Assembly: GCF_015354315.1 (NCBI RefSeq)
Contig: NZ_JADKYY010000002.1
Location: 186,001-250,000 of the forward strand
Source of the DNA: Planobacterium oryzisoli
GTDB taxonomy: Bacteria > Bacteroidota > Bacteroidia > Flavobacteriales > Weeksellaceae
Direction: 5' to 3'
Length of the DNA: 64,000 nt
The stretch's first letter is position 1. The number at the start of each line of letters is the position of its first letter. Below, in pieces: positions 1 to 64,000 of the stretch. A program made the translations under genes and the position numbers. The notes below the pieces were generated by a model, which saw nothing but the letters and a program-made list of their open reading frames with translations, was not told where the DNA came from and ran no database searches.

Positions 1-771
1 TCCGAACAGAGCGAATTGGTATTGCCAGAATCATCTTTGGATGAAGGTTTAGTAGACTCGGAGATGGAGGTAATGGTACCAGAGGTTGGTCAGGAAGATG
101 AATTTACCGTGGAGAATCCCTTTAATACAGTGCAACCCCGTGGCCCTATGCAGTTTTTGCATCTGGACGAAATTGATCTTTTCAGAGACCAGAACTACGG
201 GCCGGAACAAATTCAGTTGTTTGAACAAATTCAGGACTATCGAGAGAAACAGAAATTTAATTCCAGTGCAAAGGAGTATGCAGTGGCAGGTTTAATTACA
301 GAATTTACTGTGCGAGATGGAAGAATCAGTGGGGAGAAGGAGGCATTCTTGACGTTAGAAGATTATTCTGCAAGTTATTCTTTTCGTTTAGGCGACAGAG
401 ACTATCTTCGCTTAAGGGATAAGATTGATTTACAAAGATTTGTAATAATAAAAATAAAGTTTTCCATAGCTAAATCTGGCCGGGTGTTTGTCAATATCAC
501 TGAAGTTTGCGATTTGAAGGAAGCTTTTGAAAAATTTGCTCGCAAGCTTTGCGTGGTGGTGGATGCCGATGTAGTTAAGGAGTCTCAAATCCTGTCGCTA
601 AAAGAAAGGATTTTTCAGTATCCGGGTGAAAACAAATTGCACATTCACCTAAAGTCCGCGACGCTAGAGAAAGACGTGGAGCTCAAAGCTTCGCAAGTGG
701 GCGTACATATTACGCGCGATTTACTGCAAGTCATTGGAGAAAATAGCAGTATAGAATTCTTCATAAACTAA
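1..771 (+). CDS. dnaE: DNA polymerase III alpha subunit, C-terminal part (5' end outside window)
   Basis: This is the 3' end of the replicative DNA polymerase catalytic subunit. The frame is open from base 1, so the true start lies upstream. The visible 257 residues contain the region after the polymerase core: a spacer (LHLDEIDLFRDQNYGPEQ) and then the OB-fold segment (YAVAGLITEFTVRDGRISGEKEAFLTLEDY read across residues ~95-125), a layout known for DnaE C-termini. It ends in a short tail domain of the kind found after the OB fold. A hairpin terminator follows at once, so it ends its transcription unit. Identification rests on the OB-fold pattern and the tail; the catalytic PHP and palm domains are not in the window. 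Confidence 0.82.
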   Translation, partial: SEQSELVLPESSLDEGLVDSEMEVMVPEVGQEDEFTVENPFNTVQPRGPMQFLHLDEIDLFRDQNYGPEQIQLFEQIQDYREKQKFNSSAKEYAVAGLITEFTVRDGRISGEKEAFLTLEDYSASYSFRLGDRDYLRLRDKIDLQRFVIIKIKFSIAKSGRVFVNITEVCDLKEAFEKFARKLCVVVDADVVKESQILSLKERIFQYPGENKLHIHLKSATLEKDVELKASQVGVHITRDLLQVIGENSSIEFFIN

Positions 772-778
772 TTAATAG

Positions 779-805
779 TCCCTGTCAATGATAGGGATTT
801 TTTTT
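779..805 (+). terminator. Rho-independent terminator of dnaE
   Basis: TCCCT (779-783) pairs with AGGGA (793-797) across a short loop that itself can form TC/GA pairs, followed by eight T. It starts eight bases after the dnaE stop codon and separates it from the tetR-efflux operon. Confidence 0.7.
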
Positions 806-879
806 ATTTCTGTAAAAACCAGGAAACTAGTTTGGTTTTTTAGTTTCATTTGTTTTTCTTTGCATCGAAATACTAATGA

Positions 880-1476
880 ATGGAATTTAAGACTGAATTT
901 TTAACCCGTGTAGCGGAGTTGTTCTTGGAGTTTGGAGCCAAGACACTTACAATGGATGAGGTGGCAAGAGAATTTGGCATCTCCAAGAAAACTTTATACC
1001 AAAGATACCGCAACAAAGAAGCCCTTTTGGAGGATGTTCTCCATCTGAAACTGCAGGAAATAATTGATAAGATGCAACAATTAGATCTAGAGATCGATAA
1101 TGCGATCGACCGCATGCTTTGTAGGGATGAGGTAATAGATAAAGCGGTGGATTCAACTAATACGGTGCTTATAAAGCAGCTTCTACGCTACTATCCTTCT
1201 ATTTTCAGCACGCATATGCAGAACTTTTTTGAGAAATTCTCAGACGTGCTCATTCATAACATCCAGAGAGGTCGCAAGCAAGGTTTTTATCGTGATGACT
1301 TTGATGAGAGAATCTATTCGAAGTTCTTTTTTCAACTGATCATGTCGTACGATAGTTCCACTTTTGTAGATGTGAGTGAGATTGAGAGGTTAGAGTATCA
1401 AAATGGGGTAATGGAGTTCTATTTACAGGCCATAACCACCGAAAAAGGAAAGCAATATCTAAAAAGTATAATATAA
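880..1476 (+). CDS. TetR/AcrR family transcriptional regulator
   Basis: A 198-residue protein with a TetR N-terminal helix-turn-helix at about residues 5-55 (TMDEVAREFGISKKTLYQR is the recognition region) and an all-helical ligand-binding C-terminus with no recognisable specificity. Its stop lies 7 bases before the start of a TolC-type gene, and adaptor and RND permease genes follow, so it is the likely local repressor of that efflux operon, as is usual for this arrangement. A second ATG four bases upstream (876) is out of frame and ignored. The inducer cannot be predicted from the sequence. Confidence 0.85.
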   Translation: MEFKTEFLTRVAELFLEFGAKTLTMDEVAREFGISKKTLYQRYRNKEALLEDVLHLKLQEIIDKMQQLDLEIDNAIDRMLCRDEVIDKAVDSTNTVLIKQLLRYYPSIFSTHMQNFFEKFSDVLIHNIQRGRKQGFYRDDFDERIYSKFFFQLIMSYDSSTFVDVSEIERLEYQNGVMEFYLQAITTEKGKQYLKSII

Positions 1477-1483
1477 CAGACCA

Positions 1484-2812
1484 ATGAAAAAATTGATTAT
1501 AAGTCTTGTGCTAATGTCGGGATATGCTCATGCGCAGCAGGAAACCATATTGACCCTGCCAGAGGCAATTGCCCACGCACTTGAACATAAGGCTGAAGCA
1601 GAGAAGGCACGTCTAAATATACGGCGTGGTGATGCGCAAATTGCGGAAGTAAAAGCTAGCGCCTACCCAAACATCAGCTTCAACAGCAGTACTTCGTACA
1701 ACCCTCTGCTACAGCAGACGGTGCTTCCTGGTGAAATCTTTGGAGTCCCGGGGGAGCAAATAAAAGTTTCCTTTGGACAAAAATGGACATCCAGTAATAT
1801 GGTGCAACTTACCCAGGTACTGTTCAACCAGTCTGTTTTCACCGGCTTGAAAGCCGCACAATCCACTAAGGAGTTTTATCTCATTAACGCCGAACTAACT
1901 GAAGAGCAAATCATCGAAAAGGTCGCTAATGCGTATTTTCAAGTCTACCAAGCAGAACAAATGCTTGATAATGCGGAGAGCAACTTTGCAATTACCCAGC
2001 AAACAGTACGCATTATCAAAGGACTGTACGATGCCGGACTGGCGCGCAAAATTGATTACGACCGGGTGGTGGTAGCACAAAATAATCTGAGCTCAGCAGT
2101 GCAGCAAACTTCCAATGCAGTGGCCCTGTCGGAAAATGCCTTGAAGTTTATAATAGGGATGCCTATGTCTGCAGAAATAGAACTTCCGGAGCAAAGTTTT
2201 GAACCGGCTGTTTTGCATAGTGGGCAGGAAGATTTTTCGGGACGCACGGAACTTCGTCTTGCCGAGAAGCAGTTAGAGCTACTCGAATGGCAGAAAAAAG
2301 CTACGGAGGCGGAATATTATCCAACGGTGGCCCTTTCTGCAAATTATGGATTTCTAGGGCAAGGAGAGAAAATGCCCTGGTGGAACGGACAAAAAAATGG
2401 TGTTTTTTGGTCCGACATGGCTTCGATAGGTCTTAATATCAATGTTCCCATATTTAACGGATTTGCAACTAAGAGCCGAATAGAACTTAATAAGATTGAA
2501 ATTGAGAAAGCGCAGGCAGACCTTAAGGATACCAAACTTGGACTTGATCTTGAATTTAAGAATGCAATAACCCAGTTGGATAATAACCGTACAATGATTT
2601 CCATGCAGAGTGAGAATGTTGAACTTGCAGAAAATGTGCTTTCCAATACACGTAGTAATTACCAACACGGCTTGGCTACGCTGAACGATATTCTGGATGC
2701 AGAGAGGGATTTAACCGAAGCTAAAAACAATCTGACGAAAGCTAAACTAGACTATAAACTCGCTGAAATTAACCTCCTGAAATCTCAGGGTAAACTTACA
2801 ACTCTTAAATAA
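1484..2812 (+). CDS. TolC family outer-membrane efflux protein
   Basis: A 442-residue outer-membrane channel subunit of a tripartite efflux pump. It starts with a Sec signal peptide (MKKLIISLVLMSGYAHAQ, cleavage near residue 18) and carries the two repeated OEP domains with long coiled-coil helices. The typical closing helix around residues 400-435 (LNDILDAERDLTEAKNNL) is present. It is the second gene of a tetR-tolC-adaptor-permease operon with 7 and 11 base gaps. Family membership is clear; the exported substrate is not. Confidence 0.9.
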   Translation: MKKLIISLVLMSGYAHAQQETILTLPEAIAHALEHKAEAEKARLNIRRGDAQIAEVKASAYPNISFNSSTSYNPLLQQTVLPGEIFGVPGEQIKVSFGQKWTSSNMVQLTQVLFNQSVFTGLKAAQSTKEFYLINAELTEEQIIEKVANAYFQVYQAEQMLDNAESNFAITQQTVRIIKGLYDAGLARKIDYDRVVVAQNNLSSAVQQTSNAVALSENALKFIIGMPMSAEIELPEQSFEPAVLHSGQEDFSGRTELRLAEKQLELLEWQKKATEAEYYPTVALSANYGFLGQGEKMPWWNGQKNGVFWSDMASIGLNINVPIFNGFATKSRIELNKIEIEKAQADLKDTKLGLDLEFKNAITQLDNNRTMISMQSENVELAENVLSNTRSNYQHGLATLNDILDAERDLTEAKNNLTKAKLDYKLAEINLLKSQGKLTTLK

Positions 2813-2823
2813 CTAATAATACA

Positions 2824-3879
2824 ATGAAAAAAAATACACTTATTACACTTTTATCCGTACTCGGGATAGGTATAGTGTTTTTCCTAATTCTACAAAACAA
2901 TAAGAAAAACAACGAAGAAAAAGTAGCAGTTGTTGCAGAAAAGAACTCGGACGTGGCTGTTAGGACAGCTCCCGTTCTTGCCGAGGATATGAGTGGCGAA
3001 ATAAAGGTCAACGGAACATTTTTGCCTAACCGCCAGGCTCAGATTTCTGCAGAAATGGGTGGACAACTCATTGCTTTGTATGTAAAAGAGGGGAGCTACG
3101 TGCGTGCAGGACAAAGTATAGGGCGTCTTGCTGGTGATAAGATTGATGTCAATATTTCTAGTGCTCGAGCTAACCTGGACAATGCACAGATGGCACTAAA
3201 CAGATATGAGCAGGCCTACAAGACAGGAGGGGTGACTGCGCTGCAGTTGGATCAGGCGCGCCTACAAGTAAAAAATGCCCGTGCACAGCTTCAATCTGCA
3301 CAACTTACTTCAGGCGATACCAACGTCATCTCTAAAGTGAGTGGTATTGTTAACCAGAAATTTGTGGAAGTAGGTAGTGTCGTGGGCGCAGGTACGCCAA
3401 TTGTTGAAGTGGTTGATATATCTTCAGTAAAGCTAAAAGTAGATGTTGACCAATCTATTGTTACGCAGCTAGGGCTTGGAAATACGGTAAAAGTGCAACC
3501 GGACGTTATTGAAGGAGCATTGGATGGTCGTATCACTTTTATAGCACCGAGTGCTTCTGGTGCTTTAAAGTTTCCTGTAGAGATTACAGTACCAAATAGC
3601 TTTAACAAGCTAAAAGCCGGAATGTACGGAAGTGCGGTATTTACTAGAGCCTCGGATGCAAAAGTACTTACCATACCACGTACTGCTTTTGTGGGTAGTG
3701 TTAGTGATAATTTGGTGTTTGTGGTAAAGAATGGCATAGCATATCTCACCAAGATACAGAGTGGCATTAACTATGGAGAGAAGGTAGAAGTTGTAAGTGG
3801 ACTAAAAGCTTCTGATCAGGTGGTGGTTAGTGGACAAATCAATTTAACAGATAAAACCAAAGTGAAGGTTTTGAAATAA
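2824..3879 (+). CDS. Efflux RND transporter periplasmic adaptor subunit
   Basis: A 351-residue membrane-fusion protein that links the RND permease to the TolC channel. It has an N-terminal membrane anchor (residues 5-24), a lipoyl-like half domain (QISAEMGGQLIALYVKEGS, residues ~65-85), a short coiled-coil hairpin (~100-160), the second lipoyl half (ISKVSGIVNQKFVEVGSVV) and beta-barrel and membrane-proximal domains. No heavy-metal-binding motif is present, unlike the adaptors in the island, which fits a drug/organic (HAE-type) rather than metal pump. It sits 22 bases before its permease. Confidence 0.9.
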   Translation: MKKNTLITLLSVLGIGIVFFLILQNNKKNNEEKVAVVAEKNSDVAVRTAPVLAEDMSGEIKVNGTFLPNRQAQISAEMGGQLIALYVKEGSYVRAGQSIGRLAGDKIDVNISSARANLDNAQMALNRYEQAYKTGGVTALQLDQARLQVKNARAQLQSAQLTSGDTNVISKVSGIVNQKFVEVGSVVGAGTPIVEVVDISSVKLKVDVDQSIVTQLGLGNTVKVQPDVIEGALDGRITFIAPSASGALKFPVEITVPNSFNKLKAGMYGSAVFTRASDAKVLTIPRTAFVGSVSDNLVFVVKNGIAYLTKIQSGINYGEKVEVVSGLKASDQVVVSGQINLTDKTKVKVLK

Positions 3880-3901
3880 CCTTTGCGGAAAACACTATAA
3901 A

Positions 3902-6900
3902 ATGAAATTAGCAGAAGTATCGATAAAAAGACCCAGTCTTGTAATTGTTATGCTTGCCCTAATGATTATTGGGGGTCTATTCAGTTACTCGCAACTGAGT
4001 TACGAACTTATCCCTAAGTTCGAAGTTAAGGTAGTAACGGTAGCTACAGTATATCCCGGCGCTTCGCCTGCCGAGGTGGAAAACACGGTGTCTCGAAAAA
4101 TTGAGGATGCCGTTTCCTCCTTGGAAGGGGTTAAAAAGATCCAGTCTAAGTCCTACGAAAGTCTTTCGGTAGTGATCATAGAGTTTCGTAGTGATGCGGA
4201 TGTAGACTATGCCCTTAATGAGGCGCAGAGAAAAATTAACGCCATCCGATCAGATCTACCGGAAGATATAGACGAGCCCTCACTTTCTCAGTTTTCCTTA
4301 TCTGACATGCCTATTATGAACATGGGAGTTACAGCAAACCTTACGGAAAACGAACTCTATGACTTGATTGACCAGAGGCTTCAGCCCGAACTTTCCCGTA
4401 TTCCAGGGGTAGCACAGGTGAATATCATCGGTGGACAGGAGAGAGAAATCCGCATCAACCTGAATTTAGAAAAACTGGAAGGTTACGGACTTACCATACC
4501 GCAGGTTCAGCAGATGATAGCAATGTCAAATCTGGATTTTCCGACGGGAAATCTTAAAACTAGAGAGAATACCACGCTTATACGACTGGCTGGTAAACTA
4601 GGGTCGGTGGATGAATTGCGAAATCTTACCATTTATTCAAAAAACGGACAGAATATACGCCTAACGGATGTGGCCGAAGTACAGGATACACAAAAGCAGG
4701 TAGATAAGATTGCCCGAATCGACCAACAAAATACGATAATGCTACAGGTTGTGAAACAGACCGAAGCTAATGCGGTGGAAGTTAGTGAACTCGTGCAAGT
4801 GAAGATGCAGGAAATTCAAGCGCAGTACAAGGACCAAAACGTACAACTTGATCTTGCCAGTGATACTTCCGTATTTACTTTGGAGGCTGCAAATGCAGTA
4901 ATAAAAGACTTACTGATTGCTGTGGCTCTCGTGGCCTTTGTGATGCTTTTCTTTTTGCACAGTTTTAGGAATGCTCTTATAGTAATGGTAGCTATTCCAA
5001 CTTCCCTTATTGCCACATTTATTGGTTTGTACCTACTTGGATATAGTTTGAATTTAATGAGTTTACTGGGGCTTTCATTAGTAGTTGGTATACTTGTAGA
5101 TGACGCAATCGTGGTTATAGAAAATATCCACCGTCACATGGAAATGGGAAAAAACAAAGTTCGTGCTGCGTACGATGGATCAAAAGAGATTGGCTTCACT
5201 GTTACTGCGATTACTCTGGTAATAGTGGTGGTATTTCTACCGATTGCTCTAAGTTCAGGTATGGTTTCAGATATTATCAAGCAATTTTGTGTAACAGTAG
5301 TAATAGCCACGATGCTTTCCTTGGTCGTTTCCTTTACGGTCGTACCTTGGTTGTTCTCACGCTATGGGAAACTGGAGCTTATCAGTAATAAGTCCTGGTT
5401 TGGTAAAATAATAGAAAAGTTTGAACAGGGTCTGACTTGGTTTACAAAAAAAATAGAAGGTATTTTGAAATGGAGTTTGCACCACAAGCTTAAGACGTTT
5501 GGAATAACTTTACTTCTTTTTGTTTCCTCAATTTTACTTTTAGTTTTTGGCTATATAGGGTCGGACTTCTTCCCAGGTACAGACAAGGGTGAATTTTTGG
5601 TACAGCTTGAGCTTCCTAAAGACAAGTCCATTGAAGAAACTAATTTTATGACCCAGAGGGCTGAAAAATTTCTAGAGAAAAAGCCGGAAATTGTTCAGAT
5701 GATTACTTCGGTCGGCCAAGTTAGTGGAGGTATGGGGGCAATGCAGTCCACCAACTACAAATCAGAGATCAATGTGGAGCTCGTGGATAAAAGCGAAAGG
5801 CAGGACGACACCAAGGTGTATGCTGCAAAGCTTAAGCGTGAACTTGAAAAGGAGCTCGTTGGAGCTAAAGTAACTACTGTACCTGTAGGGTTTATGGGTG
5901 CAGAAATGGCTCCTCTCCAGATGACAGTTACCGGCAACACCTTTGATGATGCGATGAACTACGCCAAACAGGCCCAAGCACAACTTCAAACTATTGACGG
6001 AGCATCGGAAATTAAATTGAGTGTAGAGGAAGGTAATCCGGAAATTTCCGTAAGTGTTGACCGTGATAAAATGACTTCTTTGGGACTCAATGTGGCCAGC
6101 GTAGGACAGACTTTGCGTACTGCTTTCAGTGGTAATACGGATAATAAGTTTCGTACAGGAAGCAATGAGTACGATATAAATATTATCCTCGACGAGGCCA
6201 ACAGAACCAGCATAGACGATGTTCGTAATATTAATTTCCTGAATGCAGACGGTCAAAAAATTCAATTATCCCAATTTGCAGATATAACATTTGGCTCTGG
6301 CCCGGCGCTTTTAGAGCGGTACAATAGAAGTCCTTCAGTTACAGTACAGGCTCAGGTCGTGGGCAAAACAACAGGTGCTGTTGCCGGTGAATGGGAAGCC
6401 AAGATGGATGAGGTGAAAAAGCCTGCTGGTGTAAATTGGGTCTGGGGTGGTAATATGGAAAACCAGAGTGAGGGATTTGGAACCCTTGGAGTAGCATTGA
6501 TGGCTGCTATAATGCTTGTCTATATGATTATGGTTGTGCTTTATAACGACTTTGTAAAACCATTTATTGTTCTATTCTCCATACCGTTATCGTTCATTGG
6601 TGCCCTTTGGGCCTTGGCGCTCACAAACCAGAGTTTGAATATTTTCACAATATTAGGTATTATTATGCTCATTGGACTGGTAGCAAAGAACGCAATTTTA
6701 CTTGTGGATTTTGCCAACCATAGGATGGACCATGGGGAATCCATTGAGGATGCCCTTGTGCAAGCCAATCATGCACGTTTAAGGCCGATCTTGATGACTA
6801 CCATTGCGATGGTGTTTGGAATGCTACCAATAGCATTGGCGTCTGGTGCTGCAGCCGAAATGAATAATGGACTTGCAATTGTCATCATTGGTGGACTTAT

Positions 6901-7057
6901 TTCCTCCCTTTTCTTGACTTTGATTATTGTTCCTGTTGTATACTATATTGTAGTAAAACTGGAATATAGATATTCAAAACATGATAAAGTTGATTACGAA
7001 AAAGAGATGACAGCGGATTATACGCATATTCATCCCGAACAGGAAATTGAGTTCTAA
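3902..7057 (+). CDS. Efflux RND transporter permease, HAE (AcrB-like) type
   Basis: A 1051-residue inner-membrane proton/substrate antiporter, full length for the family. The TM4 proton-relay pair is visible as LVVGILVDDAIVVIENI (D400-D401), and two porter domains alternate with twelve membrane helices. The C-terminal repeat (TM10-12, IIMLIGLVAKNAILLVDFAN) is intact. It is the last gene of the tetR operon and is followed by a strong terminator. The double Asp in TM4 matches HAE pumps, which export drugs, dyes or other amphiphiles, rather than metal pumps; the substrate itself is unknown. Confidence 0.92.
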   Translation: MKLAEVSIKRPSLVIVMLALMIIGGLFSYSQLSYELIPKFEVKVVTVATVYPGASPAEVENTVSRKIEDAVSSLEGVKKIQSKSYESLSVVIIEFRSDADVDYALNEAQRKINAIRSDLPEDIDEPSLSQFSLSDMPIMNMGVTANLTENELYDLIDQRLQPELSRIPGVAQVNIIGGQEREIRINLNLEKLEGYGLTIPQVQQMIAMSNLDFPTGNLKTRENTTLIRLAGKLGSVDELRNLTIYSKNGQNIRLTDVAEVQDTQKQVDKIARIDQQNTIMLQVVKQTEANAVEVSELVQVKMQEIQAQYKDQNVQLDLASDTSVFTLEAANAVIKDLLIAVALVAFVMLFFLHSFRNALIVMVAIPTSLIATFIGLYLLGYSLNLMSLLGLSLVVGILVDDAIVVIENIHRHMEMGKNKVRAAYDGSKEIGFTVTAITLVIVVVFLPIALSSGMVSDIIKQFCVTVVIATMLSLVVSFTVVPWLFSRYGKLELISNKSWFGKIIEKFEQGLTWFTKKIEGILKWSLHHKLKTFGITLLLFVSSILLLVFGYIGSDFFPGTDKGEFLVQLELPKDKSIEETNFMTQRAEKFLEKKPEIVQMITSVGQVSGGMGAMQSTNYKSEINVELVDKSERQDDTKVYAAKLKRELEKELVGAKVTTVPVGFMGAEMAPLQMTVTGNTFDDAMNYAKQAQAQLQTIDGASEIKLSVEEGNPEISVSVDRDKMTSLGLNVASVGQTLRTAFSGNTDNKFRTGSNEYDINIILDEANRTSIDDVRNINFLNADGQKIQLSQFADITFGSGPALLERYNRSPSVTVQAQVVGKTTGAVAGEWEAKMDEVKKPAGVNWVWGGNMENQSEGFGTLGVALMAAIMLVYMIMVVLYNDFVKPFIVLFSIPLSFIGALWALALTNQSLNIFTILGIIMLIGLVAKNAILLVDFANHRMDHGESIEDALVQANHARLRPILMTTIAMVFGMLPIALASGAAAEMNNGLAIVIIGGLISSLFLTLIIVPVVYYIVVKLEYRYSKHDKVDYEKEMTADYTHIHPEQEIEF

Positions 7058-7070
7058 ATCAATATATTAA

Positions 7071-7098
7071 AGGCACTTACTTATGTAGGTGCCTTTTT
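7071..7098 (+). terminator. Rho-independent terminator of the RND efflux operon
   Basis: AGGCACTTAC (7071-7080) pairs with GTAGGTGCCT (7085-7094) with one G-T wobble and a four-base loop, then a T-run. It lies 14 bases after the permease stop codon. Confidence 0.85.
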
Positions 7099-7252
7099 CT
7101 TAGATGAGAGTTTATGTTGTGCGTTAGGACTTTAAAATATTTATCTTATTCATACTTCTTCCTTAGGTGAGGGAAGAGATAATTGACACTGAATGTACCA
7201 GGCTGCACGCTGCTAATAGAAAGAAACCTGTATCTTCAAGTGAAATAAATGC

Positions 7253-7528
7253 ATGAAAAGTGTTATGAATGTAACAGTAGAAGAGATCAATCCAATTAAA
7301 ATGATGTTCGTGAGACAAGTAAATTTACAGGGATTGCAAGCGGCATTTTACAAAGTAATCAATGGAGCTCTAAGTAAAAGTGTGGTACTTGAAGAGGAAT
7401 TGAAACTGATTCGGATATATCATGAGAGTTTTAGAAATACTCCTTCGGAGAAGGTGCGAATGGATATTGGAGTATCATTAACACTTGAATTGGATCCCGG
7501 ACCGGAATTCCTTTATAAGGAAATTTAA
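7253..7528 (+). pseudogene. GyrI-like small-molecule-binding protein, N-terminal half (interrupted by the island)
   Basis: The first ~88 codons match the front half of a stand-alone GyrI-like / AraC effector-binding domain: VEEINPIKMMFVRQVNLQG, then the diagnostic IRIYHESFRNTPSEKVRMD (compare the family pattern IYHD-P--TP-EK-R-DA). Such single-domain proteins are ~155-160 residues, but here the frame stops at codon 91. The missing C-terminal half is found 33.6 kb away at 41,088-41,303 in the same orientation. The last codons before the break read CTT TAT at 7,511-7,516, which are repeated in phase at the other half. I infer that an integrated element split the gene. The start could be 7,253 or the ATG at 7,265. 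Confidence 0.75.
7508..7516 (+). repeat. Candidate left attachment core TTCCTTTAT
   Basis: These nine bases match 41,088-41,096 (TTGCTTTAT) except at one position. Both copies read as codons N-CTT-TAT in the frame of the GyrI-like halves, as expected if a short core was used for site-specific insertion. Seven or fewer identical bases is short for proof, but is in the range used by Bacteroidetes tyrosine recombinases. Confidence 0.5.
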
Positions 7529-7588
7529 CCGGGTTTGTGTGTAGTGGGTCTACAAACAACTACTGTTAATCAGTACTTTACGATTATT

Positions 7589-7609
7589 AGGGACTAAATC
7601 AGGGACTAA
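7589..7609 (+). repeat. Sub-terminal repeat AGGGACTAA x2 at the left island end
   Basis: AGGGACTAA occurs at 7,589-7,597 and again at 7,601-7,609, a 12-base period. The overlapping GACTAAATCAGGGACT (7,592-7,607) recurs as GACTAAATCGGGGATT at 40,994-41,009 near the right end. The spacing from each junction is similar (78-98 and 82-97 bases), which suggests recombinase arm sites or element ends. Confidence 0.45.
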
Positions 7610-7625
7610 CGTTCCTGATTTTTTT
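7596..7625 (+). terminator. Hairpin with T-run just inside the left island end
   Basis: AAATCAGGGA (7,596-7,605) pairs with TCCTGATTT (7,613-7,621) with one bulge, followed by a T-run to 7,625. It would stop transcription entering the island from the interrupted GyrI-like gene. It overlaps the sub-terminal repeat, so it may serve a structural role instead. Confidence 0.55.
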
Positions 7626-7654
7626 CTTTTAAAAGTTTTTGGGTCTAAACTATG

Positions 7655-7713
7655 ACAATTACCTTCGAGCCGAAGTTCTAAAATCATGTTCGGTTTTTAG
7701 GTAATTGTTTTTT
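7655..7713 (+). terminator. Long nested hairpin with T-run
   Basis: ACAATTACCT (7,655-7,664) is perfectly complementary to AGGTAATTGT (7,699-7,708), with a weaker inner CCGAA/TTCGG hairpin, then six T at 7,708-7,713. It could be a second + strand terminator or part of the element's end structure. No gene ends directly before it. Confidence 0.45.
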
Positions 7714-7787
7714 GCTCGATCATTGTCTATTTGTTTTCAAAAATTTTTGCTGTCAATAGAAACACTTGTCTGAAAAAGGATTTCATT

Positions 7788-8402
7788 TTAAATCTTTCTC
7801 TCTTTCACATAATCTACATCCTTATTTAATTTCATTCGCACTTTTTTTTCTTCTTCATATTGGTCAATTAAAACCTTCTGTAAAGGGCAATGCTTCCAAT
7901 TTCCTATCTATTTTGGATATATTCTCTGCGGTTGCTTGAGATTGCTTTTCTATCTCCGTCACATTCACGCCTTTCTCAGATAATTTTAAAATTGTATTAT
8001 GGACTGCCGCTTTGGCTAAATCTATACTTTTTTGGTATGATGCTAATTGGGATTGCCAATAATTCGAGTTTACGTCTTCGCTACTTTTTGAATATCCTAA
8101 AATACGGTCATAGGCCTTTTCCGCCTTATGAACTCCGGACTGTACCTTTGTGAAATCTTCGTATTTTCTTAAAACAAAAGCACTGTCTGCAAGAAATTTA
8201 TTCTTCTCACTTTCTAATTTTTTTTCAGCATTTCAATTTCAATTTTCGCTCTTGTTTCGGGATTGGTGATGATCGAAGTTTTCAGTTCCTGTGTACTGAT
8301 ATCCGAAAAGTCTAAAACATCTGCTCCTTTTTTCATCGCTTCTAAATATCTCGCCTGTTTTGCCTGCAAACTATTCAGAAAAAGATAATTTTTCTTACTC
8401 AA
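7788..8402 (-). pseudogene. C-terminal remnant of a large conjugative-element protein (N-6 DNA methylase/helicase-like)
   Basis: Reading the minus strand from 8,402 gives a coiled, charged sequence (AKQARYLEAMKKGADVLDFS, then ISTQELKTSIITNPETRAK). It continues in a second frame after a run of eight T near 8,220 (LRKYEDFTKVQSGVHKAEKA) and in a third after about 7,880, ending at a TAA at 7,788-7,790. Two frameshifts and loss of everything upstream of 8,402 make this a pseudogene. I recognise the LDFSDISTQEL style as the tail of the giant methylase/helicase proteins carried by Bacteroidetes ICEs, but this is from memory and moderate in confidence. Its head abuts the integrase remnant, a deletion junction. 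Confidence 0.5.
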
Positions 8403-8976
8403 CCCGAGCTAAGTCAATTGAAGAATTTTGACATTCCAAAAGAGAAAAAATATTTAGAAAGGGTGAGAGATGTTTTTATGTTCCAATGTATTACCGGTTT
8501 GAGATATTCGGACGTAGAAAAATTAAAAACGAAGCGACATTAAAGATAATTTCATCGAAATAATAACGGTAAAAACTTCTGATAGTTTGATTATTGAACT
8601 TAATGACCACAGCAGAGCCATACTTGAAAAATATAAAGATGAAGTGTATGAAAAATCTAAAGCTTTGCCAGTGATTAGCAATCAAAAAATGAATGAATAT
8701 TTACGGGAACTAATGGAAATGGCGGAAATTGATGAACCTATTCGCGAAACCTACTATAAGGGTAATGAAAAATTTGATGAAGTTTCCCCAAAATACGCAC
8801 TTATGAGTTCTCACGCGGGCAGACGAACTTTTATCTGCAGCGCTTTGGCTTTAGGAATTCCACCGCAGGTCGTGATGAAGTGGACTGGTCACAGTGATTA
8901 TGCTGCGATGAAGCCCTATATTGATATTGCAGATCAAACAAAAATAAATGCTATGGCAAAGTTTAATATGTTGTAA
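8403..8976 (+). pseudogene. Tyrosine recombinase/integrase, C-terminal catalytic part, truncated and frameshifted
   Basis: The sequence encodes the catalytic domain of a Bacteroidetes-type phage/ICE integrase. Box I reads VFMFQCITGLRYSD (catalytic Arg), followed by a strand with VKTSDSLIIEL (likely catalytic Lys), then SSHAGRRTFI (H-x-x-R), WTGHSDY (His) and MKPYIDIA (nucleophilic Tyr). The N-terminal SAM-like DNA-binding domain is absent. A one-base insertion in the five-A run at 8,525-8,529 breaks the frame between box I and the beta sheet; removing one A restores LKRSDIKDNFIE. All catalytic residues survive but the protein cannot be made whole. It was probably the enzyme that inserted this island. 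Confidence 0.82.
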
Positions 8977-9024
8977 ACCCTAACTTTTTTAAGGAAGTAG
9001 TTTACAGATTTTAAAATAATTGCC

Positions 9025-9032
9025 TATCTTTG
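9025..9032 (+). promoter_or_regulatory. Bacteroidetes-type promoter box TATCTTTG
   Basis: An exact TAnnTTTG -7 element at 9,025-9,032 sits 15 bases before the ATG at 9,048. A TTTAC-like -33 candidate lies near 9,000-9,004. It is likely to start the Cu/Ag operon. Confidence 0.6.
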
Positions 9033-9047
9033 TGCTGTTTACTTACA

Positions 9048-9464
9048 ATGGTCGGAAATTTTAAAATACTGTTTCTTTCCCTTACACTCGCGTTATTTCT
9101 GGCGCCAGAGATTTCTCAGGCTTGCAGTAAAAAGGAGAAGCAGGTTATTAAAACCGCGACCAGTTGGCAAACTTTCATAAAACAGTCATTCGCACAGATA
9201 CAGCCGTCTTGCGACAGCGGCGATTGCAAAGAAGAATGCTGTCACCCAAAATCACATAATTGTCAAACCGATGGATGCTCAGGAAATTGCAGCGGTAACC
9301 TTTGCAGCACTGCTCAGTATACCATTCTAGCAGATAGCAAATTTTTAGAGGATTGTAATAACGAAGCGTCCGGTTATGATGACAAAAATTCTAATTTCTT
9401 TTATCAGAATCCCCATTACTCCGGTGCATTCCATACCATTTGGGAACCGCCCAAAATAGTTTAA
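9048..9464 (+). CDS. Cys-rich secreted protein with DUF6660-like C-terminal end
   Basis: A 138-residue protein with a signal peptide (residues ~1-25, ending ...APEISQA). Its middle is rich in cysteine and histidine (CDSGDCKEECCHPKSHNC and further CxxxC spacings), which suggests periplasmic or surface metal binding. Its last residues, IWEPPKIV, match the end of the DUF6660-type protein at 32,266 (VWQPPKIG); both sit just upstream of an RND metal-pump operon. I start it at the ATG 9,048 because the alternative TTG at 9,030 lies inside the promoter box. The exact function is unknown; a role as metal sensor or scavenger is an inference from context. Confidence 0.6.
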   Translation: MVGNFKILFLSLTLALFLAPEISQACSKKEKQVIKTATSWQTFIKQSFAQIQPSCDSGDCKEECCHPKSHNCQTDGCSGNCSGNLCSTAQYTILADSKFLEDCNNEASGYDDKNSNFFYQNPHYSGAFHTIWEPPKIV

Positions 9465-9679
9465 GATCTTCTTTTACAGCCCGAATTGTGTCTGGTCGTG
9501 AAGTGTTCATGACACTTTCCGCAGATTATTTTGCGGTGCTGAATGTCCCTTCGAACTTCCACTTCTCGTTTAAGTAATCTTTTAAAAAGAATGTTCTTTA
9601 AAGAACAACTTGAAGATCAGGATTTTCGTACACAGTCTCTCAAGACGGAGGCTCAATATTAACCTTTAACGATAATTTA

Positions 9680-10063
9680 ATGAAGAATATTCTTTTAGGA
9701 ATACTGGCTTCTGTAGCAGTGTTCCTCGTTTCCTGCACCAATTCAAAAGCAGAAACTACCCAAATTACCAATGCACAGTTCAAGACCGGCGATATTGTCC
9801 CCCACGACCAGGTCTGTATGGTAAACAACGCCTACATGGGCAAAAAGCAGCTCGAAGTAAAGCATGACGGCAAAACCTACTACGGTTGCTGTGAAAACTG
9901 CAAACTCAGAATCCCACAGGAAGAAAATGCCCGCATGGCATACGATCCCATATCTCATAAACTCATCGATAAAGCAACCGCAATTATTGCGATCTCTGAT
10001 AAAAATGATAATGTCGTGTACTTCGAAAATAAAGCAAACTACGAAGCCTTTTTTAAAAAATAA
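9680..10063 (+). CDS. Metal-binding lipoprotein with a TRASH/YHS-like Cys motif
   Basis: A 127-residue predicted lipoprotein (lipobox LVSC, Cys18-19). After the signal peptide there is a small domain with VCMVNN and YGCCENCK, then an alternating beta region ending YFENKANYEAFFKK. The Cys spacing and the closing FENKANYEAF pattern resemble TRASH/YHS metallochaperone domains. It is the first gene of the contiguous cus-like operon (25 bases before the DUF3347 gene), so I infer periplasmic Cu/Ag handling. The family assignment comes from the motif pattern only. Confidence 0.65.
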   Translation: MKNILLGILASVAVFLVSCTNSKAETTQITNAQFKTGDIVPHDQVCMVNNAYMGKKQLEVKHDGKTYYGCCENCKLRIPQEENARMAYDPISHKLIDKATAIIAISDKNDNVVYFENKANYEAFFKK

Positions 10064-10088
10064 TCAATAACCTTTAACTGATAAAATA

Positions 10089-10712
10089 ATGAAAACAATA
10101 CTATTCAGCCTTTTGGCAATCGGCACTTTTGCATTCACTTCTTGTAAGGAAAACAAAGAACAGAAAATAACCACTGGTACAACCATGCAGCATGACATGA
10201 GTACAATGTCCGACAGTTCAGCGATTGGCGGTATGGCAATGGATGCTAAGGTAACCGTTACCGACGCAAAAAAAACTTCCGCTGACCTTACGGAGCTTTA
10301 TTCTCATTACACCCACCTTACATTCGCGTTGTCCGGTGATGATGATAAGGAAGCGGTAAGTGCAGCAAAAGGAATCTTGGCGTCCTTTCCCAAAATAGAC
10401 AAAATCGGTTTTTCCGCTGAACAGAAGAAAGAATTTGCGGATTTGGAATCAAGCATCAGTGAACACGCCGAGCACATTGCAGATAACGCTGGGAATATTG
10501 ATCATCAGCGGGAACATCTGGATTTAATGAGTGCCGATTTTTACGATCTGCTGAAAGATTTCGGAACTCCAAAACCGGTGTACAAAGTATTTTGTCCAAT
10601 GTATAACGATAACAAAGGCGCTTTTTGGCTTAGCGATTCACGTGAGGTGAAGAATCCTTATTACGGCAAAGAAATGCAGTCATGTGGCGAGGTTCAGGAA
10701 GAAATTAAGTAA
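10089..10712 (+). CDS. DUF3347 domain lipoprotein
   Basis: A 207-residue lipoprotein (lipobox FTSC, residue ~19) with a short Met/His-rich segment (MQHDMSTMSDSSAIGGMAM) typical of copper proteins. It is followed by a DUF3347 four-helix domain at about residues 65-205. Signature stretches are ISEHAEHIADNAGNIDHQRE, YKVFCPMYNDNKGAFWLSD and NPYYGKEMQSCGEV. DUF3347 domains commonly accompany or are fused to CusB-type adaptors in Bacteroidetes. It lies 14 bases before the permease gene, in the same operon. Confidence 0.85.
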   Translation: MKTILFSLLAIGTFAFTSCKENKEQKITTGTTMQHDMSTMSDSSAIGGMAMDAKVTVTDAKKTSADLTELYSHYTHLTFALSGDDDKEAVSAAKGILASFPKIDKIGFSAEQKKEFADLESSISEHAEHIADNAGNIDHQREHLDLMSADFYDLLKDFGTPKPVYKVFCPMYNDNKGAFWLSDSREVKNPYYGKEMQSCGEVQEEIK

Positions 10713-10726
10713 AATCGTACAGAACC

Positions 10727-12010
10727 ATGATTCAAAATTTAATCAAACTGTCCCTCCGCAACAGGTATTTCGTGTTGCTGATAGCAATCGGCCTTTTTAT
10801 CTGGGGTATTTTTGCGGTAAGGGACAATCCCATCGATGCCATTCCGGATCTGAGTGAGAACCAGGTCATCGTTTTTACGGAGTGGATGGGCAGAAGTCCC
10901 CAGATTATTGAAGATCAGGTGACTTTCCCTCTGGTAAGCAACCTTCAGGGAATTCCGAAAATTAAGAACATCCGCGCCTCTTCCATGTTTGGGATGAGCT
11001 TCGTGTATGTTATTTTCGAAGATAACGTGGACATTTACTGGGCCAGAACCCGGGTGCTGGAACGGCTCAACTATGCCCAACGCCTACTCCCGCAAGACGT
11101 AACGCCTACGCTCGGACCGGATGGTACCGGCGTTGGTCACGTCTTCTGGTACCATTTCGATGCACCTAAAATGGATTTGGGAGACCAGCGCGCCCTCCAG
11201 GACTGGTATGTGAAATTTGCTCTGCAGACGGTTCCCGGTGTGGCGGAAGTAGCCTCCTTTGGCGGCTTCGAAAAACAGTACCAACTCATTGTAGATCCTG
11301 TAAAACTCCAGTACTATAACGTCTCTCTGATGGATGTCATGAACAAAGTGAAAGCCAACAATAATGATGTGGGCGGACGTAAATTTGAGATGGCCGATAT
11401 GGCCTATGTCATTCGCGGCCTGGGTTATATCAAGAACGTAGCCGATATCGAGGAAATTGCTTTGGGAAATTACAACGGAATTCCTGTGCGGGTTAAAGAC
11501 ATTGGTTCTGTACAGATGGGTGGTGATTTGCGTCTGGGTATTTTTGATGCAGACGGTGAAGGCGAAGTCGTGGGCGGTATCGTAGTGGCACGGTATGGCG
11601 AAAATGCAGATAAGGTCATCAACGATGTGAAAGAGAAAATGAAGGACGTTGAAAAAGGACTCCCTGAAGGTGTCACCTTCAAGACATCGTACGACCGCAG
11701 TACCCTTATTGAAGGGGCAATAGACAATATCAAAACCAAGCTGATCGAAGAGATCATCGTGGTCGCTATCATTGTTATTCTGTTCCTGTTCCACTGGCGA
11801 AGTGCATTCAGTATCATTATTCAGATTCCGGTAACCATTGCCATCAGCTTTATTCTGCTCAATGCGTTTGGACTTTCATCCAATATTATGTCGCTTACCG
11901 GAATTGCACTGGCAATTGGGGTGATCGTTGATAACGGAATTATCATGTCCGAAAATGCCTATAAAAATCTCTCCGATTGGCAGAACCATCAACAAAATAA
12001 AAACCCATAA
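10727..12010 (+). CDS. cusA: CusA-like Cu/Ag RND permease, N-terminal half
   Basis: This 427-residue ORF holds TM1, the first porter domain and TM2-TM4 of a heavy-metal RND permease. It ends shortly after TM4 (IALAIGVIVDNGIIMSENAY), just where the cytoplasmic loop to TM5 begins. The single Asp in TM4 with a small-residue context is of the monovalent-cation (CusA, HME4) kind, unlike the DFG-DG type of the second pump at 32,699. The rest of the protein is encoded by the next ORF after a 2-base gap and in another frame. Either a split two-chain permease or a one-base deletion near 12,006-12,008; adding one A after CCC would join them as ...NPITMKTNW.... Neighbouring operon genes are intact. Confidence 0.75.
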   Translation: MIQNLIKLSLRNRYFVLLIAIGLFIWGIFAVRDNPIDAIPDLSENQVIVFTEWMGRSPQIIEDQVTFPLVSNLQGIPKIKNIRASSMFGMSFVYVIFEDNVDIYWARTRVLERLNYAQRLLPQDVTPTLGPDGTGVGHVFWYHFDAPKMDLGDQRALQDWYVKFALQTVPGVAEVASFGGFEKQYQLIVDPVKLQYYNVSLMDVMNKVKANNNDVGGRKFEMADMAYVIRGLGYIKNVADIEEIALGNYNGIPVRVKDIGSVQMGGDLRLGIFDADGEGEVVGGIVVARYGENADKVINDVKEKMKDVEKGLPEGVTFKTSYDRSTLIEGAIDNIKTKLIEEIIVVAIIVILFLFHWRSAFSIIIQIPVTIAISFILLNAFGLSSNIMSLTGIALAIGVIVDNGIIMSENAYKNLSDWQNHQQNKNP

Positions 12011-12012
12011 CA

Positions 12013-13971
12013 ATGAAAACCAACTGGTTAAATAATATATTCAGAAAGAAAGATAAGGAGAAAGACAGTTACGTTAAAATTCCCGAAGACATTCGGTTGA
12101 AGATTATCGAAAAATCATCCTTACAGGTATCCAGAGGCGTATTTTTTTCTACGGTGATTATCGTGGTTTCCTTTCTCCCCGTATTTATGTTGACAGGTCA
12201 GGAAGGTAAACTTTTTCACCCGTTAGCGTACACCAAAACTTTTATCCTGATCGTTGATGCGATCTTGGTACTTACCCTTGCGCCGGTACTTATCTCCTTT
12301 TTTATGAAGGGAAAGTTTAAAGACGATAATAAAAACCCAATAAACAGTGGCTTGCAGCGGGTGTACGAACCCATCATTCGCTGGTGCATGGAATGGAAAA
12401 AAACAACGCTTGGCATTAATATTCTTGCTCTTTTGGTCAGCATCCCTTTAATTATGAATCTGGGACGCGAGTTTATGCCACCTTTGGATGAAGGATCTTT
12501 GCTCTTTATGCCGGTCACTTTGCCTGATATTTCGAACTCCGAAGCTAAAAGATTACTGCAGGTGCAGGATAAAATCATTAAAGGAGTTCCGGAGGTGGAT
12601 CATGTCCTCGGAAAAGCCGGAAGAGCAAACACGGCGACAGATAATTCACCCATTTCAATGATTGAAACCATCATTCTGTTGAAACCTCAGGACGAATGGC
12701 GCGACGGCCTTACAAAAGACGATCTTATTAATGAATTGAATGCTAAACTGCAGATTCCGGGCGTAACTAATGGCTGGACCATGCCGATTTCCAACCGGAT
12801 CAATATGCTTTCAACAGGGATTAGAACGGATGTGGGCGTAAAAGTGTACGGACAGAACCTGGACAGTATCGCGGTCCTTTCCGAAAAAATAAAAAAGGAA
12901 CTCACCGGTATTGAAGGAATAAAAGACATGTACGTAGAACCCATTACCGGCGGAAAATATGTGGATATTGAAGTGAAACGCGAAGAAATAGGAAGATACG
13001 GCCTAAGTGTGGATGATGTAAATGCCGTCGTGGAAAGTGCGCTCGGCGGAATGAAACTCACCACCACCGTGGAAGGCCGACAGCGCTTTTCGGTAAATGC
13101 CAGATACGGCCAGGATTTCAGAAATAATGTGGAATCTCTGAGAAGACTGCCCATGCAGACGATGGAATTTGGTTCCATTCCGCTAAGTGCAGTGGCTGAC
13201 ATTCGTCTTACAGAAGGACCACCAATGATCAATTCTGAAAATGCAATGTTGCGTGGATCTGTTCTATTCAACGTACGCGACCGGGATTTAGGCAGTACCG
13301 TAAAAGAAGCCCAGGAAAAACTCAATAACATGGTGAACAAAATGCCAAAAGGTTATTTCGTGGAATGGAGCGGTCAGTACGAAAACCTGATTCGCGGAGA
13401 GCAGACTTTAAAAATGATTATGCCCCTCGTATTAATCGTGATCTTTATTTCCATGTACTTTGCATTCAATTCCTACCGTGAAGCTTTCTTTAATCTCATC
13501 AGTATTCCTTTTGCCCTAATCGGGGGTGTCTTTATGATTTCGATTTGGGGGGTGAACCTTTCCGTAGCCGTAGCAGTTGGTTTTATTGCGTTGTTCGGAC
13601 TTGCGGTAGAAACGGGAATTGTGATGGTCATTTACCTGAACGATGCCATGATTCAACTTACCACGAAGAACGGCAACTCACGGGAGACCATTACCAATGA
13701 AGAACTTCGGGAGTATGTCATCAATGGAGCAGCGAAAAGATTAAGACCTAAAATTATGACAGTGTGTGTTACCCTTTTCGGACTGGTTCCCATCCTGTGG
13801 AGTCACGGCGTTGGAAGTGATATGATGAAACCAATCGTATTACCCATGGTGGGTGGCGTTTTTACTTCCGCAATTCACATTCTGTTGGTAACCCCCATTA
13901 TCTTTTACATGCAGAAAGAATGGGAGCTGAATAAACTGGGGAAAATTGACGTCCTGGACGCTTCCCATTAA
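12013..13971 (+). CDS. cusA: CusA-like Cu/Ag RND permease, C-terminal part
   Basis: A 652-residue ORF that carries a charged cytoplasmic loop (residues ~10-40), TM5-TM6, the TM7-anchored second porter domain and TM8-TM12. The RINMLSTGI segment and the phrase FMPPLDEGSLLFMP are standard for CusA/CzcA proteins. The closing helices (TM10-12) are complete. It begins with ATG two bases after the stop of the N-terminal part, a spacing that permits translational coupling. Added together the two parts give 1079 residues, about normal for CusA. It is therefore half of a pump that is functional only if both chains assemble or if the break is a base-call artefact. Confidence 0.75.
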   Translation: MKTNWLNNIFRKKDKEKDSYVKIPEDIRLKIIEKSSLQVSRGVFFSTVIIVVSFLPVFMLTGQEGKLFHPLAYTKTFILIVDAILVLTLAPVLISFFMKGKFKDDNKNPINSGLQRVYEPIIRWCMEWKKTTLGINILALLVSIPLIMNLGREFMPPLDEGSLLFMPVTLPDISNSEAKRLLQVQDKIIKGVPEVDHVLGKAGRANTATDNSPISMIETIILLKPQDEWRDGLTKDDLINELNAKLQIPGVTNGWTMPISNRINMLSTGIRTDVGVKVYGQNLDSIAVLSEKIKKELTGIEGIKDMYVEPITGGKYVDIEVKREEIGRYGLSVDDVNAVVESALGGMKLTTTVEGRQRFSVNARYGQDFRNNVESLRRLPMQTMEFGSIPLSAVADIRLTEGPPMINSENAMLRGSVLFNVRDRDLGSTVKEAQEKLNNMVNKMPKGYFVEWSGQYENLIRGEQTLKMIMPLVLIVIFISMYFAFNSYREAFFNLISIPFALIGGVFMISIWGVNLSVAVAVGFIALFGLAVETGIVMVIYLNDAMIQLTTKNGNSRETITNEELREYVINGAAKRLRPKIMTVCVTLFGLVPILWSHGVGSDMMKPIVLPMVGGVFTSAIHILLVTPIIFYMQKEWELNKLGKIDVLDASH

Positions 13972-13988
13972 TCCCTAATTATTACAAA

Positions 13989-15236
13989 ATGAAAAAATTC
14001 ATAATAACAGGAGTACTTACCTTGCTTTATACCACCAGTTATGCTCAGCGGATGCCGTTAACGGCAGTAATGGACAGTATTGCAGCCAACAATCCTGTGG
14101 TTAAAATGTATAATGCGGAAGTCCGGTCAATGGACGCTGCGGCCAAAGGCGCAAGAAGCTGGATGCCCCCAACCGTTGGAGCCGGGTTGTTTATGACACC
14201 CTATAATCCAAAACTCTGGCAACGCGACGGCGATATGCTCGGTATGGGCTCAGTAGCAGTTTCTGTGGAGCAGATGTTTCCCAACACAAGGAAACTTGAT
14301 GCAAACGAAAATCTGATGAAGGCGATGTCTTCCGTAGAAAAGGAAAAACTCTATGCCGCCCTCAATGAAAACTTTCAGGATGCGAAAAAACTGTATTACA
14401 GTTCAATCGTCCTGGATAAAAAGCTGCAGGTCGTAAAGGAAAACGAAAAGATGCTGGATTTCATGATCAGAAACGCCGAGATCCGGTACAAAAACGGGCT
14501 TTCCAAAATATCTGCATATTACAAAGCCAAAGCCGCCCTCGGAAGCTCCAAAAACATGCAGCTCATGTACGAGAATGACCTCCGCGTCAACCGGATCCGG
14601 TTGAATGCCCTCATGGGAAGAGACCCGCTCGCGCCACTGGAGATTGAACCGGAATACAACCTGAATGATTATTCTCTCGAGACTTTTGGTCAGGATCTAT
14701 TTTATCAGAACAGAAGTGATCTCCGCGGCATCGACCGGGAAATCAATATTGCCAAACTCAAACAGGATCTGGAAAAGCAGAATTTAAAGCCGGAATTTGG
14801 CGTAAAGTTCGAAAACATGTTTGGTTTTGGCGGCCAGCCCATGCAGTTTTCACTCATGCTGATGGCAAAGCTACCGTTTGTTTCCTGGGCTTCAGGCATG
14901 AATAAAGCCAATATTGAAAGTCTCAAACTGAAAGAAGAGGCCTTGCAGGCACAGAAAGAAATGATGGTGAACGAATACAGTGGAATGGCCTACGGTATGC
15001 GCAACGAACTGGACCTGAATAAAAATCAGCTCAAACTCTATGAAGACACCATTATTCCGGCCTTAAAAAACAACTACAAATCCATGCAGTTAGGCTACGA
15101 GCAGAATACGGAAGAACTCTTCATGTTGTACGATGCCTGGGAACAGCTGAATATGACCCAATTGGAATATTTCGAGATCCTGACCAAAGCACTGCAGACG
15201 CAAACTGAAATTGACCGCTTAATTGAAAGAAGATGA
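13989..15236 (+). CDS. cusC: TolC family outer-membrane protein, CusC-like
   Basis: A 415-residue outer-membrane channel of the Cu/Ag pump. It has a signal peptide (ending TTSYAQR, residue ~20), OEP helices throughout and a Met-containing N-terminal half (MPLTAVMDS, WMPPTVGAGLFMTPY). It starts 17 bases after the permease part and overlaps the next adaptor gene by four bases (ATGA, 15,233-15,236), which indicates translational coupling. It is somewhat shorter than drug-type TolC but normal for Bacteroidetes metal pumps. Confidence 0.88.
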   Translation: MKKFIITGVLTLLYTTSYAQRMPLTAVMDSIAANNPVVKMYNAEVRSMDAAAKGARSWMPPTVGAGLFMTPYNPKLWQRDGDMLGMGSVAVSVEQMFPNTRKLDANENLMKAMSSVEKEKLYAALNENFQDAKKLYYSSIVLDKKLQVVKENEKMLDFMIRNAEIRYKNGLSKISAYYKAKAALGSSKNMQLMYENDLRVNRIRLNALMGRDPLAPLEIEPEYNLNDYSLETFGQDLFYQNRSDLRGIDREINIAKLKQDLEKQNLKPEFGVKFENMFGFGGQPMQFSLMLMAKLPFVSWASGMNKANIESLKLKEEALQAQKEMMVNEYSGMAYGMRNELDLNKNQLKLYEDTIIPALKNNYKSMQLGYEQNTEELFMLYDAWEQLNMTQLEYFEILTKALQTQTEIDRLIERR

Positions 15237-16483
15237 GAAAAATTATAATATTCACTATGCTTTTATTTGGTTTGACGGCGTGTGACAAAGTTAAGTTCTG
15301 GGAAGATAAGCACTCGGCAGAAGCTGCAATGCATACTTATACCTGTCCGATGCACCCGGAAGTGATCTCAGACAAACCCGGTCAGTGTCCCAAATGTGGG
15401 ATGGATTTGGTCCTGAAAGATGCCCCTGAAAAAAAGGAAGAGGGGATTAAACTCGACGATCTGCTGAAACCAACCAATGAATTTGTGATCTCGGAATTGC
15501 CGGTCGTAAAATTAAAAAAGGAAAATATTCCCACCACCGTTGATGCTTTAGGGACGGTAGAATACGATACTCGACAGATTGGCAGTATTTCCTCACGCGT
15601 TGCGGGCCGTATCGAGAAACTCTATGTGCGGTATAAATACCAGAAAGTGTCCAAAGGGCAGCGTATTTTAGATATATACAGCCCGGAACTTTTAACCGCA
15701 CAGCAAAACCTGCTCTTCGCTATTAAAAATGACCGCTCAAACAAAACAATGATTGATGCTTCACGCCAGAAACTCCTTCTTTTGGGAATGCCGGCTTCAC
15801 AGATTCAGAAAGTCATCCAGCGAGGGAAACCTGATCTCACAGTTCCGGTTTTCAGTAATTACAGCGGACACATTCAGCAGGCAGGATCGGCCGGAAGCAT
15901 GGGGTCATCACCACAATCTGCACCCGCAATGGCTTCAAATACGGCAGTCACCGCTGAACTACCCCTAAAAGAGGGAATGTACCTCCAGAAAGGACAGAAT
16001 ATTTTCAGTGTCTACAATCCCAACAGAACCTGGGCCCAGATCAATATTTTTTCTGAAGACATTGCACTGGTCAGCAAAGGACAGTCAGTCATGATCATCC
16101 CGGAAGCCAATCCGGATAACCGCTTCAAAGGAACCATCGGTTTTATTGAGCCGTTTTTCAGGCAGGGCAGCAAAACCGTAACGGCGCGCGTCTATTTTGA
16201 TAATTCCACCGCAAAAATTCCTGTCGGAAGTCTGGTTAAAGCGGAGATTATGAGCCACAACAGAATGGCAGACTGGCTGCCGAAATCAGCGGTGGTTTCT
16301 TTAGGGATTGATAAAATCGCGTTCAAAAAAGTAGAAGGCGGTTTTATTGCCCATAAAGTTGTTACCGGCGCGGTGGTAGGCGATAAAATTCAGATCGTCA
16401 GTGGTTTGCTTCCTGAAGATGGAGTTGCCGAAAATGCACAGTACCTGATGGACAGCGAAAGTTTCATAAAAATTAACAGATAA
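15233..16483 (+). CDS. cusB: CusB-like periplasmic adaptor with N-terminal heavy-metal-binding domain
   Basis: A 416-residue lipoprotein (lipobox LTAC, Cys17) that bridges CusA and CusC. Residues ~36-62 form a heavy-metal-binding domain, [20 protein letters not shown], a motif that binds metal through its Cys, His and Met residues. The adaptor core follows: beta-barrel, lipoyl halves (ISSRVAGRIEKLYVRYKYQK) and a membrane-proximal domain. A Ser/Gly/Ala/Met-rich insert near residues 215-240 lies between the lipoyl half and the barrel. It overlaps cusC by four bases and precedes a second, diverged adaptor by 11 bases. Confidence 0.88.
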   Translation: MRKIIIFTMLLFGLTACDKVKFWEDKHSAEAAMHTYTCPMHPEVISDKPGQCPKCGMDLVLKDAPEKKEEGIKLDDLLKPTNEFVISELPVVKLKKENIPTTVDALGTVEYDTRQIGSISSRVAGRIEKLYVRYKYQKVSKGQRILDIYSPELLTAQQNLLFAIKNDRSNKTMIDASRQKLLLLGMPASQIQKVIQRGKPDLTVPVFSNYSGHIQQAGSAGSMGSSPQSAPAMASNTAVTAELPLKEGMYLQKGQNIFSVYNPNRTWAQINIFSEDIALVSKGQSVMIIPEANPDNRFKGTIGFIEPFFRQGSKTVTARVYFDNSTAKIPVGSLVKAEIMSHNRMADWLPKSAVVSLGIDKIAFKKVEGGFIAHKVVTGAVVGDKIQIVSGLLPEDGVAENAQYLMDSESFIKINR

Positions 16484-16494
16484 AAATTGATAAG

Positions 16495-17700
16495 ATGAAA
16501 TTCAATATTTTAATGCTTGCCTTGCTGGTTTTTCTTTACTCCTGTAAAAAGGAGGAAGATCCTCATGCCGGCCACGATATCTACTACACCTGTTCCATGC
16601 ATCCACAGGTGGTATCTGACAAACCGGGAAAATGTCCTATTTGTCACATGGATTTGGTGCCGGTGGAGAAGAAAAAGAATGCGGATCCAAATGAAATTAT
16701 CCTGAATGATGAGCAGATAAAACTGGGGAATATAGAAACAGTCGCACTATCTGATGGGTCTATGGCCGACAAACTTACGCTGACTGGAACACTCAATTTT
16801 AATCAGTACCAAATGCAGGCAGTAAGTTCCCGAGTAATGGGCAGAGTTGAACGGTTGTATTATAAAAACATTGGCGATTTTGTTCCGAAGGGGGCGCCGT
16901 TGGTCGATATTTACAGTGAAGAACTCAATAATGCAAAGCAGGAATATTTGCTGGCATTGGAAAGACGCAAGCTGTTCGTCGGCAATACTTCCATTGATTT
17001 TGACCAGCTACTCCAAAGTTCCCGAAACAAGCTTTATTTATGGGGAATGTCCGAAGGCCAGATCAAACAGCTGGAAAGATCAGGAAAAGCCACACCTACC
17101 ACCACCGTGTTCAGCAATGCAGCCGGTTACATCACCGATCTGCGCATTGCGGAAGGTGATTATCTTGCTGAAGGTGGCACCATCGTAAATTTGGCAGATC
17201 TTTCATCACTTTGGGCGGAGGCGCAGATGTATTCGTCCCAAATGGCTCTCCTTCAGAAAGACAGCAAGGTCACCGTATATATTCCCGATCTGGATAATTT
17301 GAAGATTAATGGGAAGATTGATTTTACAAATCCGGAAATCAGCGCTTCAAGCAGGATAAATCTGGTCCGCGTTTCCGTCCCCAACCAAGGAAATCTGCTG
17401 AAACCCGGTATGCCGGTATATGTTCTTGTGGAAAACAAATCCCGTGATGGTCTTTCAATGCCTGTGGATGCGGTAATCAGGGATGGCAAATCTTCCACGG
17501 TGTGGGTGAAAACCGCGAAGAACACCTTCGTCAACAGAATGGTGGAAACGGGTCTCGAATATGAAGACAGAATAGAAATCACATCAGGAATTAAGGCGGG
17601 AGACGAAGTAGTGGTCTCCGGGGCCTACCTTCTGAACAGCGAATATATATTTAAGAAAGGGGCAGATCCCATGGCGGGTCACGATATGAGCACAATGTAA
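16495..17700 (+). CDS. Second CusB-like adaptor with heavy-metal-binding domain
   Basis: A 401-residue lipoprotein (lipobox LYSC) paralogous to the preceding adaptor. The metal-binding domain reads [20 protein letters not shown] followed by HMDLVP, so its last Cys-x-Met pair is varied to HM. The core has the usual adaptor order (AVSSRVMGRVERLYYKNIGD lipoyl half, barrel, membrane-proximal). The C-terminus ends in a Met/His tail (DPMAGHDMSTM). Having two adaptors for one permease suggests a hetero-oligomeric adaptor ring or substrate transfer between them (inference). It ends one base before the next gene. Confidence 0.87.
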   Translation: MKFNILMLALLVFLYSCKKEEDPHAGHDIYYTCSMHPQVVSDKPGKCPICHMDLVPVEKKKNADPNEIILNDEQIKLGNIETVALSDGSMADKLTLTGTLNFNQYQMQAVSSRVMGRVERLYYKNIGDFVPKGAPLVDIYSEELNNAKQEYLLALERRKLFVGNTSIDFDQLLQSSRNKLYLWGMSEGQIKQLERSGKATPTTTVFSNAAGYITDLRIAEGDYLAEGGTIVNLADLSSLWAEAQMYSSQMALLQKDSKVTVYIPDLDNLKINGKIDFTNPEISASSRINLVRVSVPNQGNLLKPGMPVYVLVENKSRDGLSMPVDAVIRDGKSSTVWVKTAKNTFVNRMVETGLEYEDRIEITSGIKAGDEVVVSGAYLLNSEYIFKKGADPMAGHDMSTM

Positions 17701-17701
17701 T

Positions 17702-18163
17702 ATGAGAAAATTGAATATGATAGGCTGGCTGGCGGTGCTAGTGGTGGCTATTGTTTTAGTCATTCAGTTCATACCGGTGGAGCGTAATGTCTCCACCGTT
17801 GCGCCAGGTCAAAGTTTTGAAAAAACTGAAAAGGTGCCCGCCAACGTGGCTGCAATCCTTAAAGTTTCCTGCTATGACTGTCATTCAAATAATACCCGTT
17901 ATCCCTGGTATTCGGAATTACAGCCGGGCGCGTGGTTCATGGCCCGGCATATTAAAAAAGGCAAAGAAGAACTCAATTTTGATGAGTTCAATAATTATTC
18001 AAAAAGACGCAAAAAAGCAAAAATAAGAAGCATCATCAGCCAGATTGAAAAAGATGAAATGCCTTTAAAATCTTACCGCATGATGCACGGAAACGCCAGA
18101 TTATCAGCAGATAAAAAAAAAGAACTGTTAGATTTTTTTCGTGACAACGAATATAGTAAGTAA
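17702..18163 (+). CDS. Haem-binding-domain (Haem_bd) cytochrome-like protein
   Basis: A 153-residue protein with an N-terminal membrane anchor (residues 7-24) and one c-type haem motif, CYDCH (C57, C60, H61), in the context SNNTRYPWYSELQPGAWFM. That context is characteristic of the Bacteroidetes haem-binding-domain family. The C-terminal KKKELLDFFRDNE stretch is also usual. It is the last gene of the cus-like operon with a one-base gap. A redox role in copper handling in the periplasm is plausible but inferred only from context. Confidence 0.82.
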   Translation: MRKLNMIGWLAVLVVAIVLVIQFIPVERNVSTVAPGQSFEKTEKVPANVAAILKVSCYDCHSNNTRYPWYSELQPGAWFMARHIKKGKEELNFDEFNNYSKRRKKAKIRSIISQIEKDEMPLKSYRMMHGNARLSADKKKELLDFFRDNEYSK

Positions 18164-18281
18164 CGCAGAACATCAGAAATTACGCTCGACCTTGGTCTTT
18201 AGAGTATCAGAAATGGCCGTTTAAAATAAAAAAGGATCGGAAAATACCATGCTGTAGAATCAACAAATTAATAACAACGTG

Positions 18282-18851
18282 ATGAAATTAAATATTAAAA
18301 ATATGGTTTGCAGCCGATGTCTCAAAGTGCTTAGGCAAGAGCTTGAACAACTAGGAATTAATGTTTCATCAATTGAACTCGGGGTATTGGTAATCGACGA
18401 GATGGCTGGTAATCATACTGAAATCATGGCGAAAATTGAAAGCGTTCTCCATACCAATAAATTTGAAATAATCCATAGTCCAGAGTAAGTGCTCGTCGAA
18501 AAAATTAAACATTCTTTGCTTTGTAAAATAGAAGAGCCCCCTCTCGATTCCACGGTAAACCAATCTCAAATTTTAAGCACGGAGTTCAACCACGAATATA
18601 AGTCACTGAGCAAGTTGTTCTCACACTTTGAAAATACAACGCTGGAAAAATATTTTATTAAATTAAAAATTGAGAGAATAAAACAACTTATTCAACTCAG
18701 GCAGTACACCTTTTCAGAAATAGGGCATCTCCTGGATTACAGCAGCGTCAACCATCTGTCGAGACAGTTTAAATAGATTACCGGAGAGAGCATGACAGAG
18801 TATAAAAATGCTGAACTAGCCAATCGAAGATCCTATGATGAAATTAGTTAA
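18282..18851 (+). pseudogene. HMA-type sensor / AraC family regulator with two in-frame stop codons
   Basis: Read through, this is a 189-codon protein. A ferredoxin-like metal-sensing N-terminus with MVCSRCLKVLRQELEQL (CxxC at residues ~9-12) is followed by an AraC DNA-binding region (SLSKLFSHFENTTLEKYFIK, YTFSEIGHLLDYSSVNHLSR, then QFK-ITGESMTEYK). TAA at 18,486-18,488 cuts the protein between the domains and TAG at 18,774-18,776 cuts the last helix-turn-helix. The reading frame is kept throughout, so both are simple nonsense changes, not indels. The domain order is that of flavobacterial regulators next to copper genes. It was probably the regulator of one of the adjacent copper operons. 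Confidence 0.78.
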
Positions 18852-19184
18852 CCTTAGAACTTAGGCGTACGAAATTATAAATAGGAAATAGTTGCGAAAT
18901 AGAAACGGCAATCACAGAGACGTTTGCGCAACTCTCGATAAACTTCAGGTATAGTTTTGATGTTACTTGGCCTTTTTTTCAAAGCAAAATTATACAGAAA
19001 CTAACGAAAATTATGAAGAACATCCGTTTAAGAAATTTGTACTTTTACAGTAGTAATTACAACCAGCTCGCTTTCAAAAAGCTATTTTATTGCAACACTA
19101 GTTTGGCCAAGTAAGGCTCACAGAACGTATTTTAAAACGGATAGTCGGAAAGTAACAATATATAAAAGAATAAAATCAAACAAA
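18852..19184. other. Non-coding, decayed stretch
   Basis: No ORF, RNA gene or repeat could be supported here. The composition is AT-rich with many stops in all frames, consistent with decay between two broken genes. Confidence 0.5.
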
Positions 19185-19422
19185 ATGAAACAACAGGAAT
19201 GTCCTGCGAAGGCTGCGTTAAAAATGTCGAAAAAGCTTGAAAGAAATTGATGGCGTACAGAATGTAAAAGCGAGTCTGCATCCACCACGCGCAGTTATTG
19301 AAGCAGAGAAATCGATTAATACAGCGCAGTTAACGCAAGCCTTGGCGAAAGTAGGTTATAGTATTGCCGGCGCTTCCGTAGATGAGAATTTAAAAAAGTC
19401 TGGTGGCTCCTGTTGCTGTTGA
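19185..19422 (+). pseudogene. HMA-domain copper chaperone-like protein, frameshifted
   Basis: Two frames together encode a small heavy-metal-associated protein. GMSCEGCVKNVEK (19,196-19,234) carries the MxCxxC metal site. After a one-base loss in GCT(T)TG near 19,235-19,239 the other frame continues LKEIDGVQNVKASLHPPRA and ends in a Cys-rich tail (GGSCCC). The expected beta-alpha-beta-beta-alpha-beta length of ~75 residues is met when the frames are joined. The start is uncertain because the ATG at 19,185 is in yet another frame, so a second indel is likely. Confidence 0.7.
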
Positions 19423-19652
19423 AAAGTATGAACTGGGCGGGCAAGTATAACGTTAGTACGATGTGAACGATAACGGTAGAAATGCTCCGCTGAAAACTAA
19501 GTGAAAGAAGCAAATAAATTTTTTAAAAAAAATCAAAGTAGCCAGCAATAGCTTGCCTGATCAAACGCACTTATGATTGCGACAGGATCAGCTCAGGAAC
19601 TGCATATTTATTGAAAAAACTAACCTATTTATTAACATAAAAACCAACAATT

Positions 19653-19994
19653 ATGACAGGTTATCACACGTACCAAAGTTGTATTGAAGCATGTTTAAAA
19701 TGTGCTGCAATATGTAATCACTGTGCTTCATCATGCACTGAGGAAGAAGATGTAAAAATGATGGCGAGATGCATTCAATTAGACATGGAATGCGCAGCGA
19801 TCTGCTATGCCTCAGCACAGTTAATGAGCCTCGGCAGCGACAAAGCAAAAGAAATTTGCCGCATTTGTGCCGACATCTGTGAAGCATGTGCTGCAGAATG
19901 TGAAAAACATGCACAACATGGAATGGATCATTGCCGTGAATGTGCAGAAGCTTGTAGAAAATGCGCCGAAGAATGCCGGAAAATGGCAGCGTAA
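19653..19994 (+). CDS. Four-helix bundle copper-binding protein (Csp/DUF326-like)
   Basis: A 113-residue protein with 19 cysteines spaced as C-x2-C and C-x3-C along four predicted helices (CIEACLKCAAICNHC, CAAICYASA, CRICADICEACAAECEKH, CRECAEACRKC). This is the pattern of copper storage proteins, in which the Cys line the core of the bundle and hold many Cu(I). It has no signal peptide, so it resembles the cytosolic Csp3-type form. It is intact although the genes on both sides are broken, which suggests it is under selection. Confidence 0.88.
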   Translation: MTGYHTYQSCIEACLKCAAICNHCASSCTEEEDVKMMARCIQLDMECAAICYASAQLMSLGSDKAKEICRICADICEACAAECEKHAQHGMDHCRECAEACRKCAEECRKMAA

Positions 19995-20069
19995 TTTAAA
20001 ACGGGTGGTGATTTTAATGATTGCCACTCTTTTTATCTACATCCTAACGACCAAATTAAAATCTATTAA

Positions 20070-21160
20070 ACGAAAAAATTTTTTACCCCGACATTGGTTG
20101 TCATAATGACAATGCTATTTGCTATGGTCAGCAGTTGCGGCAATAACGATAATAGCAATACCAATAGTAGTAAAACTGACAAACCACCTTCATTGCCATT
20201 GGCTAAAGGATATGTTGCCAACGAAGCCGGAGGCAGTGTTTCAGTTATAGATCTTCAGGATAGCTTAAAAACCACAAGCATTGACTTCAGTGATAGCGCC
20301 GGAACTATGTTTATGGCCCATAATGTGCAGGTGCCCCCCAATGGAAAATCTGTTTGGGTGGCGGCAGCAGGTATGGACAGCAGTAAAACAAATTACTTAA
20401 TAGTTATTGACCCAAACAGCGGTACAATAAAAGAGCGTGTGCTGTTAGGTAAAGATCTACACGTGGCCCATGTGGTTTTAGACGATCAATCAAAGAATGC
20501 ATTTGTAACCGCAGGTGAAACGAATGAAGGCATACAAGTAGATGCAACGACCTATCAAGTGGTACGAAATTTAATTTAGGAGAAAAACATGCACCTCATG
20601 GCTTACGCTACGCTAATGGCAAATTGTATGTAGCCAATATGGACGGAAAAAGTATGTCTGTCATTACTATAGCTGATGGTAAAGTAACTGATATCCCTCT
20701 TGGTGGTATAGCTCCACAGGTAGCCGTTACCCGTGACGATAAATTTGTTTTCGTCTCTTTGTACGATACAAAAGAGGTGATACAGTATGACCTTAAAAAT
20801 GGCCAAATAATAAGAATACCATTACCTGGCACCGCTCAGGGCCCTATTCAGTTGTACGCAACCCCGGATAGTAAATTACTTTATGTAGCAGACCAGGGTG
20901 AACTCTTGGGCAGGCCGGTTTCAAACGAAGTTTATGTAATAGACATACCAAACGCAAAAGTGATAAGTACCATTAAAGTTGGTAAGAAGGCTCACGGTGT
21001 AGTAGTAAGCAACGATGGTAAATCAGTTTTTGTAACAAATACTATAGATAATACCGTTTCTGTGATTGATGTGCCAAGTCAAAGAGTGATCCACACAATC
21101 CCGGTTGGCAAAGGCCCTAATGGAATAAGCTATTGGTTTGAAACTGGTGGAATGCCATAA
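20070..21160 (+). pseudogene. YVTN/YncE-type beta-propeller lipoprotein, frameshifted, start codon lost
   Basis: Joined frames give a ~363-residue secreted propeller. Blade repeats include GYVANEAGGSVSVIDLQDS, LYVANMDGKSMSVITIADGK and VFVTNTIDNTVSVIDVPSQR. The break is a missing base at about 20,565-20,566 (GTA-CG-AAA), after which the frame changes. The signal peptide extends upstream of the first Met: codons 20,070 onward read ACG-KKFFTPTLVVIMTM with a lipobox at SSC, so the original start ATG seems to have mutated to ACG. It could still start at ATG 20,106, but the frameshift would cut it after blade 2-3. Confidence 0.75.
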
Positions 21161-21229
21161 ACAGAATATTAAGGGAAATACACATCGGAAACCTTTTAAT
21201 TTAATCGATAAGCTATATATATATATATT

Positions 21230-22261
21230 ATGGAAAAAATAAGAGTTGCCATTAACGGATATGGTGTCATTGGCAAACGAGTTGCCGATGCAGTGCATTT
21301 GCAAGAAGATATGGAACTGGCAGGTGTATGCGATGTAATAACAGACTGGCGCATTCAAATGGCAGTATTGAAAAAATATCCCGTGTTTGCTTCCGATGAC
21401 ATGTTTAAAACAAAGATGAACGAAGCAGGCATAAATTCATCAGGCACGTTGAACGATCTGCTTGCATCCTCAGATATTATTGTGGATTGTACGCCCAAAA
21501 AAATTGCGGCTCAAAATATAGAGCTTTATAAAAAACTTGGTAAAAAGTTTATCTTACAAGGAGGTGAAAAGCATGAAGCAACCGGTCATTCCTTTAGTGC
21601 CGAAAATAATTATGCAACTGCAATTAACCTTGATGCTACAAGAGTAGTTTCCTGTAACACTACTTCCATTGTAAGAACACTAACCGCACTGAAGAATGCA
21701 GGCTTGCTCTTAAAAGCAAGAGGCACTTTACTTCGTCGTGCAACCGACCCATGGGAAAGCCATTTGACCGGGATTATGAATACCCTGGTTCCCGAAAAAG
21801 ATATACCCAGCCATCAGGGACCGGATGCGCAATCTGTTGACCCCTCTTTTAACGTTATCACATCGGCAGTTAAAGTGCCGGAAACGTTAAGCCATCTACA
21901 TTACTGGAATGTACAGTTGACCAGAAAAACTGATAAGGAAGAAGTTTTGGATGCGTTCAATAAATCTACCAGAATTGCAATGATTGAATACAGCGATGAG
22001 TTAGCAGCTAATAATACAGTTAAGGAATTAATGCTTGCAATAGGCCGCCCTTATGGAGATATGTATGAAGTAGCCTTGTGGCAAGACATGCTGAAAGTGG
22101 TTGGAGATGAAGTGTTCTATGCTTACTTAGTCGATAATCAGGCTATCGTAATCCCCGAAACCATTGACGCTATCCGTGCCCTAACCGGAATTGAACCAGA
22201 CGCTGAAAAGTCGATACTTAAGACCAACGAAAGCCTTGGAGTTAAACAGAGTTTTTATTAG
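21230..22261 (+). CDS. Type II (archaeal-type) glyceraldehyde-3-phosphate dehydrogenase
   Basis: A 343-residue enzyme oxidising glyceraldehyde 3-phosphate to 1,3-bisphosphoglycerate with NAD(P). It belongs to the archaeal class: the Rossmann entry is VAINGYGVIGKRVADAV (residues 6-22), the catalytic cysteine lies in SCNTTSIVRT (C142), and the length is near the archaeal norm. Bacterial GapA proteins have a different signature (ASCTTN) and overall sequence. It heads a closely spaced + strand run that ends with copper export genes. A (TA)n tract at 21,214-21,228 precedes the ATG. Archaeal-type GAPDH is rare in bacteria, so lateral acquisition is likely. Confidence 0.88.
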   Translation: MEKIRVAINGYGVIGKRVADAVHLQEDMELAGVCDVITDWRIQMAVLKKYPVFASDDMFKTKMNEAGINSSGTLNDLLASSDIIVDCTPKKIAAQNIELYKKLGKKFILQGGEKHEATGHSFSAENNYATAINLDATRVVSCNTTSIVRTLTALKNAGLLLKARGTLLRRATDPWESHLTGIMNTLVPEKDIPSHQGPDAQSVDPSFNVITSAVKVPETLSHLHYWNVQLTRKTDKEEVLDAFNKSTRIAMIEYSDELAANNTVKELMLAIGRPYGDMYEVALWQDMLKVVGDEVFYAYLVDNQAIVIPETIDAIRALTGIEPDAEKSILKTNESLGVKQSFY

Positions 22262-22407
22262 GAGTAAGCAAAAAGTAAATTATCAAATTAATAAAACGGG
22301 ATGTTAAGGAAAATGGTTTGTACCCTGCAAATATTTGTAAGACGCGCACTTCCGCAAATGCCTATTTCTAAAATATATAGAAATTTAGGGATTAAAGTTT
22401 AAAAAAA

Positions 22408-23463
22408 ATGAACGATAACATTGCAGACTTATTAGGCAAGAAGGCAGCCTACTATTTGGATCACGTTTGCCAAAAAATTACAAAAGATGAACTGCTGACT
22501 CCAGGCAAATACAGTCTAAAAAAGGTCTTTGGCGATAGCAACAGAAACCCGCAGGTTCTGCGGAGTCTCGCTCAACTTTACGGTCAGGGTAATCTTGGCG
22601 GCACGGGTTATCTGAGCATTCTTCCCGTTGATCAGGGTATTGAGCATAGTGCTGTGTACTCATTTTATAAAAACCCCGACTATTTCGACCCTGAAAACAT
22701 TTTAAAACTTGCACTCGAAGCCGGCTGTAACGGTGTGGCTTCTACCTTCGGCGGGTTAGCCTTGAATGCCCGAAAATATGCGCACAGAATCCCTTTCATT
22801 GTAAAGATTAATCACAATGAATTACTGAGCTTTCCAAATAAATATGACCAAACGCTATTTGGAAAAGTTAAAAACGCCTGGGATATGGGGGCCCTTGCCA
22901 TAGGAGCAACCATCTATTTTGGTTCCGACGAAAGTGACAGGCAGATCACAGAAATTTCCGAGGCGTTTGAGCATGCCCATCAGCTCGGTATGGCGACTAT
23001 ATTATGGTGCTATCTTCGAAATGAGGCATTTAAAACAGCAGATCAGGATTATCATTCCGCTGCGGATTTGACAGGACAAGCCAATCATATCGGAGTAACA
23101 ATTCAAGCTGATATTATTAAACAAAAATTGCCGACAAATAATTTTGGATTCAAAAACATTAAGTTCGGTAAATACGATGACGCGATGTATGAGGCACTAA
23201 CAACTCCCCACCCGATTGACCTCTGCAGGCTGCAGGTAGCGAACTGTTACATGGGCAAAATCGGATTAATTAACTCCGGTGGCGATTCAAAAGGTGAGTC
23301 AGATCTGCTTGAGGCCATTACAACAGCGGTCATCAACAAAAGAGCGGGCGGCACTGGACTGATTATGGGTCGGAAGGCATTTCAGCACCCGTTTAAAGAC
23401 GGTGTGAACTTGCTACAAAGGGTACAGAATGTATATCTCGATAATAAAATAACAGTTGCCTAA
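22408..23463 (+). CDS. fbaB: Class I fructose-bisphosphate aldolase (DhnA/FbaB type)
   Basis: A 351-residue Schiff-base aldolase that cleaves fructose 1,6-bisphosphate to the two triose phosphates. Landmarks are [12 protein letters not shown] (residues 71-82), VIVQ-like strands, and [14 protein letters not shown] (229-242), which holds the lysine expected to form the imine. [10 protein letters not shown] near residue 320 is the phosphate-binding end. The class I mechanism needs no metal, unlike class II FbaA. It follows the archaeal-type GAPDH by 146 bases. Between them is no recognisable gene, only AT-rich sequence. Confidence 0.9.
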
Positions 23464-23489
23464 AGTAAGTTTCAACAAACTATCAGAAA

Positions 23490-24332
23490 ATGAAGATTCC
23501 CATTAGCATCGTAAAAAAGTCCGGAGATATTGTCGTATTTGATGTCGAAAAACTCACTAATTCACTTAGGCGCGCGTCTGCTGGGGAAAACATCATTCAG
23601 CAAATTGTTGGTGAGGTTCAGTCCACGATTTACGAAGGCATGACCACCTCACAGATCTATAAAATTGCTTTTGATTTGTTAAAAAAATATTCCCGCGTAA
23701 GTGCTTCAAAATACAAACTCAAAAACGCACTCTTTGAATTGGGTCCCTCCGGTTTTCCCTTTGAAAAATTAGTGGGCAAACTGATGGCTCATGAAGGTTT
23801 TTCCACCCAGGTTGGGGTCATTGTTCAGGGAAATTGCGTGTCGCATGAAATAGATGTCATCGCTGAAAAAGACGACCAGCACTGTTTTATTGAATGTAAA
23901 TTTCACAGCGACCAAGGGAGATTTTGCAATGTAAAAATTCCTCTGTATGTCAATTCCAGATTTCTGGATGTAGAAAAACAGTGGAAAAAACAAAAAAGTA
24001 ACGAAGGAAAAATATCTAAAGGAGGTGTGTACACCAATACAAGATTCACTTCTGATGCCACACAATATGGGAAATGTGCAGGTTTACTAATGGCAAGCTG
24101 GGACTATCCTTTTGGGAACGGTTTAAAAGAGAGAATAGACAAATCCGGTTTGCACCCATTAACCGCATTAACGACCCTGACAAAAAACGAGAAAACAAAA
24201 TTGTTAGACCTTGGTGTTGTTCTTTGCAGAGAAATTTACGAAAACCCGGGGGTCTTAAACCAAATCGGACTTGCAAAACCACGCCATAAAAACATTATCG
24301 AAGACGCAAAAGAATTATGCACTCAACACTAG
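23490..24332 (+). CDS. ATP-cone domain fused to a restriction-endonuclease-fold domain
   Basis: A 280-residue two-domain protein. Residues ~3-88 are an ATP-cone (VKKSGDIVVFDVEKLTNSLR ... SASKYKLKNALFELGP), the nucleotide-sensing module of ribonucleotide reductases and NrdR. Residues ~95-220 look like a Mrr-like PD-(D/E)xK nuclease: VSHEIDVIAEKDD supplies the Asp and CFIECKFH the E-x-K. The rest is helical. I infer a nucleotide-gated nuclease or nucleic-acid binder; no substrate is known to me. It lies 26 bases after the aldolase gene and 13 before the beta-CASP gene. Confidence 0.75.
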   Translation: MKIPISIVKKSGDIVVFDVEKLTNSLRRASAGENIIQQIVGEVQSTIYEGMTTSQIYKIAFDLLKKYSRVSASKYKLKNALFELGPSGFPFEKLVGKLMAHEGFSTQVGVIVQGNCVSHEIDVIAEKDDQHCFIECKFHSDQGRFCNVKIPLYVNSRFLDVEKQWKKQKSNEGKISKGGVYTNTRFTSDATQYGKCAGLLMASWDYPFGNGLKERIDKSGLHPLTALTTLTKNEKTKLLDLGVVLCREIYENPGVLNQIGLAKPRHKNIIEDAKELCTQH

Positions 24333-24345
24333 ATCAATCTGACCA

Positions 24346-25719
24346 ATGAAAAACACAAAAATTACCATTCATTTTTTGGGCGCTGCGGGTACAGTAACGG
24401 GTTCCAAATATTTAATCGATACAGGAGCACATCAACTCCTAATCGACTGCGGAGTTTTTCAAGGATTAAAGGAATTACGGCTTAAAAACTGGGAATATCC
24501 GCCTGTGGACGTTTCAGCCATTGATGCCGTTTTATTGACTCATGGCCATTTCGACCACACAGGATACCTTCCCCGATTGGTAAAATATGGTTTTAGTGGA
24601 TTAGTTTACGGAACAAATCCAACTTTGGATATTGCCACAATCGTTCTGAACGACAGTGCCAAAATACAGGAACAGGAAGCAGCGCGAGCCAATAAGGAAG
24701 GCTACTCCAAACACAGTCCCGCAGAACCGCTGTACGGCCTGAAGGATGTAGAAAAAACATTGCCCCATTTTAAGGAGGTTCCGCCATCACAGTGGATTCC
24801 TTTGTTTGATGGTATCAATGCACGGTTTCAGTACAATGGGCATATTTTGGGTGCAGCTTTCATTGAGTTGGATGTACATGGCAAACGTTTTGTTTTTTCC
24901 GGAGATATTGGACGTACCAATGATCTACTGCTATATCCACCCCTGAAACCCGAAAAGGCGGATGTTCTTTTCATAGAGTCAACCTACGGAGGAAGGTTTC
25001 ATCCGGATGAAGTGGAAGCGGTTCTGGAGATTGAAAAATTAGTCAACGATACCATTAACCGTGGAGGCAGCGTGTTTATTCCCAGTTTTTCGGTTGAACG
25101 TGCTCAACTGATGATGCTTATTTTATGGAGGTTGCTTAACGAAAATAAAATACCCAAAGTACCGATAATCATGGACAGTCCGATGGGAGCCAGCATACTC
25201 GATCTGTTTTACCGTACCAGAGATTGGCACCGGTTAACAACCGACGAATGTGATGAAATGTGCGATCATTTCACGGTGGTCAGCAGCTATCAGGAAACCA
25301 TGGAGTTGCGGTCCGACAACAAACCAAAAATTGTTATCGCCGGCAGCGGGATGCTCACCGGGGGCAGAATGCTCAACTATCTTGAAACCCAGGCACAAAA
25401 CCCTGATAATACCCTGCTTTTTGTCGGCTATCAGGCCGAAGGAACCCGTGGAAGAAAACTATTGGATGGTGAGAAAGAACTAAAAGTGTATGGAAAATGG
25501 GTTCCTTTCAATATGGAAATAGCGGAAATTGAAGGACTATCTTCACATGCAGACCACAATGAACTCATTGGTTGGATGAATGAAATAACAAATATTCCTG
25601 AAAGAATTTTCATCGTACATGGGGAAAAGGAAGGCGCAGAAGCGCTGCAGCTGGGCATAAAAGAAACCTACGGCTGGGATTCGCAAATACCGCAACTTTA
25701 TGATATTGAAGAATTATAA
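24346..25719 (+). CDS. Metallo-beta-lactamase / beta-CASP RNA-processing-type hydrolase
   Basis: A 457-residue protein of the Ysh1/CPSF73-like family. The di-zinc motif LTHGHFDHTGYLPRL is at residues 64-78, followed by VFSGDIGR, the beta-CASP region (PIIMDSPMGASILDLFYR, MLTGGRMLNYLETQ) and the RMMBL end (GLSSHADHNELIGWM, FIVHGEKEGAEAL). Such enzymes are zinc-dependent RNA endo/exonucleases. Bacterial copies of this length often occur next to ATP-cone proteins. It is 13 and 9 bases from its neighbours and so is probably cotranscribed. Confidence 0.85.
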   Translation: MKNTKITIHFLGAAGTVTGSKYLIDTGAHQLLIDCGVFQGLKELRLKNWEYPPVDVSAIDAVLLTHGHFDHTGYLPRLVKYGFSGLVYGTNPTLDIATIVLNDSAKIQEQEAARANKEGYSKHSPAEPLYGLKDVEKTLPHFKEVPPSQWIPLFDGINARFQYNGHILGAAFIELDVHGKRFVFSGDIGRTNDLLLYPPLKPEKADVLFIESTYGGRFHPDEVEAVLEIEKLVNDTINRGGSVFIPSFSVERAQLMMLILWRLLNENKIPKVPIIMDSPMGASILDLFYRTRDWHRLTTDECDEMCDHFTVVSSYQETMELRSDNKPKIVIAGSGMLTGGRMLNYLETQAQNPDNTLLFVGYQAEGTRGRKLLDGEKELKVYGKWVPFNMEIAEIEGLSSHADHNELIGWMNEITNIPERIFIVHGEKEGAEALQLGIKETYGWDSQIPQLYDIEEL

Positions 25720-25728
25720 TTTGGAGAG

Positions 25729-26289
25729 ATGAATCATATAACGGACAGTAAAATCAAGCATTCAAATGAGACCAACTGGTATGTGATTACCGGCGGACCC
25801 AGTACCGGAAAAACAACGACCATTGATTTGCTTCAGAAGCAAGGTTACCTTACGACAATTGAACACGCCAGGCATTACATTGATACCATGCATAATGAAG
25901 GAAATTCTGTTGAAGAAATCCGAAGCAATAAAAAGAAATTTCAATTGGGCGTGTTAGATATGCAGATTGCCCAAGAAGAATCGCTCAATAAGGAGGATAT
26001 GGTTTTTTTGGACAGGGCTATCCCGGACGCAATGGCTTATTATCAATTTTTAAACTTGGATTATGATGAAAAGTTACTTAATGCCGTCAACGGGGTTTCC
26101 TACAAAAAAATCTTTATTCTAGACCGATTGCCGTTTATCAAAGACTATGCGAGAACCGAAAATGAAGACGATCAAAAACTAATTCATCAGTTGATAATAG
26201 AAAGCTATACCAATCTCGGTTTCACTATCGTTTTTGTTCCGGTTTTGCCTCCCGAAGAAAGAGTGAAATTCATTTTAGATAATTTATGA
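25729..26289 (+). CDS. P-loop NTPase, AAA_28/NadR-kinase-like
   Basis: A 186-residue protein. Walker A is TGGPSTGKTTTIDLL (residues 21-35) and the Walker B-like strand is MVFLDRAIPDAMAYY, in which the DR pair is typical of small-molecule kinases of the AAA_28 group. The C-terminal VLPPEERVKFILDNL looks cut short compared with ~180-200 residue relatives but is within range. It starts 9 bases after the beta-CASP gene. The substrate cannot be predicted; a nucleotide or cofactor kinase is possible. Confidence 0.75.
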   Translation: MNHITDSKIKHSNETNWYVITGGPSTGKTTTIDLLQKQGYLTTIEHARHYIDTMHNEGNSVEEIRSNKKKFQLGVLDMQIAQEESLNKEDMVFLDRAIPDAMAYYQFLNLDYDEKLLNAVNGVSYKKIFILDRLPFIKDYARTENEDDQKLIHQLIIESYTNLGFTIVFVPVLPPEERVKFILDNL

Positions 26290-26335
26290 ACAAAAAATAT
26301 TCATCCAAATTGTTAACATATAAGAAATTATTATT

Positions 26336-26908
26336 ATGAAAAATTCAGGACATGATCACAACATGCTTAAGAATACTGATTCAGCAACAGGCAATCATTC
26401 CAAACATGAAATGGAATCGGGCAAGGAGTCTGTCCAGCACGCGCAAAAAAGCCATACCTCTGCATACAAAAAGTTATTTTGGATGCTTCTGATTTCCTTT
26501 ATTTCAATGTTTATACTAATGTATGCGATGGTGGACAAGCTGACTAATGTAATTCCAAACATAAACCAGTTATACATGGCAGGCCTGATGGCTTCTCCTA
26601 TGTTAATCATCGAACTGCTGTTAATGGGGAAGATGTATCCCAACAAAAAACTCAATAAAATTCTTATGGGCCTCGGAGTGCTGATGATGGTGCTGTTTTG
26701 GTCCGGGATCCGGCAGCAGACAGCCGTGGGAGATGTCCAGTTTCTAAAGTCCATGATTCCACACCATGCAGGGGCTATTCTTATGGTCGAAGAAAGTAAT
26801 CTGGTCGATCCGGAAGTGAGAAAGTTGGGCGAGGAAATTATCAAAGCACAGGAGGAAGAAATTGCCGTCATGAGGGCGAAAATTAAGGAACTTCAAACCC
26901 GGAAGTAA
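26336..26908 (+). CDS. DUF305 family membrane protein
   Basis: A 190-residue protein with a His/Met-containing N-terminal tail (GHDHNMLKNTDSATGNHSKH), three predicted membrane helices (residues ~44-65, 77-98, 105-122) and a C-terminal DUF305 helix pair with the motif SMIPHHAGAILMVEES. DUF305 proteins are ferritin-like helical proteins often next to copper genes, where the HH and Met residues are thought to bind metal. It sits 37 bases before the copper ATPase gene. Confidence 0.82.
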   Translation: MKNSGHDHNMLKNTDSATGNHSKHEMESGKESVQHAQKSHTSAYKKLFWMLLISFISMFILMYAMVDKLTNVIPNINQLYMAGLMASPMLIIELLLMGKMYPNKKLNKILMGLGVLMMVLFWSGIRQQTAVGDVQFLKSMIPHHAGAILMVEESNLVDPEVRKLGEEIIKAQEEEIAVMRAKIKELQTRK

Positions 26909-26945
26909 TCTCAAATAGCAGAATTTAACGCAAAAAAATTGAATT

Positions 26946-29072
26946 ATGAAAAAATACACCTGTCCCATGCATCCCCAGATATTGAAGGACGAACCGGGGA
27001 AATGTCCACTTTGCGGAATGAACTTAATTCCCTTGGGAGGAACCGCCCGACCTGAAAAAGACGAACACAGCCATCATCATCAGAATCATAATCATCACTC
27101 AGAATCTGATAGTTCAGCGGCGGGATTTGACAAACATGCAGGTCATCATACTTCGGATTTTCTAAAAAGATTCTGGATTACACTGGTACTTTCTGTCCCG
27201 GTGCTGCTGCTTTCCCACATGATTCAGCAGTGGCTTGGTTTCACCATAGCTTTTCAAGGCGATAAATACGTGCTGTTGGTTTTGGGAAGTATTATTTATT
27301 TCTACGGTGGAATGCCTTTTTTCAAAGGTTTTTTGGGCGAAGTGAAAGCCGGAGCTATTGGGATGATGACGCTCGTTGCTTTGGCGATTACCGTAGCTTA
27401 TGTCTATTCCGTTGCCGTCGTATTCGGGCTGCCGGGCATGGATTTCTTTTGGGAGCTCGCCACCCTAATTGTCATTATGCTTCTGGGTCATTGGCTCGAA
27501 ATGCGTTCACAGATGGCAGCTTCAAAAGCGTTACAATCCTTAGTGGCATTGCTACCAAATGACGTAACCGTCGAGCATAACGGAAGTCCGGTTAAAATAA
27601 AACTGGAACAGCTGAAAAACGGAGATACCGTAATCATAAGACCGGGCGAAAAAGTCGCCGCTGACGGTCTGATTGTCGAGGGCAGTTCCTATTTAAATGA
27701 AAGCATGCTGACCGGAGAAAGTGTTCCTGTAAGAAAAGAGTCCGGTGGAAAGGTTATCGCAGGGTCTATCAATGGAGACGGAGCTTTAAAGATAAAAGCA
27801 ACAGGGGTTGGAAAGGATTCGTACCTCAATAAGGTCATTAATTTGGTTCAGGATGCGCAGGCAGCAAAGTCGAACACTCAGAATCTGGCGGATAAAGTAG
27901 CCAAATGGCTTACTATAGTAGCAATTGTGGTGGGAGTAGGAACTTTCGCTTACTGGTACATCACCATGGGAGATTTGGCTTTTGCTCTGGAACGGATGGT
28001 AACGGTAATGGTAACGTCCTGCCCTCATGCTTTAGGAGTGGCAATCCCTCTGGTGGTGGCTATTTCCACTACACTTTCAGCGACAAATGGTTTACTCATC
28101 AGAAACCGCACGGCTTTTGAAACCACCAGAAAATTATCGACCATTATTTTCGATAAAACCGGCACCCTTACGAAAGGCTCCCACACTGTGCAGAAAATCA
28201 TTCCTCTAACGGAACACTATTCGGAAAACGATTTACTCCAGTATGCAGCAGCAGTGCAGCAGAACTCCGAACATCACATTGCAAAAGGAATCATGCAGAC
28301 CCTTTCCGAGAGAAAACTGGAGCTATGGAAGTCAGACAGTTTCCGCTACATGCAAGGAATTGGAGTGACAGGAATCGTAAACGGTAAATCGGTTGTCGCG
28401 GCTGGTCCTAATTATTTCGTTCAAAACAATAAACAGGTACCTGCCATTCCGGAAGAAATCAACCAGGATGCAGAAACAGTGAACTTTATTTTGATTGATG
28501 ACGTGCCCGTGGGTATTGTTTCTTTAGCAGATACCATTCGCGAAGGCGCAAAAGAAGCTATTGACCAACTTCGAAGCATGAACATTAAATCATTCCTGCT
28601 TACAGGTGATAACGAAAAGGTAGCGGCGGCGGTGTCAAAGCAATTAGGAATGGAAGGATATTTGGCAAATGTACTTCCGCACCACAAACAGGAAAAAGTA
28701 AAAGAATTCCAGGATAAAGGAGAAATCGTTGCCATGACAGGTGACGGCGTAAATGATGCACCGGCTTTGGCAGCAGCAGATGTAGGCATTGCAGTTGGCA
28801 GCGGAACTGATGTTGCTGCCGAAACCGCAGATATTATTCTGGTCAACAGTGACCCTCGAGACGTGGTGAAAATGATAGATTTTGGAAAGAAAACCTACAG
28901 CAAGATGATCCAGAATCTCGTATGGGCAGTGGGCTATAACGTCGTGGCTATTCCACTTGCTGCAGGTGTTCTGTATCCCACATTTGTCCTGAGTCCCGCC
29001 ATGGGCGCGGTGCTGATGAGTGTCAGTACCATCGTGGTCGCACTTAATGCAAGTTTGTTAAAAATTAAATAA
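26946..29072 (+). CDS. copB: Copper-translocating P1B-type ATPase, CopB (CPH) type
   Basis: A 708-residue inner-membrane copper exporter. The N-terminus has the metal-binding domain [20 protein letters not shown] (residues 3-22) and then a His-rich stretch ([13 protein letters not shown], ~40-52). The ion-path motif is [10 protein letters not shown] with CPH at 359-361, the mark of the P1B-3 CopB class (Cu+/Cu2+/Ag+), unlike the CPC of CopA. DKTGT (D403) is the phosphorylation site, and [10 protein letters not shown] near residue 599 the hinge. It is 7 bases before the multicopper oxidase gene. There are no HMA domains of the ferredoxin-like type. Confidence 0.93.
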
Positions 29073-29079
29073 TCACAAG

Positions 29080-31992
29080 ATGAAATATATATTTTCGCTT
29101 TTTCTATTTATGGCAATGTCCATAAACAGTTATTCACAGAGCACCAAAACCGTGTACACCTGCCCGATGCATCCGCAGGTCGTGAAATCAGCACCCGGTA
29201 ACTGCCCCATTTGCGGTATGACCTTGGTGAAGAAAACCGTTACTGAGAAAAAAACGGCGGCCAAATCCGCGCCCGCTCCTAAAAAGGCCACCGTAGTTAA
29301 AAAAACTACGGGTAAGAAACCTGAAATTACCGCTGCAAAAACAAAGACGGTAACGGAAGTTAAAAAACCGGTGATGCCAAAGACTAAAGCAGTACCGAAA
29401 GACCCAGCGAGCATCAAAACGCCGGAACATTCAACACCTGCTCCGCATCAGCATGAAGCAGCGCAAAAGATGTACACTTGTCCGATGCACCCCGAGGTGG
29501 TTTCGGACAAACCCGGAAAGTGTCCCAAGTGCGGTATGAATCTGGTCCCTCAGAAGGAAAGCGGCCGGCATCAGGCTACCGGCAAAACCCCGGAACATCA
29601 AACTTCAGATGCGCATCAGCATGAAGAAGCGCAAAAGATGTACACCTGCCCGATGCATCCCGAGGTGATATCGAACAAACCCGGAAAGTGTCCCAAGTGC
29701 GGTATGAATCTGGTCCTTCAAGAAAAAAAAGAAGATCATTCTGCACACGGAAACATGCAGATACATGGTGAACACAAAATGGTCATGCCCATGCCTGAAA
29801 AAAACCTAAAAGGCGGGCGCAAAGTGACCTACCATCTTTATGTGAAAGACACCCTGGTAAATTTCGCGGGCAAACAGAAACGCGCCATTGCCGTAAACGG
29901 GCAGATTCCGATGCCAAAGCTGGAGTTTTATGAGGGCGATACGGCGGAAGTGATTGTCCATAATTTAATGGACGAAGAAACTTCTCTGCACTGGCACGGT
30001 CTTCATCTTCCAAATAAAGAAGATGGGGTTCCCTGGCTTACCCAGAAACCCATTCCACCACATTCAACCTACACGTATTCGTTTCCGATCATCCAAAACG
30101 GAACCCACTGGTATCACTCACATACTGGCCTGCAGGAGCAGATTGGAATGTATGGGATGATGATTCTGAAAAAACGTCCCGAAGATCCTACTTTCCGGCC
30201 GGGGATTGATGATTTGCCCACAGAGCACATTATCCTGAGCGAGTGGACAAACCTGAACCCCAATAATGTTCAGCGGATGCTTCGCAACGCCAATGACTGG
30301 TTCGCAATAAAAAAAGGCAGTACTCAAAGTTATGCAGAAGCCATAAAAGAGGGACACTTTAAGACAAAACTCACCAACGAATGGAAGCGGATGCTTGCCA
30401 TGGACGTGAGTGACATTTATTATGACGCCTTTCTGATTAACGGTAAAACAGAAAGCCAGCTCGCAGGATACAAAGCCGGTGACAAAGTGCGGCTTCAAAT
30501 CGCCAACGGCGGTGCTTCCTCCTATTTTTGGCTCAATTATGCAGGAGGAAAAATTAAAGTAGTGGCCAGTGATGGATTGGACATTGAACCGGTAGAAGTG
30601 GACCGTCTTATTCTGGCAGTTTCTGAAACAGTGGATATCGTAGTGGAAATTCCTGAAAAAAACACCTCCTACGAACTCCTTGTTACACCTGAAGACCGCA
30701 CAAAATCTGCGTCAGTGTTTATTGGAGAAGGAGCTAAGAAATCCCATGATCCATTACCCAAACTCAAATACTTTGAAGGGATGAAGATGATGAACGACAT
30801 GATGAAGATGAATGGTGACATGAAAGATATGGGCATGAAGATGAGTTATCAGACGATGGATATGAATCAGGTGATGTATCCTGAAATTAGTGCTGAAAAT
30901 AATGCAGCAATGCCGATGGACAAGATGGACAACAACGATGCGCAAATGGATCACTCACAGCATCAGATGCCTGCTTCCGGGATTACCACATTGAATTATG
31001 GGATGATGAAATCGCCTTATGACACTTCACTCCCGAAAGACAGTCCCGTGCGCGAGCTCAAGTTTACCCTTACGGGAAACATGAACCGCTACGTTTGGAG
31101 CATGGACGATAGAGTCCTGGCAGAATCGGACAAAATATTGGTAAAAAAAGGGGAAATTCTCCGCATTACCCTTTTCAATAACTCAATGATGCGTCACCCG
31201 ATGCACCTGCACGGTTTTGATTTTCGGGTACTCAACAAAAATGGCCTTCAGGCACCCCTCAAAAATGTGTTGGATATTATGCCGATGGAAACTAATGTCA
31301 TCGAATTTGAAGCTAAAACTGATGGGGACTGGTTTTTCCACTGTCACATCCTCTATCACATGATGGCGGGGATGAACCGTGTTTTTGCTGTTGGTGATTA
31401 TCAGAATCCTTTGCTTCCCGATAAAGCTTCAGCTTACAAAAAGCTTCAGCGCGAAAGTAACATGTGGCACCTGATGGCCGAAAACGATTTCGCCACCAAT
31501 GGTAACGACGGGATGGCGAGAATTTCAAATGCCCGCTGGGAATTGGGAACAGAATGGCGTTTAGGTTACAATTCCCATCACGGCTACGAGGTGGAAACCC
31601 AACTCGGCAGGTATGTGGACCGTATGCAGTGGCTGAAACCATTTATCGGATTTAACTATCGTTATAGAAAGATTGACAGGAATAATATTGAAAAAAACCT
31701 TTTTGGACAGGCATCTACTAAAGATGAAAGAAAAACTTTCAGCGCTGGTATCATGTATAAACTCCCGATGTTGGTGGACCTGCAGGCAGAAATATTTACA
31801 GACGGAATTGTAAGGTTCCAGCTGACACGTGAAGACATTCCGTTGACTGCGCGTTTGCGTGGGGCATTCATGGTCAATACCGACAAAGAATATATGGCAG
31901 GTCTTAAATATATCGTCACAAAAAATATCGGAATCTCAACCCACTACGACAGCGATATGAGCTGGGGTGCAGGGATTACTTTGAATTATTAA
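29080..31992 (+). CDS. Multicopper oxidase (CopA/PcoA-like) with three heavy-metal-binding domains and a CopB-like barrel fused
   Basis: A 970-residue periplasmic/outer-membrane fusion protein that would oxidise Cu(I). Order: signal peptide (1-20); three metal-binding domains of YTCPMHP...CPxCGM type at ~26-51, 131-156 and 187-212, separated by Lys/Ala/Pro- and His-rich linkers; cupredoxin domains with HWHGLH (304-309), HWYHSH (343-348), HPMHLHG (706-712) and [12 protein letters not shown] (754-765), the full set of type 1/2/3 copper ligands; a Met-rich insert (~565-610, e.g. [20 protein letters not shown]); and from ~795 a beta-strand domain ([17 protein letters not shown] ... GAGITLNY) of the CopB/PcoB outer-membrane kind. 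A fused CopA-CopB is longer than the ~600-residue norm. A terminator follows. Confidence 0.9.
29416..29751 (+). repeat. 168-bp in-frame tandem duplication of a metal-binding module
   Basis: Units start at 29,416 (AAAACGCCGGAACAT) and 29,584 (AAAACCCCGGAACAT). They are nearly identical over their first ~137 bases and then diverge. Each unit encodes 56 residues: a linker with HQHE and one YTCPMHPEV...CPKCGMNLV domain. The duplication adds the third metal-binding domain to the oxidase. Confidence 0.88.
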
Positions 31993-32019
31993 ACAGTTAT
32001 TGACTAGTAACTTTTGGTG

Positions 32020-32061
32020 GAGTGCAATAGGTAAAATAAAGACCGGTTGCACTCTTTTTTT
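32020..32061 (+). terminator. Rho-independent terminator after the copper operon
   Basis: GAGTGCAA (32,020-32,027) pairs perfectly with TTGCACTC (32,047-32,054), followed by seven T. It closes the transcription unit that starts at or before the GAPDH gene. Confidence 0.85.
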
Positions 32062-32265
32062 ATGCGTATCAGGTCAACTAGGTTTACTAATGAATATTCT
32101 TTTAATAAAAGTACAGTGACATCGTGTAAGCTTACGCGGATAGTAATGCTTGCTTTGCCACAGCAAGTAACATAACGACAGTTCTATATCGTGCCTACAA
32201 CATCCTAATTCAGTCCGATCCTTCTCAAATGCTTCAGTCAAAAAATATTTTCCTAAATTAGCCCT

Positions 32266-32586
32266 GTGAAAATCTTCGCCTTTATTCTTTCCTTGTTCTT
32301 CATGGTACTCACGGTGGTGCCATGCAATGATAGTGCGAAGGGCCTGGGTGAAAAAGTGTGTCTGGCAGAAGATATTCATTTGGAACAAAATCAGGATCAA
32401 CATGCAGATCTTTGTACGCCCTTCTGCGTCTGCAACTGTTGTGGAATCTCAATGACCGTTTTGCAGATCACGGAACTACTTCCTGAGAAAATTGTTGTTT
32501 TGATTAAAGATATTCTTCCTGAGAAGAATTACATCTACACGATTTCCGAACCTGCCGGCGTCTGGCAACCCCCCAAAATAGGTTAA
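32266..32586 (+). CDS. DUF6660 family secreted protein
   Basis: A 106-residue protein starting with GTG. It has a signal peptide (KIFAFILSLFFMVLTVVPC), a conserved cluster CTPFCVCNCCGIS (residues ~45-57) likely to bind metal, and the family-typical end AGVWQPPKIG. It lies 112 bases before the CzcA-type fusion gene. In flavobacteria such proteins regularly precede metal RND operons. The ~205 bases upstream (32,062-32,265) show no gene. A hairpin TTCCGT/ACGGAA follows the stop at about 32,645-32,663. Confidence 0.72.
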   Translation: MKIFAFILSLFFMVLTVVPCNDSAKGLGEKVCLAEDIHLEQNQDQHADLCTPFCVCNCCGISMTVLQITELLPEKIVVLIKDILPEKNYIYTISEPAGVWQPPKIG

Positions 32587-32698
32587 TACTTTTCCTTCGG
32601 ATTTATATTCGTAGGATTATACGGCTATTAAATAGTCGTGCATTTCCGTGAACAATACGGAACATGCTTTATCCTTCAATTAACCTTAATTTTTACAA

Positions 32699-35600
32699 AT
32701 GCTATATAAAATTATACAGTTTAGTGTAAAGAATAAGCTCATTATTGGGCTCATGACTTTCGCACTAATCATCTGGGGCGTGTATAGTGCTACTAAACTC
32801 CCATTGGATGCTGTACCTGACATCACCAATAATCAGGTTCAGATCATTACCAGTACACCCACATTAGCCGCACAGGAAACAGAACAGTTGGTCACCTATC
32901 CAATTGAACAGAGCCTCGCCAACATACCGGGAATTACCGAAATGAGGTCTATTTCACGATTTGGATTGTCCGTGGTTACTGTAGTCTTTGATGAAAGCGT
33001 GGATATTTACTTTGCCCGTCAACTGATTACTGAAAAACTGAAAGAGGCCGAGGAAAACATTCCACAAGGTATCGGTACGCCAGAAATGTCTCCGGTATCC
33101 ACAGGCTTAGGAGAGATTTATCAATATGTTATTCACCCTAAAAAAGGGTCAGAAGACAAATACTCCGCTACTGATCTGCGAACCATGCAGGATTGGATTG
33201 TGGCCCGCCAACTCTACGGTACACCGGGCGTAGCTGAAATTAACAGTTTTGGCGGTAAACTTAAGCAGTACGAGGTGGCAATCAATCCGTACAGACTTAA
33301 AGCTATGAATGTGACTATTGCCGATATTTTCACAACCCTTCAGAAAAATAACGAAAATACAGGTGGTGCTTACATCGATAAAAAACCCAATGCATATTTT
33401 ATTCGGGGAATCGGCCTTATTTCATCTTTAGATGATATTTCCAATACCGTTATTAAAACTGTTAATGGCATTCCGGTACTTATAAAAGATGTTGCGGAAA
33501 CCCGAATTGGCAGTGCTGTCAGATATGGTGCATTAACTTATAATGGCGATAAAGAAGCGGTAGGTGGTATTGTTATGATGCTGAAAGGTGAAAATTCGGC
33601 GGAAGTGGTGAGCCGGGTTAAAGAAAAGATGAGCACCATACAAAAATCGCTGCCCCCGGATATTATCGTGGAACCTTTTCTGGATCGGACGAGTTTAGTT
33701 GACCGTGCTATACGCACCGTAGAAACAAATTTGGTAGAAGGAGCACTTATAGTCGTTCTTGTGCTGGTTCTGTTTCTTGGCAATTTTCGGGCAGGGCTTA
33801 TTGTTGCGTCGGCAATACCATTATCGCTTCTTTTTGCACTCGGGATGATGAACGTCTTTGGCGTTAGTGCAAATTTGATGAGTCTTGGTGCAATTGACTT
33901 TGGACTTATTGTAGATGGTGCTGTAATTATTGTTGAAGCTACCCTGCATTTTCTTGCTGTCCACCACCGTTCCCAGAAACTGTCTCAACATACGATGGAC
34001 CAGGCTGTACAGTCAAGTGCAAAAAAGATGATGAGTTCGGCGGTGTTCGGCCAGATCATTATCCTCATTGTATATCTCCCTATCCTTTCACTTCAGGGGA
34101 TTGAAGGTAAAATGTTCCGCCCAATGGCAGAGACGGTGTCTTTTGCAATTATAGGGGCATTAATACTCTCGCTGACCTATATACCAATGATGTCCGCCTT
34201 ATTTCTGTCTAAAAATATAAGCGCCAAAAAAACTTTCGCAGATAAAATAATGGCGAAGATCAGGAATTTTTATCTGCCCCTTTTGCAGAAAGCTATTGCA
34301 TTTAAATATGCAGTTGTTGGCGGTGCGGTGGCGCTGCTTGCGGTTTCGCTGTTTCTGTTTTCCCGGATGGGTGGTGAATTTATACCCCAATTGCAGGAAG
34401 GTGATTTTGCTGTGCACTGTATACTTCCACAAGGTACTTCTCTTTCTCAGAGCATTGAGACCTCTATGCAGGCAAGCCGTATTCTGAAATCTTTTTCTGA
34501 AGTGAACACAGTGGTGGGTAAAACCGGTAGTGCGGAAGTCCCCACTGACCCAATGCCGCCCGAAGCAACTGACCTTATCGTAACCCTAAAACCAAAAAAA
34601 GAGTGGAAGGACAGTGGTAAATCTTATGAGGATTTGAGCGCTGAGATGATGGAGAAGCTTGAAATGATTCCGGGAGTATTCTTCGAAGTATCCCAACCAA
34701 TACAGATGCGCTTCAACGAATTGATGACAGGGGTTCGGCAGGATGTAGCAGTTAAAATATTTGGTGAAAACATAGACACCCTTGCGAAACTGGCACCGGA
34801 AGTTGCCAAAATAGTACAAACAGTAGAAGGTGCCACCGAACCACAAATTGAACAGACGGTGGGTTTACCCCAGATAACCATTACTTACGACAGGGCCAGG
34901 CTGGCCTCTTATGGATTGAATATTGAGGATATAAACCATACAGTGAGCACCGCTTTTGCGGGCGAAACCGCTGGGGTGGTATTTGAGGACGAAAGAAAGT
35001 TTAATTTGGTCGCACGGCTCGACAGTGTTAACCGAAGTTCTATCGACGATGTGAGTAACCTGTTTATTCCAACTGAAAACGGCGTGCAAATCCCTCTTTC
35101 TCAGGTAGCAAAGGTTGAATATAAAGACGGACCGGCGCAAATCAGTCGTGAAGATGGCAAGCGCCGGATTGTTGTAGGCTTTAATGTAAAAGATAGAGAT
35201 GTAGAAAGTGTAGTAACTGAAATTCAGAGTAAACTTAATGATGCAAACATCTTACCCGCCGGCTATTACTTTACATATGGTGGAACATTCGAAAATTTGA
35301 AGCAGGCCTCTTCCCGATTGCAAATAGCAGTCCCGGTAGCCCTAGCTCTTATTTTTCTTTTACTGTACTTCACCTTCCGTAACTTCAAAGACGGCATACT
35401 TATTTTTACCGCAATACCAATGAGTGCTATCGGTGGGGTCTTTGCTCTGCTCATTAGGGATATGCCTTTCAGTATTTCAGCGGGAGTCGGCTTCATTGCG
35501 CTATTCGGGGTGGCAGTACTTAATGGAATTGTTTTAGTCAGCACCTTCAAGGATCTACAGAAATCCGGCGTTAACAATATTATCAGGAGAGTCATTCAGG

Positions 35601-37027
35601 GTACAACCACCAGGCTTCGTCCTGTGTTGATGACGGCGGCAGTCGCATCATTCGGATTCTTTCCTATGGCTTTTTCAAATGGTAGCGGCGCAGAAGTGCA
35701 GAGACCGCTGGCAACCGTGGTAATTGGAGGTCTCGTAACAGCCACCTTCCTTACCTTATTTGTCCTGCCTCTGCTGTATATCATATTTAATTCTAAGAAT
35801 CAAATCAAAAACAAATTGAGAAATAGTAAAAACAAATCGTTTTTAACGCTAATAATTTTACTGTGCTCTTCCGTAGGTGCACTCAGTGCGCAGGAAAGAA
35901 TTTCACCAAATGACGCAGTGAAAATAGCGTTAGAAAACAATCTACAGTACACTGTAAACACGGCGCAGGTAACTAAAGCTTTACTGGAAACCAGAACGGC
36001 GCGTGAAATCCCTAAGACCGGCATCTTCGTGGAGAACGAAGATATGAGACCAAGTGATCCGGACGGCGATTTTAAAATTGGAATCCAGCAGTCCATTCAG
36101 TGGCCCGGGTTATATAAAGCTAAAAGAAAATATTTTGAGGAGCAGTTGAAATTTCACCAGTTGAACAAAAACATGCTGGACGCGGTGATAAAAAGGGAAG
36201 TAAATACCGCTTTTTACCAGCTATGGTACCTTCAGGATGTGGGTAAACTCTACCAAAAACTGAATGAGTATTATACGTCCATGTACAAAGCAGCTAATCT
36301 TCGTTTCAAAACTGGCGAAGCTGCAGGACTAGAAAACATTGCTGCCGAAGCACGGATGAAGGAGCTGCAGGCGCAGAGACAGCAAAACCAACAGAATATT
36401 TCAGCACAGCAGCAGCAGTTGAGCCTTTTTCTCAATACTCATGTGCTGTACTTACCGGAAGACACCAATTTGCGGAAACTGGATGTGGATGATTTTCCCT
36501 CAGACAGTTTGCATCCTTCATTGGCACTGCAGCAGCAAAATATCGAAATTGCACGAGCTAATATAGATGTTCAGAAAATGCAGAATAAACCTGACTTTTC
36601 CGGCCGGGTATTCTCCCAGAGATTATACGGAATGAAAGATCCCATAACCGGCTTTTCTGTAGCGGTAGAATTTCCCATTTTTGGAAAAACTGCCTATAAA
36701 GCCAAATTGCAGGCTGCCGAAGCAGAAGTTGAAATTCAGCAGTCGCAGCTGCGCTATCAGGAAAGCCAATTCGCTGCACAAACGCGCACCAGCTACACCG
36801 AAATTCTAAAAGCTTCTGAAATGCTTAAATATTATGAAAGTATAGGTTTGAAACAGGCAGACCAGATCTTTGATGCGGCAATGTTAAGTTACAAAGCAGG
36901 TGAAATAGGTTTTTCTGAAATGCACCAGTTCTTTACCCAGGCAATAGACATCAGAAAAAATTATCTGATTGCATTAAACGAGTACAACATGGCCGTAATT
37001 CAATATAACTATTACATTAAAAATTAA
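32699..37027 (+). CDS. czcA: CzcA-type divalent-metal RND permease fused to a TolC-type outer-membrane domain
   Basis: A 1442-residue protein. Residues ~1-1035 are a complete HME-RND permease; TM4 reads SLGAIDFGLIVDGAVIIVEA, with the DFG-DG pair of CzcA pumps for Zn/Co/Cd. Then comes a basic linker (NQIKNKLRNSKNK), a signal-peptide-like segment FLTLIILLCSSVGALSAQ (~1044-1061) and a complete TolC/OEP domain (SPNDAVKIALENNLQYTVN ... to the end). Permease-channel fusions occur in Bacteroidetes. The internal signal suggests the channel part is exported and perhaps cut free. The adaptor gene follows after 20 bases. Confidence 0.9.
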   Translation: MLYKIIQFSVKNKLIIGLMTFALIIWGVYSATKLPLDAVPDITNNQVQIITSTPTLAAQETEQLVTYPIEQSLANIPGITEMRSISRFGLSVVTVVFDESVDIYFARQLITEKLKEAEENIPQGIGTPEMSPVSTGLGEIYQYVIHPKKGSEDKYSATDLRTMQDWIVARQLYGTPGVAEINSFGGKLKQYEVAINPYRLKAMNVTIADIFTTLQKNNENTGGAYIDKKPNAYFIRGIGLISSLDDISNTVIKTVNGIPVLIKDVAETRIGSAVRYGALTYNGDKEAVGGIVMMLKGENSAEVVSRVKEKMSTIQKSLPPDIIVEPFLDRTSLVDRAIRTVETNLVEGALIVVLVLVLFLGNFRAGLIVASAIPLSLLFALGMMNVFGVSANLMSLGAIDFGLIVDGAVIIVEATLHFLAVHHRSQKLSQHTMDQAVQSSAKKMMSSAVFGQIIILIVYLPILSLQGIEGKMFRPMAETVSFAIIGALILSLTYIPMMSALFLSKNISAKKTFADKIMAKIRNFYLPLLQKAIAFKYAVVGGAVALLAVSLFLFSRMGGEFIPQLQEGDFAVHCILPQGTSLSQSIETSMQASRILKSFSEVNTVVGKTGSAEVPTDPMPPEATDLIVTLKPKKEWKDSGKSYEDLSAEMMEKLEMIPGVFFEVSQPIQMRFNELMTGVRQDVAVKIFGENIDTLAKLAPEVAKIVQTVEGATEPQIEQTVGLPQITITYDRARLASYGLNIEDINHTVSTAFAGETAGVVFEDERKFNLVARLDSVNRSSIDDVSNLFIPTENGVQIPLSQVAKVEYKDGPAQISREDGKRRIVVGFNVKDRDVESVVTEIQSKLNDANILPAGYYFTYGGTFENLKQASSRLQIAVPVALALIFLLLYFTFRNFKDGILIFTAIPMSAIGGVFALLIRDMPFSISAGVGFIALFGVAVLNGIVLVSTFKDLQKSGVNNIIRRVIQGTTTRLRPVLMTAAVASFGFFPMAFSNGSGAEVQRPLATVVIGGLVTATFLTLFVLPLLYIIFNSKNQIKNKLRNSKNKSFLTLIILLCSSVGALSAQERISPNDAVKIALENNLQYTVNTAQVTKALLETRTAREIPKTGIFVENEDMRPSDPDGDFKIGIQQSIQWPGLYKAKRKYFEEQLKFHQLNKNMLDAVIKREVNTAFYQLWYLQDVGKLYQKLNEYYTSMYKAANLRFKTGEAAGLENIAAEARMKELQAQRQQNQQNISAQQQQLSLFLNTHVLYLPEDTNLRKLDVDDFPSDSLHPSLALQQQNIEIARANIDVQKMQNKPDFSGRVFSQRLYGMKDPITGFSVAVEFPIFGKTAYKAKLQAAEAEVEIQQSQLRYQESQFAAQTRTSYTEILKASEMLKYYESIGLKQADQIFDAAMLSYKAGEIGFSEMHQFFTQAIDIRKNYLIALNEYNMAVIQYNYYIKN

Positions 37028-37047
37028 GTTCAAAAAGAGAATATAAC

Positions 37048-38283
37048 ATGAAAAAATATATCACCCTTATTTTTGCAGTCTCTGTCTTGTTGACAGGATG
37101 TAAAAAAGAATCAGAAGTTACTGAAACCAAAAATACACCTGAAGTGGAGAAGGTTGATGAACATGAAGATCCGAACGTCGCACATTTCACGGAGGAACAA
37201 ATAAAGACTGTTGGAATTCAAATGGGTAGTATCGAAAGTAAGGAACTTTCTAATACCATAAAAGTAAGCGGTATGCTGACGGTGCCTAACCAGAATAAGG
37301 CATTTGTTACGCCCTCGTACAGCGGTATAGTACGCTCCCTGTACGTACAGCCTGGAAGCTATGTATCAAAGGGAAAAGTTATAGCAACCATTTCAAACCC
37401 CGATTTAATTGTGATGCAGCAGCAGCTTCAGCAGGTTAATGGTCAGATCAGAATGGCAGAACTGGAAGTTACCCGTGCCCAGCAGCTTTATAAAGGTAAT
37501 GCCGCGCCGCTAAAGAAATTTCAGCAGGCACAGACAGATCTTGCAACATTAAGAAGCCAGCGCTCCGGACTGCAGAAACAGCTGGGCAGCATTGGGGCTG
37601 CTCAGGGTTACAGCTCGTCCCTTTCTGTTCGCGCGCCCATCAGCGGAACGGTAAGTAAAGTGATAGCGCAAATAGGGAGTAATGTGGACATGGCTTCGCC
37701 AATTGCCGAAATTGTAAGCAACTCAGCGCTTCATTTGGATATCTATGTATATGAAAAAGATCTGGGTAAAGTACAACCGGGGCAAACCATTCACTTTACA
37801 TTAACAAACAGTCCAGGAAAGGAGTACGATGCAAAAATAACTTCAATAGGTACAGCCTTTGAAGGAGAAAGTAAAACTGTTCCTGTTCACGCGCAAGTCG
37901 TTGGAGACCGGACAGGTCTTATTGATGGCATGAATGTTGCCGCAGTCATAAGTCTTGATAATCAAACTGCTGCATCCGTTCCTACCGAAGCTATAGTGAA
38001 TGATAAGGGTCAGGATTTTATCTTTATTATACAGAACGAGCCCGAAGAAGAAGGAAAAAACGAAAAAGTATCAGCTTTAAAAAAGGAAAGTAACAAAAAA
38101 ACAACTGAGGAAAAGGAAGTAAGCTTTGAGAAAATTCCGGTTGCGAAAGGAGTTACAGATTTGGGCTATACTCAAATTACACCTTTAAAAATAATTCCCG
38201 GCAATGCTAAAGTAGTAGTTAAAAATGCCTTCTTTATCTTAGCTAAAATGAATAATAAGGGAGAGGAAGGTCATGGACATTAA
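37048..38283 (+). CDS. czcB: CzcB-like RND periplasmic adaptor
   Basis: A 411-residue lipoprotein (lipobox LTGC, Cys17) that joins the permease to the outer channel. Acidic/His N-terminal tail (EKVDEHEDPNVAHFTEEQ), lipoyl halves (PSYSGIVRSLYVQPGSYVSK and SVRAPISGTVSKVIAQIGSN), a coiled-coil hairpin (~125-170) and barrel domains are present. Residues ~330-355 are a Lys/Glu-rich charged insert. The C-terminus ends EGHGH. It lacks the YTCPMHP domain of the Cu/Ag adaptors, in line with a divalent-metal pump. Confidence 0.88.
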   Translation: MKKYITLIFAVSVLLTGCKKESEVTETKNTPEVEKVDEHEDPNVAHFTEEQIKTVGIQMGSIESKELSNTIKVSGMLTVPNQNKAFVTPSYSGIVRSLYVQPGSYVSKGKVIATISNPDLIVMQQQLQQVNGQIRMAELEVTRAQQLYKGNAAPLKKFQQAQTDLATLRSQRSGLQKQLGSIGAAQGYSSSLSVRAPISGTVSKVIAQIGSNVDMASPIAEIVSNSALHLDIYVYEKDLGKVQPGQTIHFTLTNSPGKEYDAKITSIGTAFEGESKTVPVHAQVVGDRTGLIDGMNVAAVISLDNQTAASVPTEAIVNDKGQDFIFIIQNEPEEEGKNEKVSALKKESNKKTTEEKEVSFEKIPVAKGVTDLGYTQITPLKIIPGNAKVVVKNAFFILAKMNNKGEEGHGH

Positions 38284-38332
38284 GAAATAGTACGTCAAAA
38301 TAAAAACTACAATACATTATTAAATATAACTT

Positions 38333-40435
38333 ATGTCAAATAATAAATTACATATACATACCTACGACGAAAATGGCAATCAATTGTGCTGCACGCCGCA
38401 GGAAGGCAAGATATACAAAGATGCAGGCGCTAAAGTTCTGATCGAGGACAGCTGTTGCAGTGTCACTGACAAAGCATATAGTTCCGCAAAAAAATCACCG
38501 TCAGGGTCTAAGAAACTGACCGAGGATGATGAACATACGGAGGATGATGGTCACGACCATTCCATAGCGGGGAAATCAACTTTTCAGCTGTTTCTGCCTG
38601 CAATTATTTCCTTCGTGATTTTGATGGTGGGATTAGCGATGGATCATCTGATTCCTCAATTTTGGTTTAAAGATCGGGTGCGTATTATTTGGTACGCCGC
38701 AGCCTATCTGCCGGTAGGTTTACCGGTTCTGAAAGAAGCGTTTGAAAGTATCAGGAAGGGAGATGTATTTTCGGAGTTTTTCCTAATGTCCATCGCCACG
38801 ATTGGGGCTTTCGCCATTGATGAATATCCGGAAGGGGTTGCGGTAATGCTGTTTTACTCCGTGGGCGAAGTATTCCAGACTCTAGCGGTTCAGCGCGCAA
38901 AAGGTAATATTGCGAAACTGTTAGATCAGCGTCCCGATGAAGTGACCATCTTGGTTGATAACCGCCCACAAACGGTAAAAGCTGCGGACGTTGCACTGGA
39001 TTCGGTTATTCAGTTGAAACCGGGAGAAAAACTGGCCCTGGATGGAATTTTAATTTCAGACAGTGCTTCGTTCAATACTTCAGCACTTACTGGCGAAAGC
39101 AAACCGGATACAAAACAGAAAAACGATATCGTCCTTGCAGGAATGATTAACCTGAATACGGTAGCAAAAGTGCAGGTCAATACCCTCTACAATGATTCGA
39201 AACTTTCAAAGATTCTGGAATTGGTACAGAATGCGACTGCCCAGAAAGCACCCACTGAATTGTTTATCAGGAAATTTGCGCGCATCTATACCCCAATTGT
39301 GGTGTTTCTCGCCGTGGCAATTTGTCTGGTACCGTATTTTTTTGTGGATGAATATATTTTCCGGGACTGGTTATATCGCGCCCTTATATTCCTGGTAATA
39401 TCCTGTCCATGTGCATTAGTGATTAGTATTCCACTCGGATACTTTGGTGGAATTGGTGCCGCAAGCAGAAATGGAATTTTATTTAAGGGTAGTAACTTTT
39501 TGGATGCGTTAGCAGAGGTCAAAAATGTGGTAATGGATAAAACCGGAACCATGACTGAAGGTGTATTCAAAGTACAGACCGTAAATCTGAAACCGGAATT
39601 CGAGCGGGATTTAATTCTAAAATTAGTGAATGTAATCGAAAATTCATCAACCCATCCGGTGGCAACTGCAATTCATGAACACCTCGGTGAACCCGACCAT
39701 ACTGTTATTCTCGACAATGTAGAGGAAATAGCGGGACATGGCCTGAAAGGATCATATCAGGGAAAAGAGTTACTCGTAGGAAACTTTAAACTGATGAATA
39801 AATTCAACATCCCATATGATGTAAATCCAAATGATATTGTAGAAACATTGATTGCCGTTGCTTATGAAGGCAAATTTGCGGGATACCTTACCATTGCGGA
39901 TAGCATCAAAGAAGACGCTGCCGAAACTGTACAGAAACTTCAAAGTTTAGGAGTAAAAGTTACCATGTTGAGCGGTGATAAATCAACCGTGGTCAAAGCT
40001 GTGGCAGGAAAACTGGGCATACCTAATGCTTTTGGCGATTTATTGCCGGAAGATAAAGTGAATAAAGTCAAAGAAATAAAAGCACGGAATGAAACGGTTG
40101 CATTTGTTGGCGACGGAGTCAACGATGCGCCGGTTGTAGCTTTAAGTGATATCGGCATAGCGATGGGTGGCCTTGGGAGTGATGCCACCATTGAAACCGC
40201 TGATGTAGTAATTCAGGACGACAAACCTTCAAAAATCCCTATGGCCATTAATATTGGCAAGCAAACCAAAAAAATTGTTTGGCAGAACATCGCGTTGGCC
40301 TTTGGGGTAAAAGCCGTGGTTTTAGTACTGGGGGCGGGAGGTTTGGCCACGATGTGGGAAGCCGTCTTTGCAGATGTAGGCGTAGCTCTTCTCGCCATTT
40401 TAAATGCAGTAAGGATTCAGAAAATGAAATTTTAA
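38333..40435 (+). CDS. Heavy-metal P1B-type ATPase, ZntA/CadA-like
   Basis: A 700-residue exporter. The N-terminus has Cys pairs (LCCTPQ, DSCCSV) and an acidic His stretch (DDEHTEDDGHDHS) instead of a standard HMA domain. The ion path reads ISCPCALVISIP (CPC 358-360), DKTGTMTEG has D402, GDGVNDAPV is the hinge, and the last membrane pair contains AVFADVGVALLAILNAVR, whose Asp is the TM8 ligand expected for Zn/Cd/Pb pumps (P1B-2). It lies 49 bases after czcB and ends the divalent-metal operon at a terminator. Confidence 0.9.
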   Translation: MSNNKLHIHTYDENGNQLCCTPQEGKIYKDAGAKVLIEDSCCSVTDKAYSSAKKSPSGSKKLTEDDEHTEDDGHDHSIAGKSTFQLFLPAIISFVILMVGLAMDHLIPQFWFKDRVRIIWYAAAYLPVGLPVLKEAFESIRKGDVFSEFFLMSIATIGAFAIDEYPEGVAVMLFYSVGEVFQTLAVQRAKGNIAKLLDQRPDEVTILVDNRPQTVKAADVALDSVIQLKPGEKLALDGILISDSASFNTSALTGESKPDTKQKNDIVLAGMINLNTVAKVQVNTLYNDSKLSKILELVQNATAQKAPTELFIRKFARIYTPIVVFLAVAICLVPYFFVDEYIFRDWLYRALIFLVISCPCALVISIPLGYFGGIGAASRNGILFKGSNFLDALAEVKNVVMDKTGTMTEGVFKVQTVNLKPEFERDLILKLVNVIENSSTHPVATAIHEHLGEPDHTVILDNVEEIAGHGLKGSYQGKELLVGNFKLMNKFNIPYDVNPNDIVETLIAVAYEGKFAGYLTIADSIKEDAAETVQKLQSLGVKVTMLSGDKSTVVKAVAGKLGIPNAFGDLLPEDKVNKVKEIKARNETVAFVGDGVNDAPVVALSDIGIAMGGLGSDATIETADVVIQDDKPSKIPMAINIGKQTKKIVWQNIALAFGVKAVVLVLGAGGLATMWEAVFADVGVALLAILNAVRIQKMKF

Positions 40436-40441
40436 ACAAAG

Positions 40442-40463
40442 CGGGCTTCGGTCCGTTTTTTTT
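40442..40463 (+). terminator. Rho-independent terminator after the ZntA-like gene
   Basis: CGGGC-TTCG-GTCCG (40,442-40,455) is a hairpin with a stable TTCG loop and one G-T pair, followed by eight T. Confidence 0.8.
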
Positions 40464-41087
40464 GCGTGTTGGGATCAAACAGTAATGTGTTGCGTATAAT
40501 CCCCAGCCAGCCGTTAGGATAGTTATAATTTAAAAAGTTTGTCTCCCTCTAGAAAACCAGCAGTTTCCGACACCCTTTTATAGGATGCAGAAAAAAGGGT
40601 CAGAGAGTTGGCAGTTGAGCCCGTAAATTCATTCAATAAATGCTTGTCTCAGCGGAATGATATAGTGATTTTATTCACCTACAGCACCGCGCACAGCAAT
40701 ATTCCGTCTGTGCCGGTGGACGTACCGCCATGACAACTGTATACCAGTTGTTCTCCAATGTTCTGAATAAGATACCATTACAAAGATGTCGTTTTATACT
40801 AAAAAAATTACCCAGAGTCAATTTCAAACTGATTTCGCGTTGGTCACTTTGCTAAGGAGACCTGCATCAATTTTCCGTATTCTCTCAACTGACATTTAAA
40901 AACGAAAATCCGCTGGCGGGTGACAAAATGTAATAATTAACGTTGTGAAGGTTTGAGATTTGAGTGTGTTTAGTCCCTACATCTAAAATCAGTGACTAAA
41001 TCGGGGATTGTTTAATGGTTTATACGATGCTTTATACTTTTATAAAATCATCTAACTTACTTATTGTGAGCAATATGATGACCTACA
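40464..41087. other. Right inner end of the island without a recognisable gene
   Basis: About 620 bases with no ORF that I can support on either strand. The minus strand around 40,660-40,760 has a short open stretch (GEQLVYSCHGGTSTGTDGIL) that I could not identify. The last ~120 bases hold the sub-terminal repeats. It may contain remnants of an element end, lost genes or recombination sites. Confidence 0.5.
40969..41009. repeat. Sub-terminal repeat pair at the right island end
   Basis: TTTAGTCCCT (40,969-40,978) is the inverse of the left-end AGGGACTAAA. GACTAAATCGGGGATT (40,994-41,009) matches left-end 7,592-7,607 in direct orientation, 14 of 16 bases. The two also form a hairpin through TTTAGTC/GACTAAA. 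Confidence 0.45.
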
Positions 41088-41096
41088 TTGCTTTAT
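41088..41096 (+). repeat. Candidate right attachment core TTGCTTTAT
   Basis: Partner of 7,508-7,516, one mismatch. It lies at the first codons of the reading frame that resumes the GyrI-like protein, in the same codon phase as the left copy. Confidence 0.5.
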
Positions 41097-41303
41097 TGGT
41101 TTAAACAAAAACTCCCTGTGGGAAGATTTGAAATAATTCTACAGGATTTTGCAATTTCGTGGACTGCCATATACGAATGGATGAATGCAAATGGATACCA
41201 CTCTACGGAACAAAGACCTTTCGAAATTATTTACAACAACTATAAGGAACATCCCGAGCAAAAATGTATTGTCGATTTCTTTATCCCAGTGCATAAAAAC
41301 TAG
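41088..41303 (+). pseudogene. GyrI-like small-molecule-binding protein, C-terminal half
   Basis: 71 codons that read LPVGRFEIILQDFAISWTAI, NANGYHSTEQRPFEIIYNN and EQKCIVDFFIPVHKN. These correspond to the second half of the GyrI-like fold: the Gly-x-Tyr/Phe strand, the W-containing helix, the P-F-E-Y strand and the closing IVDxxIPV strand. There is no plausible start of its own; the only in-frame initiator is a TTG. Joined to 7,253-7,516 it yields ~158 residues, the usual size of the single-domain protein. It marks the right border of the island. Confidence 0.75.
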
Positions 41304-41483
41304 TGTAGAAATTTTTTCTTTTGATGAATTGGATGTTAAATGAACCGAAGATAATTCTTTGATTTCACGTTGTTTATAGCGTGAACTAAGTTATATTTTT
41401 AATGTTTTCTACCTTGTGTGGTGCTTAAATTATGTCCGTTGAATGCTACCATTTCAGAAGCATTATTTTTAGAGTAGTTCAAT

Positions 41484-41528
41484 AAAAAAAACAAACGCAA
41501 CATGCATTATTTCAGCTTGTTGCGTTTT
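41484..41528 (-). terminator. Terminator of tRNA-Arg
   Basis: AAACGCAACA (41,493-41,502) pairs perfectly with TGTTGCGTTT (41,519-41,528). On the minus strand the hairpin is followed by a T-run (A-run 41,484-41,491 on +). It is seven bases past the tRNA 3' end. Confidence 0.85.
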
Positions 41529-41535
41529 AAAACTG

Positions 41536-41609
41536 TGAGCGCAGGAGGAGTCGAACCCCCAACCTTCAGAGCCGTAATCTGACGCTCTATCCAATTGAGC
41601 TATGCACCC
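41536..41609 (-). tRNA. tRNA-Arg (anticodon ACG)
   Basis: A 74-base cloverleaf on the minus strand. The acceptor GGGTGCA pairs with TGCGCTC (G-T wobbles allowed), the D arm is GCTC/GAGC, the anticodon stem TCAGA/TCTGA with loop TTACGGC gives anticodon ACG (reads CGU and, when A34 is deaminated, other CGN codons), and the T arm is GGGGG-TTCGACT-CCTCC. The discriminator is A and no CCA is encoded. It lies 0.2 kb outside the island border and is not itself interrupted. Confidence 0.93.
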
Positions 41610-41622
41610 GTTTTTAGGTTTG

Positions 41623-41630
41623 CAAATATA
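41623..41630 (-). promoter_or_regulatory. TATATTTG promoter box for tRNA-Arg (divergent TAGGTTTG on +)
   Basis: The minus strand has an exact TAnnTTTG box 14 bases before the tRNA start. On the plus strand TAGGTTTG at 41,615-41,622 is also exact and precedes the binding-protein gene at 41,655 by 33 bases, so this is a compact divergent promoter. Confidence 0.6.
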
Positions 41631-41654
41631 ACACTTTTTTGTTTCCTTTGAAAG

Positions 41655-42701
41655 ATGAGAGCGAATTTTTTTATTTTTTTACTCACTATTTTTTTGGTGG
41701 GATGTTCAAAAAAAGCAGATTCTGCATCCGAATCTGCCGTAATAATTACAAAGTCTCTAAGGTATAGCGAACTTGATTCTCATTTAGAAGTATATTCTGG
41801 TAAACACACTATTGAAATACCTAGAAGCAAGTTACCTTTTAAAAGAACCGTTTTTCTAAATGCAAGTCTTTTGGGATATATCACTGCTTTGCATCTGGAA
41901 AGCTCGGTTGTGGGTGTTTCTAGTCCAGAGTATATCTATTCTTCTGTATTACGATCAGCAGTCGAGAAACAGCAAATTCAAAATGTGGGAAATGAACAAA
42001 AATATGATGTAGAAAGAATTCTTTCCTTACAACCGGATGCTGTGTTCACCAACTACCTAAGCTCCTTTGAATCTACCTATAAAATGTTGCGGGACAATGG
42101 AGTGACTGTGATTTTTCTTGATGAATATAAAGAATCTGTTCCATTGGATAAAACGAAGTATTTACTGCTTTTTGGAAAACTTTTTAACAAAGAGAAGCAG
42201 GCACAGACGCTTCTAGAAAGTGTGACTGCTTCCTATAATACAATGCGTTCCAAGATTCAGGATAAATCGAATATGCCGCAAGTGCTTGTAAATGAAATGT
42301 ACGGAAACCATTGGTTCGTGCCAGGTAATGAATCGCAACTTGCCAATTTCATTGCCCATGCAGGAGGCAAATACATTTTTAGTAAACTCCCTGGAGAGCA
42401 GGCTGTCCCTCTTAGTTTTGAACAGGTACTTGTGGAATCCAATGGCGCGAATGTCTGGATTAATGCCGGAAACCATTTATCCCGAAAGCAAATGCTCGCA
42501 CTTAATCCGCTCTATTCAAAATTGGATGTGTTCAACAATGGTCGAATATACTCTATAACGGGGAGGATAAAGGGTAAATCCAATGACTTTTTTGAGTCCG
42601 GTGTCGTCAGAGCTGATATTGTCCTAAAGGATTATATTCGTATTTTTCATCCCGACCTTGTGCCAGGTGGGCAATTGTTTTATTTAAAAGAAATTAAATA
42701 A
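41655..42701 (+). CDS. ABC transporter substrate-binding lipoprotein (iron-siderophore/cobalamin type)
   Basis: A 348-residue lipoprotein (lipobox LVGC, residue ~17) of the two-lobed class III binding-protein fold used for Fe-siderophores, haem or B12. Typical stretches are VFLNASLLGYITALHLESSVVG, DVERILSLQPDAVFTNY (a hallmark of the lobe 1 end) and the lobe-crossing helix LDKTKYLLLFGKLFNKEKQA. No ATPase or permease gene is adjacent; mtgA follows on its own promoter. In Bacteroidetes such stand-alone binding proteins usually partner with distant BtuCD-like genes. The ligand is unknown. Confidence 0.85.
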   Translation: MRANFFIFLLTIFLVGCSKKADSASESAVIITKSLRYSELDSHLEVYSGKHTIEIPRSKLPFKRTVFLNASLLGYITALHLESSVVGVSSPEYIYSSVLRSAVEKQQIQNVGNEQKYDVERILSLQPDAVFTNYLSSFESTYKMLRDNGVTVIFLDEYKESVPLDKTKYLLLFGKLFNKEKQAQTLLESVTASYNTMRSKIQDKSNMPQVLVNEMYGNHWFVPGNESQLANFIAHAGGKYIFSKLPGEQAVPLSFEQVLVESNGANVWINAGNHLSRKQMLALNPLYSKLDVFNNGRIYSITGRIKGKSNDFFESGVVRADIVLKDYIRIFHPDLVPGGQLFYLKEIK

Positions 42702-42720
42702 AGGTTCCTTGGTATTTTAG

Positions 42721-42728
42721 TATTTTTG
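42721..42728 (+). promoter_or_regulatory. TATTTTTG promoter box before mtgA
   Basis: An exact TAnnTTTG box ends nine bases before the ATG at 42,738. An upstream in-frame TTG (42,726) lies within the box, so translation cannot sensibly start there. Confidence 0.55.
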
Positions 42729-42737
42729 CTGCTAACT

Positions 42738-43382
42738 ATGTGGAAACTTCTTAAAAAACTTTTGTGGATTATCTTCTGGGCAAATGTGTTGGGTATCCTT
42801 CTCGGTAGATTTTTTAACCCCCCGGTAACCATCACGCAAATCGAGGGGTTTTTAGAATACGGCAAATTAGACCGTGACTACATTTCTAGTGAAGAGATGG
42901 GAACGCACATAAAGAAGGCGGTAATAGCTGCCGAAGATCAAAAATTTTATTCTCATAACGGGTTTGATTACCAAGCTATTGAAAAGGCATTGGAGAATAA
43001 CGAAAAAGGAAAAAAATTGCGGGGAGGTAGTACTATTTCGCAACAGACCGCAAAGAATGTATTTCTTTGGCAGGAAAGAAGTTATCTAAGAAAGGTTCTA
43101 GAAGCTTTCTATACCTTTGTCATAGAATATGCTTGGGGAAAAAATATAATACTAGAGCGCTATCTCAATAGTATAGAGATGGGGCAGGGGGTCTTTGGAA
43201 TAGAGGCTGCCTCGCATTATTATTACGGTAAGAAGGCTTCAAATCTCACCCGGGCGCAAGCTGCTATGATTGCCGCGGTGCTGCCAAGTCCTAAGAAGTA
43301 CGATCCAAAAAACCCCTCTTCTTACTTAAGAAAAAGGCAGCAATGGATATTAAGGCAAATGAAGTACGTCCAACTTAAGTAA
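42738..43382 (+). CDS. mtgA: Monofunctional peptidoglycan transglycosylase
   Basis: A 214-residue inner-membrane GT51 enzyme that polymerises lipid II into glycan strands. It has one N-terminal membrane helix (residues ~5-24). The catalytic Glu is in VIAAEDQKFYSHNGFD, and KLRGGSTISQQTAKNVFLW and EMGQGVFGIEAAS are further conserved family motifs. It has no transpeptidase domain, hence monofunctional. The start is the ATG that leaves a very short leader after the promoter box. The next gene follows after 10 bases. Confidence 0.92.
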   Translation: MWKLLKKLLWIIFWANVLGILLGRFFNPPVTITQIEGFLEYGKLDRDYISSEEMGTHIKKAVIAAEDQKFYSHNGFDYQAIEKALENNEKGKKLRGGSTISQQTAKNVFLWQERSYLRKVLEAFYTFVIEYAWGKNIILERYLNSIEMGQGVFGIEAASHYYYGKKASNLTRAQAAMIAAVLPSPKKYDPKNPSSYLRKRQQWILRQMKYVQLK

Positions 43383-43392
43383 AAAGTAAACT

Positions 43393-45426
43393 ATGGCACT
43401 ATTTACCAGGACCAAGGTTGATTTTGGTACTTTATTCAAAAAGTATTTCAGTTTCAAGAATGAGACTAAATCCCTGGAGCCTCTCTATGAGATTTTCCAT
43501 AGTGTCAAAAGATATCCTTTTAGTAGTGTGCTGGCATTCTTTAAGGAAAATCCCGACATCACCAACAACTTCAGCACGTATCTTACAAATCTTTTTAAAG
43601 ACAAACCGTTTAATCTTTCTTTGACGGAGGCTAATATTCTATCTGAAAATGCGTTTCTTCCAGAACTTCGTAAACGGGCCTTGGATATTGTTCTTCCACC
43701 TGTAGGTAATGAGAACTCCGTTTGGTTCTTGGTGGATTACATCTTTGTACGGCCTGGTAGTGATTTTCGCTATATGAGAGAAGTGCCCCAGGAGCAATTG
43801 GATGAATTATTCAGACTATTGCGCATGGATAGTATTATTCTTTCCAGAAGTGTAAAACGGGAGCTTTTATTCTCGGCCAATATCTTAGCGTGGCGAGCGG
43901 TAGGAAATGCTCTGGATACCGGAGTGATGAATATGGTGCCAGAATACCGGAACTATGATAATCCCTTTCTTGCCCTCCAAGACGAAATGGACTTATTAAA
44001 AGTGGAGTTTGGAAAAAATCCAGATTTTCATTTCACTTCAAAGGATCCGCAGTATAAGCAGATCAAAATCTATTTAGAGCAGTGTTTGGTTTTTATTGAG
44101 ACTGCTTTCAAGAATTCATCACGTTACGGTATCACTGGAAAAATTAATCAGTCTCTCTTAAAAATTAAGCAGCAAATCGTCAGGGTATCAGAGATACTCG
44201 CCCTTTGGGTAATGGATTCACCGGAGGATGTGCTTAGGAATTCTAAGAAGCTGGTAATGAATGTATTGGAATACAAATCACACAAAAATAATATTTCCGA
44301 GCTTTTCAATGATTCCACTAGATTAAAGTCTCATTTGATAACCAACCACACGGCAGAAACAGGAGCCCACTACATAACATCCACTTTCAAGGAATATTCT
44401 GTGATGTTTTGGAATGCAAGTGGTGGTGGGGTCATTGTAGGAGCCCTCTGTGTGTTAAAGATGCTGTACAGCTTTGCGCCAGGATCTGAGTTCTCCCATG
44501 CTTTTATGTATGCATTTAATTATGCGATGGGATTTATAATGATTTATTTGATGGGTTTCACCCTTGCTACAAAGCAACCGGCCATGACTGCTGCCACTAT
44601 GGCAAAAGTATTAAGTGAGGATCATAATACCCAAAAGAACTACAGGGACTTTGCGCACATCGTGTCACGTCTTTTCCGTACACAATTTATTGCCTTTATG
44701 GGAAATGTTTTATGGGCCTTTCCGGTAGCCTTACTTCTTATCTATGGAATAGATGTACTTTTCAACAATAACTTTGCATCAGAGAAGTCCACGGTGCTTC
44801 TGTCTGATTTGGATCCCATTAAATCAAAAGCATTACTGCACGCAAGTATTGCGGGTTTTTATCTGTTTTTGTCTGGAATCATTTCGGGGAATGTGGGGAA
44901 TAATTCCGTATACTACCAAATTCCAGCAAGGATTGCAAAGAACCCTATCATTAAAACGGTCCTTGGTGAACGCGCTGCTAAATCACTGTCACGCTATTAT
45001 TCAAGAAACTGGGCGGGAATAGTGTCCAATTTTTGGTTTGGAGTATTCCTGGGTGTGACTGGACCTATAGGTACCTTTTTAGGGGTGGATCTGGACATTC
45101 GACACATTACTTTTGCTGCAGGTAATTTCGCACTGGGACTATATGGGAAGGATTTTGATGTGGATGCTTATACGTTCTGGATTAGTTTTGTCACGGTATT
45201 TCTTATCGGTTTCTTTAATTTCTTGATTAGTTTTGGATTGTCAATGTTCTTGGCGATGCGCTCTAGGAAATTAACAACCGGGGGAATCAAAGAAATCCTG
45301 CGTGCGATTTGGAAATATTTTCTTTCCAATCCCATGCGATTTGTAATTCCTATTCGATCCGGTGAGCTTGATCAAAGATCCAAAGTCATTATGGAAAAGG
45401 CCTCTACAAGACCTGAAGATCATTAA
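43393..45426 (+). CDS. Gcr-type 'site-specific recombinase' family membrane protein
   Basis: A 677-residue protein with a long helical N-terminal half (~1-335) and about six membrane helices in the C-terminal half (e.g. VIVGALCVLKMLYSFAPG, FVTVFLIGFFNFLISFGL). It corresponds to the family named after a supposed gonococcal site-specific recombinase (Gcr). The name is doubtful: no recombinase catalytic motif is visible, and the membrane topology argues for an envelope function. It is 10 bases after mtgA, and its last 23 bases overlap the convergent dciA-like gene. Confidence 0.7.
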   Translation: MALFTRTKVDFGTLFKKYFSFKNETKSLEPLYEIFHSVKRYPFSSVLAFFKENPDITNNFSTYLTNLFKDKPFNLSLTEANILSENAFLPELRKRALDIVLPPVGNENSVWFLVDYIFVRPGSDFRYMREVPQEQLDELFRLLRMDSIILSRSVKRELLFSANILAWRAVGNALDTGVMNMVPEYRNYDNPFLALQDEMDLLKVEFGKNPDFHFTSKDPQYKQIKIYLEQCLVFIETAFKNSSRYGITGKINQSLLKIKQQIVRVSEILALWVMDSPEDVLRNSKKLVMNVLEYKSHKNNISELFNDSTRLKSHLITNHTAETGAHYITSTFKEYSVMFWNASGGGVIVGALCVLKMLYSFAPGSEFSHAFMYAFNYAMGFIMIYLMGFTLATKQPAMTAATMAKVLSEDHNTQKNYRDFAHIVSRLFRTQFIAFMGNVLWAFPVALLLIYGIDVLFNNNFASEKSTVLLSDLDPIKSKALLHASIAGFYLFLSGIISGNVGNNSVYYQIPARIAKNPIIKTVLGERAAKSLSRYYSRNWAGIVSNFWFGVFLGVTGPIGTFLGVDLDIRHITFAAGNFALGLYGKDFDVDAYTFWISFVTVFLIGFFNFLISFGLSMFLAMRSRKLTTGGIKEILRAIWKYFLSNPMRFVIPIRSGELDQRSKVIMEKASTRPEDH

Positions 45427-45697
45427 ATTCCTTATCGGAAAGCATTTCGTTAAGTCGAAATAGAATTTCGCTTCTGTGCTGGTGGAGCTCGGTTCTTAGT
45501 AGAGGGGAAGAGGTGCGCAAAATGATTGTGTTTTCACTGATAGCTGTATGGATTATTTGGTGCATAGCTTCGGGTCCAAGCACTTTTTCTATCGCCTTGT
45601 AAATAGTGGATTGCGTACTGTTGGAAAGCAAACCGTACTTTTTAGTAATCAATGACGTTACCTCCTTTGCAGTAAATTCCCTCTTTTTTTTTCGCAT
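45404..45697 (-). CDS. DciA-like protein (DUF721)
   Basis: A 97-residue protein with a basic start (MRKKKREFTAKEV) and a DUF721 core (VLGPEAMHQIIHTAISENTI ... LLRTELHQHRSEILFRLNE). In bacteria without DnaC/DnaI, DciA proteins help load the DnaB helicase. It is directly downstream of recF with a one-base overlap (TAATG), a common pairing. The convergent gene overlaps its 3' end by 23 bases. Confidence 0.82.
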   Translation of the reverse strand: MRKKKREFTAKEVTSLITKKYGLLSNSTQSTIYKAIEKVLGPEAMHQIIHTAISENTIILRTSSPLLRTELHQHRSEILFRLNEMLSDKEFNDLQVL

Positions 45698-46776
45698 TAG
45701 ATTTCAAATACTTTACTTTCCTCGTTGATTCGTTTTACAATGTTTTCAGTCCGTTCCTTGTGGGTATCGGTTATAAACATTTGGCCAAAATCCTGAGCGT
45801 TCACCAGCTGAATTAGCTGGGTCACACGGCTTTCATCCAATTTGTCAAAGATATCATCTAGAAGCAGAATTGGTTTTTTCCCGGCATGTTTTGTTAGATG
45901 TTCTGTCTGTGCTAATTTCAATGCAATTAAGAACGATTTTTGTTGTCCTTGCGAACCGGATTTTTTTAGTGGGTACCCATCTAAACCAAACCACAGATCG
46001 TCCTTGTGAATGCCTTGCCCCGTATAACTTAGCATTCGGTCTTTTTCTAGATTATTTCGAAGCAGGTGCATAGGGTCGGTGTCGTGGAGGTGCGAATGGT
46101 ACTCCATTGCAATTTCTTCTTTTCCTAAAGAAAGCACTGAGTAATAATACTGGACGATAGGTGTGATGGTCTGGATAAAATCCCGTCGTACCTGGAAAAT
46201 ATTTGCTGCAAGTCTTGCCCAGGGCTCGTCGTAAATTTCCAAGGATTCAAGTTGAAATGTACGGTTTCTTTGAAAATATTTTAAGAGCGCGTTGCGCTGC
46301 TTGAGTATTTTTTGATACTGAATCAAATCGTGTAGATACTGGGAGTCCACCTGTGAAATCATACCGTCCATAAAGCGCCGGCGACTTTCTCCTGAATCGC
46401 TGATAAGATTAGAATCGTACGGTGAGATCATTACACTAGGTAAGAATCCAATATGTTCGGAAATACGCGTGTAGAGTTTTCCATTCTTTCGAATATGTTT
46501 TTTACCATCTTGTGCTTGGTGCACATTTAGTAAATGCTCCCTTTCTTCTTCTTCAATCAGTGCCTGAATAGTGAAGTATTCTGAGCCGCGTGTTATATTT
46601 TGAGTGTCGGAGGTTCCAAGGAAACTTTTACCCACAGAAAGGTAGTGTAGGGCATCAAGAACATTAGTTTTACCCGCACCATTATCGCCCACGAAACAAT
46701 TGATTTGTCTGGAAAGTTCAAATTGCCTTTCCGGATGGTTCTTAAAATTAAGTAAACTGATGTTTCTTACCTGCAC
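45697..46776 (-). CDS. recF: DNA replication/repair protein RecF
   Basis: A 359-residue SMC-like ATPase that binds gapped DNA and helps load RecA. Walker A is VGDNGAGKTNVLDAL (residues 29-43), the signature GSQGQQKSFLIALKLAQ lies near residue 270, and Walker B is KPILLLDDIFDKLDESR (~303-319), with the D-loop FITDTHKER following. The start codon is GTG (46,774-46,776); no ATG is in frame upstream. Coupled to the dciA-like gene. Length and motif order are normal. Confidence 0.95.
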   Translation of the reverse strand: MQVRNISLLNFKNHPERQFELSRQINCFVGDNGAGKTNVLDALHYLSVGKSFLGTSDTQNITRGSEYFTIQALIEEEEREHLLNVHQAQDGKKHIRKNGKLYTRISEHIGFLPSVMISPYDSNLISDSGESRRRFMDGMISQVDSQYLHDLIQYQKILKQRNALLKYFQRNRTFQLESLEIYDEPWARLAANIFQVRRDFIQTITPIVQYYYSVLSLGKEEIAMEYHSHLHDTDPMHLLRNNLEKDRMLSYTGQGIHKDDLWFGLDGYPLKKSGSQGQQKSFLIALKLAQTEHLTKHAGKKPILLLDDIFDKLDESRVTQLIQLVNAQDFGQMFITDTHKERTENIVKRINEESKVFEI

Positions 46777-46855
46777 GAAATTGGGGATTATAGCCAGCAG
46801 CGAAGTTAGCGAGTTTTTTATTCAAGCACAATTTCTAATACAATTGCGTTCAACT

Positions 46856-47605
46856 TTAGGGGACTATCCAATATATAAAAGCTGGGAATCCCACTGAGAG
46901 TTCCAATGCAAGTGTAAATGCAGGGTGCTTGTGCAACCAGGTACTACAAGCCGTTAAAAACAAAATCAACAGTATGGTCAAGCCCATTGCGAGATGAAAC
47001 TCTTTTTTCATATCTCCAAAGAGGTGAAAAAGGCTAATTGCAAGAAAGCAATAAATAAGTATTTGTGTATTTCTTATTCCAAGTGTATTGGCAAATGTGG
47101 AAACCTGGTCCCTATTTTGGTCTCTAATATCGCTTAACAGTACAAGAGCGCTTATGAGTAGAAAAACCAGTACGAATACTCTGTATAAAAATGTTTGTGG
47201 AAGCATCCAGCTAATTACTAGCGCCCACACTAACCCCACATAAAGTGCTTTGATAAAGGGTATAGAGCGGATTTTTATGGGCGAGATTTTCCAGTTGTAT
47301 AATATTCCAAGTATAGTTATCGCTGCAAATTTGTAAACTAGTTCCCAACCCTGTATGACAAACGCAAGAAAACCGCATACTACAAATGCAGTAGCATAGA
47401 AAATAAAGGTTTGCGAAAAGACAACCGCTGGCCCCGCAGTACGAGTAAAGACGTACCCTAGAAAGATCATGATAAATCCAAGAACAAGTGCCAAAGGGTT
47501 TTGATTATGTGTTACATCAAGTACAACACCCGAGAAGAATGTACCCATCAGAGCTACTAGGAAGGGGATACGTATCTGTTGGCTTACAGATTGCAAGGAT
47601 TTCAT
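46856..47605 (-). CDS. UbiA-like prenyltransferase family membrane protein
   Basis: A 249-residue protein with about eight membrane helices. The second Asp-rich region, LLSDIRDQNRDQVSTFAN, corresponds to the UbiA DxxxD motif; the first (usually NDxxD) is weak, around LYNWKISPIKIRSIP. It is likely related to quinone or lipid prenylation, but the weak first motif leaves activity uncertain. I choose the ATG at 47,605 instead of 47,629, because a TATTTTTG box lies between them. The next + strand gene diverges. Confidence 0.65.
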   Translation of the reverse strand: MKSLQSVSQQIRIPFLVALMGTFFSGVVLDVTHNQNPLALVLGFIMIFLGYVFTRTAGPAVVFSQTFIFYATAFVVCGFLAFVIQGWELVYKFAAITILGILYNWKISPIKIRSIPFIKALYVGLVWALVISWMLPQTFLYRVFVLVFLLISALVLLSDIRDQNRDQVSTFANTLGIRNTQILIYCFLAISLFHLFGDMKKEFHLAMGLTILLILFLTACSTWLHKHPAFTLALELSVGFPAFIYWIVP

Positions 47606-47609
47606 AATA

Positions 47610-47617
47610 CAAAAATA
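47610..47617 (-). promoter_or_regulatory. TATTTTTG promoter box before the UbiA-like gene
   Basis: An exact TAnnTTTG box on the minus strand five bases before ATG 47,605. It decides the start, as an upstream ATG would lie before the promoter. The leader would be nearly absent. Confidence 0.5.
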
Positions 47618-47668
47618 CACTTTTCCCATGTTTTTTTATTTATCTTTAACTCTCTCATTAACTTACAT

Positions 47669-50600
47669 ATGAATTATAAGATCATCCTTTCCTTCGTTTT
47701 GTTTCTAATTCTGGGGTGTACTGTTAAAGCCCAAACCAATTTTGACTTAGAATGGAAAAAAATTGAGGCTATGGCAAAAGCGGGTCAGTATAAATCTACC
47801 CTTCCTCTAATTCAAAAACTGCAACAAAAGGCGCTAGTAGAAAAGAATCACTTTCAGTTGGTTAAATCGCTACGTTACGAATATCAGATTGGTAACTACA
47901 CTAAGGATGACAGTGAGAACCGCTTTGCAACGGATTTTTATTTAAAGCTGGACACGCTAAATAATCAGATGTCTCCGCATATTAAGCCTTTGATTCGAGT
48001 CCTGCAAATCGAATATTTAATGGATTATTATCAGAATAACCGTTGGCGTATTTCAGGCAGAACCAGTACAGAGCAAACAGGCGATTTAGAAACGTGGTCC
48101 AAACTTCAGTTCAAGAACCAGATTAGCAATTTATTTGCGCAGATAAATTCGGCTTCTGTATCTCTTGATCAAATGAAACTTGGTCCTCTTGCAGAAGTTT
48201 TGGAGAATAGTGAGTATCTTAAATTTCATCCTACACTGCTTGAATGGAAGAATTTGAAAGAAGTGGAATTTCTTTCCCAAAGTGCGTTTTTTACCCCTTT
48301 GGAATTAAAGAAAAACAAAGAGACAATTTTGAATCTTTTCGATACAATGATCGCAAAACACTCAGGCAATACCAAGCTCTATTATCTCCATAAAAAGTTG
48401 CTTTTTGAATGTCCGCATCAACAGTGTGAGGATTTGGAAGGGAAATTATTAAATCTGATATCTTGGGACCCACAGCAGGACTACCAAATAATGCTCATAC
48501 AGGATTTGGCGCAGAGCTACAGTGAAAACAATAAGAAACAGCAGGCACTAGATTTAATTAAGAAAGCCCAGCAAACGTATAATACCTCACCCTTTCTAAG
48601 AAATTTGAAGAATATCGAAAATCAAATCTTGCAGGAAGTTTTAGTGCTTAAATTTCAAGGTCATAATTTGCCCAATGAACCCATTCACACGGTTGCAGAA
48701 TATAAGAATACTCGTGCCTTTTCGATACGGATATACACGGTTCAAGATATAAATGCTTTCATGGCATATCTTCCAAGCCGGTGGGACAAAGAAAGTTTTA
48801 AAAAGATCGCAAAGAATCGCATTCATACGCTGAATTACTCATTGCCTCCCACGCCTGATTTTCAAATGCATAAAACATCCATTGAGTTGCCTGGTTTAAA
48901 GTCAGGTGTGTATGTTGGAGAATATTTAGTGAAAGACACGGTGGTAGAAAAGTTTTACTTTACAGTGGGTAGTTCCGGGCTAGTCTACGAAGACATTCCT
49001 ACGCGCGATGGGGCGCTGAAATACCGTCTGGTGGATAGAAGAATGGGTGCGCCATTAGTGAACACGGAACTAAGTATTAAAGAGTATCTTCGGGGAAAAC
49101 CCGGCGAGCAGACCAATGTAGTTACGGATGCAAATGGAGTATTTATAATGCCCGAGCCAGTAGACACTAATTATTACCGTCAGTTTTTACTTCATGTACC
49201 AAGGGAAGGAGAGTATGTTCTATTTAACCGATACGGCCGTGATACGTACGAGAACTATACTCCTAAGGTACACCATCACGTTCAGGTATTTACTGACCGT
49301 GCTATCTATAGACCGGGACAGACGCTTTATTTTAAAGTTATTGCAACTACAACAGATCCCACGAAGGCAAACCACAAAGTTATTCCAGGCAAAGCACTTC
49401 GAATTGTTCTTAAGGATGCAAACGGACAAGAAATACAACGACAAAATATCATAACTAATATTCATGGTTCCGAAAGTGGCAATTTTATTATTCCTGCGGG
49501 AAGATTAAATGGTTCCTTCTGTCTTGAAATCGAGAATGCGGAAAAATCGGTAGATGGTGATTTTTTTTCTGCATACAAATGTGTGCAGGTGGAAGAATAT
49601 AAAAGACCCACTTTCGAAATTACGCTTGACCCTGTAAAAGGCGATTACAGCTACGGCCAGGAAATAATGGTGAGCGGTACAGCCAAGACTTATTCAGGGG
49701 TGGGTATGAGTAATCAAAAAATAACGTACGAAATAAAAAAGCGTAATATACGGTACCTCTATTTTCCGTGGTATCCTAGAAACAACGATTCCGAAAATGT
49801 TATCATTGGCGAGGTCCAAACCGATGGAGAAGGGCGTTTCCAAATTCCTGTAACTTTGCAAGAGGACAACGAATTAGACGGAATTCAGATTGACAATTAT
49901 CAGATTACGGTATCCATTTCGGACCTTGGGGGAGAATTTCAAAGTAAGTCGCAAGACTTTAAAGTCTCATCGATAACCCACTATATCGAGGCCAAGACAC
50001 AGCCTACGTATTTCAATGATGAAAATGTTACTATTCCGGTTGCATTAAAAAATTACAGCGGGGAATTGCTTAAAAAATCATATTCAGTCCGACTTGAAAA
50101 GTTAAAAGGTAGAGATCGATTATACCGTAAGACTTTCTTAAATGAAGCACAGGACCAGCCTTTGAAAAGTAGAGAGGAATTTATTTCTGTATTTCCTTTT
50201 GATCCCTACCATAAAAATGACCTTAAGAACGAAAAAAAGGCAGAAAGTATTGTTATGGGACCAATTGTCAAGGCTTCAGATAGTCTATCCCTTGGTTCTT
50301 TGACTGAAGGATCGTACCGCTTAATTATCTATAATATAGAAGAGAGTGACACCATAAAAATAGAAAGGGAATTCGAGGTATTTTCTAAAAATGGACTGGC
50401 ACCAAACCAAAAACCACTACTACGTGTGATGGCTCCAGAGACTGTAGATGCTGGTAAAGATGTAGATATTTATATCTATTCTGCACTCAACGGTGTCAGA
50501 GTTCATACAATACTACAGTCAAGCGCTGGAGAACGGCATCGTAAGGAACTAAAAATCATTAACGGAGTAGGGAAATTGACTGTTCCTAGCTCTCTTACTG

Positions 50601-53467
50601 CCAAGGAAGGAACTCTGGATTTGCAGGTGCAATTACTTGCTTTGAATAGTTATGAAAATTATCAAAATACGGTACGTATAGTATCTCATGAAAAACTATT
50701 GGTTTTGGAAACACTTGTGTTTAGAGATAAATTGGAGCCCGGGAAAAAAGAAAAATGGGCACTGAAATTGAAGGAGGCCACTCAGGACATTTCAAAGTAT
50801 GAATTCTTAGTATCCATGTACGACCGTGCCTTAGATCAGTTTGCAACAAACTCCTGGCAGTGGTCGCTTCCTGGATTTGCGACGCCTACAATTGCCAGGT
50901 ACCATATGGACGAAAATTTAGAGCAGCGCTATTACAGTAAACGGTATGAGTATGTGAATCCTTACGAGATAACTGGGCCTGGGTTTAGCTGGACTGGTCG
51001 TTTAGGTCTTGAATCTTTAAATTACGCAGCGCCACCTCCAGTAGCCACACAAATGGTGATAAGAGGGCAAGCGGCGCGAGAGAAAGAATCCAAAGCCCAG
51101 ATAGAGGAAAGTGTTGTTGCAGACTCCACAGAAGTAAGTCCGTCCAATACAACCCCTACTTTAAGAGAAAATTTATCAGAAACTGCATTCTTTTACCCTC
51201 ACCTTACAGCCACCAAGGACGGAATAGTTCATTTGGAATTTACAGCTCCAGAGGCTCTTACGCAGTGGCGGATGCAGGCTCTAGCGCATGGAACTAATGG
51301 TGAGTCTGCGCTTTTGGATAAAACAGTAGTCACACAAAAAGAGATATCGGTTAGCCCTAATTACCCGCGGTTTTTAAGGGAAGGAGACACTATAGAATTC
51401 ACTGCCCGAATTTCAAGGCTTAACTCAGAGGTAAATAAGGGTTCTGTTGCACTTACCGTCACTGATGCCCTTACGGGAGAAAACCTAAGTCAACACCTTA
51501 CAACCGAGAAATCTATTAAATCGTTTGACTTCCAAGGACAGGCACAGACGGCCGTACGTTGGAAATTGAACGTACCTCAGGGAATCAGTGCAATGATTTT
51601 CAAAGTGGTAGCAACAGCGGGGAAATTTTCTGACGGAGAGCAGAAATCGCTTCCAATCCTTCCAAATACAATACTTGTAACGGATAGTAAAGCAATTCAT
51701 GCAAGAGAGGGAAAAGAAGTGGATGTTCAGTTACCTTCACTAACTAACCTACCCCTAGGTGCTAGAACCTATTCTGCAGTTTTGGAAATTATCACCAATC
51801 CGTTATGGGATATAATGCTTGCACTACCTTCCCTAAAATCTGAACCCCAACTTTCTTCAGACAATCTGTTCAATAAATGGTTTGCAGATGTGATTGGAGT
51901 AGAAATGGTTAAACGTAATCCTCAGTTTAAGCAATTCTATGAACAAAAACTAATTGAAGGAGGGCTAGAATCCAATCTAAATAAGAATTCGGAACTTAAA
52001 CAGGTGCTCATGGATGAAACACCATGGGTTTTAGAAAGTAAAGATGAGGATTTCCAAATGCAGCAAATTGCTAGGTACTTTGATTCCAATACCATACGAA
52101 TGGATTTGCGCACTAATTGGAGCACCTTTGCTGAAAGACAGAATCCCGACGGAGGATTTAGTTGGTATCCAGGCTATCCGAGTTCGTTTGGGGTATCACT
52201 GTATATATTAAAACAACTTGGAAGGCTTTCGCAGTGGATGGATGGCTCTCTGATAGATTATGCCCCTGAGAACAGTACTTTGGAGAAGAATTTGGTGGAT
52301 TTTGTAGACCGTTACTTACAAAACCATTTTGGGGACACGACTTTGGATAAACCCAACAACTACGTACTCGAATATTTAGATGCACGAAGTAGGTGGGAGA
52401 AAAAGTATCCCCTAAAAGGTAGAGGGCTAGAATGGAAAAAGATCCTGTTAGCGCAGGCAGATTCGCTTAAGCTAACTGATTTTACATTTTACGGACTTCA
52501 TAGAACAGCATTGCTACTTCAAATTTATGGCAAAAAAGAGGTTGCTCTAAAGCTAGCAACGTATCTAAAGGAGACCTCAGTAGAGAGTGAAGAGGTAGGT
52601 ACTTATTGGAAAAACAATGCGCCCGGCTGGGGATATTACAATGCACAGATAGATAACCATGCCGGAGCAATGGAGGCGATAAATACTATCACGCCTGAGG
52701 ATGCAAATTTTATAGAGGGACTGAAAGTGCATTTAGCAACACACAAACGCAGTAATTCTTGGCCGACCTCACGCTCGAGTGCGGAGGTAATTTATCTCAT
52801 GCTAAGTACTGGAGTGTCGTGGCTTGCTCCCAATGCCCAATCTGCTGAAGTGGTGTGGGGCTCTAGGCAATTAACACAGCAGGAGCTCGAATCAGGTTAC
52901 TTTAAAGAAATTGTACAGGATACTGAGCAGCTTAGAAATGCGGGTTGGGTATCAGTAAAGAAGTCAGGACCTGGAGTGGTGCTAGGTGGTATTCATCACT
53001 TGTACTATCAAAATGCCGATCAAGTACTCAGTAGTAGTTCTGGACTTTCGGTTGAAAAGCAGTATTATACGAAGGTTTCCACTTCAAGTGGGTCCAGATT
53101 AGATCCAATTTCTGCTAACAGTGTTTTGCAAAGAGGAGATAAGGTTACCGTCAGACTCGTACTTAATGCAGATAGGGATTTTGAGTATCTGCATCTAAAA
53201 GACCTGCGCCCGGCAGGTTTAGAGCCAGTTGATGTTATATCGGGATTTAGTTATAAGGATGGATTTGGATACTACCAAAGCACCAAGGATGCAAGTAGTA
53301 ATTTTTTCATTCAGTACCTCCCTAAGGGACGTTATGTTCTAGAGTACGATTTGACCGCCTTTGCGGCAGGTGATTTTAGTACTGGACCAGCTACTATTCA
53401 AAGTTTTTATTCACCGGAGATGAACGCTAGATCCCACGGGCAGCGTGTATCTATTGATACACCCTAG
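47669..53467 (+). CDS. Giant alpha-2-macroglobulin-like protein (MG2/A2M domains)
   Basis: A 1932-residue envelope protein with an N-terminal signal (MNYKIILSFVLFLILGC; either lipidated at the Cys or cut after VKAQ). An N-terminal helical repeat region (~25-350) is followed by macroglobulin beta domains including MG2 (HHHVQVFTDRAIYRPGQTLY), a bait-like low-complexity stretch with ESKAQIEESVVADSTEVSPS (~1160-1185), the A2M core (PEALTQWRMQALAHGTNGES, ISVSPNYPRFLREGDTIEF) and a helical complement-like domain. Where bacterial relatives have the CxEQ thioester, the sequence reads ALPSLKSEPQLSSDNLFNKW, so the thioester is absent. I start at the ATG 47,669 with its signal peptide. The next gene follows after three bases. 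Confidence 0.87.
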   Translation: MNYKIILSFVLFLILGCTVKAQTNFDLEWKKIEAMAKAGQYKSTLPLIQKLQQKALVEKNHFQLVKSLRYEYQIGNYTKDDSENRFATDFYLKLDTLNNQMSPHIKPLIRVLQIEYLMDYYQNNRWRISGRTSTEQTGDLETWSKLQFKNQISNLFAQINSASVSLDQMKLGPLAEVLENSEYLKFHPTLLEWKNLKEVEFLSQSAFFTPLELKKNKETILNLFDTMIAKHSGNTKLYYLHKKLLFECPHQQCEDLEGKLLNLISWDPQQDYQIMLIQDLAQSYSENNKKQQALDLIKKAQQTYNTSPFLRNLKNIENQILQEVLVLKFQGHNLPNEPIHTVAEYKNTRAFSIRIYTVQDINAFMAYLPSRWDKESFKKIAKNRIHTLNYSLPPTPDFQMHKTSIELPGLKSGVYVGEYLVKDTVVEKFYFTVGSSGLVYEDIPTRDGALKYRLVDRRMGAPLVNTELSIKEYLRGKPGEQTNVVTDANGVFIMPEPVDTNYYRQFLLHVPREGEYVLFNRYGRDTYENYTPKVHHHVQVFTDRAIYRPGQTLYFKVIATTTDPTKANHKVIPGKALRIVLKDANGQEIQRQNIITNIHGSESGNFIIPAGRLNGSFCLEIENAEKSVDGDFFSAYKCVQVEEYKRPTFEITLDPVKGDYSYGQEIMVSGTAKTYSGVGMSNQKITYEIKKRNIRYLYFPWYPRNNDSENVIIGEVQTDGEGRFQIPVTLQEDNELDGIQIDNYQITVSISDLGGEFQSKSQDFKVSSITHYIEAKTQPTYFNDENVTIPVALKNYSGELLKKSYSVRLEKLKGRDRLYRKTFLNEAQDQPLKSREEFISVFPFDPYHKNDLKNEKKAESIVMGPIVKASDSLSLGSLTEGSYRLIIYNIEESDTIKIEREFEVFSKNGLAPNQKPLLRVMAPETVDAGKDVDIYIYSALNGVRVHTILQSSAGERHRKELKIINGVGKLTVPSSLTAKEGTLDLQVQLLALNSYENYQNTVRIVSHEKLLVLETLVFRDKLEPGKKEKWALKLKEATQDISKYEFLVSMYDRALDQFATNSWQWSLPGFATPTIARYHMDENLEQRYYSKRYEYVNPYEITGPGFSWTGRLGLESLNYAAPPPVATQMVIRGQAAREKESKAQIEESVVADSTEVSPSNTTPTLRENLSETAFFYPHLTATKDGIVHLEFTAPEALTQWRMQALAHGTNGESALLDKTVVTQKEISVSPNYPRFLREGDTIEFTARISRLNSEVNKGSVALTVTDALTGENLSQHLTTEKSIKSFDFQGQAQTAVRWKLNVPQGISAMIFKVVATAGKFSDGEQKSLPILPNTILVTDSKAIHAREGKEVDVQLPSLTNLPLGARTYSAVLEIITNPLWDIMLALPSLKSEPQLSSDNLFNKWFADVIGVEMVKRNPQFKQFYEQKLIEGGLESNLNKNSELKQVLMDETPWVLESKDEDFQMQQIARYFDSNTIRMDLRTNWSTFAERQNPDGGFSWYPGYPSSFGVSLYILKQLGRLSQWMDGSLIDYAPENSTLEKNLVDFVDRYLQNHFGDTTLDKPNNYVLEYLDARSRWEKKYPLKGRGLEWKKILLAQADSLKLTDFTFYGLHRTALLLQIYGKKEVALKLATYLKETSVESEEVGTYWKNNAPGWGYYNAQIDNHAGAMEAINTITPEDANFIEGLKVHLATHKRSNSWPTSRSSAEVIYLMLSTGVSWLAPNAQSAEVVWGSRQLTQQELESGYFKEIVQDTEQLRNAGWVSVKKSGPGVVLGGIHHLYYQNADQVLSSSSGLSVEKQYYTKVSTSSGSRLDPISANSVLQRGDKVTVRLVLNADRDFEYLHLKDLRPAGLEPVDVISGFSYKDGFGYYQSTKDASSNFFIQYLPKGRYVLEYDLTAFAAGDFSTGPATIQSFYSPEMNARSHGQRVSIDTP

Positions 53468-53470
53468 AAT

Positions 53471-54052
53471 ATGAAAAGAAAAATTTACAGTGTCATTTTA
53501 TTTCTTGCTTTGTGCGGTTTTTTCTTTGCTCAAAAAGCTAGTGATGCTGGTGCCTTTTGGTCCTCTTTAAATCAACAGTGCGGTAAAGCATTTGAGGGTA
53601 AAGTAACCAATGACAGTGCACAGAGTAGCGATTTCCTTGAAAAACGGCTGACAATGTCGGTCTTTGAATGCTCGGCAAATACAGTGAAAGTAGGTTTCTT
53701 TGTAGGTGAAGATGCATCCCGCACATGGGTCTTTACCCGAGCCAAGTCTTCTGGAAATCTTACTTTGAAGCACGACCACCGAAAAAAGGATGGATCACCT
53801 GACGAAATTACAAAGTATGGAGGGACAAGTTCCAATAAAGGTACTGAGAACATCCAGTTTTTTCCTGCAGACTCTTTTACGGCGGGTTTAGTGCCTGCAG
53901 CTGCGCAAAATGTATGGTGGATTCAATTGGACGAGTATAAATTCGTATATAACCTTAACCGAATTGGGACTGATAGAAAATTCTCCGTGTCCTTTAATTT
54001 GAAACATCCGGTTCACGAGCCTCGTACACCGTGGGGCTGGATTAAAAAATAA
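53471..54052 (+). CDS. Secreted protein of unknown function, next to the A2M-like gene
   Basis: A 193-residue protein with a signal peptide (KIYSVILFLALCGFFFAQ). It has only two conserved-looking Cys (QQCGKAFEGKV, VFECSANTVKV) that could form a disulfide, Trp-rich segments (NVWWIQLDEYKFVYNLNR) and an end HEPRTPWGWIKK. The composition suggests a beta-sandwich. It starts three bases after the A2M-like gene, so it is probably in its operon. I do not recognise the family. Similar proteins often sit near envelope genes in Bacteroidetes, but that is a recollection only. Confidence 0.7.
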   Translation: MKRKIYSVILFLALCGFFFAQKASDAGAFWSSLNQQCGKAFEGKVTNDSAQSSDFLEKRLTMSVFECSANTVKVGFFVGEDASRTWVFTRAKSSGNLTLKHDHRKKDGSPDEITKYGGTSSNKGTENIQFFPADSFTAGLVPAAAQNVWWIQLDEYKFVYNLNRIGTDRKFSVSFNLKHPVHEPRTPWGWIKK

Positions 54053-54064
54053 ATGTAAATAATA

Positions 54065-54466
54065 ATGCGACTGATTATTGCTATTATTGCGGGTCTAATC
54101 ACAGGCTCACTAACCATTTGGGCAGTGCAGAGTTTAGGGCATCTTTTCTATCCCATGCCGGCCGATGTAGATCCTAACGACCTAGATGAACTTGCAACCT
54201 ACGTACAAACAGCGCCTTTTATGGCTCTGTTTTTTGTAGTGCTCTCTTATGGGTCCGGCGCATTTGTCAGTGGGTTTACAGCAGCTTATATTGCCCGTGG
54301 TAGGGCATTGCTGGCTGTTAGCATTTGCATGATTCTGTTTCTAGTACAGTCTCTATTTATGATGAGTTCACTTCCAACTCCTATATGGTTTTGGGTTTTA
54401 GGTATATTATCCTGGGGACTGGCCCTTCTGGGAATGCATTTTAATCAAAAAAGACTTAATGGTTGA
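54065..54466 (+). CDS. Small four-helix membrane protein, unknown function
   Basis: A 133-residue protein with four hydrophobic helices (residues ~2-22, 52-72, 80-102, 105-125) and an acidic loop (MPADVDPNDLDELATYVQ). No family recognised. It follows the previous gene by 12 bases and its last 11 bases overlap the convergent glycosyltransferase gene. Confidence 0.65.
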   Translation: MRLIIAIIAGLITGSLTIWAVQSLGHLFYPMPADVDPNDLDELATYVQTAPFMALFFVVLSYGSGAFVSGFTAAYIARGRALLAVSICMILFLVQSLFMMSSLPTPIWFWVLGILSWGLALLGMHFNQKRLNG

Positions 54467-55460
54467 AGTGCTTTGGAAAAGCGTCTTTGGGCTGCATTCT
54501 TAAGATATTTAATTTTACCCAGGATTCCAAAAATCCCCATCCGTAAGAGAACATCTGAATATAGGTTGCGATCACGGCCAGGGACGCAATACTTAAGTTT
54601 TTTAAAGTAATAAGTGCGTGAAGGAACACTAAAAGGGTGTAGATACCGTAAAGGTTCAAAAGAAAGGTATTTCCAGACGAAAAATAGGTGATAAAGCCAA
54701 TGATATACCCTAAAAGAAAAAAAGTAGGAAAAGCGAATGTAGCTTTTATGTACTTTGGATGGCGCATATTTAGTATGGGACGTGCAACTCCGAATTCATA
54801 AACCTGCTTACTGAATTTGCCAAAGTCAGTTCTTCTTTTGTGGTATACCCCTATGTTGTCAAAGAAGCAGGTTTGGTATCCTTGCTCCCAAAGTTTCATT
54901 GTTAAATCAGGATCCTCACCAATACGCATCTCAGAAAAGCCACCTACACGAGTAAAAGCTTCTTTTTTTACCCCCATATTAAAACTTCGGGGTTGAAACT
55001 TTCCTACGCTTTTTTTTCTTCCTCTAATGCCTCCTGTAGTAAAAAGAGAGGTCATTGAATATGAAATTGCCTTTTGCATTAGATTAAAGCCCTTATGCGC
55101 CTTATCGGAACCCCCGAAAGCATCACAATCGTGGGTCCGAATATTTGCTTTTATTTGCGTGATATAGTTCTTAGGAGCTATGCAGTCACTATCTAAAAAC
55201 ACCAGCCACGTTCCCAATGCCTTCTTAGCACCAAAGTTTCTAGAAAGACCTGGACCCGAATTTTCTTTGCGGTGAAAGTCAATTTTAAGTCTGTCACTAA
55301 ACAATTCCACTATAGGAAGTAGTGCCACCTGGGACCCGTCGTCTACAATGATGACTTCAAAATCCTTATCGTCTTGAAAAGCTAAGGAATTGAGTAGCTC
55401 AAAGAGTTCATCCCTTCTATTGTAAATTGCAACTATTATGGAAATGGAGACAGGGACCAT
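54456..55460 (-). CDS. Family 2 glycosyltransferase, membrane-bound
   Basis: A 334-residue GT-A fold enzyme. The nucleotide-sugar entry is ISIIVAIYNRRDELFELLNS, VIIVDDGSQ and LVFLDSDCIAP (DxD, metal/UDP site), and the acceptor-side motif is MRIGEDPDLTMKLWEQG. Two or three membrane helices form the C-terminus (~235-310). It probably adds a sugar to a lipid-linked or cell-surface glycan. It lies 16 bases downstream of the rlmL-like gene and likely shares its transcript. The substrate is unknown. Confidence 0.87.
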   Translation of the reverse strand: MVPVSISIIVAIYNRRDELFELLNSLAFQDDKDFEVIIVDDGSQVALLPIVELFSDRLKIDFHRKENSGPGLSRNFGAKKALGTWLVFLDSDCIAPKNYITQIKANIRTHDCDAFGGSDKAHKGFNLMQKAISYSMTSLFTTGGIRGRKKSVGKFQPRSFNMGVKKEAFTRVGGFSEMRIGEDPDLTMKLWEQGYQTCFFDNIGVYHKRRTDFGKFSKQVYEFGVARPILNMRHPKYIKATFAFPTFFLLGYIIGFITYFSSGNTFLLNLYGIYTLLVFLHALITLKNLSIASLAVIATYIQMFSYGWGFLESWVKLNILRMQPKDAFPKHFNH

Positions 55461-55476
55461 AGAAATACAGGAAGGT

Positions 55477-56634
55477 TTAAGATTGGTTTTTGGCTTTTTT
55501 TGAGCCCTCGTACATCTCGTACTGTAAAAAACGCGTTTCGAGTTTTCCGTTAAATAGTTTTATTTTCCGCGATGGTCTAAGGCCTACTTTTTTTGCAGCT
55601 TCTAAATCAGAGGTGATCATCCAGGCAAGCGTATTCGGGTAGCCTGCTTTAAAAGTGTCACCGATGTTTTTGTAGAAATCATCCTGCTGTATTTCTATCC
55701 TTTCATCGTAGGGTGGATTAAACACAATTAATAATGGAAAGAGCTCCTTCTTAGTAGTGAAAAAGTTTTGTTGTCTAACTTCAATGATATCTTCCAGTTC
55801 CGCTGCTTCAATATTCGTCCTTGATGCTGAAATCATGGCGCTGTCCTGGTCGTATCCAATAATTTTTCCTGTAAACTCTTTGATTTTATTAATGCGCGTT
55901 TCTTTGATTTTAAACCATAACTGTGCATCGTAGTTTTGCCAGTTCTGAAATCCAAATTCTTGACGGAAAAGCTGCGCAGGAAGATCTTGCGCTATCATAG
56001 CCGCTTCGATTAAAAGGGTGCCGCTTCCGCACATGGGGTCTAGGAAATTTCCTTTGCCTTCCCATCCAGCAATTTGTAGCATTCCAGAGGCAAGTACTTC
56101 GTTAAGGGGAGCTTCTCCTTGAACTTTACGATATCCTCTCTTAAACAAAGGTGCTCCCGAGGAATCCATAGAGATGGTGATATATTCCCGATCGATATGT
56201 AAATGAAAACGGATAGAAGGATCCTTGGGATTTACGTCTGGACGTCGGTTGTATTTTTGACGGAAATAGTCCACAATAGCATCTTTCATTTTTAGTGTCA
56301 TAAACTGCGAATGTGTAAACCTTTCGGAATGTACAGTAGCGTCAATGGCAAAGCTTTGCGAAATATGAAGATATTTATCCCATTCGAACCTATTGAGATT
56401 GCGATAAAACTGCTGTTCGTCGAGCGCCCTGAATTCAAATATTGGCACCAGTATTTTTACCGCAGTCCTTGCGCTGTAATTAATCTTATAAAGAAAGCCT
56501 AAATCTCCCCGGCAATTGACTGCCCTGTTCTTTATCTCAACGTCCTGTCCTCCTAGTTTTTTCAATTCCTCGGCGAGAATATGCTCTAAACCGTAAAAGG
56601 TCTTGACCTGAATAGGTAGATTGTCAATGTCCAT
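55477..56634 (-). CDS. THUMP-domain 23S rRNA (guanine-N2) methyltransferase, RlmL-like
   Basis: A 385-residue RNA methyltransferase. The THUMP RNA-binding domain is at ~45-155 (NYSARTAVKILVPIFEFRAL, VHSERFTHSQFMTLKMKDA) and the SAM domain from ~160: FLDPMCGSGTLLIEAAM binds SAM, IGYDQDSAMISASRTN is the next strand, and LLIVFNPPYDERI is the NPPY catalytic motif. It lacks the second (RlmK) methyltransferase domain of E. coli RlmL, as is usual in this phylum. Divergent from the next gene. Confidence 0.88.
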   Translation of the reverse strand: MDIDNLPIQVKTFYGLEHILAEELKKLGGQDVEIKNRAVNCRGDLGFLYKINYSARTAVKILVPIFEFRALDEQQFYRNLNRFEWDKYLHISQSFAIDATVHSERFTHSQFMTLKMKDAIVDYFRQKYNRRPDVNPKDPSIRFHLHIDREYITISMDSSGAPLFKRGYRKVQGEAPLNEVLASGMLQIAGWEGKGNFLDPMCGSGTLLIEAAMIAQDLPAQLFRQEFGFQNWQNYDAQLWFKIKETRINKIKEFTGKIIGYDQDSAMISASRTNIEAAELEDIIEVRQQNFFTTKKELFPLLIVFNPPYDERIEIQQDDFYKNIGDTFKAGYPNTLAWMITSDLEAAKKVGLRPSRKIKLFNGKLETRFLQYEMYEGSKKAKNQS

Positions 56635-56698
56635 GCTTGTTTTTTTTTAGAATATTCCCTCAAGTGTCCTTTGTAGGTGGGATTGTGGCAAATTTAGT

Positions 56699-56706
56699 TA
56701 TTTTTG
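56699..56706 (+). promoter_or_regulatory. TATTTTTG promoter box before the methyltransferase gene
   Basis: An exact TAnnTTTG box whose end is four bases before the ATG at 56,711, giving a very short leader. Confidence 0.5.
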
Positions 56707-56710
56707 CACA

Positions 56711-57436
56711 ATGGAGTGGTTTAAAACCTGGTTCAATACCAAGTACTATCATATATTATACAATAATAGGGACCATGATGAAGCTCGTTCCTTTATAGTT
56801 CATTTACTAGGGGAGTTGTCGCTAGCGAAGGGGAGTCGTGTCATTGACCTTGCCTGCGGAAAAGGAAGGCACTCACTGTTTTTAAATAGTTTGGGTTATG
56901 ATGTGCTTGGACTGGATCTCTCTGAGCGTTGTATAGAGCACAACAAGCAGTTTGAGAATGAGGCGCTTCATTTCGCGGTGCACGACATGCGTGATCCAAT
57001 TGACGGACCTTCTGCTGATGCAGTTGTGAATCTTTTCACAAGCTTTGGCTACTTTGATAACCCTAGTGATGATGAAAAGGTGTTCGAAAGTGTATATTCC
57101 ATTTTAAAAACCGGAGGTCTTTTCGTGTTGGATTTCCTTAATGCCCCATTCGTACAAAGTAGGCTTACGCCCACCGAAGTGGTCAATAGAGAAGGAATAG
57201 ATTTTTTAATAGATAAGTCGATCCAAAATGGAACAGTCATTAAAAGGATTCGATTTGAAGTGGAGGGAAACCAACATGAATATTTTGAAAAAGTAAAGCT
57301 TCATACCTTGGATGAAATACTTGTGCTGGGGCATTCTCAAGGTTTCACTTCTATAAGAAAATTCGGGGACTATTATCTTAATTCGTACGACGCTCAGAAT
57401 TCTCCGCGCTGCATTGTAGTATTTCAAAAACAATAA
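56711..57436 (+). CDS. Class I SAM-dependent methyltransferase
   Basis: A 241-residue Rossmann-fold methyltransferase. Motif I is VIDLACGKGRHSLFLNSLG (residues ~44-62), with YDVLGLDLSERCIEHNK for the acidic loop and DAVVNLFTSFGYFDNPSDDE for motif IV. It resembles the small-molecule/ubiquinone-type Methyltransf_25 group; the acceptor is unknown. It is followed after two bases by a ZIP transporter gene and is likely cotranscribed. Confidence 0.85.
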   Translation: MEWFKTWFNTKYYHILYNNRDHDEARSFIVHLLGELSLAKGSRVIDLACGKGRHSLFLNSLGYDVLGLDLSERCIEHNKQFENEALHFAVHDMRDPIDGPSADAVVNLFTSFGYFDNPSDDEKVFESVYSILKTGGLFVLDFLNAPFVQSRLTPTEVVNREGIDFLIDKSIQNGTVIKRIRFEVEGNQHEYFEKVKLHTLDEILVLGHSQGFTSIRKFGDYYLNSYDAQNSPRCIVVFQKQ

Positions 57437-57438
57437 TA

Positions 57439-58128
57439 ATGGTAGTTTTACTTTTGGTGTTAAGTGTTGTAGTAGGCGTGCTACTTGGGCGTTTTTTTGG
57501 AAAAGAACAAAGATGGGCAAAATTCCTATTAATCTTAAGTGCAGGATTCCTGATCGCTGTATGTTTGAATGAGATATTTCCTGCTATTTATAACGCAAAA
57601 GTTCATAACATTGGGCTTTGGGTAATCGCAGGAGTTTTACTCCAGATGTTCTTGGAGAATTTAACTAAAGGATTTGAACATGGTCATATGCACCATCATT
57701 CCGAAAAAGCGATTCTGCCGATAGCGCTCATTTTGGGCCTTTTTATTCATGCATTTATTGAAGGAATACCATTAGCTAACGAAAAGGATTTAGATTCTGC
57801 ATACTTGCAGGGTATTCTATTTCATAATGTTCCAATTTCCTTTGTGTTAGGTGCTTTTTTATTCAAAAACAAGAAGTTCACTTCCTACTCTTGGGCCGTT
57901 GTAATAGTATTTTCTTTAGCATCACCGTTAGGAATGCTTTTGGGGACATACCTTGATCCCAAAACATATATTTATTTTCTGGCATTGGTGGGGGGAATAT
58001 TTTTGCACATTTCTTCTGTTATTATCTTTGAGAGTAATAAAAATCACAATATTGATTGGCTGAAGATTTCTTTGGTTATTGCAGGAGTCCTGCTAGCAAT
58101 GGTAGGTCATATGTTTCATAACCATTAA
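57439..58128 (+). CDS. ZIP family divalent-metal transporter
   Basis: A 229-residue membrane protein with eight helices and the ZIP signature in helix 4-5: GLFIHAFIEGIPLA and ILFHNVPISFVLGAF, whose His/Glu/Asn residues form the binuclear metal site. A His-rich cytoplasmic loop (EHGHMHHHSEK) lies between helices 3 and 4. It would import zinc or a similar ion. It overlaps the hairpin that terminates both this gene and the convergent porin gene. Confidence 0.87.
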   Translation: MVVLLLVLSVVVGVLLGRFFGKEQRWAKFLLILSAGFLIAVCLNEIFPAIYNAKVHNIGLWVIAGVLLQMFLENLTKGFEHGHMHHHSEKAILPIALILGLFIHAFIEGIPLANEKDLDSAYLQGILFHNVPISFVLGAFLFKNKKFTSYSWAVVIVFSLASPLGMLLGTYLDPKTYIYFLALVGGIFLHISSVIIFESNKNHNIDWLKISLVIAGVLLAMVGHMFHNH

Positions 58129-58172
58129 TAAACAAATCGACTTCACCAATACGATGAAGTCGATTTGTTTAT
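58128..58172. terminator. Bidirectional terminator with an 18-bp perfect stem
   Basis: 58,128-58,145 is perfectly complementary to 58,155-58,172 across a 9-base loop. It begins at the last base of the ZIP stop codon and ends 15 bases before the FadL-type gene's stop, with AT-rich ends on both sides. Confidence 0.85.
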
Positions 58173-58186
58173 GTTAAGAGAATACT

Positions 58187-59584
58187 TTAGAATTTCCAAC
58201 CAAAGGTTAGACTTACTAAACTTCTTTTATTTTCTACATCAGACACCACTGAGGCGTCATTATCAAAATATGCTGAAGGGGAATAATATTCCGTTCCTGC
58301 TGTCGAAGATCCAGCAAGGAATGGACTTTTATATGTTGAATTAATCATATTATATGCAGCATCAAGATAGAAGGAGCGGAAATCATATCCAATTCCCAGT
58401 CCAATGTTTTCTCTTTCACCCGCATATAGATTTGAAAGAGTTTGTGCAGTTACAGAACCGCTAGGTTGATTGACCTGCAGGGAAATATCCTCAAATGGAC
58501 TTGTGGTCATGGAATATCCTCCTCGAAGTCGGACTTGGTTCATACGGTATTCCATACCCACTTTCACTTCAGAGAAATTCTGATAGTTTGCATCAAGAAA
58601 AGTGTTGATCTCTTCCTGAGCTGCTACATCCATCTTTGAAAATTCTGGTTTGGATAGACCCACTGCATAATCCACATTAAGTGCGAAATTCTTTGTGGGC
58701 ACATAGGCAGCACTAAGGGTCGCCTTCATAGGTGTTTTATAACCTCTATCCTCTCCATACAATCCATCGTCCGCACTATCGTAACCGTAGAATTCGTAGG
58801 ATCTTTCTATGCTCCACCACGTGGGGGTCTCCAATGATGCACCCAGGCGGATTTGGTTGTTTAGTTTGCCGATAACTCCAACCGATGCTGAAAATCCAGA
58901 GGCATCCTCATGGTAGGGGGTATATTGCTTATTAAAAACCTCTACATCTCCAGAATTTTCAAATTTCATAGCGGCCGAATCGTATTGGCTAAGTGTCGCA
59001 CCGTGAAGATTAATACCAGCACCTAAATAGAATCGATTGTCGTAATTACCACCAACAGCCAATGCCATCTTAGTAACATCACCTAATCTGTTATATGCAT
59101 GTCCGTTGTATAATAAACGATCGGAATCTGGAAGATTAAAAGCAATGCTATTATTTCCAGGGCTCTCAGAATAGTCTTCTATACTAGAACGTACTACCGA
59201 GAAACCTAGATTTACAAATTTCCACGGTGAATTAGAGCGCGTACCAAACACGGCAATGCCTCCTACATGACCTAGATCGGTATCATTTATTTTGTAATCG
59301 TAGGATTGATTATTCAACATCGTTATATTTTCGCTTCCTGAAATAACTAATGTCCCTGAAACATCTCCTGCGATTGCTACACCTACGCCTGCTGGATTGG
59401 AAGCTATAACAGAAACATCTCCGCCAAGAGCTCCCATAGAGCCTGCCATAGCATTATATTTTGCAGAGCCTCCCAACACGGGATTTTGGTATACTTCTAT
59501 AGAGTTGCGTAATACGGAAGCATCTTGCGCCTGTACGTAGTAGGTTGCTGCAACCGATAAGATAAGAATTGATTTTTTAAGCAT
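58187..59584 (-). CDS. OmpP1/FadL/TodX family outer-membrane protein
   Basis: A 465-residue beta-barrel with a signal peptide (SILILSVAATYYVQAQ). The conserved hatch region GGSAKYNAMAGSMGALGGDV and SVIASNPAGVGV at residues ~37-70 is diagnostic for FadL-like hydrophobic-compound channels. The C-terminal SLVSLTFGWKF ends in the Phe needed for barrel insertion. Fits operon order behind the Tyr-rich lipoprotein (18-base gap). It could import a hydrophobic nutrient. Confidence 0.88.
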   Translation of the reverse strand: MLKKSILILSVAATYYVQAQDASVLRNSIEVYQNPVLGGSAKYNAMAGSMGALGGDVSVIASNPAGVGVAIAGDVSGTLVISGSENITMLNNQSYDYKINDTDLGHVGGIAVFGTRSNSPWKFVNLGFSVVRSSIEDYSESPGNNSIAFNLPDSDRLLYNGHAYNRLGDVTKMALAVGGNYDNRFYLGAGINLHGATLSQYDSAAMKFENSGDVEVFNKQYTPYHEDASGFSASVGVIGKLNNQIRLGASLETPTWWSIERSYEFYGYDSADDGLYGEDRGYKTPMKATLSAAYVPTKNFALNVDYAVGLSKPEFSKMDVAAQEEINTFLDANYQNFSEVKVGMEYRMNQVRLRGGYSMTTSPFEDISLQVNQPSGSVTAQTLSNLYAGERENIGLGIGYDFRSFYLDAAYNMINSTYKSPFLAGSSTAGTEYYSPSAYFDNDASVVSDVENKRSLVSLTFGWKF

Positions 59585-59602
59585 TTAATTATAAAGTTAA
59601 GT

Positions 59603-60586
59603 TTATCTGAAACCTCCTCTTTGACCTGCGGAACGTGTACTGCTTCCAGAGCCGAATCCTCCTGAAGAACTTCCGGAACGGAAGCCACCATCATTTCTAA
59701 ACCCTCCCGAATTATTCCTGAAGCCTCCATCATTGTTATAACGGTACTCATTGTTACGCTGTTCCACGGAGCGTTCAATTCTGCGGGGTTGTTCTATAGG
59801 TGAGGTAGTTCTTACCCCTTGGGTCGCTCGAAGCCTTGGTTGTGAGGTTGCGGATGTATTTCCTACAGACCGGGTTGTGGAAGTATTGGTTCTAAAGCCA
59901 GTGTTAGATGGGTAAGTGGCGTTTGTGCCAACAAAGCCTCTGTCTGGTCCGGTTTTACGGTAGGGTGGCCTTTGGTAGTAGGTATTGCCACCATAATACG
60001 GGTAGCCGTAACCATATCCATAAAAAGGAGAGTACATTCCAAAGTACGGATTGTAGCCATAGTATCCTCCATTCATTCCCCAGTTCCAATAGGATGCGTA
60101 ACCCCAGCCAGCATAATCAAAGAAGAAAGGGTCGTAGCCATACATCCACGGGTACCCCCATGAAAAACCTAAATTGAAATACGGCCTGTACCCAAAGTAC
60201 GGATTGTAACCGTAGTAAAAAGGCGAATAACCCCAATCGTTCCAAATGGTTTCAGAGCCTGTGTATGTTCCCCAGTCGGAACTAGTTGTATCCTGATCGT
60301 TCCAAATCTGGTATCTGTTATTTCTTACCTCTGTATTCTGTCTGCTTTTCTCAATGGTGGTGAGCGTGTCTTGGTAGTCGTAATATTCACCAACTTCATT
60401 ACCATCTTGATAAACAATTGTCTCTTGAGGAAGGGTGTCTGTAGCAGGATCGTAATAAACTCCATCGGTCTCACTATACCCTCCAGGGTACGCACCACAC
60501 GAAAGAAGACTTAGGCCTGCCGCTAAGCCTACAAAAACTTTGAAATCCCAAAGCTTTTGGATTTTAGATTGTATATTTTGTTTCAT
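59603..60586 (-). CDS. Tyr/Gly-rich low-complexity lipoprotein
   Basis: A 327-residue predicted lipoprotein (lipobox SLLSC, residue ~30). Residues ~115-205 are repeats of YGYNPYFG/YPYYGG with many aromatics; the end is Gly/Arg/Asn/Ser-rich (GGFRNNSGGFRNDGGFRSGS). No catalytic motif. Similar proteins are sometimes mislabelled prolyl-tRNA synthetase because they lie next to proS. A structural or adhesive cell-surface role is a guess from composition. It is the first gene of a minus-strand operon with the FadL-type gene. Confidence 0.75.
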   Translation of the reverse strand: MKQNIQSKIQKLWDFKVFVGLAAGLSLLSCGAYPGGYSETDGVYYDPATDTLPQETIVYQDGNEVGEYYDYQDTLTTIEKSRQNTEVRNNRYQIWNDQDTTSSDWGTYTGSETIWNDWGYSPFYYGYNPYFGYRPYFNLGFSWGYPWMYGYDPFFFDYAGWGYASYWNWGMNGGYYGYNPYFGMYSPFYGYGYGYPYYGGNTYYQRPPYRKTGPDRGFVGTNATYPSNTGFRTNTSTTRSVGNTSATSQPRLRATQGVRTTSPIEQPRRIERSVEQRNNEYRYNNDGGFRNNSGGFRNDGGFRSGSSSGGFGSGSSTRSAGQRGGFR

Positions 60587-60613
60587 ATTAAGGCGAAAAA
60601 TTTTTATTTCGAT

Positions 60614-60621
60614 TATATTTG
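60614..60621 (+). promoter_or_regulatory. TATATTTG promoter box upstream of proS
   Basis: An exact TAnnTTTG box, 116 bases before the proS ATG. It implies a leader of about 110 bases, much longer than elsewhere in this window, which might hold regulation of the synthetase. Confidence 0.5.
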
Positions 60622-60737
60622 CAAAACCTATTCAAAAGGGTACTTCCAGCGAGGGTTTACCCGTAAAATTAAGCTTTTTAATTTAGATTGTAAATTTAAT
60701 TTAAGGTTAAATAGATTTTCAAATACACAGCAAAAAA

Positions 60738-62213
60738 ATGGCAAAATTAACTTCCCGCGAGCAGGATTACAGTAAATGGTATAATGAATTGGTAGTAAAG
60801 GCAGATCTAGCTGAGAACTCTGGTGTCCGGGGAAGCATGGTGATAAAGCCTTATGGATACGCAATTTGGGAAAAGATGCGGGATGAGTTGGACAAACGTT
60901 TCAAGGCCACGGGCCATCAAAATGCTTATTTCCCACTGTTTGTTCCAAAAAGTCTATTTGAAGCAGAGGAGAAGAATGCGGAAGGATTCGCAAAAGAATG
61001 TGCTGTTGTAACGCATTATCGACTAAAAACCGATCCAAACAATCCGCAAAAATTAATAGTAGATCCCGAAGCAAAACTTGAAGAAGAATTAATCGTACGT
61101 CCTACCTCTGAAGCCATTATTTGGAATACATATAAAAATTGGATCCAATCGTATAGAGACCTTCCGATTTTGATCAATCAGTGGGCTAATGTCGTTCGGT
61201 GGGAAATGCGTACTAGACTTTTTTTACGTACTGCCGAGTTTTTGTGGCAGGAAGGACATACGGCGCACGCCACCGAGCAAGAGGCTCTTGAAGAGGCTCA
61301 AACGATGTTGGAAGTATATGCGGATTTTGCTGAAAGTTTTATGGCAATGCCTGTTATAAAAGGCGTTAAAAGTGAATCAGAGCGTTTTGCCGGCGCAGTG
61401 GAAACGTACTGTATTGAAGCTATGATGCAGGACGGAAAAGCCCTTCAAGCAGGAACATCTCATTTCCTTGGGCAAAATTTTGCAGAGGCATTTGATGTTA
61501 AATTTACTAATAAGGAAGGTAAAACGGAATATGCCTGGGCTACGTCTTGGGGCGTGTCTACGCGTCTTATCGGAGCTCTTATAATGGCTCATTCTGATGA
61601 TCAAGGCTTAGTGCTTCCACCTACTTTGGCGCCAATTCAAGTTGTAATCGTTCCAATCTTTAAGGGTGACGAGCAATTAGAAGCAATAAGAAGCGTAGCT
61701 AACGAAATTTCCAAAGCGCTAAGCGCCAAAGGAATTTCAGTTAAATTTGATGACGACGAACAGAATAAACCTGGCTGGAAATTTGCTGAATACGAACTTA
61801 AAGGTGTTCCTATCCGTATTGCCATGGGTGCGCGTGATCTTGAAAACAAAACAGTTGAAGTGGCCCGAAGAGATACACTTACCAAACAAACCTATCCTTT
61901 GGAAGGAATAGCGGAAACGGTGGAATCTCTGTTAGCTGAAATACAAAAAGATATATATACACGCGCTTTGCATTTCCGCGAACAAAATATTCGCCAAGTC
62001 GATACTTTCGAAGAATTTCAGCAGGTGCTTGAAACCCAGGGAGGATTTATCTCGGCGCATTGGGACGGAACCGCAGAAGAGGAAGAAAAAATTAAAGAAT
62101 TGACAAAGGCTACTATACGGTGTATTCCTCTGGATGCTCCACTCGAACAAGGAACATCATTGTTAAGTAAAAAGCCATCCTCGCGACGCGTAATCTTTGC
62201 TAAAGCCTACTAG
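60738..62213 (+). CDS. proS: Prolyl-tRNA synthetase (short, archaeal/eukaryote-like type)
   Basis: A 491-residue class II synthetase that charges tRNA-Pro. Motif 1 is in [20 protein letters not shown], motif 2 in [17 protein letters not shown], and the TSEAIIW proline pocket and the [10 protein letters not shown] stretch are present. The anticodon-binding domain starts near residue 290 ([12 protein letters not shown]) and the zinc-type C-terminal extension ends VIFAKAY. It lacks the INS editing domain of the long bacterial form, as in most Bacteroidetes. Start after a long leader. Confidence 0.95.
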
Positions 62214-62277
62214 TTCTCACCTTTTTTTGGATTGAAATTTGCATAGTTTGTGGAACATTAACCAAATACAAACTATT

Positions 62278-63561
62278 ATGAATTCAAATCTTATTGACCT
62301 TATGAGGGGACAATTAGGTCCAGCACTTGTAAGTAAGTCAGCGACACAATTAGGTGAAAGTGAGTCGGGCATTTCGAGATCTTTTGAGGCATTGTTGCCT
62401 GCAGTACTTGCAGCATTAGGCAAGGAATCCAATCATCCTGTTCTGCATGATGCTATAATGCAAGACGATACCATTTCTCATCTGGGAACACTAGGAGAGC
62501 AGAGTGCCCCAGGAATATTCACCACTCTTTCAGATGTACTTTTCAAAGATCGAATAAGTGGTCTGGAGAATGCGGTAGCTAATTTTGCTGATGTAAGTCC
62601 TTCTGCTGTTCAGCGTTTATTACCTATTGTCCTTAGCGCCGTTACGGGAATTTTTTCAAGATACCGCAAGGAGCACAACTTAGATAGAGATCAAGTAAGT
62701 AGACTGCTGTCAGAACAAGCGGCTCATGCAGCAACTATTATGCCTGCTGGACTTTCTTTAGGTGCGTTTGGTTTGGTAGAAAATCAAAGTAAAGATCCTG
62801 TAACAGATTCATCTGGCCATACTTTCGAGGCTTTAGATAACGGTGCAGTTATGCAGGAAAATGTGGAAAAGGAAGTGGAAGTTAATAGAGCTGGTGAGAC
62901 CCATGTCTACACAGAAGCACCGCAGGGGGACTCTTCCTCTATATGGAAGTGGCTTTTACCTTTACTTTTACTTCTGGCGGCAGGTTACTTTCTGTTTAAA
63001 CAATGCGACAACAAGGAAGTGCAATCTACAGTGGTAGAGGTGGATTCTACGCGTATTGAAAGTGATACTGTGAATGTCTTAAATGACAGTCTGGACTCAA
63101 GAACTACCACCACGATAGCATTACCTAATAATGCTAGTGTGGAAGCGTACGAAGGAGGTATCGAGCAACAAATTACAACTTTTCTTTCTTCGCCTGAATA
63201 TGCAGAGGCTACCAACGAAATACTAAAGGACCGTTGGTTTGATTTTGATAATCTAAATTTTGAATTTGGTACAACACAACTAACGCCTGAATCCCAAGTA
63301 CAGTTAGAGAATATCCGCTCTATTTTAAAGGCATATCCCGATGCAAAGATTAAAATTGGGGCCTACAGTGATAGAAAGGGTGACGATCAATTAAATCTGG
63401 AATTATCACAAAAGAGGGCCGAAGCAGTAAAATCAGCACTTAATTCTGCGCAAGTGGTGGAGGCGGAAGGATATGGAGAGCAGTTCTCAACTGTGGCAGA
63501 AAGTGCTTCAGATCAGCAGCGTCAAATTGACCGCCGTACATCTATCCGATTTGTAAAATAA
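62278..63561 (+). CDS. OmpA family protein with DUF937 domain
   Basis: A 427-residue protein that starts at ATG 62,278; the frame opens earlier at a TTG, but that stretch has no sensible protein. Residues ~1-150 are a DUF937-type helical domain (LIDLMRGQLGPALVSKSATQ, SFEALLPAVLAALGKES). A single membrane helix lies at ~219-239 (KWLLPLLLLLAAGYFLFK). The C-terminus (~315-427) is a peptidoglycan-binding OmpA domain (LNFEFGTTQLTPESQVQLEN, GAYSDRKGDDQLNLELSQKR, QIDRRTSIRFVK). It probably links cytosol or periplasm to the cell wall. A terminator follows. Confidence 0.88.
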   Translation: MNSNLIDLMRGQLGPALVSKSATQLGESESGISRSFEALLPAVLAALGKESNHPVLHDAIMQDDTISHLGTLGEQSAPGIFTTLSDVLFKDRISGLENAVANFADVSPSAVQRLLPIVLSAVTGIFSRYRKEHNLDRDQVSRLLSEQAAHAATIMPAGLSLGAFGLVENQSKDPVTDSSGHTFEALDNGAVMQENVEKEVEVNRAGETHVYTEAPQGDSSSIWKWLLPLLLLLAAGYFLFKQCDNKEVQSTVVEVDSTRIESDTVNVLNDSLDSRTTTTIALPNNASVEAYEGGIEQQITTFLSSPEYAEATNEILKDRWFDFDNLNFEFGTTQLTPESQVQLENIRSILKAYPDAKIKIGAYSDRKGDDQLNLELSQKRAEAVKSALNSAQVVEAEGYGEQFSTVAESASDQQRQIDRRTSIRFVK

Positions 63562-63587
63562 TAGGACATTAGACACATAAAAAATTT

Positions 63588-63620
63588 ACTTCCAAGAGAA
63601 TCCTCTTTTGGAAGTTTTTT
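63588..63620 (+). terminator. Rho-independent terminator of the OmpA-family gene
   Basis: ACTTCCAA (63,588-63,595) pairs with TTGGAAGT (63,608-63,615), with inner GAG/CTC pairs, followed by a T-run to 63,620. Confidence 0.85.
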
Positions 63621-63645
63621 ATAATGTGACATTTTTTCCGTTTCG

Positions 63646-63653
63646 TATCTTTG
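63646..63653 (+). promoter_or_regulatory. TATCTTTG promoter box of grpE
   Basis: An exact TAnnTTTG box 40 bases before the grpE ATG. No CIRCE-like inverted repeat was seen around it. Confidence 0.55.
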
Positions 63654-63693
63654 GCAGTTAATTTGAGAAATTAGCCCTAAATAAAAAGGTATT

Positions 63694-64000
63694 ATGGAAG
63701 AGAATAAAGAGATTAACGAAGAATTAAATGAAAAGGAAGTAACTACGCAGGATTCAGAAACTTCTTCAATGGACGAAAAAGTTGAAAATAACGTGACAAA
63801 TGAGCCGTCTGCAGAGGAACAATTGTCTGCCGAAAAGGACCGTTATATTCGTTTATACGCTGAATTTGAAAACTATAAAAAGCGAACCAATAAAGAAAGA
63901 CTAGAATATTTTCAGTACGCAAGTCAGGAAATGATGACATCCATGCTCGATGTACTGGACGATTTTGAAAGGGCGTTGAAAGATTTACGTCAAAGTGACA
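63694..64000 (+). CDS. grpE: Nucleotide exchange factor GrpE, N-terminal part (3' end outside window)
   Basis: The visible 102 codons open at the ATG 63,694 and run off the window. An acidic disordered N-terminus (EENKEINEELNEKEVTTQ) is followed by the long GrpE helix with LSAEKDRYIRLYAEFENYKK and MTSMLDVLDDFERALKDL, the conserved dimer helix motif. GrpE releases ADP from DnaK and acts in protein folding. dnaJ or dnaK would be expected next, outside the window. Confidence 0.93.
   Translation, partial: MEENKEINEELNEKEVTTQDSETSSMDEKVENNVTNEPSAEEQLSAEKDRYIRLYAEFENYKKRTNKERLEYFQYASQEMMTSMLDVLDDFERALKDLRQSD

Follow-up and report, generated by a model that had tools for sequence, protein, structure and literature searches.

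A probable recent HMA-AraC regulator pseudogene on a copper-efflux island of Planobacterium oryzisoli

The broken regulator frame and its neighbours

The stretch of DNA analysed here (the window, 64,000 nucleotides) contains a frame for an HMA-AraC regulator on the forward strand at 18282..18851, which comprises 190 codons including the final normal TAA and is open except for two internal stops. The first stop, a TAA at codon 69 (18486..18488, forward strand), is located near the start of a predicted linker helix (residues 67-84), and the second, a TAG at codon 165 (18774..18776, forward strand), near the end of helix 156-167. The frame is thereby divided into a 68-codon HMA-like sensor with an MVCSRC (MxCxxC) loop (18282..18485, forward strand), recognised from sequence and predicted structure and a possible free peptide, and a 95-codon fragment of the AraC DNA-binding domain (18489..18773, forward strand), which reached 30.5 bits against the HTH_18 profile, below the cut-off of 33.6. 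Reading of the frame confirmed the two in-frame stops in an otherwise intact regulator that had been reported in the initial annotation. The first stop does fall between the sensor and the DNA-binding domain, shortly past the end of the HMA-like fold (residues 1-65). The second had been placed in the last DNA-binding helix; residue 165 indeed belongs to helix 156-167, but a further helix (171-181) follows and is also lost.

Upstream of the regulator lies an intact copper efflux block (9680..18163, forward strand), encoding a small putative lipoprotein, a DUF3347 protein, a two-piece CusA, a TolC-like protein, two CusB-like proteins and a haem-binding protein. Three further genes follow the regulator on the same (forward) strand. 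A small HMA chaperone gene (HMA83, 19185..19422) is broken by two deletions, one of 13 bp close to its start and one of 1 bp near 19236; its product has 83 aa in most relatives, and neither a frameshift nor a stop was found in the gene at 17 other loci (from 15 genomes, two of which were fetched twice). An intact gene for a DUF326 protein (19653..19994) comes next, followed by a YncE-like beta-propeller gene (matched stretch 20072..21160) that has a 1-bp deletion near 20565 and does not keep the ATG start of its relative; this gene is often deleted, shortened or shifted in relatives as well. By comparison with the intact copy at locus L082, 3 of the 18 island genes are broken in the window, namely the regulator, HMA83 and YncE; the frames of CopB and the multicopper oxidase are also open, but each was its own reference in this 18-gene comparison. 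The earlier view that only nonsense changes and no indels are present thus applies to the regulator gene itself, but not to the neighbouring HMA83 and YncE genes, both of which carry deletions.

Two other candidate lesions were considered and rejected. The CusA-type pump is encoded by two frames (10727-12010 and 12013-13971) of 427 and 652 aa, the second ATG lying two bases past the first stop. Because the same two-piece gene with the same spacing was present in all six islands checked, the window included, it is probably a natural two-polypeptide RND pump and not the result of a frameshift. A 2-bp deletion at 18264, upstream of the regulator, was noted against 6/6 relatives and is common to three loci with intact regulators (L035, L038 and L041). 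Elsewhere in the window, a 168-bp tandem repeat of 1.8 copies (29415-29720) was observed inside a multicopper oxidase gene with three heavy-metal-binding (HMBD) stretches, and a 1442-aa protein (32699-37027) consists of an AcrB-type pump joined to an outer-membrane efflux domain.

Intact homologues and predicted fold

The 31 homologue loci collected for comparison, several of which represent one genome twice, correspond to 15 distinct sequences. Fourteen of these could be aligned to the window regulator without gaps over 570 bp at 90-98% DNA identity, and both stop positions are occupied by a sense codon in all 14; the fifteenth (L010) is more distant (71% DNA identity, two gaps) and has no internal stop. 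The comparison with intact homologues proposed in the initial annotation therefore revealed internal stops in none of the 15 distinct homologues. By using a read-through protein search, with X at the stops, near-identical intact genes were also found in Epilithonimonas, Kaistella and Chryseobacterium records, two MAGs and other family genomes. A broader survey of 149 genomes detected 141 HMA-AraC places, spread over 78 of them; three of the places were flagged as containing stops (a flag that is blind to frameshifts). In two of these three the flagged stop is simply where the gene normally ends, leaving one interrupted place among the 141, the window. In a wider search, at least three genes besides the window were flagged among the matches listed, with the stop at or near the C-terminal end in two and a true interruption in one (L095). 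The latter, from a genome of another family of the order, is an HMA-AraC gene interrupted by a single internal TAA.

The structure of the regulator protein was predicted by AlphaFold with a mean pLDDT of 87.8. In the model, residues 1-65 form a strand-helix-strand-strand-helix-strand fold, which is followed by the linker helix and then by an AraC double helix-turn-helix. VIA-align superposed residues 1-65 on CsoZ (Z 8.8, rmsd 2.0) and CopZ (Z 8.7, rmsd 1.9) over 62 residues, other ferredoxin-like proteins coming next at Z 7.5-7.7, so that the margin of CsoZ/CopZ is about one unit; residues 66-189 were aligned to AraC-type domains with Z up to 14.6. In a search with the sensor alone, a copper-binding protein was the best match (E 6.4e-3), and ACT-type folds scored almost as well. 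At the profile level, HTH_18 (PF12833) was recognised in the intact homologue L051 at 44.5 bits, above the curated cut-off of 33.6, and the Pfam HMA profile (PF00403) found no match in the sensor of either the window or L051. Since that profile is unmatched and other ferredoxin-like proteins are close in Z, the name HMA rests on the fold and the MxCxxC loop. Taken in this sense, the model supports an HMA-like sensor domain joined to an AraC DNA-binding domain.

The intact homologue shares the C-terminal double helix-turn-helix of AraC-family regulators, but has a short HMA-like N-terminal domain, whereas AraC itself has a sugar-binding arm; the window gene differs further in being broken. Other counterparts are the HMA-AraC regulators near copA in Flavobacteriales, which have the same combination of a KNMVCxRC sensor and an AraC domain, and P-type ATPase motifs were found downstream of the HMA-AraC gene in many of the relatives scanned. 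Unlike them, the island copy follows a cus-type efflux block and is interrupted by two stops. The sensor also has the fold and CxxC loop of the metallochaperones CopZ, CsoZ and Atx1, although its identity to CsoZ and CopZ is 10-13% and, in the intact gene, it belongs to a regulator and is not free. The target of the regulator is probably the copper genes, and the widespread HMA-AraC family is a likely copper regulator in Flavobacteriales. A study of the copper response in E. coli reportedly mentions an AraC-type regulator. No named member of the HMA-AraC family was found in the literature collection searched. Within a limited literature collection, no paper on HMA-AraC copper regulators was recognised, and none could be found by title on a pseudogene with constitutive copper expression or on a copper island with CusA in Chryseobacterium. 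The term AraC is absent from the main text of PMC11213822.

Origin of the island and native counterparts

The genome that contains the window is 2.1 Mb in size, in 20 contigs, and 99.98% complete. The stretch 18165-19650 has a match in 13 of 319 other family genomes at 94-96% identity over nearly its full length, and one further family genome matches it in two pieces (83% and 96%). No match was found in G001, the one same-genus genome searched, which is also without a close CusA (best 26%); absence from the genus is therefore to be read as absence from one other genome. The longer island blocks are mostly 93-98% identical, and in all four of the retrieved islands that extend past this point, homology begins at 8.7-9.0 kb. 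At this left edge of the island, a weak C-terminal remnant of the phage-integrase family was observed (8587-8976; 18 bits, below the cut-off of 27.1). On these grounds, the island looks mobile and recently acquired by horizontal transfer. No match to the region 17000-19700 was found in the plasmid collection searched.

Elsewhere in the host genome, an intact HMA-AraC paralogue (36% identity) is encoded directly upstream of copA; the native copA, which is intact as well, has two HMA domains and is followed by a 75-aa HMA frame. The same order of regulator, copA and small HMA frame is present in G001, where the small HMA protein scores below the Pfam cut-off. The regulator and the chaperone are the only two genes that are broken here but not in the relatives examined, and it is these two that have native counterparts; what speaks against redundancy is its dependence on a paralogue of 36% identity. 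In a second genomic paralogue of the regulator (L086:8728-9291), the metal loop is missing its first cysteine, and the frames after this paralogue look, on inspection by eye, like those of a response regulator and a sensor kinase.

Upstream comparison and a k-mer scan provided no convincing operator common to the native regulator and the island. One stretch ahead of the cus block (window 9512) agrees with L085:8109-8122 at 13/14 positions, and all 12 of 12 shuffles had more mismatches. It was treated as chance because L082 and L087 are different at this place and the native stretch falls within the 115-aa frame (7890-8237) that comes before. Another one-mismatch candidate was rejected as A/T-rich, and the k-mer scan of 28 upstream stretches returned mostly A/T-rich words.

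Apparent loss of constraint and its possible explanations

Compared with the 14 close sequences, the window regulator has six private substitutions, comprising two nonsense, four missense and no silent changes, all of them at codon 69 or later; private status is approximate here because the island looks mosaic. These changes bear out a knock-out of the regulator. The private changes pooled from the 14 close regulators were 15 silent and 10 missense (Fisher p = 0.018 against the window), and in 12 other islands the regulator showed 12 missense, 18 silent and no nonsense private changes. A stronger difference was obtained within the window: in 11 intact island genes (a pool that leaves out the regulator, HMA83 and YncE), 10 missense and 59 silent private changes were counted, against 6:0 in the regulator (Fisher p = 4e-5, or 2.5e-4 without CusA-N, for which the relatives number five). 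With a 13-locus set, the window regulator gained one private silent change, and p was 0.0017 against the 6 missense and 26 silent changes of six other genes. Among the other broken genes, HMA83 had two private missense calls, both bordering its deletion, and YncE had five missense and two silent changes. Under a neutral mutation model, 72% of the changes would be missense, 24% silent and 4% nonsense, and at least two nonsense changes among six would then arise with a chance of 0.025.

The proportion of six changing to no silent substitutions in the regulator, against 10:59 in its intact neighbours, suggests that the regulator has lost constraint and that the pumps keep it, and sequence comparison makes the former look unconstrained and the latter still constrained. 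Several observations speak against a reading of decay: the private changes in the regulator number only six, two of the four private missense residues are present in distant relatives, missense changes also outnumber silent ones (2 to 1) in two small intact genes of the window, and missense changes are plentiful in the intact genes of L036 (35 vs 47 silent) and L040 (14 vs 8). The knock-out had also been described as fresh, which holds only on the scale of about 2% silent-site divergence from the sampled islands, a rough estimate.

The explanation that we favour with considerable confidence is a recent HMA-AraC regulator pseudogene on an acquired copper-efflux island, dispensable through redundancy after transfer. 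The imported regulator and chaperone would have duplicated host functions, and selection on both duplicates may have lapsed after the transfer while the pumps stayed useful; the pumps could now depend on basal promoters or the native paralogue, derepression being another option. Transferred genes are reported to turn into pseudogenes more often than others (PMC522871), and pseudogenes are described as largely genome-specific (PMC2275313). As far as comparison of sequences can document it, the case is one of ordinary pseudogenisation after transfer. It may provide a clean example of how a metal-resistance island that has moved keeps its pumps under selection, and how the regulator and chaperone travelling with it decay where the host has its own.

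It is also conceivable, though rather unlikely, that the knock-out was itself selected. The regulator would then repress the island pumps, and its loss would be favoured since cells steadily exposed to copper would benefit from constitutive efflux. The intact and constrained pump genes beside a broken regulator and a broken chaperone agree with this scenario; however, AraC-family proteins are mostly activators, and the loss of the chaperone and YncE equally fits general dispensability. The constitutive expression of copper genes suggested initially would require the regulator to be a repressor, and an intact paralogue is present in the genome too.

A more improbable scenario is that the first stop, which splits the regulator almost exactly at the domain boundary, releases a free 68-residue CopZ-like HMA peptide that serves as a copper chaperone or buffer under selection and replaces the broken HMA83 of the same island. 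Its position just past the fold that resembles CsoZ and CopZ is consistent with such a role, as are the prediction that the isolated sensor (residues 1-68) keeps its fold (pLDDT 79, pTM 0.57) and the confinement of all six private changes to codon 69 or beyond. However, about two changes were expected in codons 1-68, and the chance of finding none of any kind is 0.07 (six changes, 204/567 bases), so that a constraint test on these codons is empty because no informative change is found there. Moreover, the genome has a small HMA frame at another location, and according to the stop flag none of the 140 other HMA-AraC places is cut in this way.

Least probable of all is a sequencing or assembly error, or read-through of the stops to a full-length protein, which the otherwise intact frame would permit, but six private changes, all amino-acid-changing and near a 13-bp deletion, would in our judgement be an unusual error pattern, and 29 of the 36 window frames picked end in TAA and four in TAG (three in TGA), so that both codons act as stops here.
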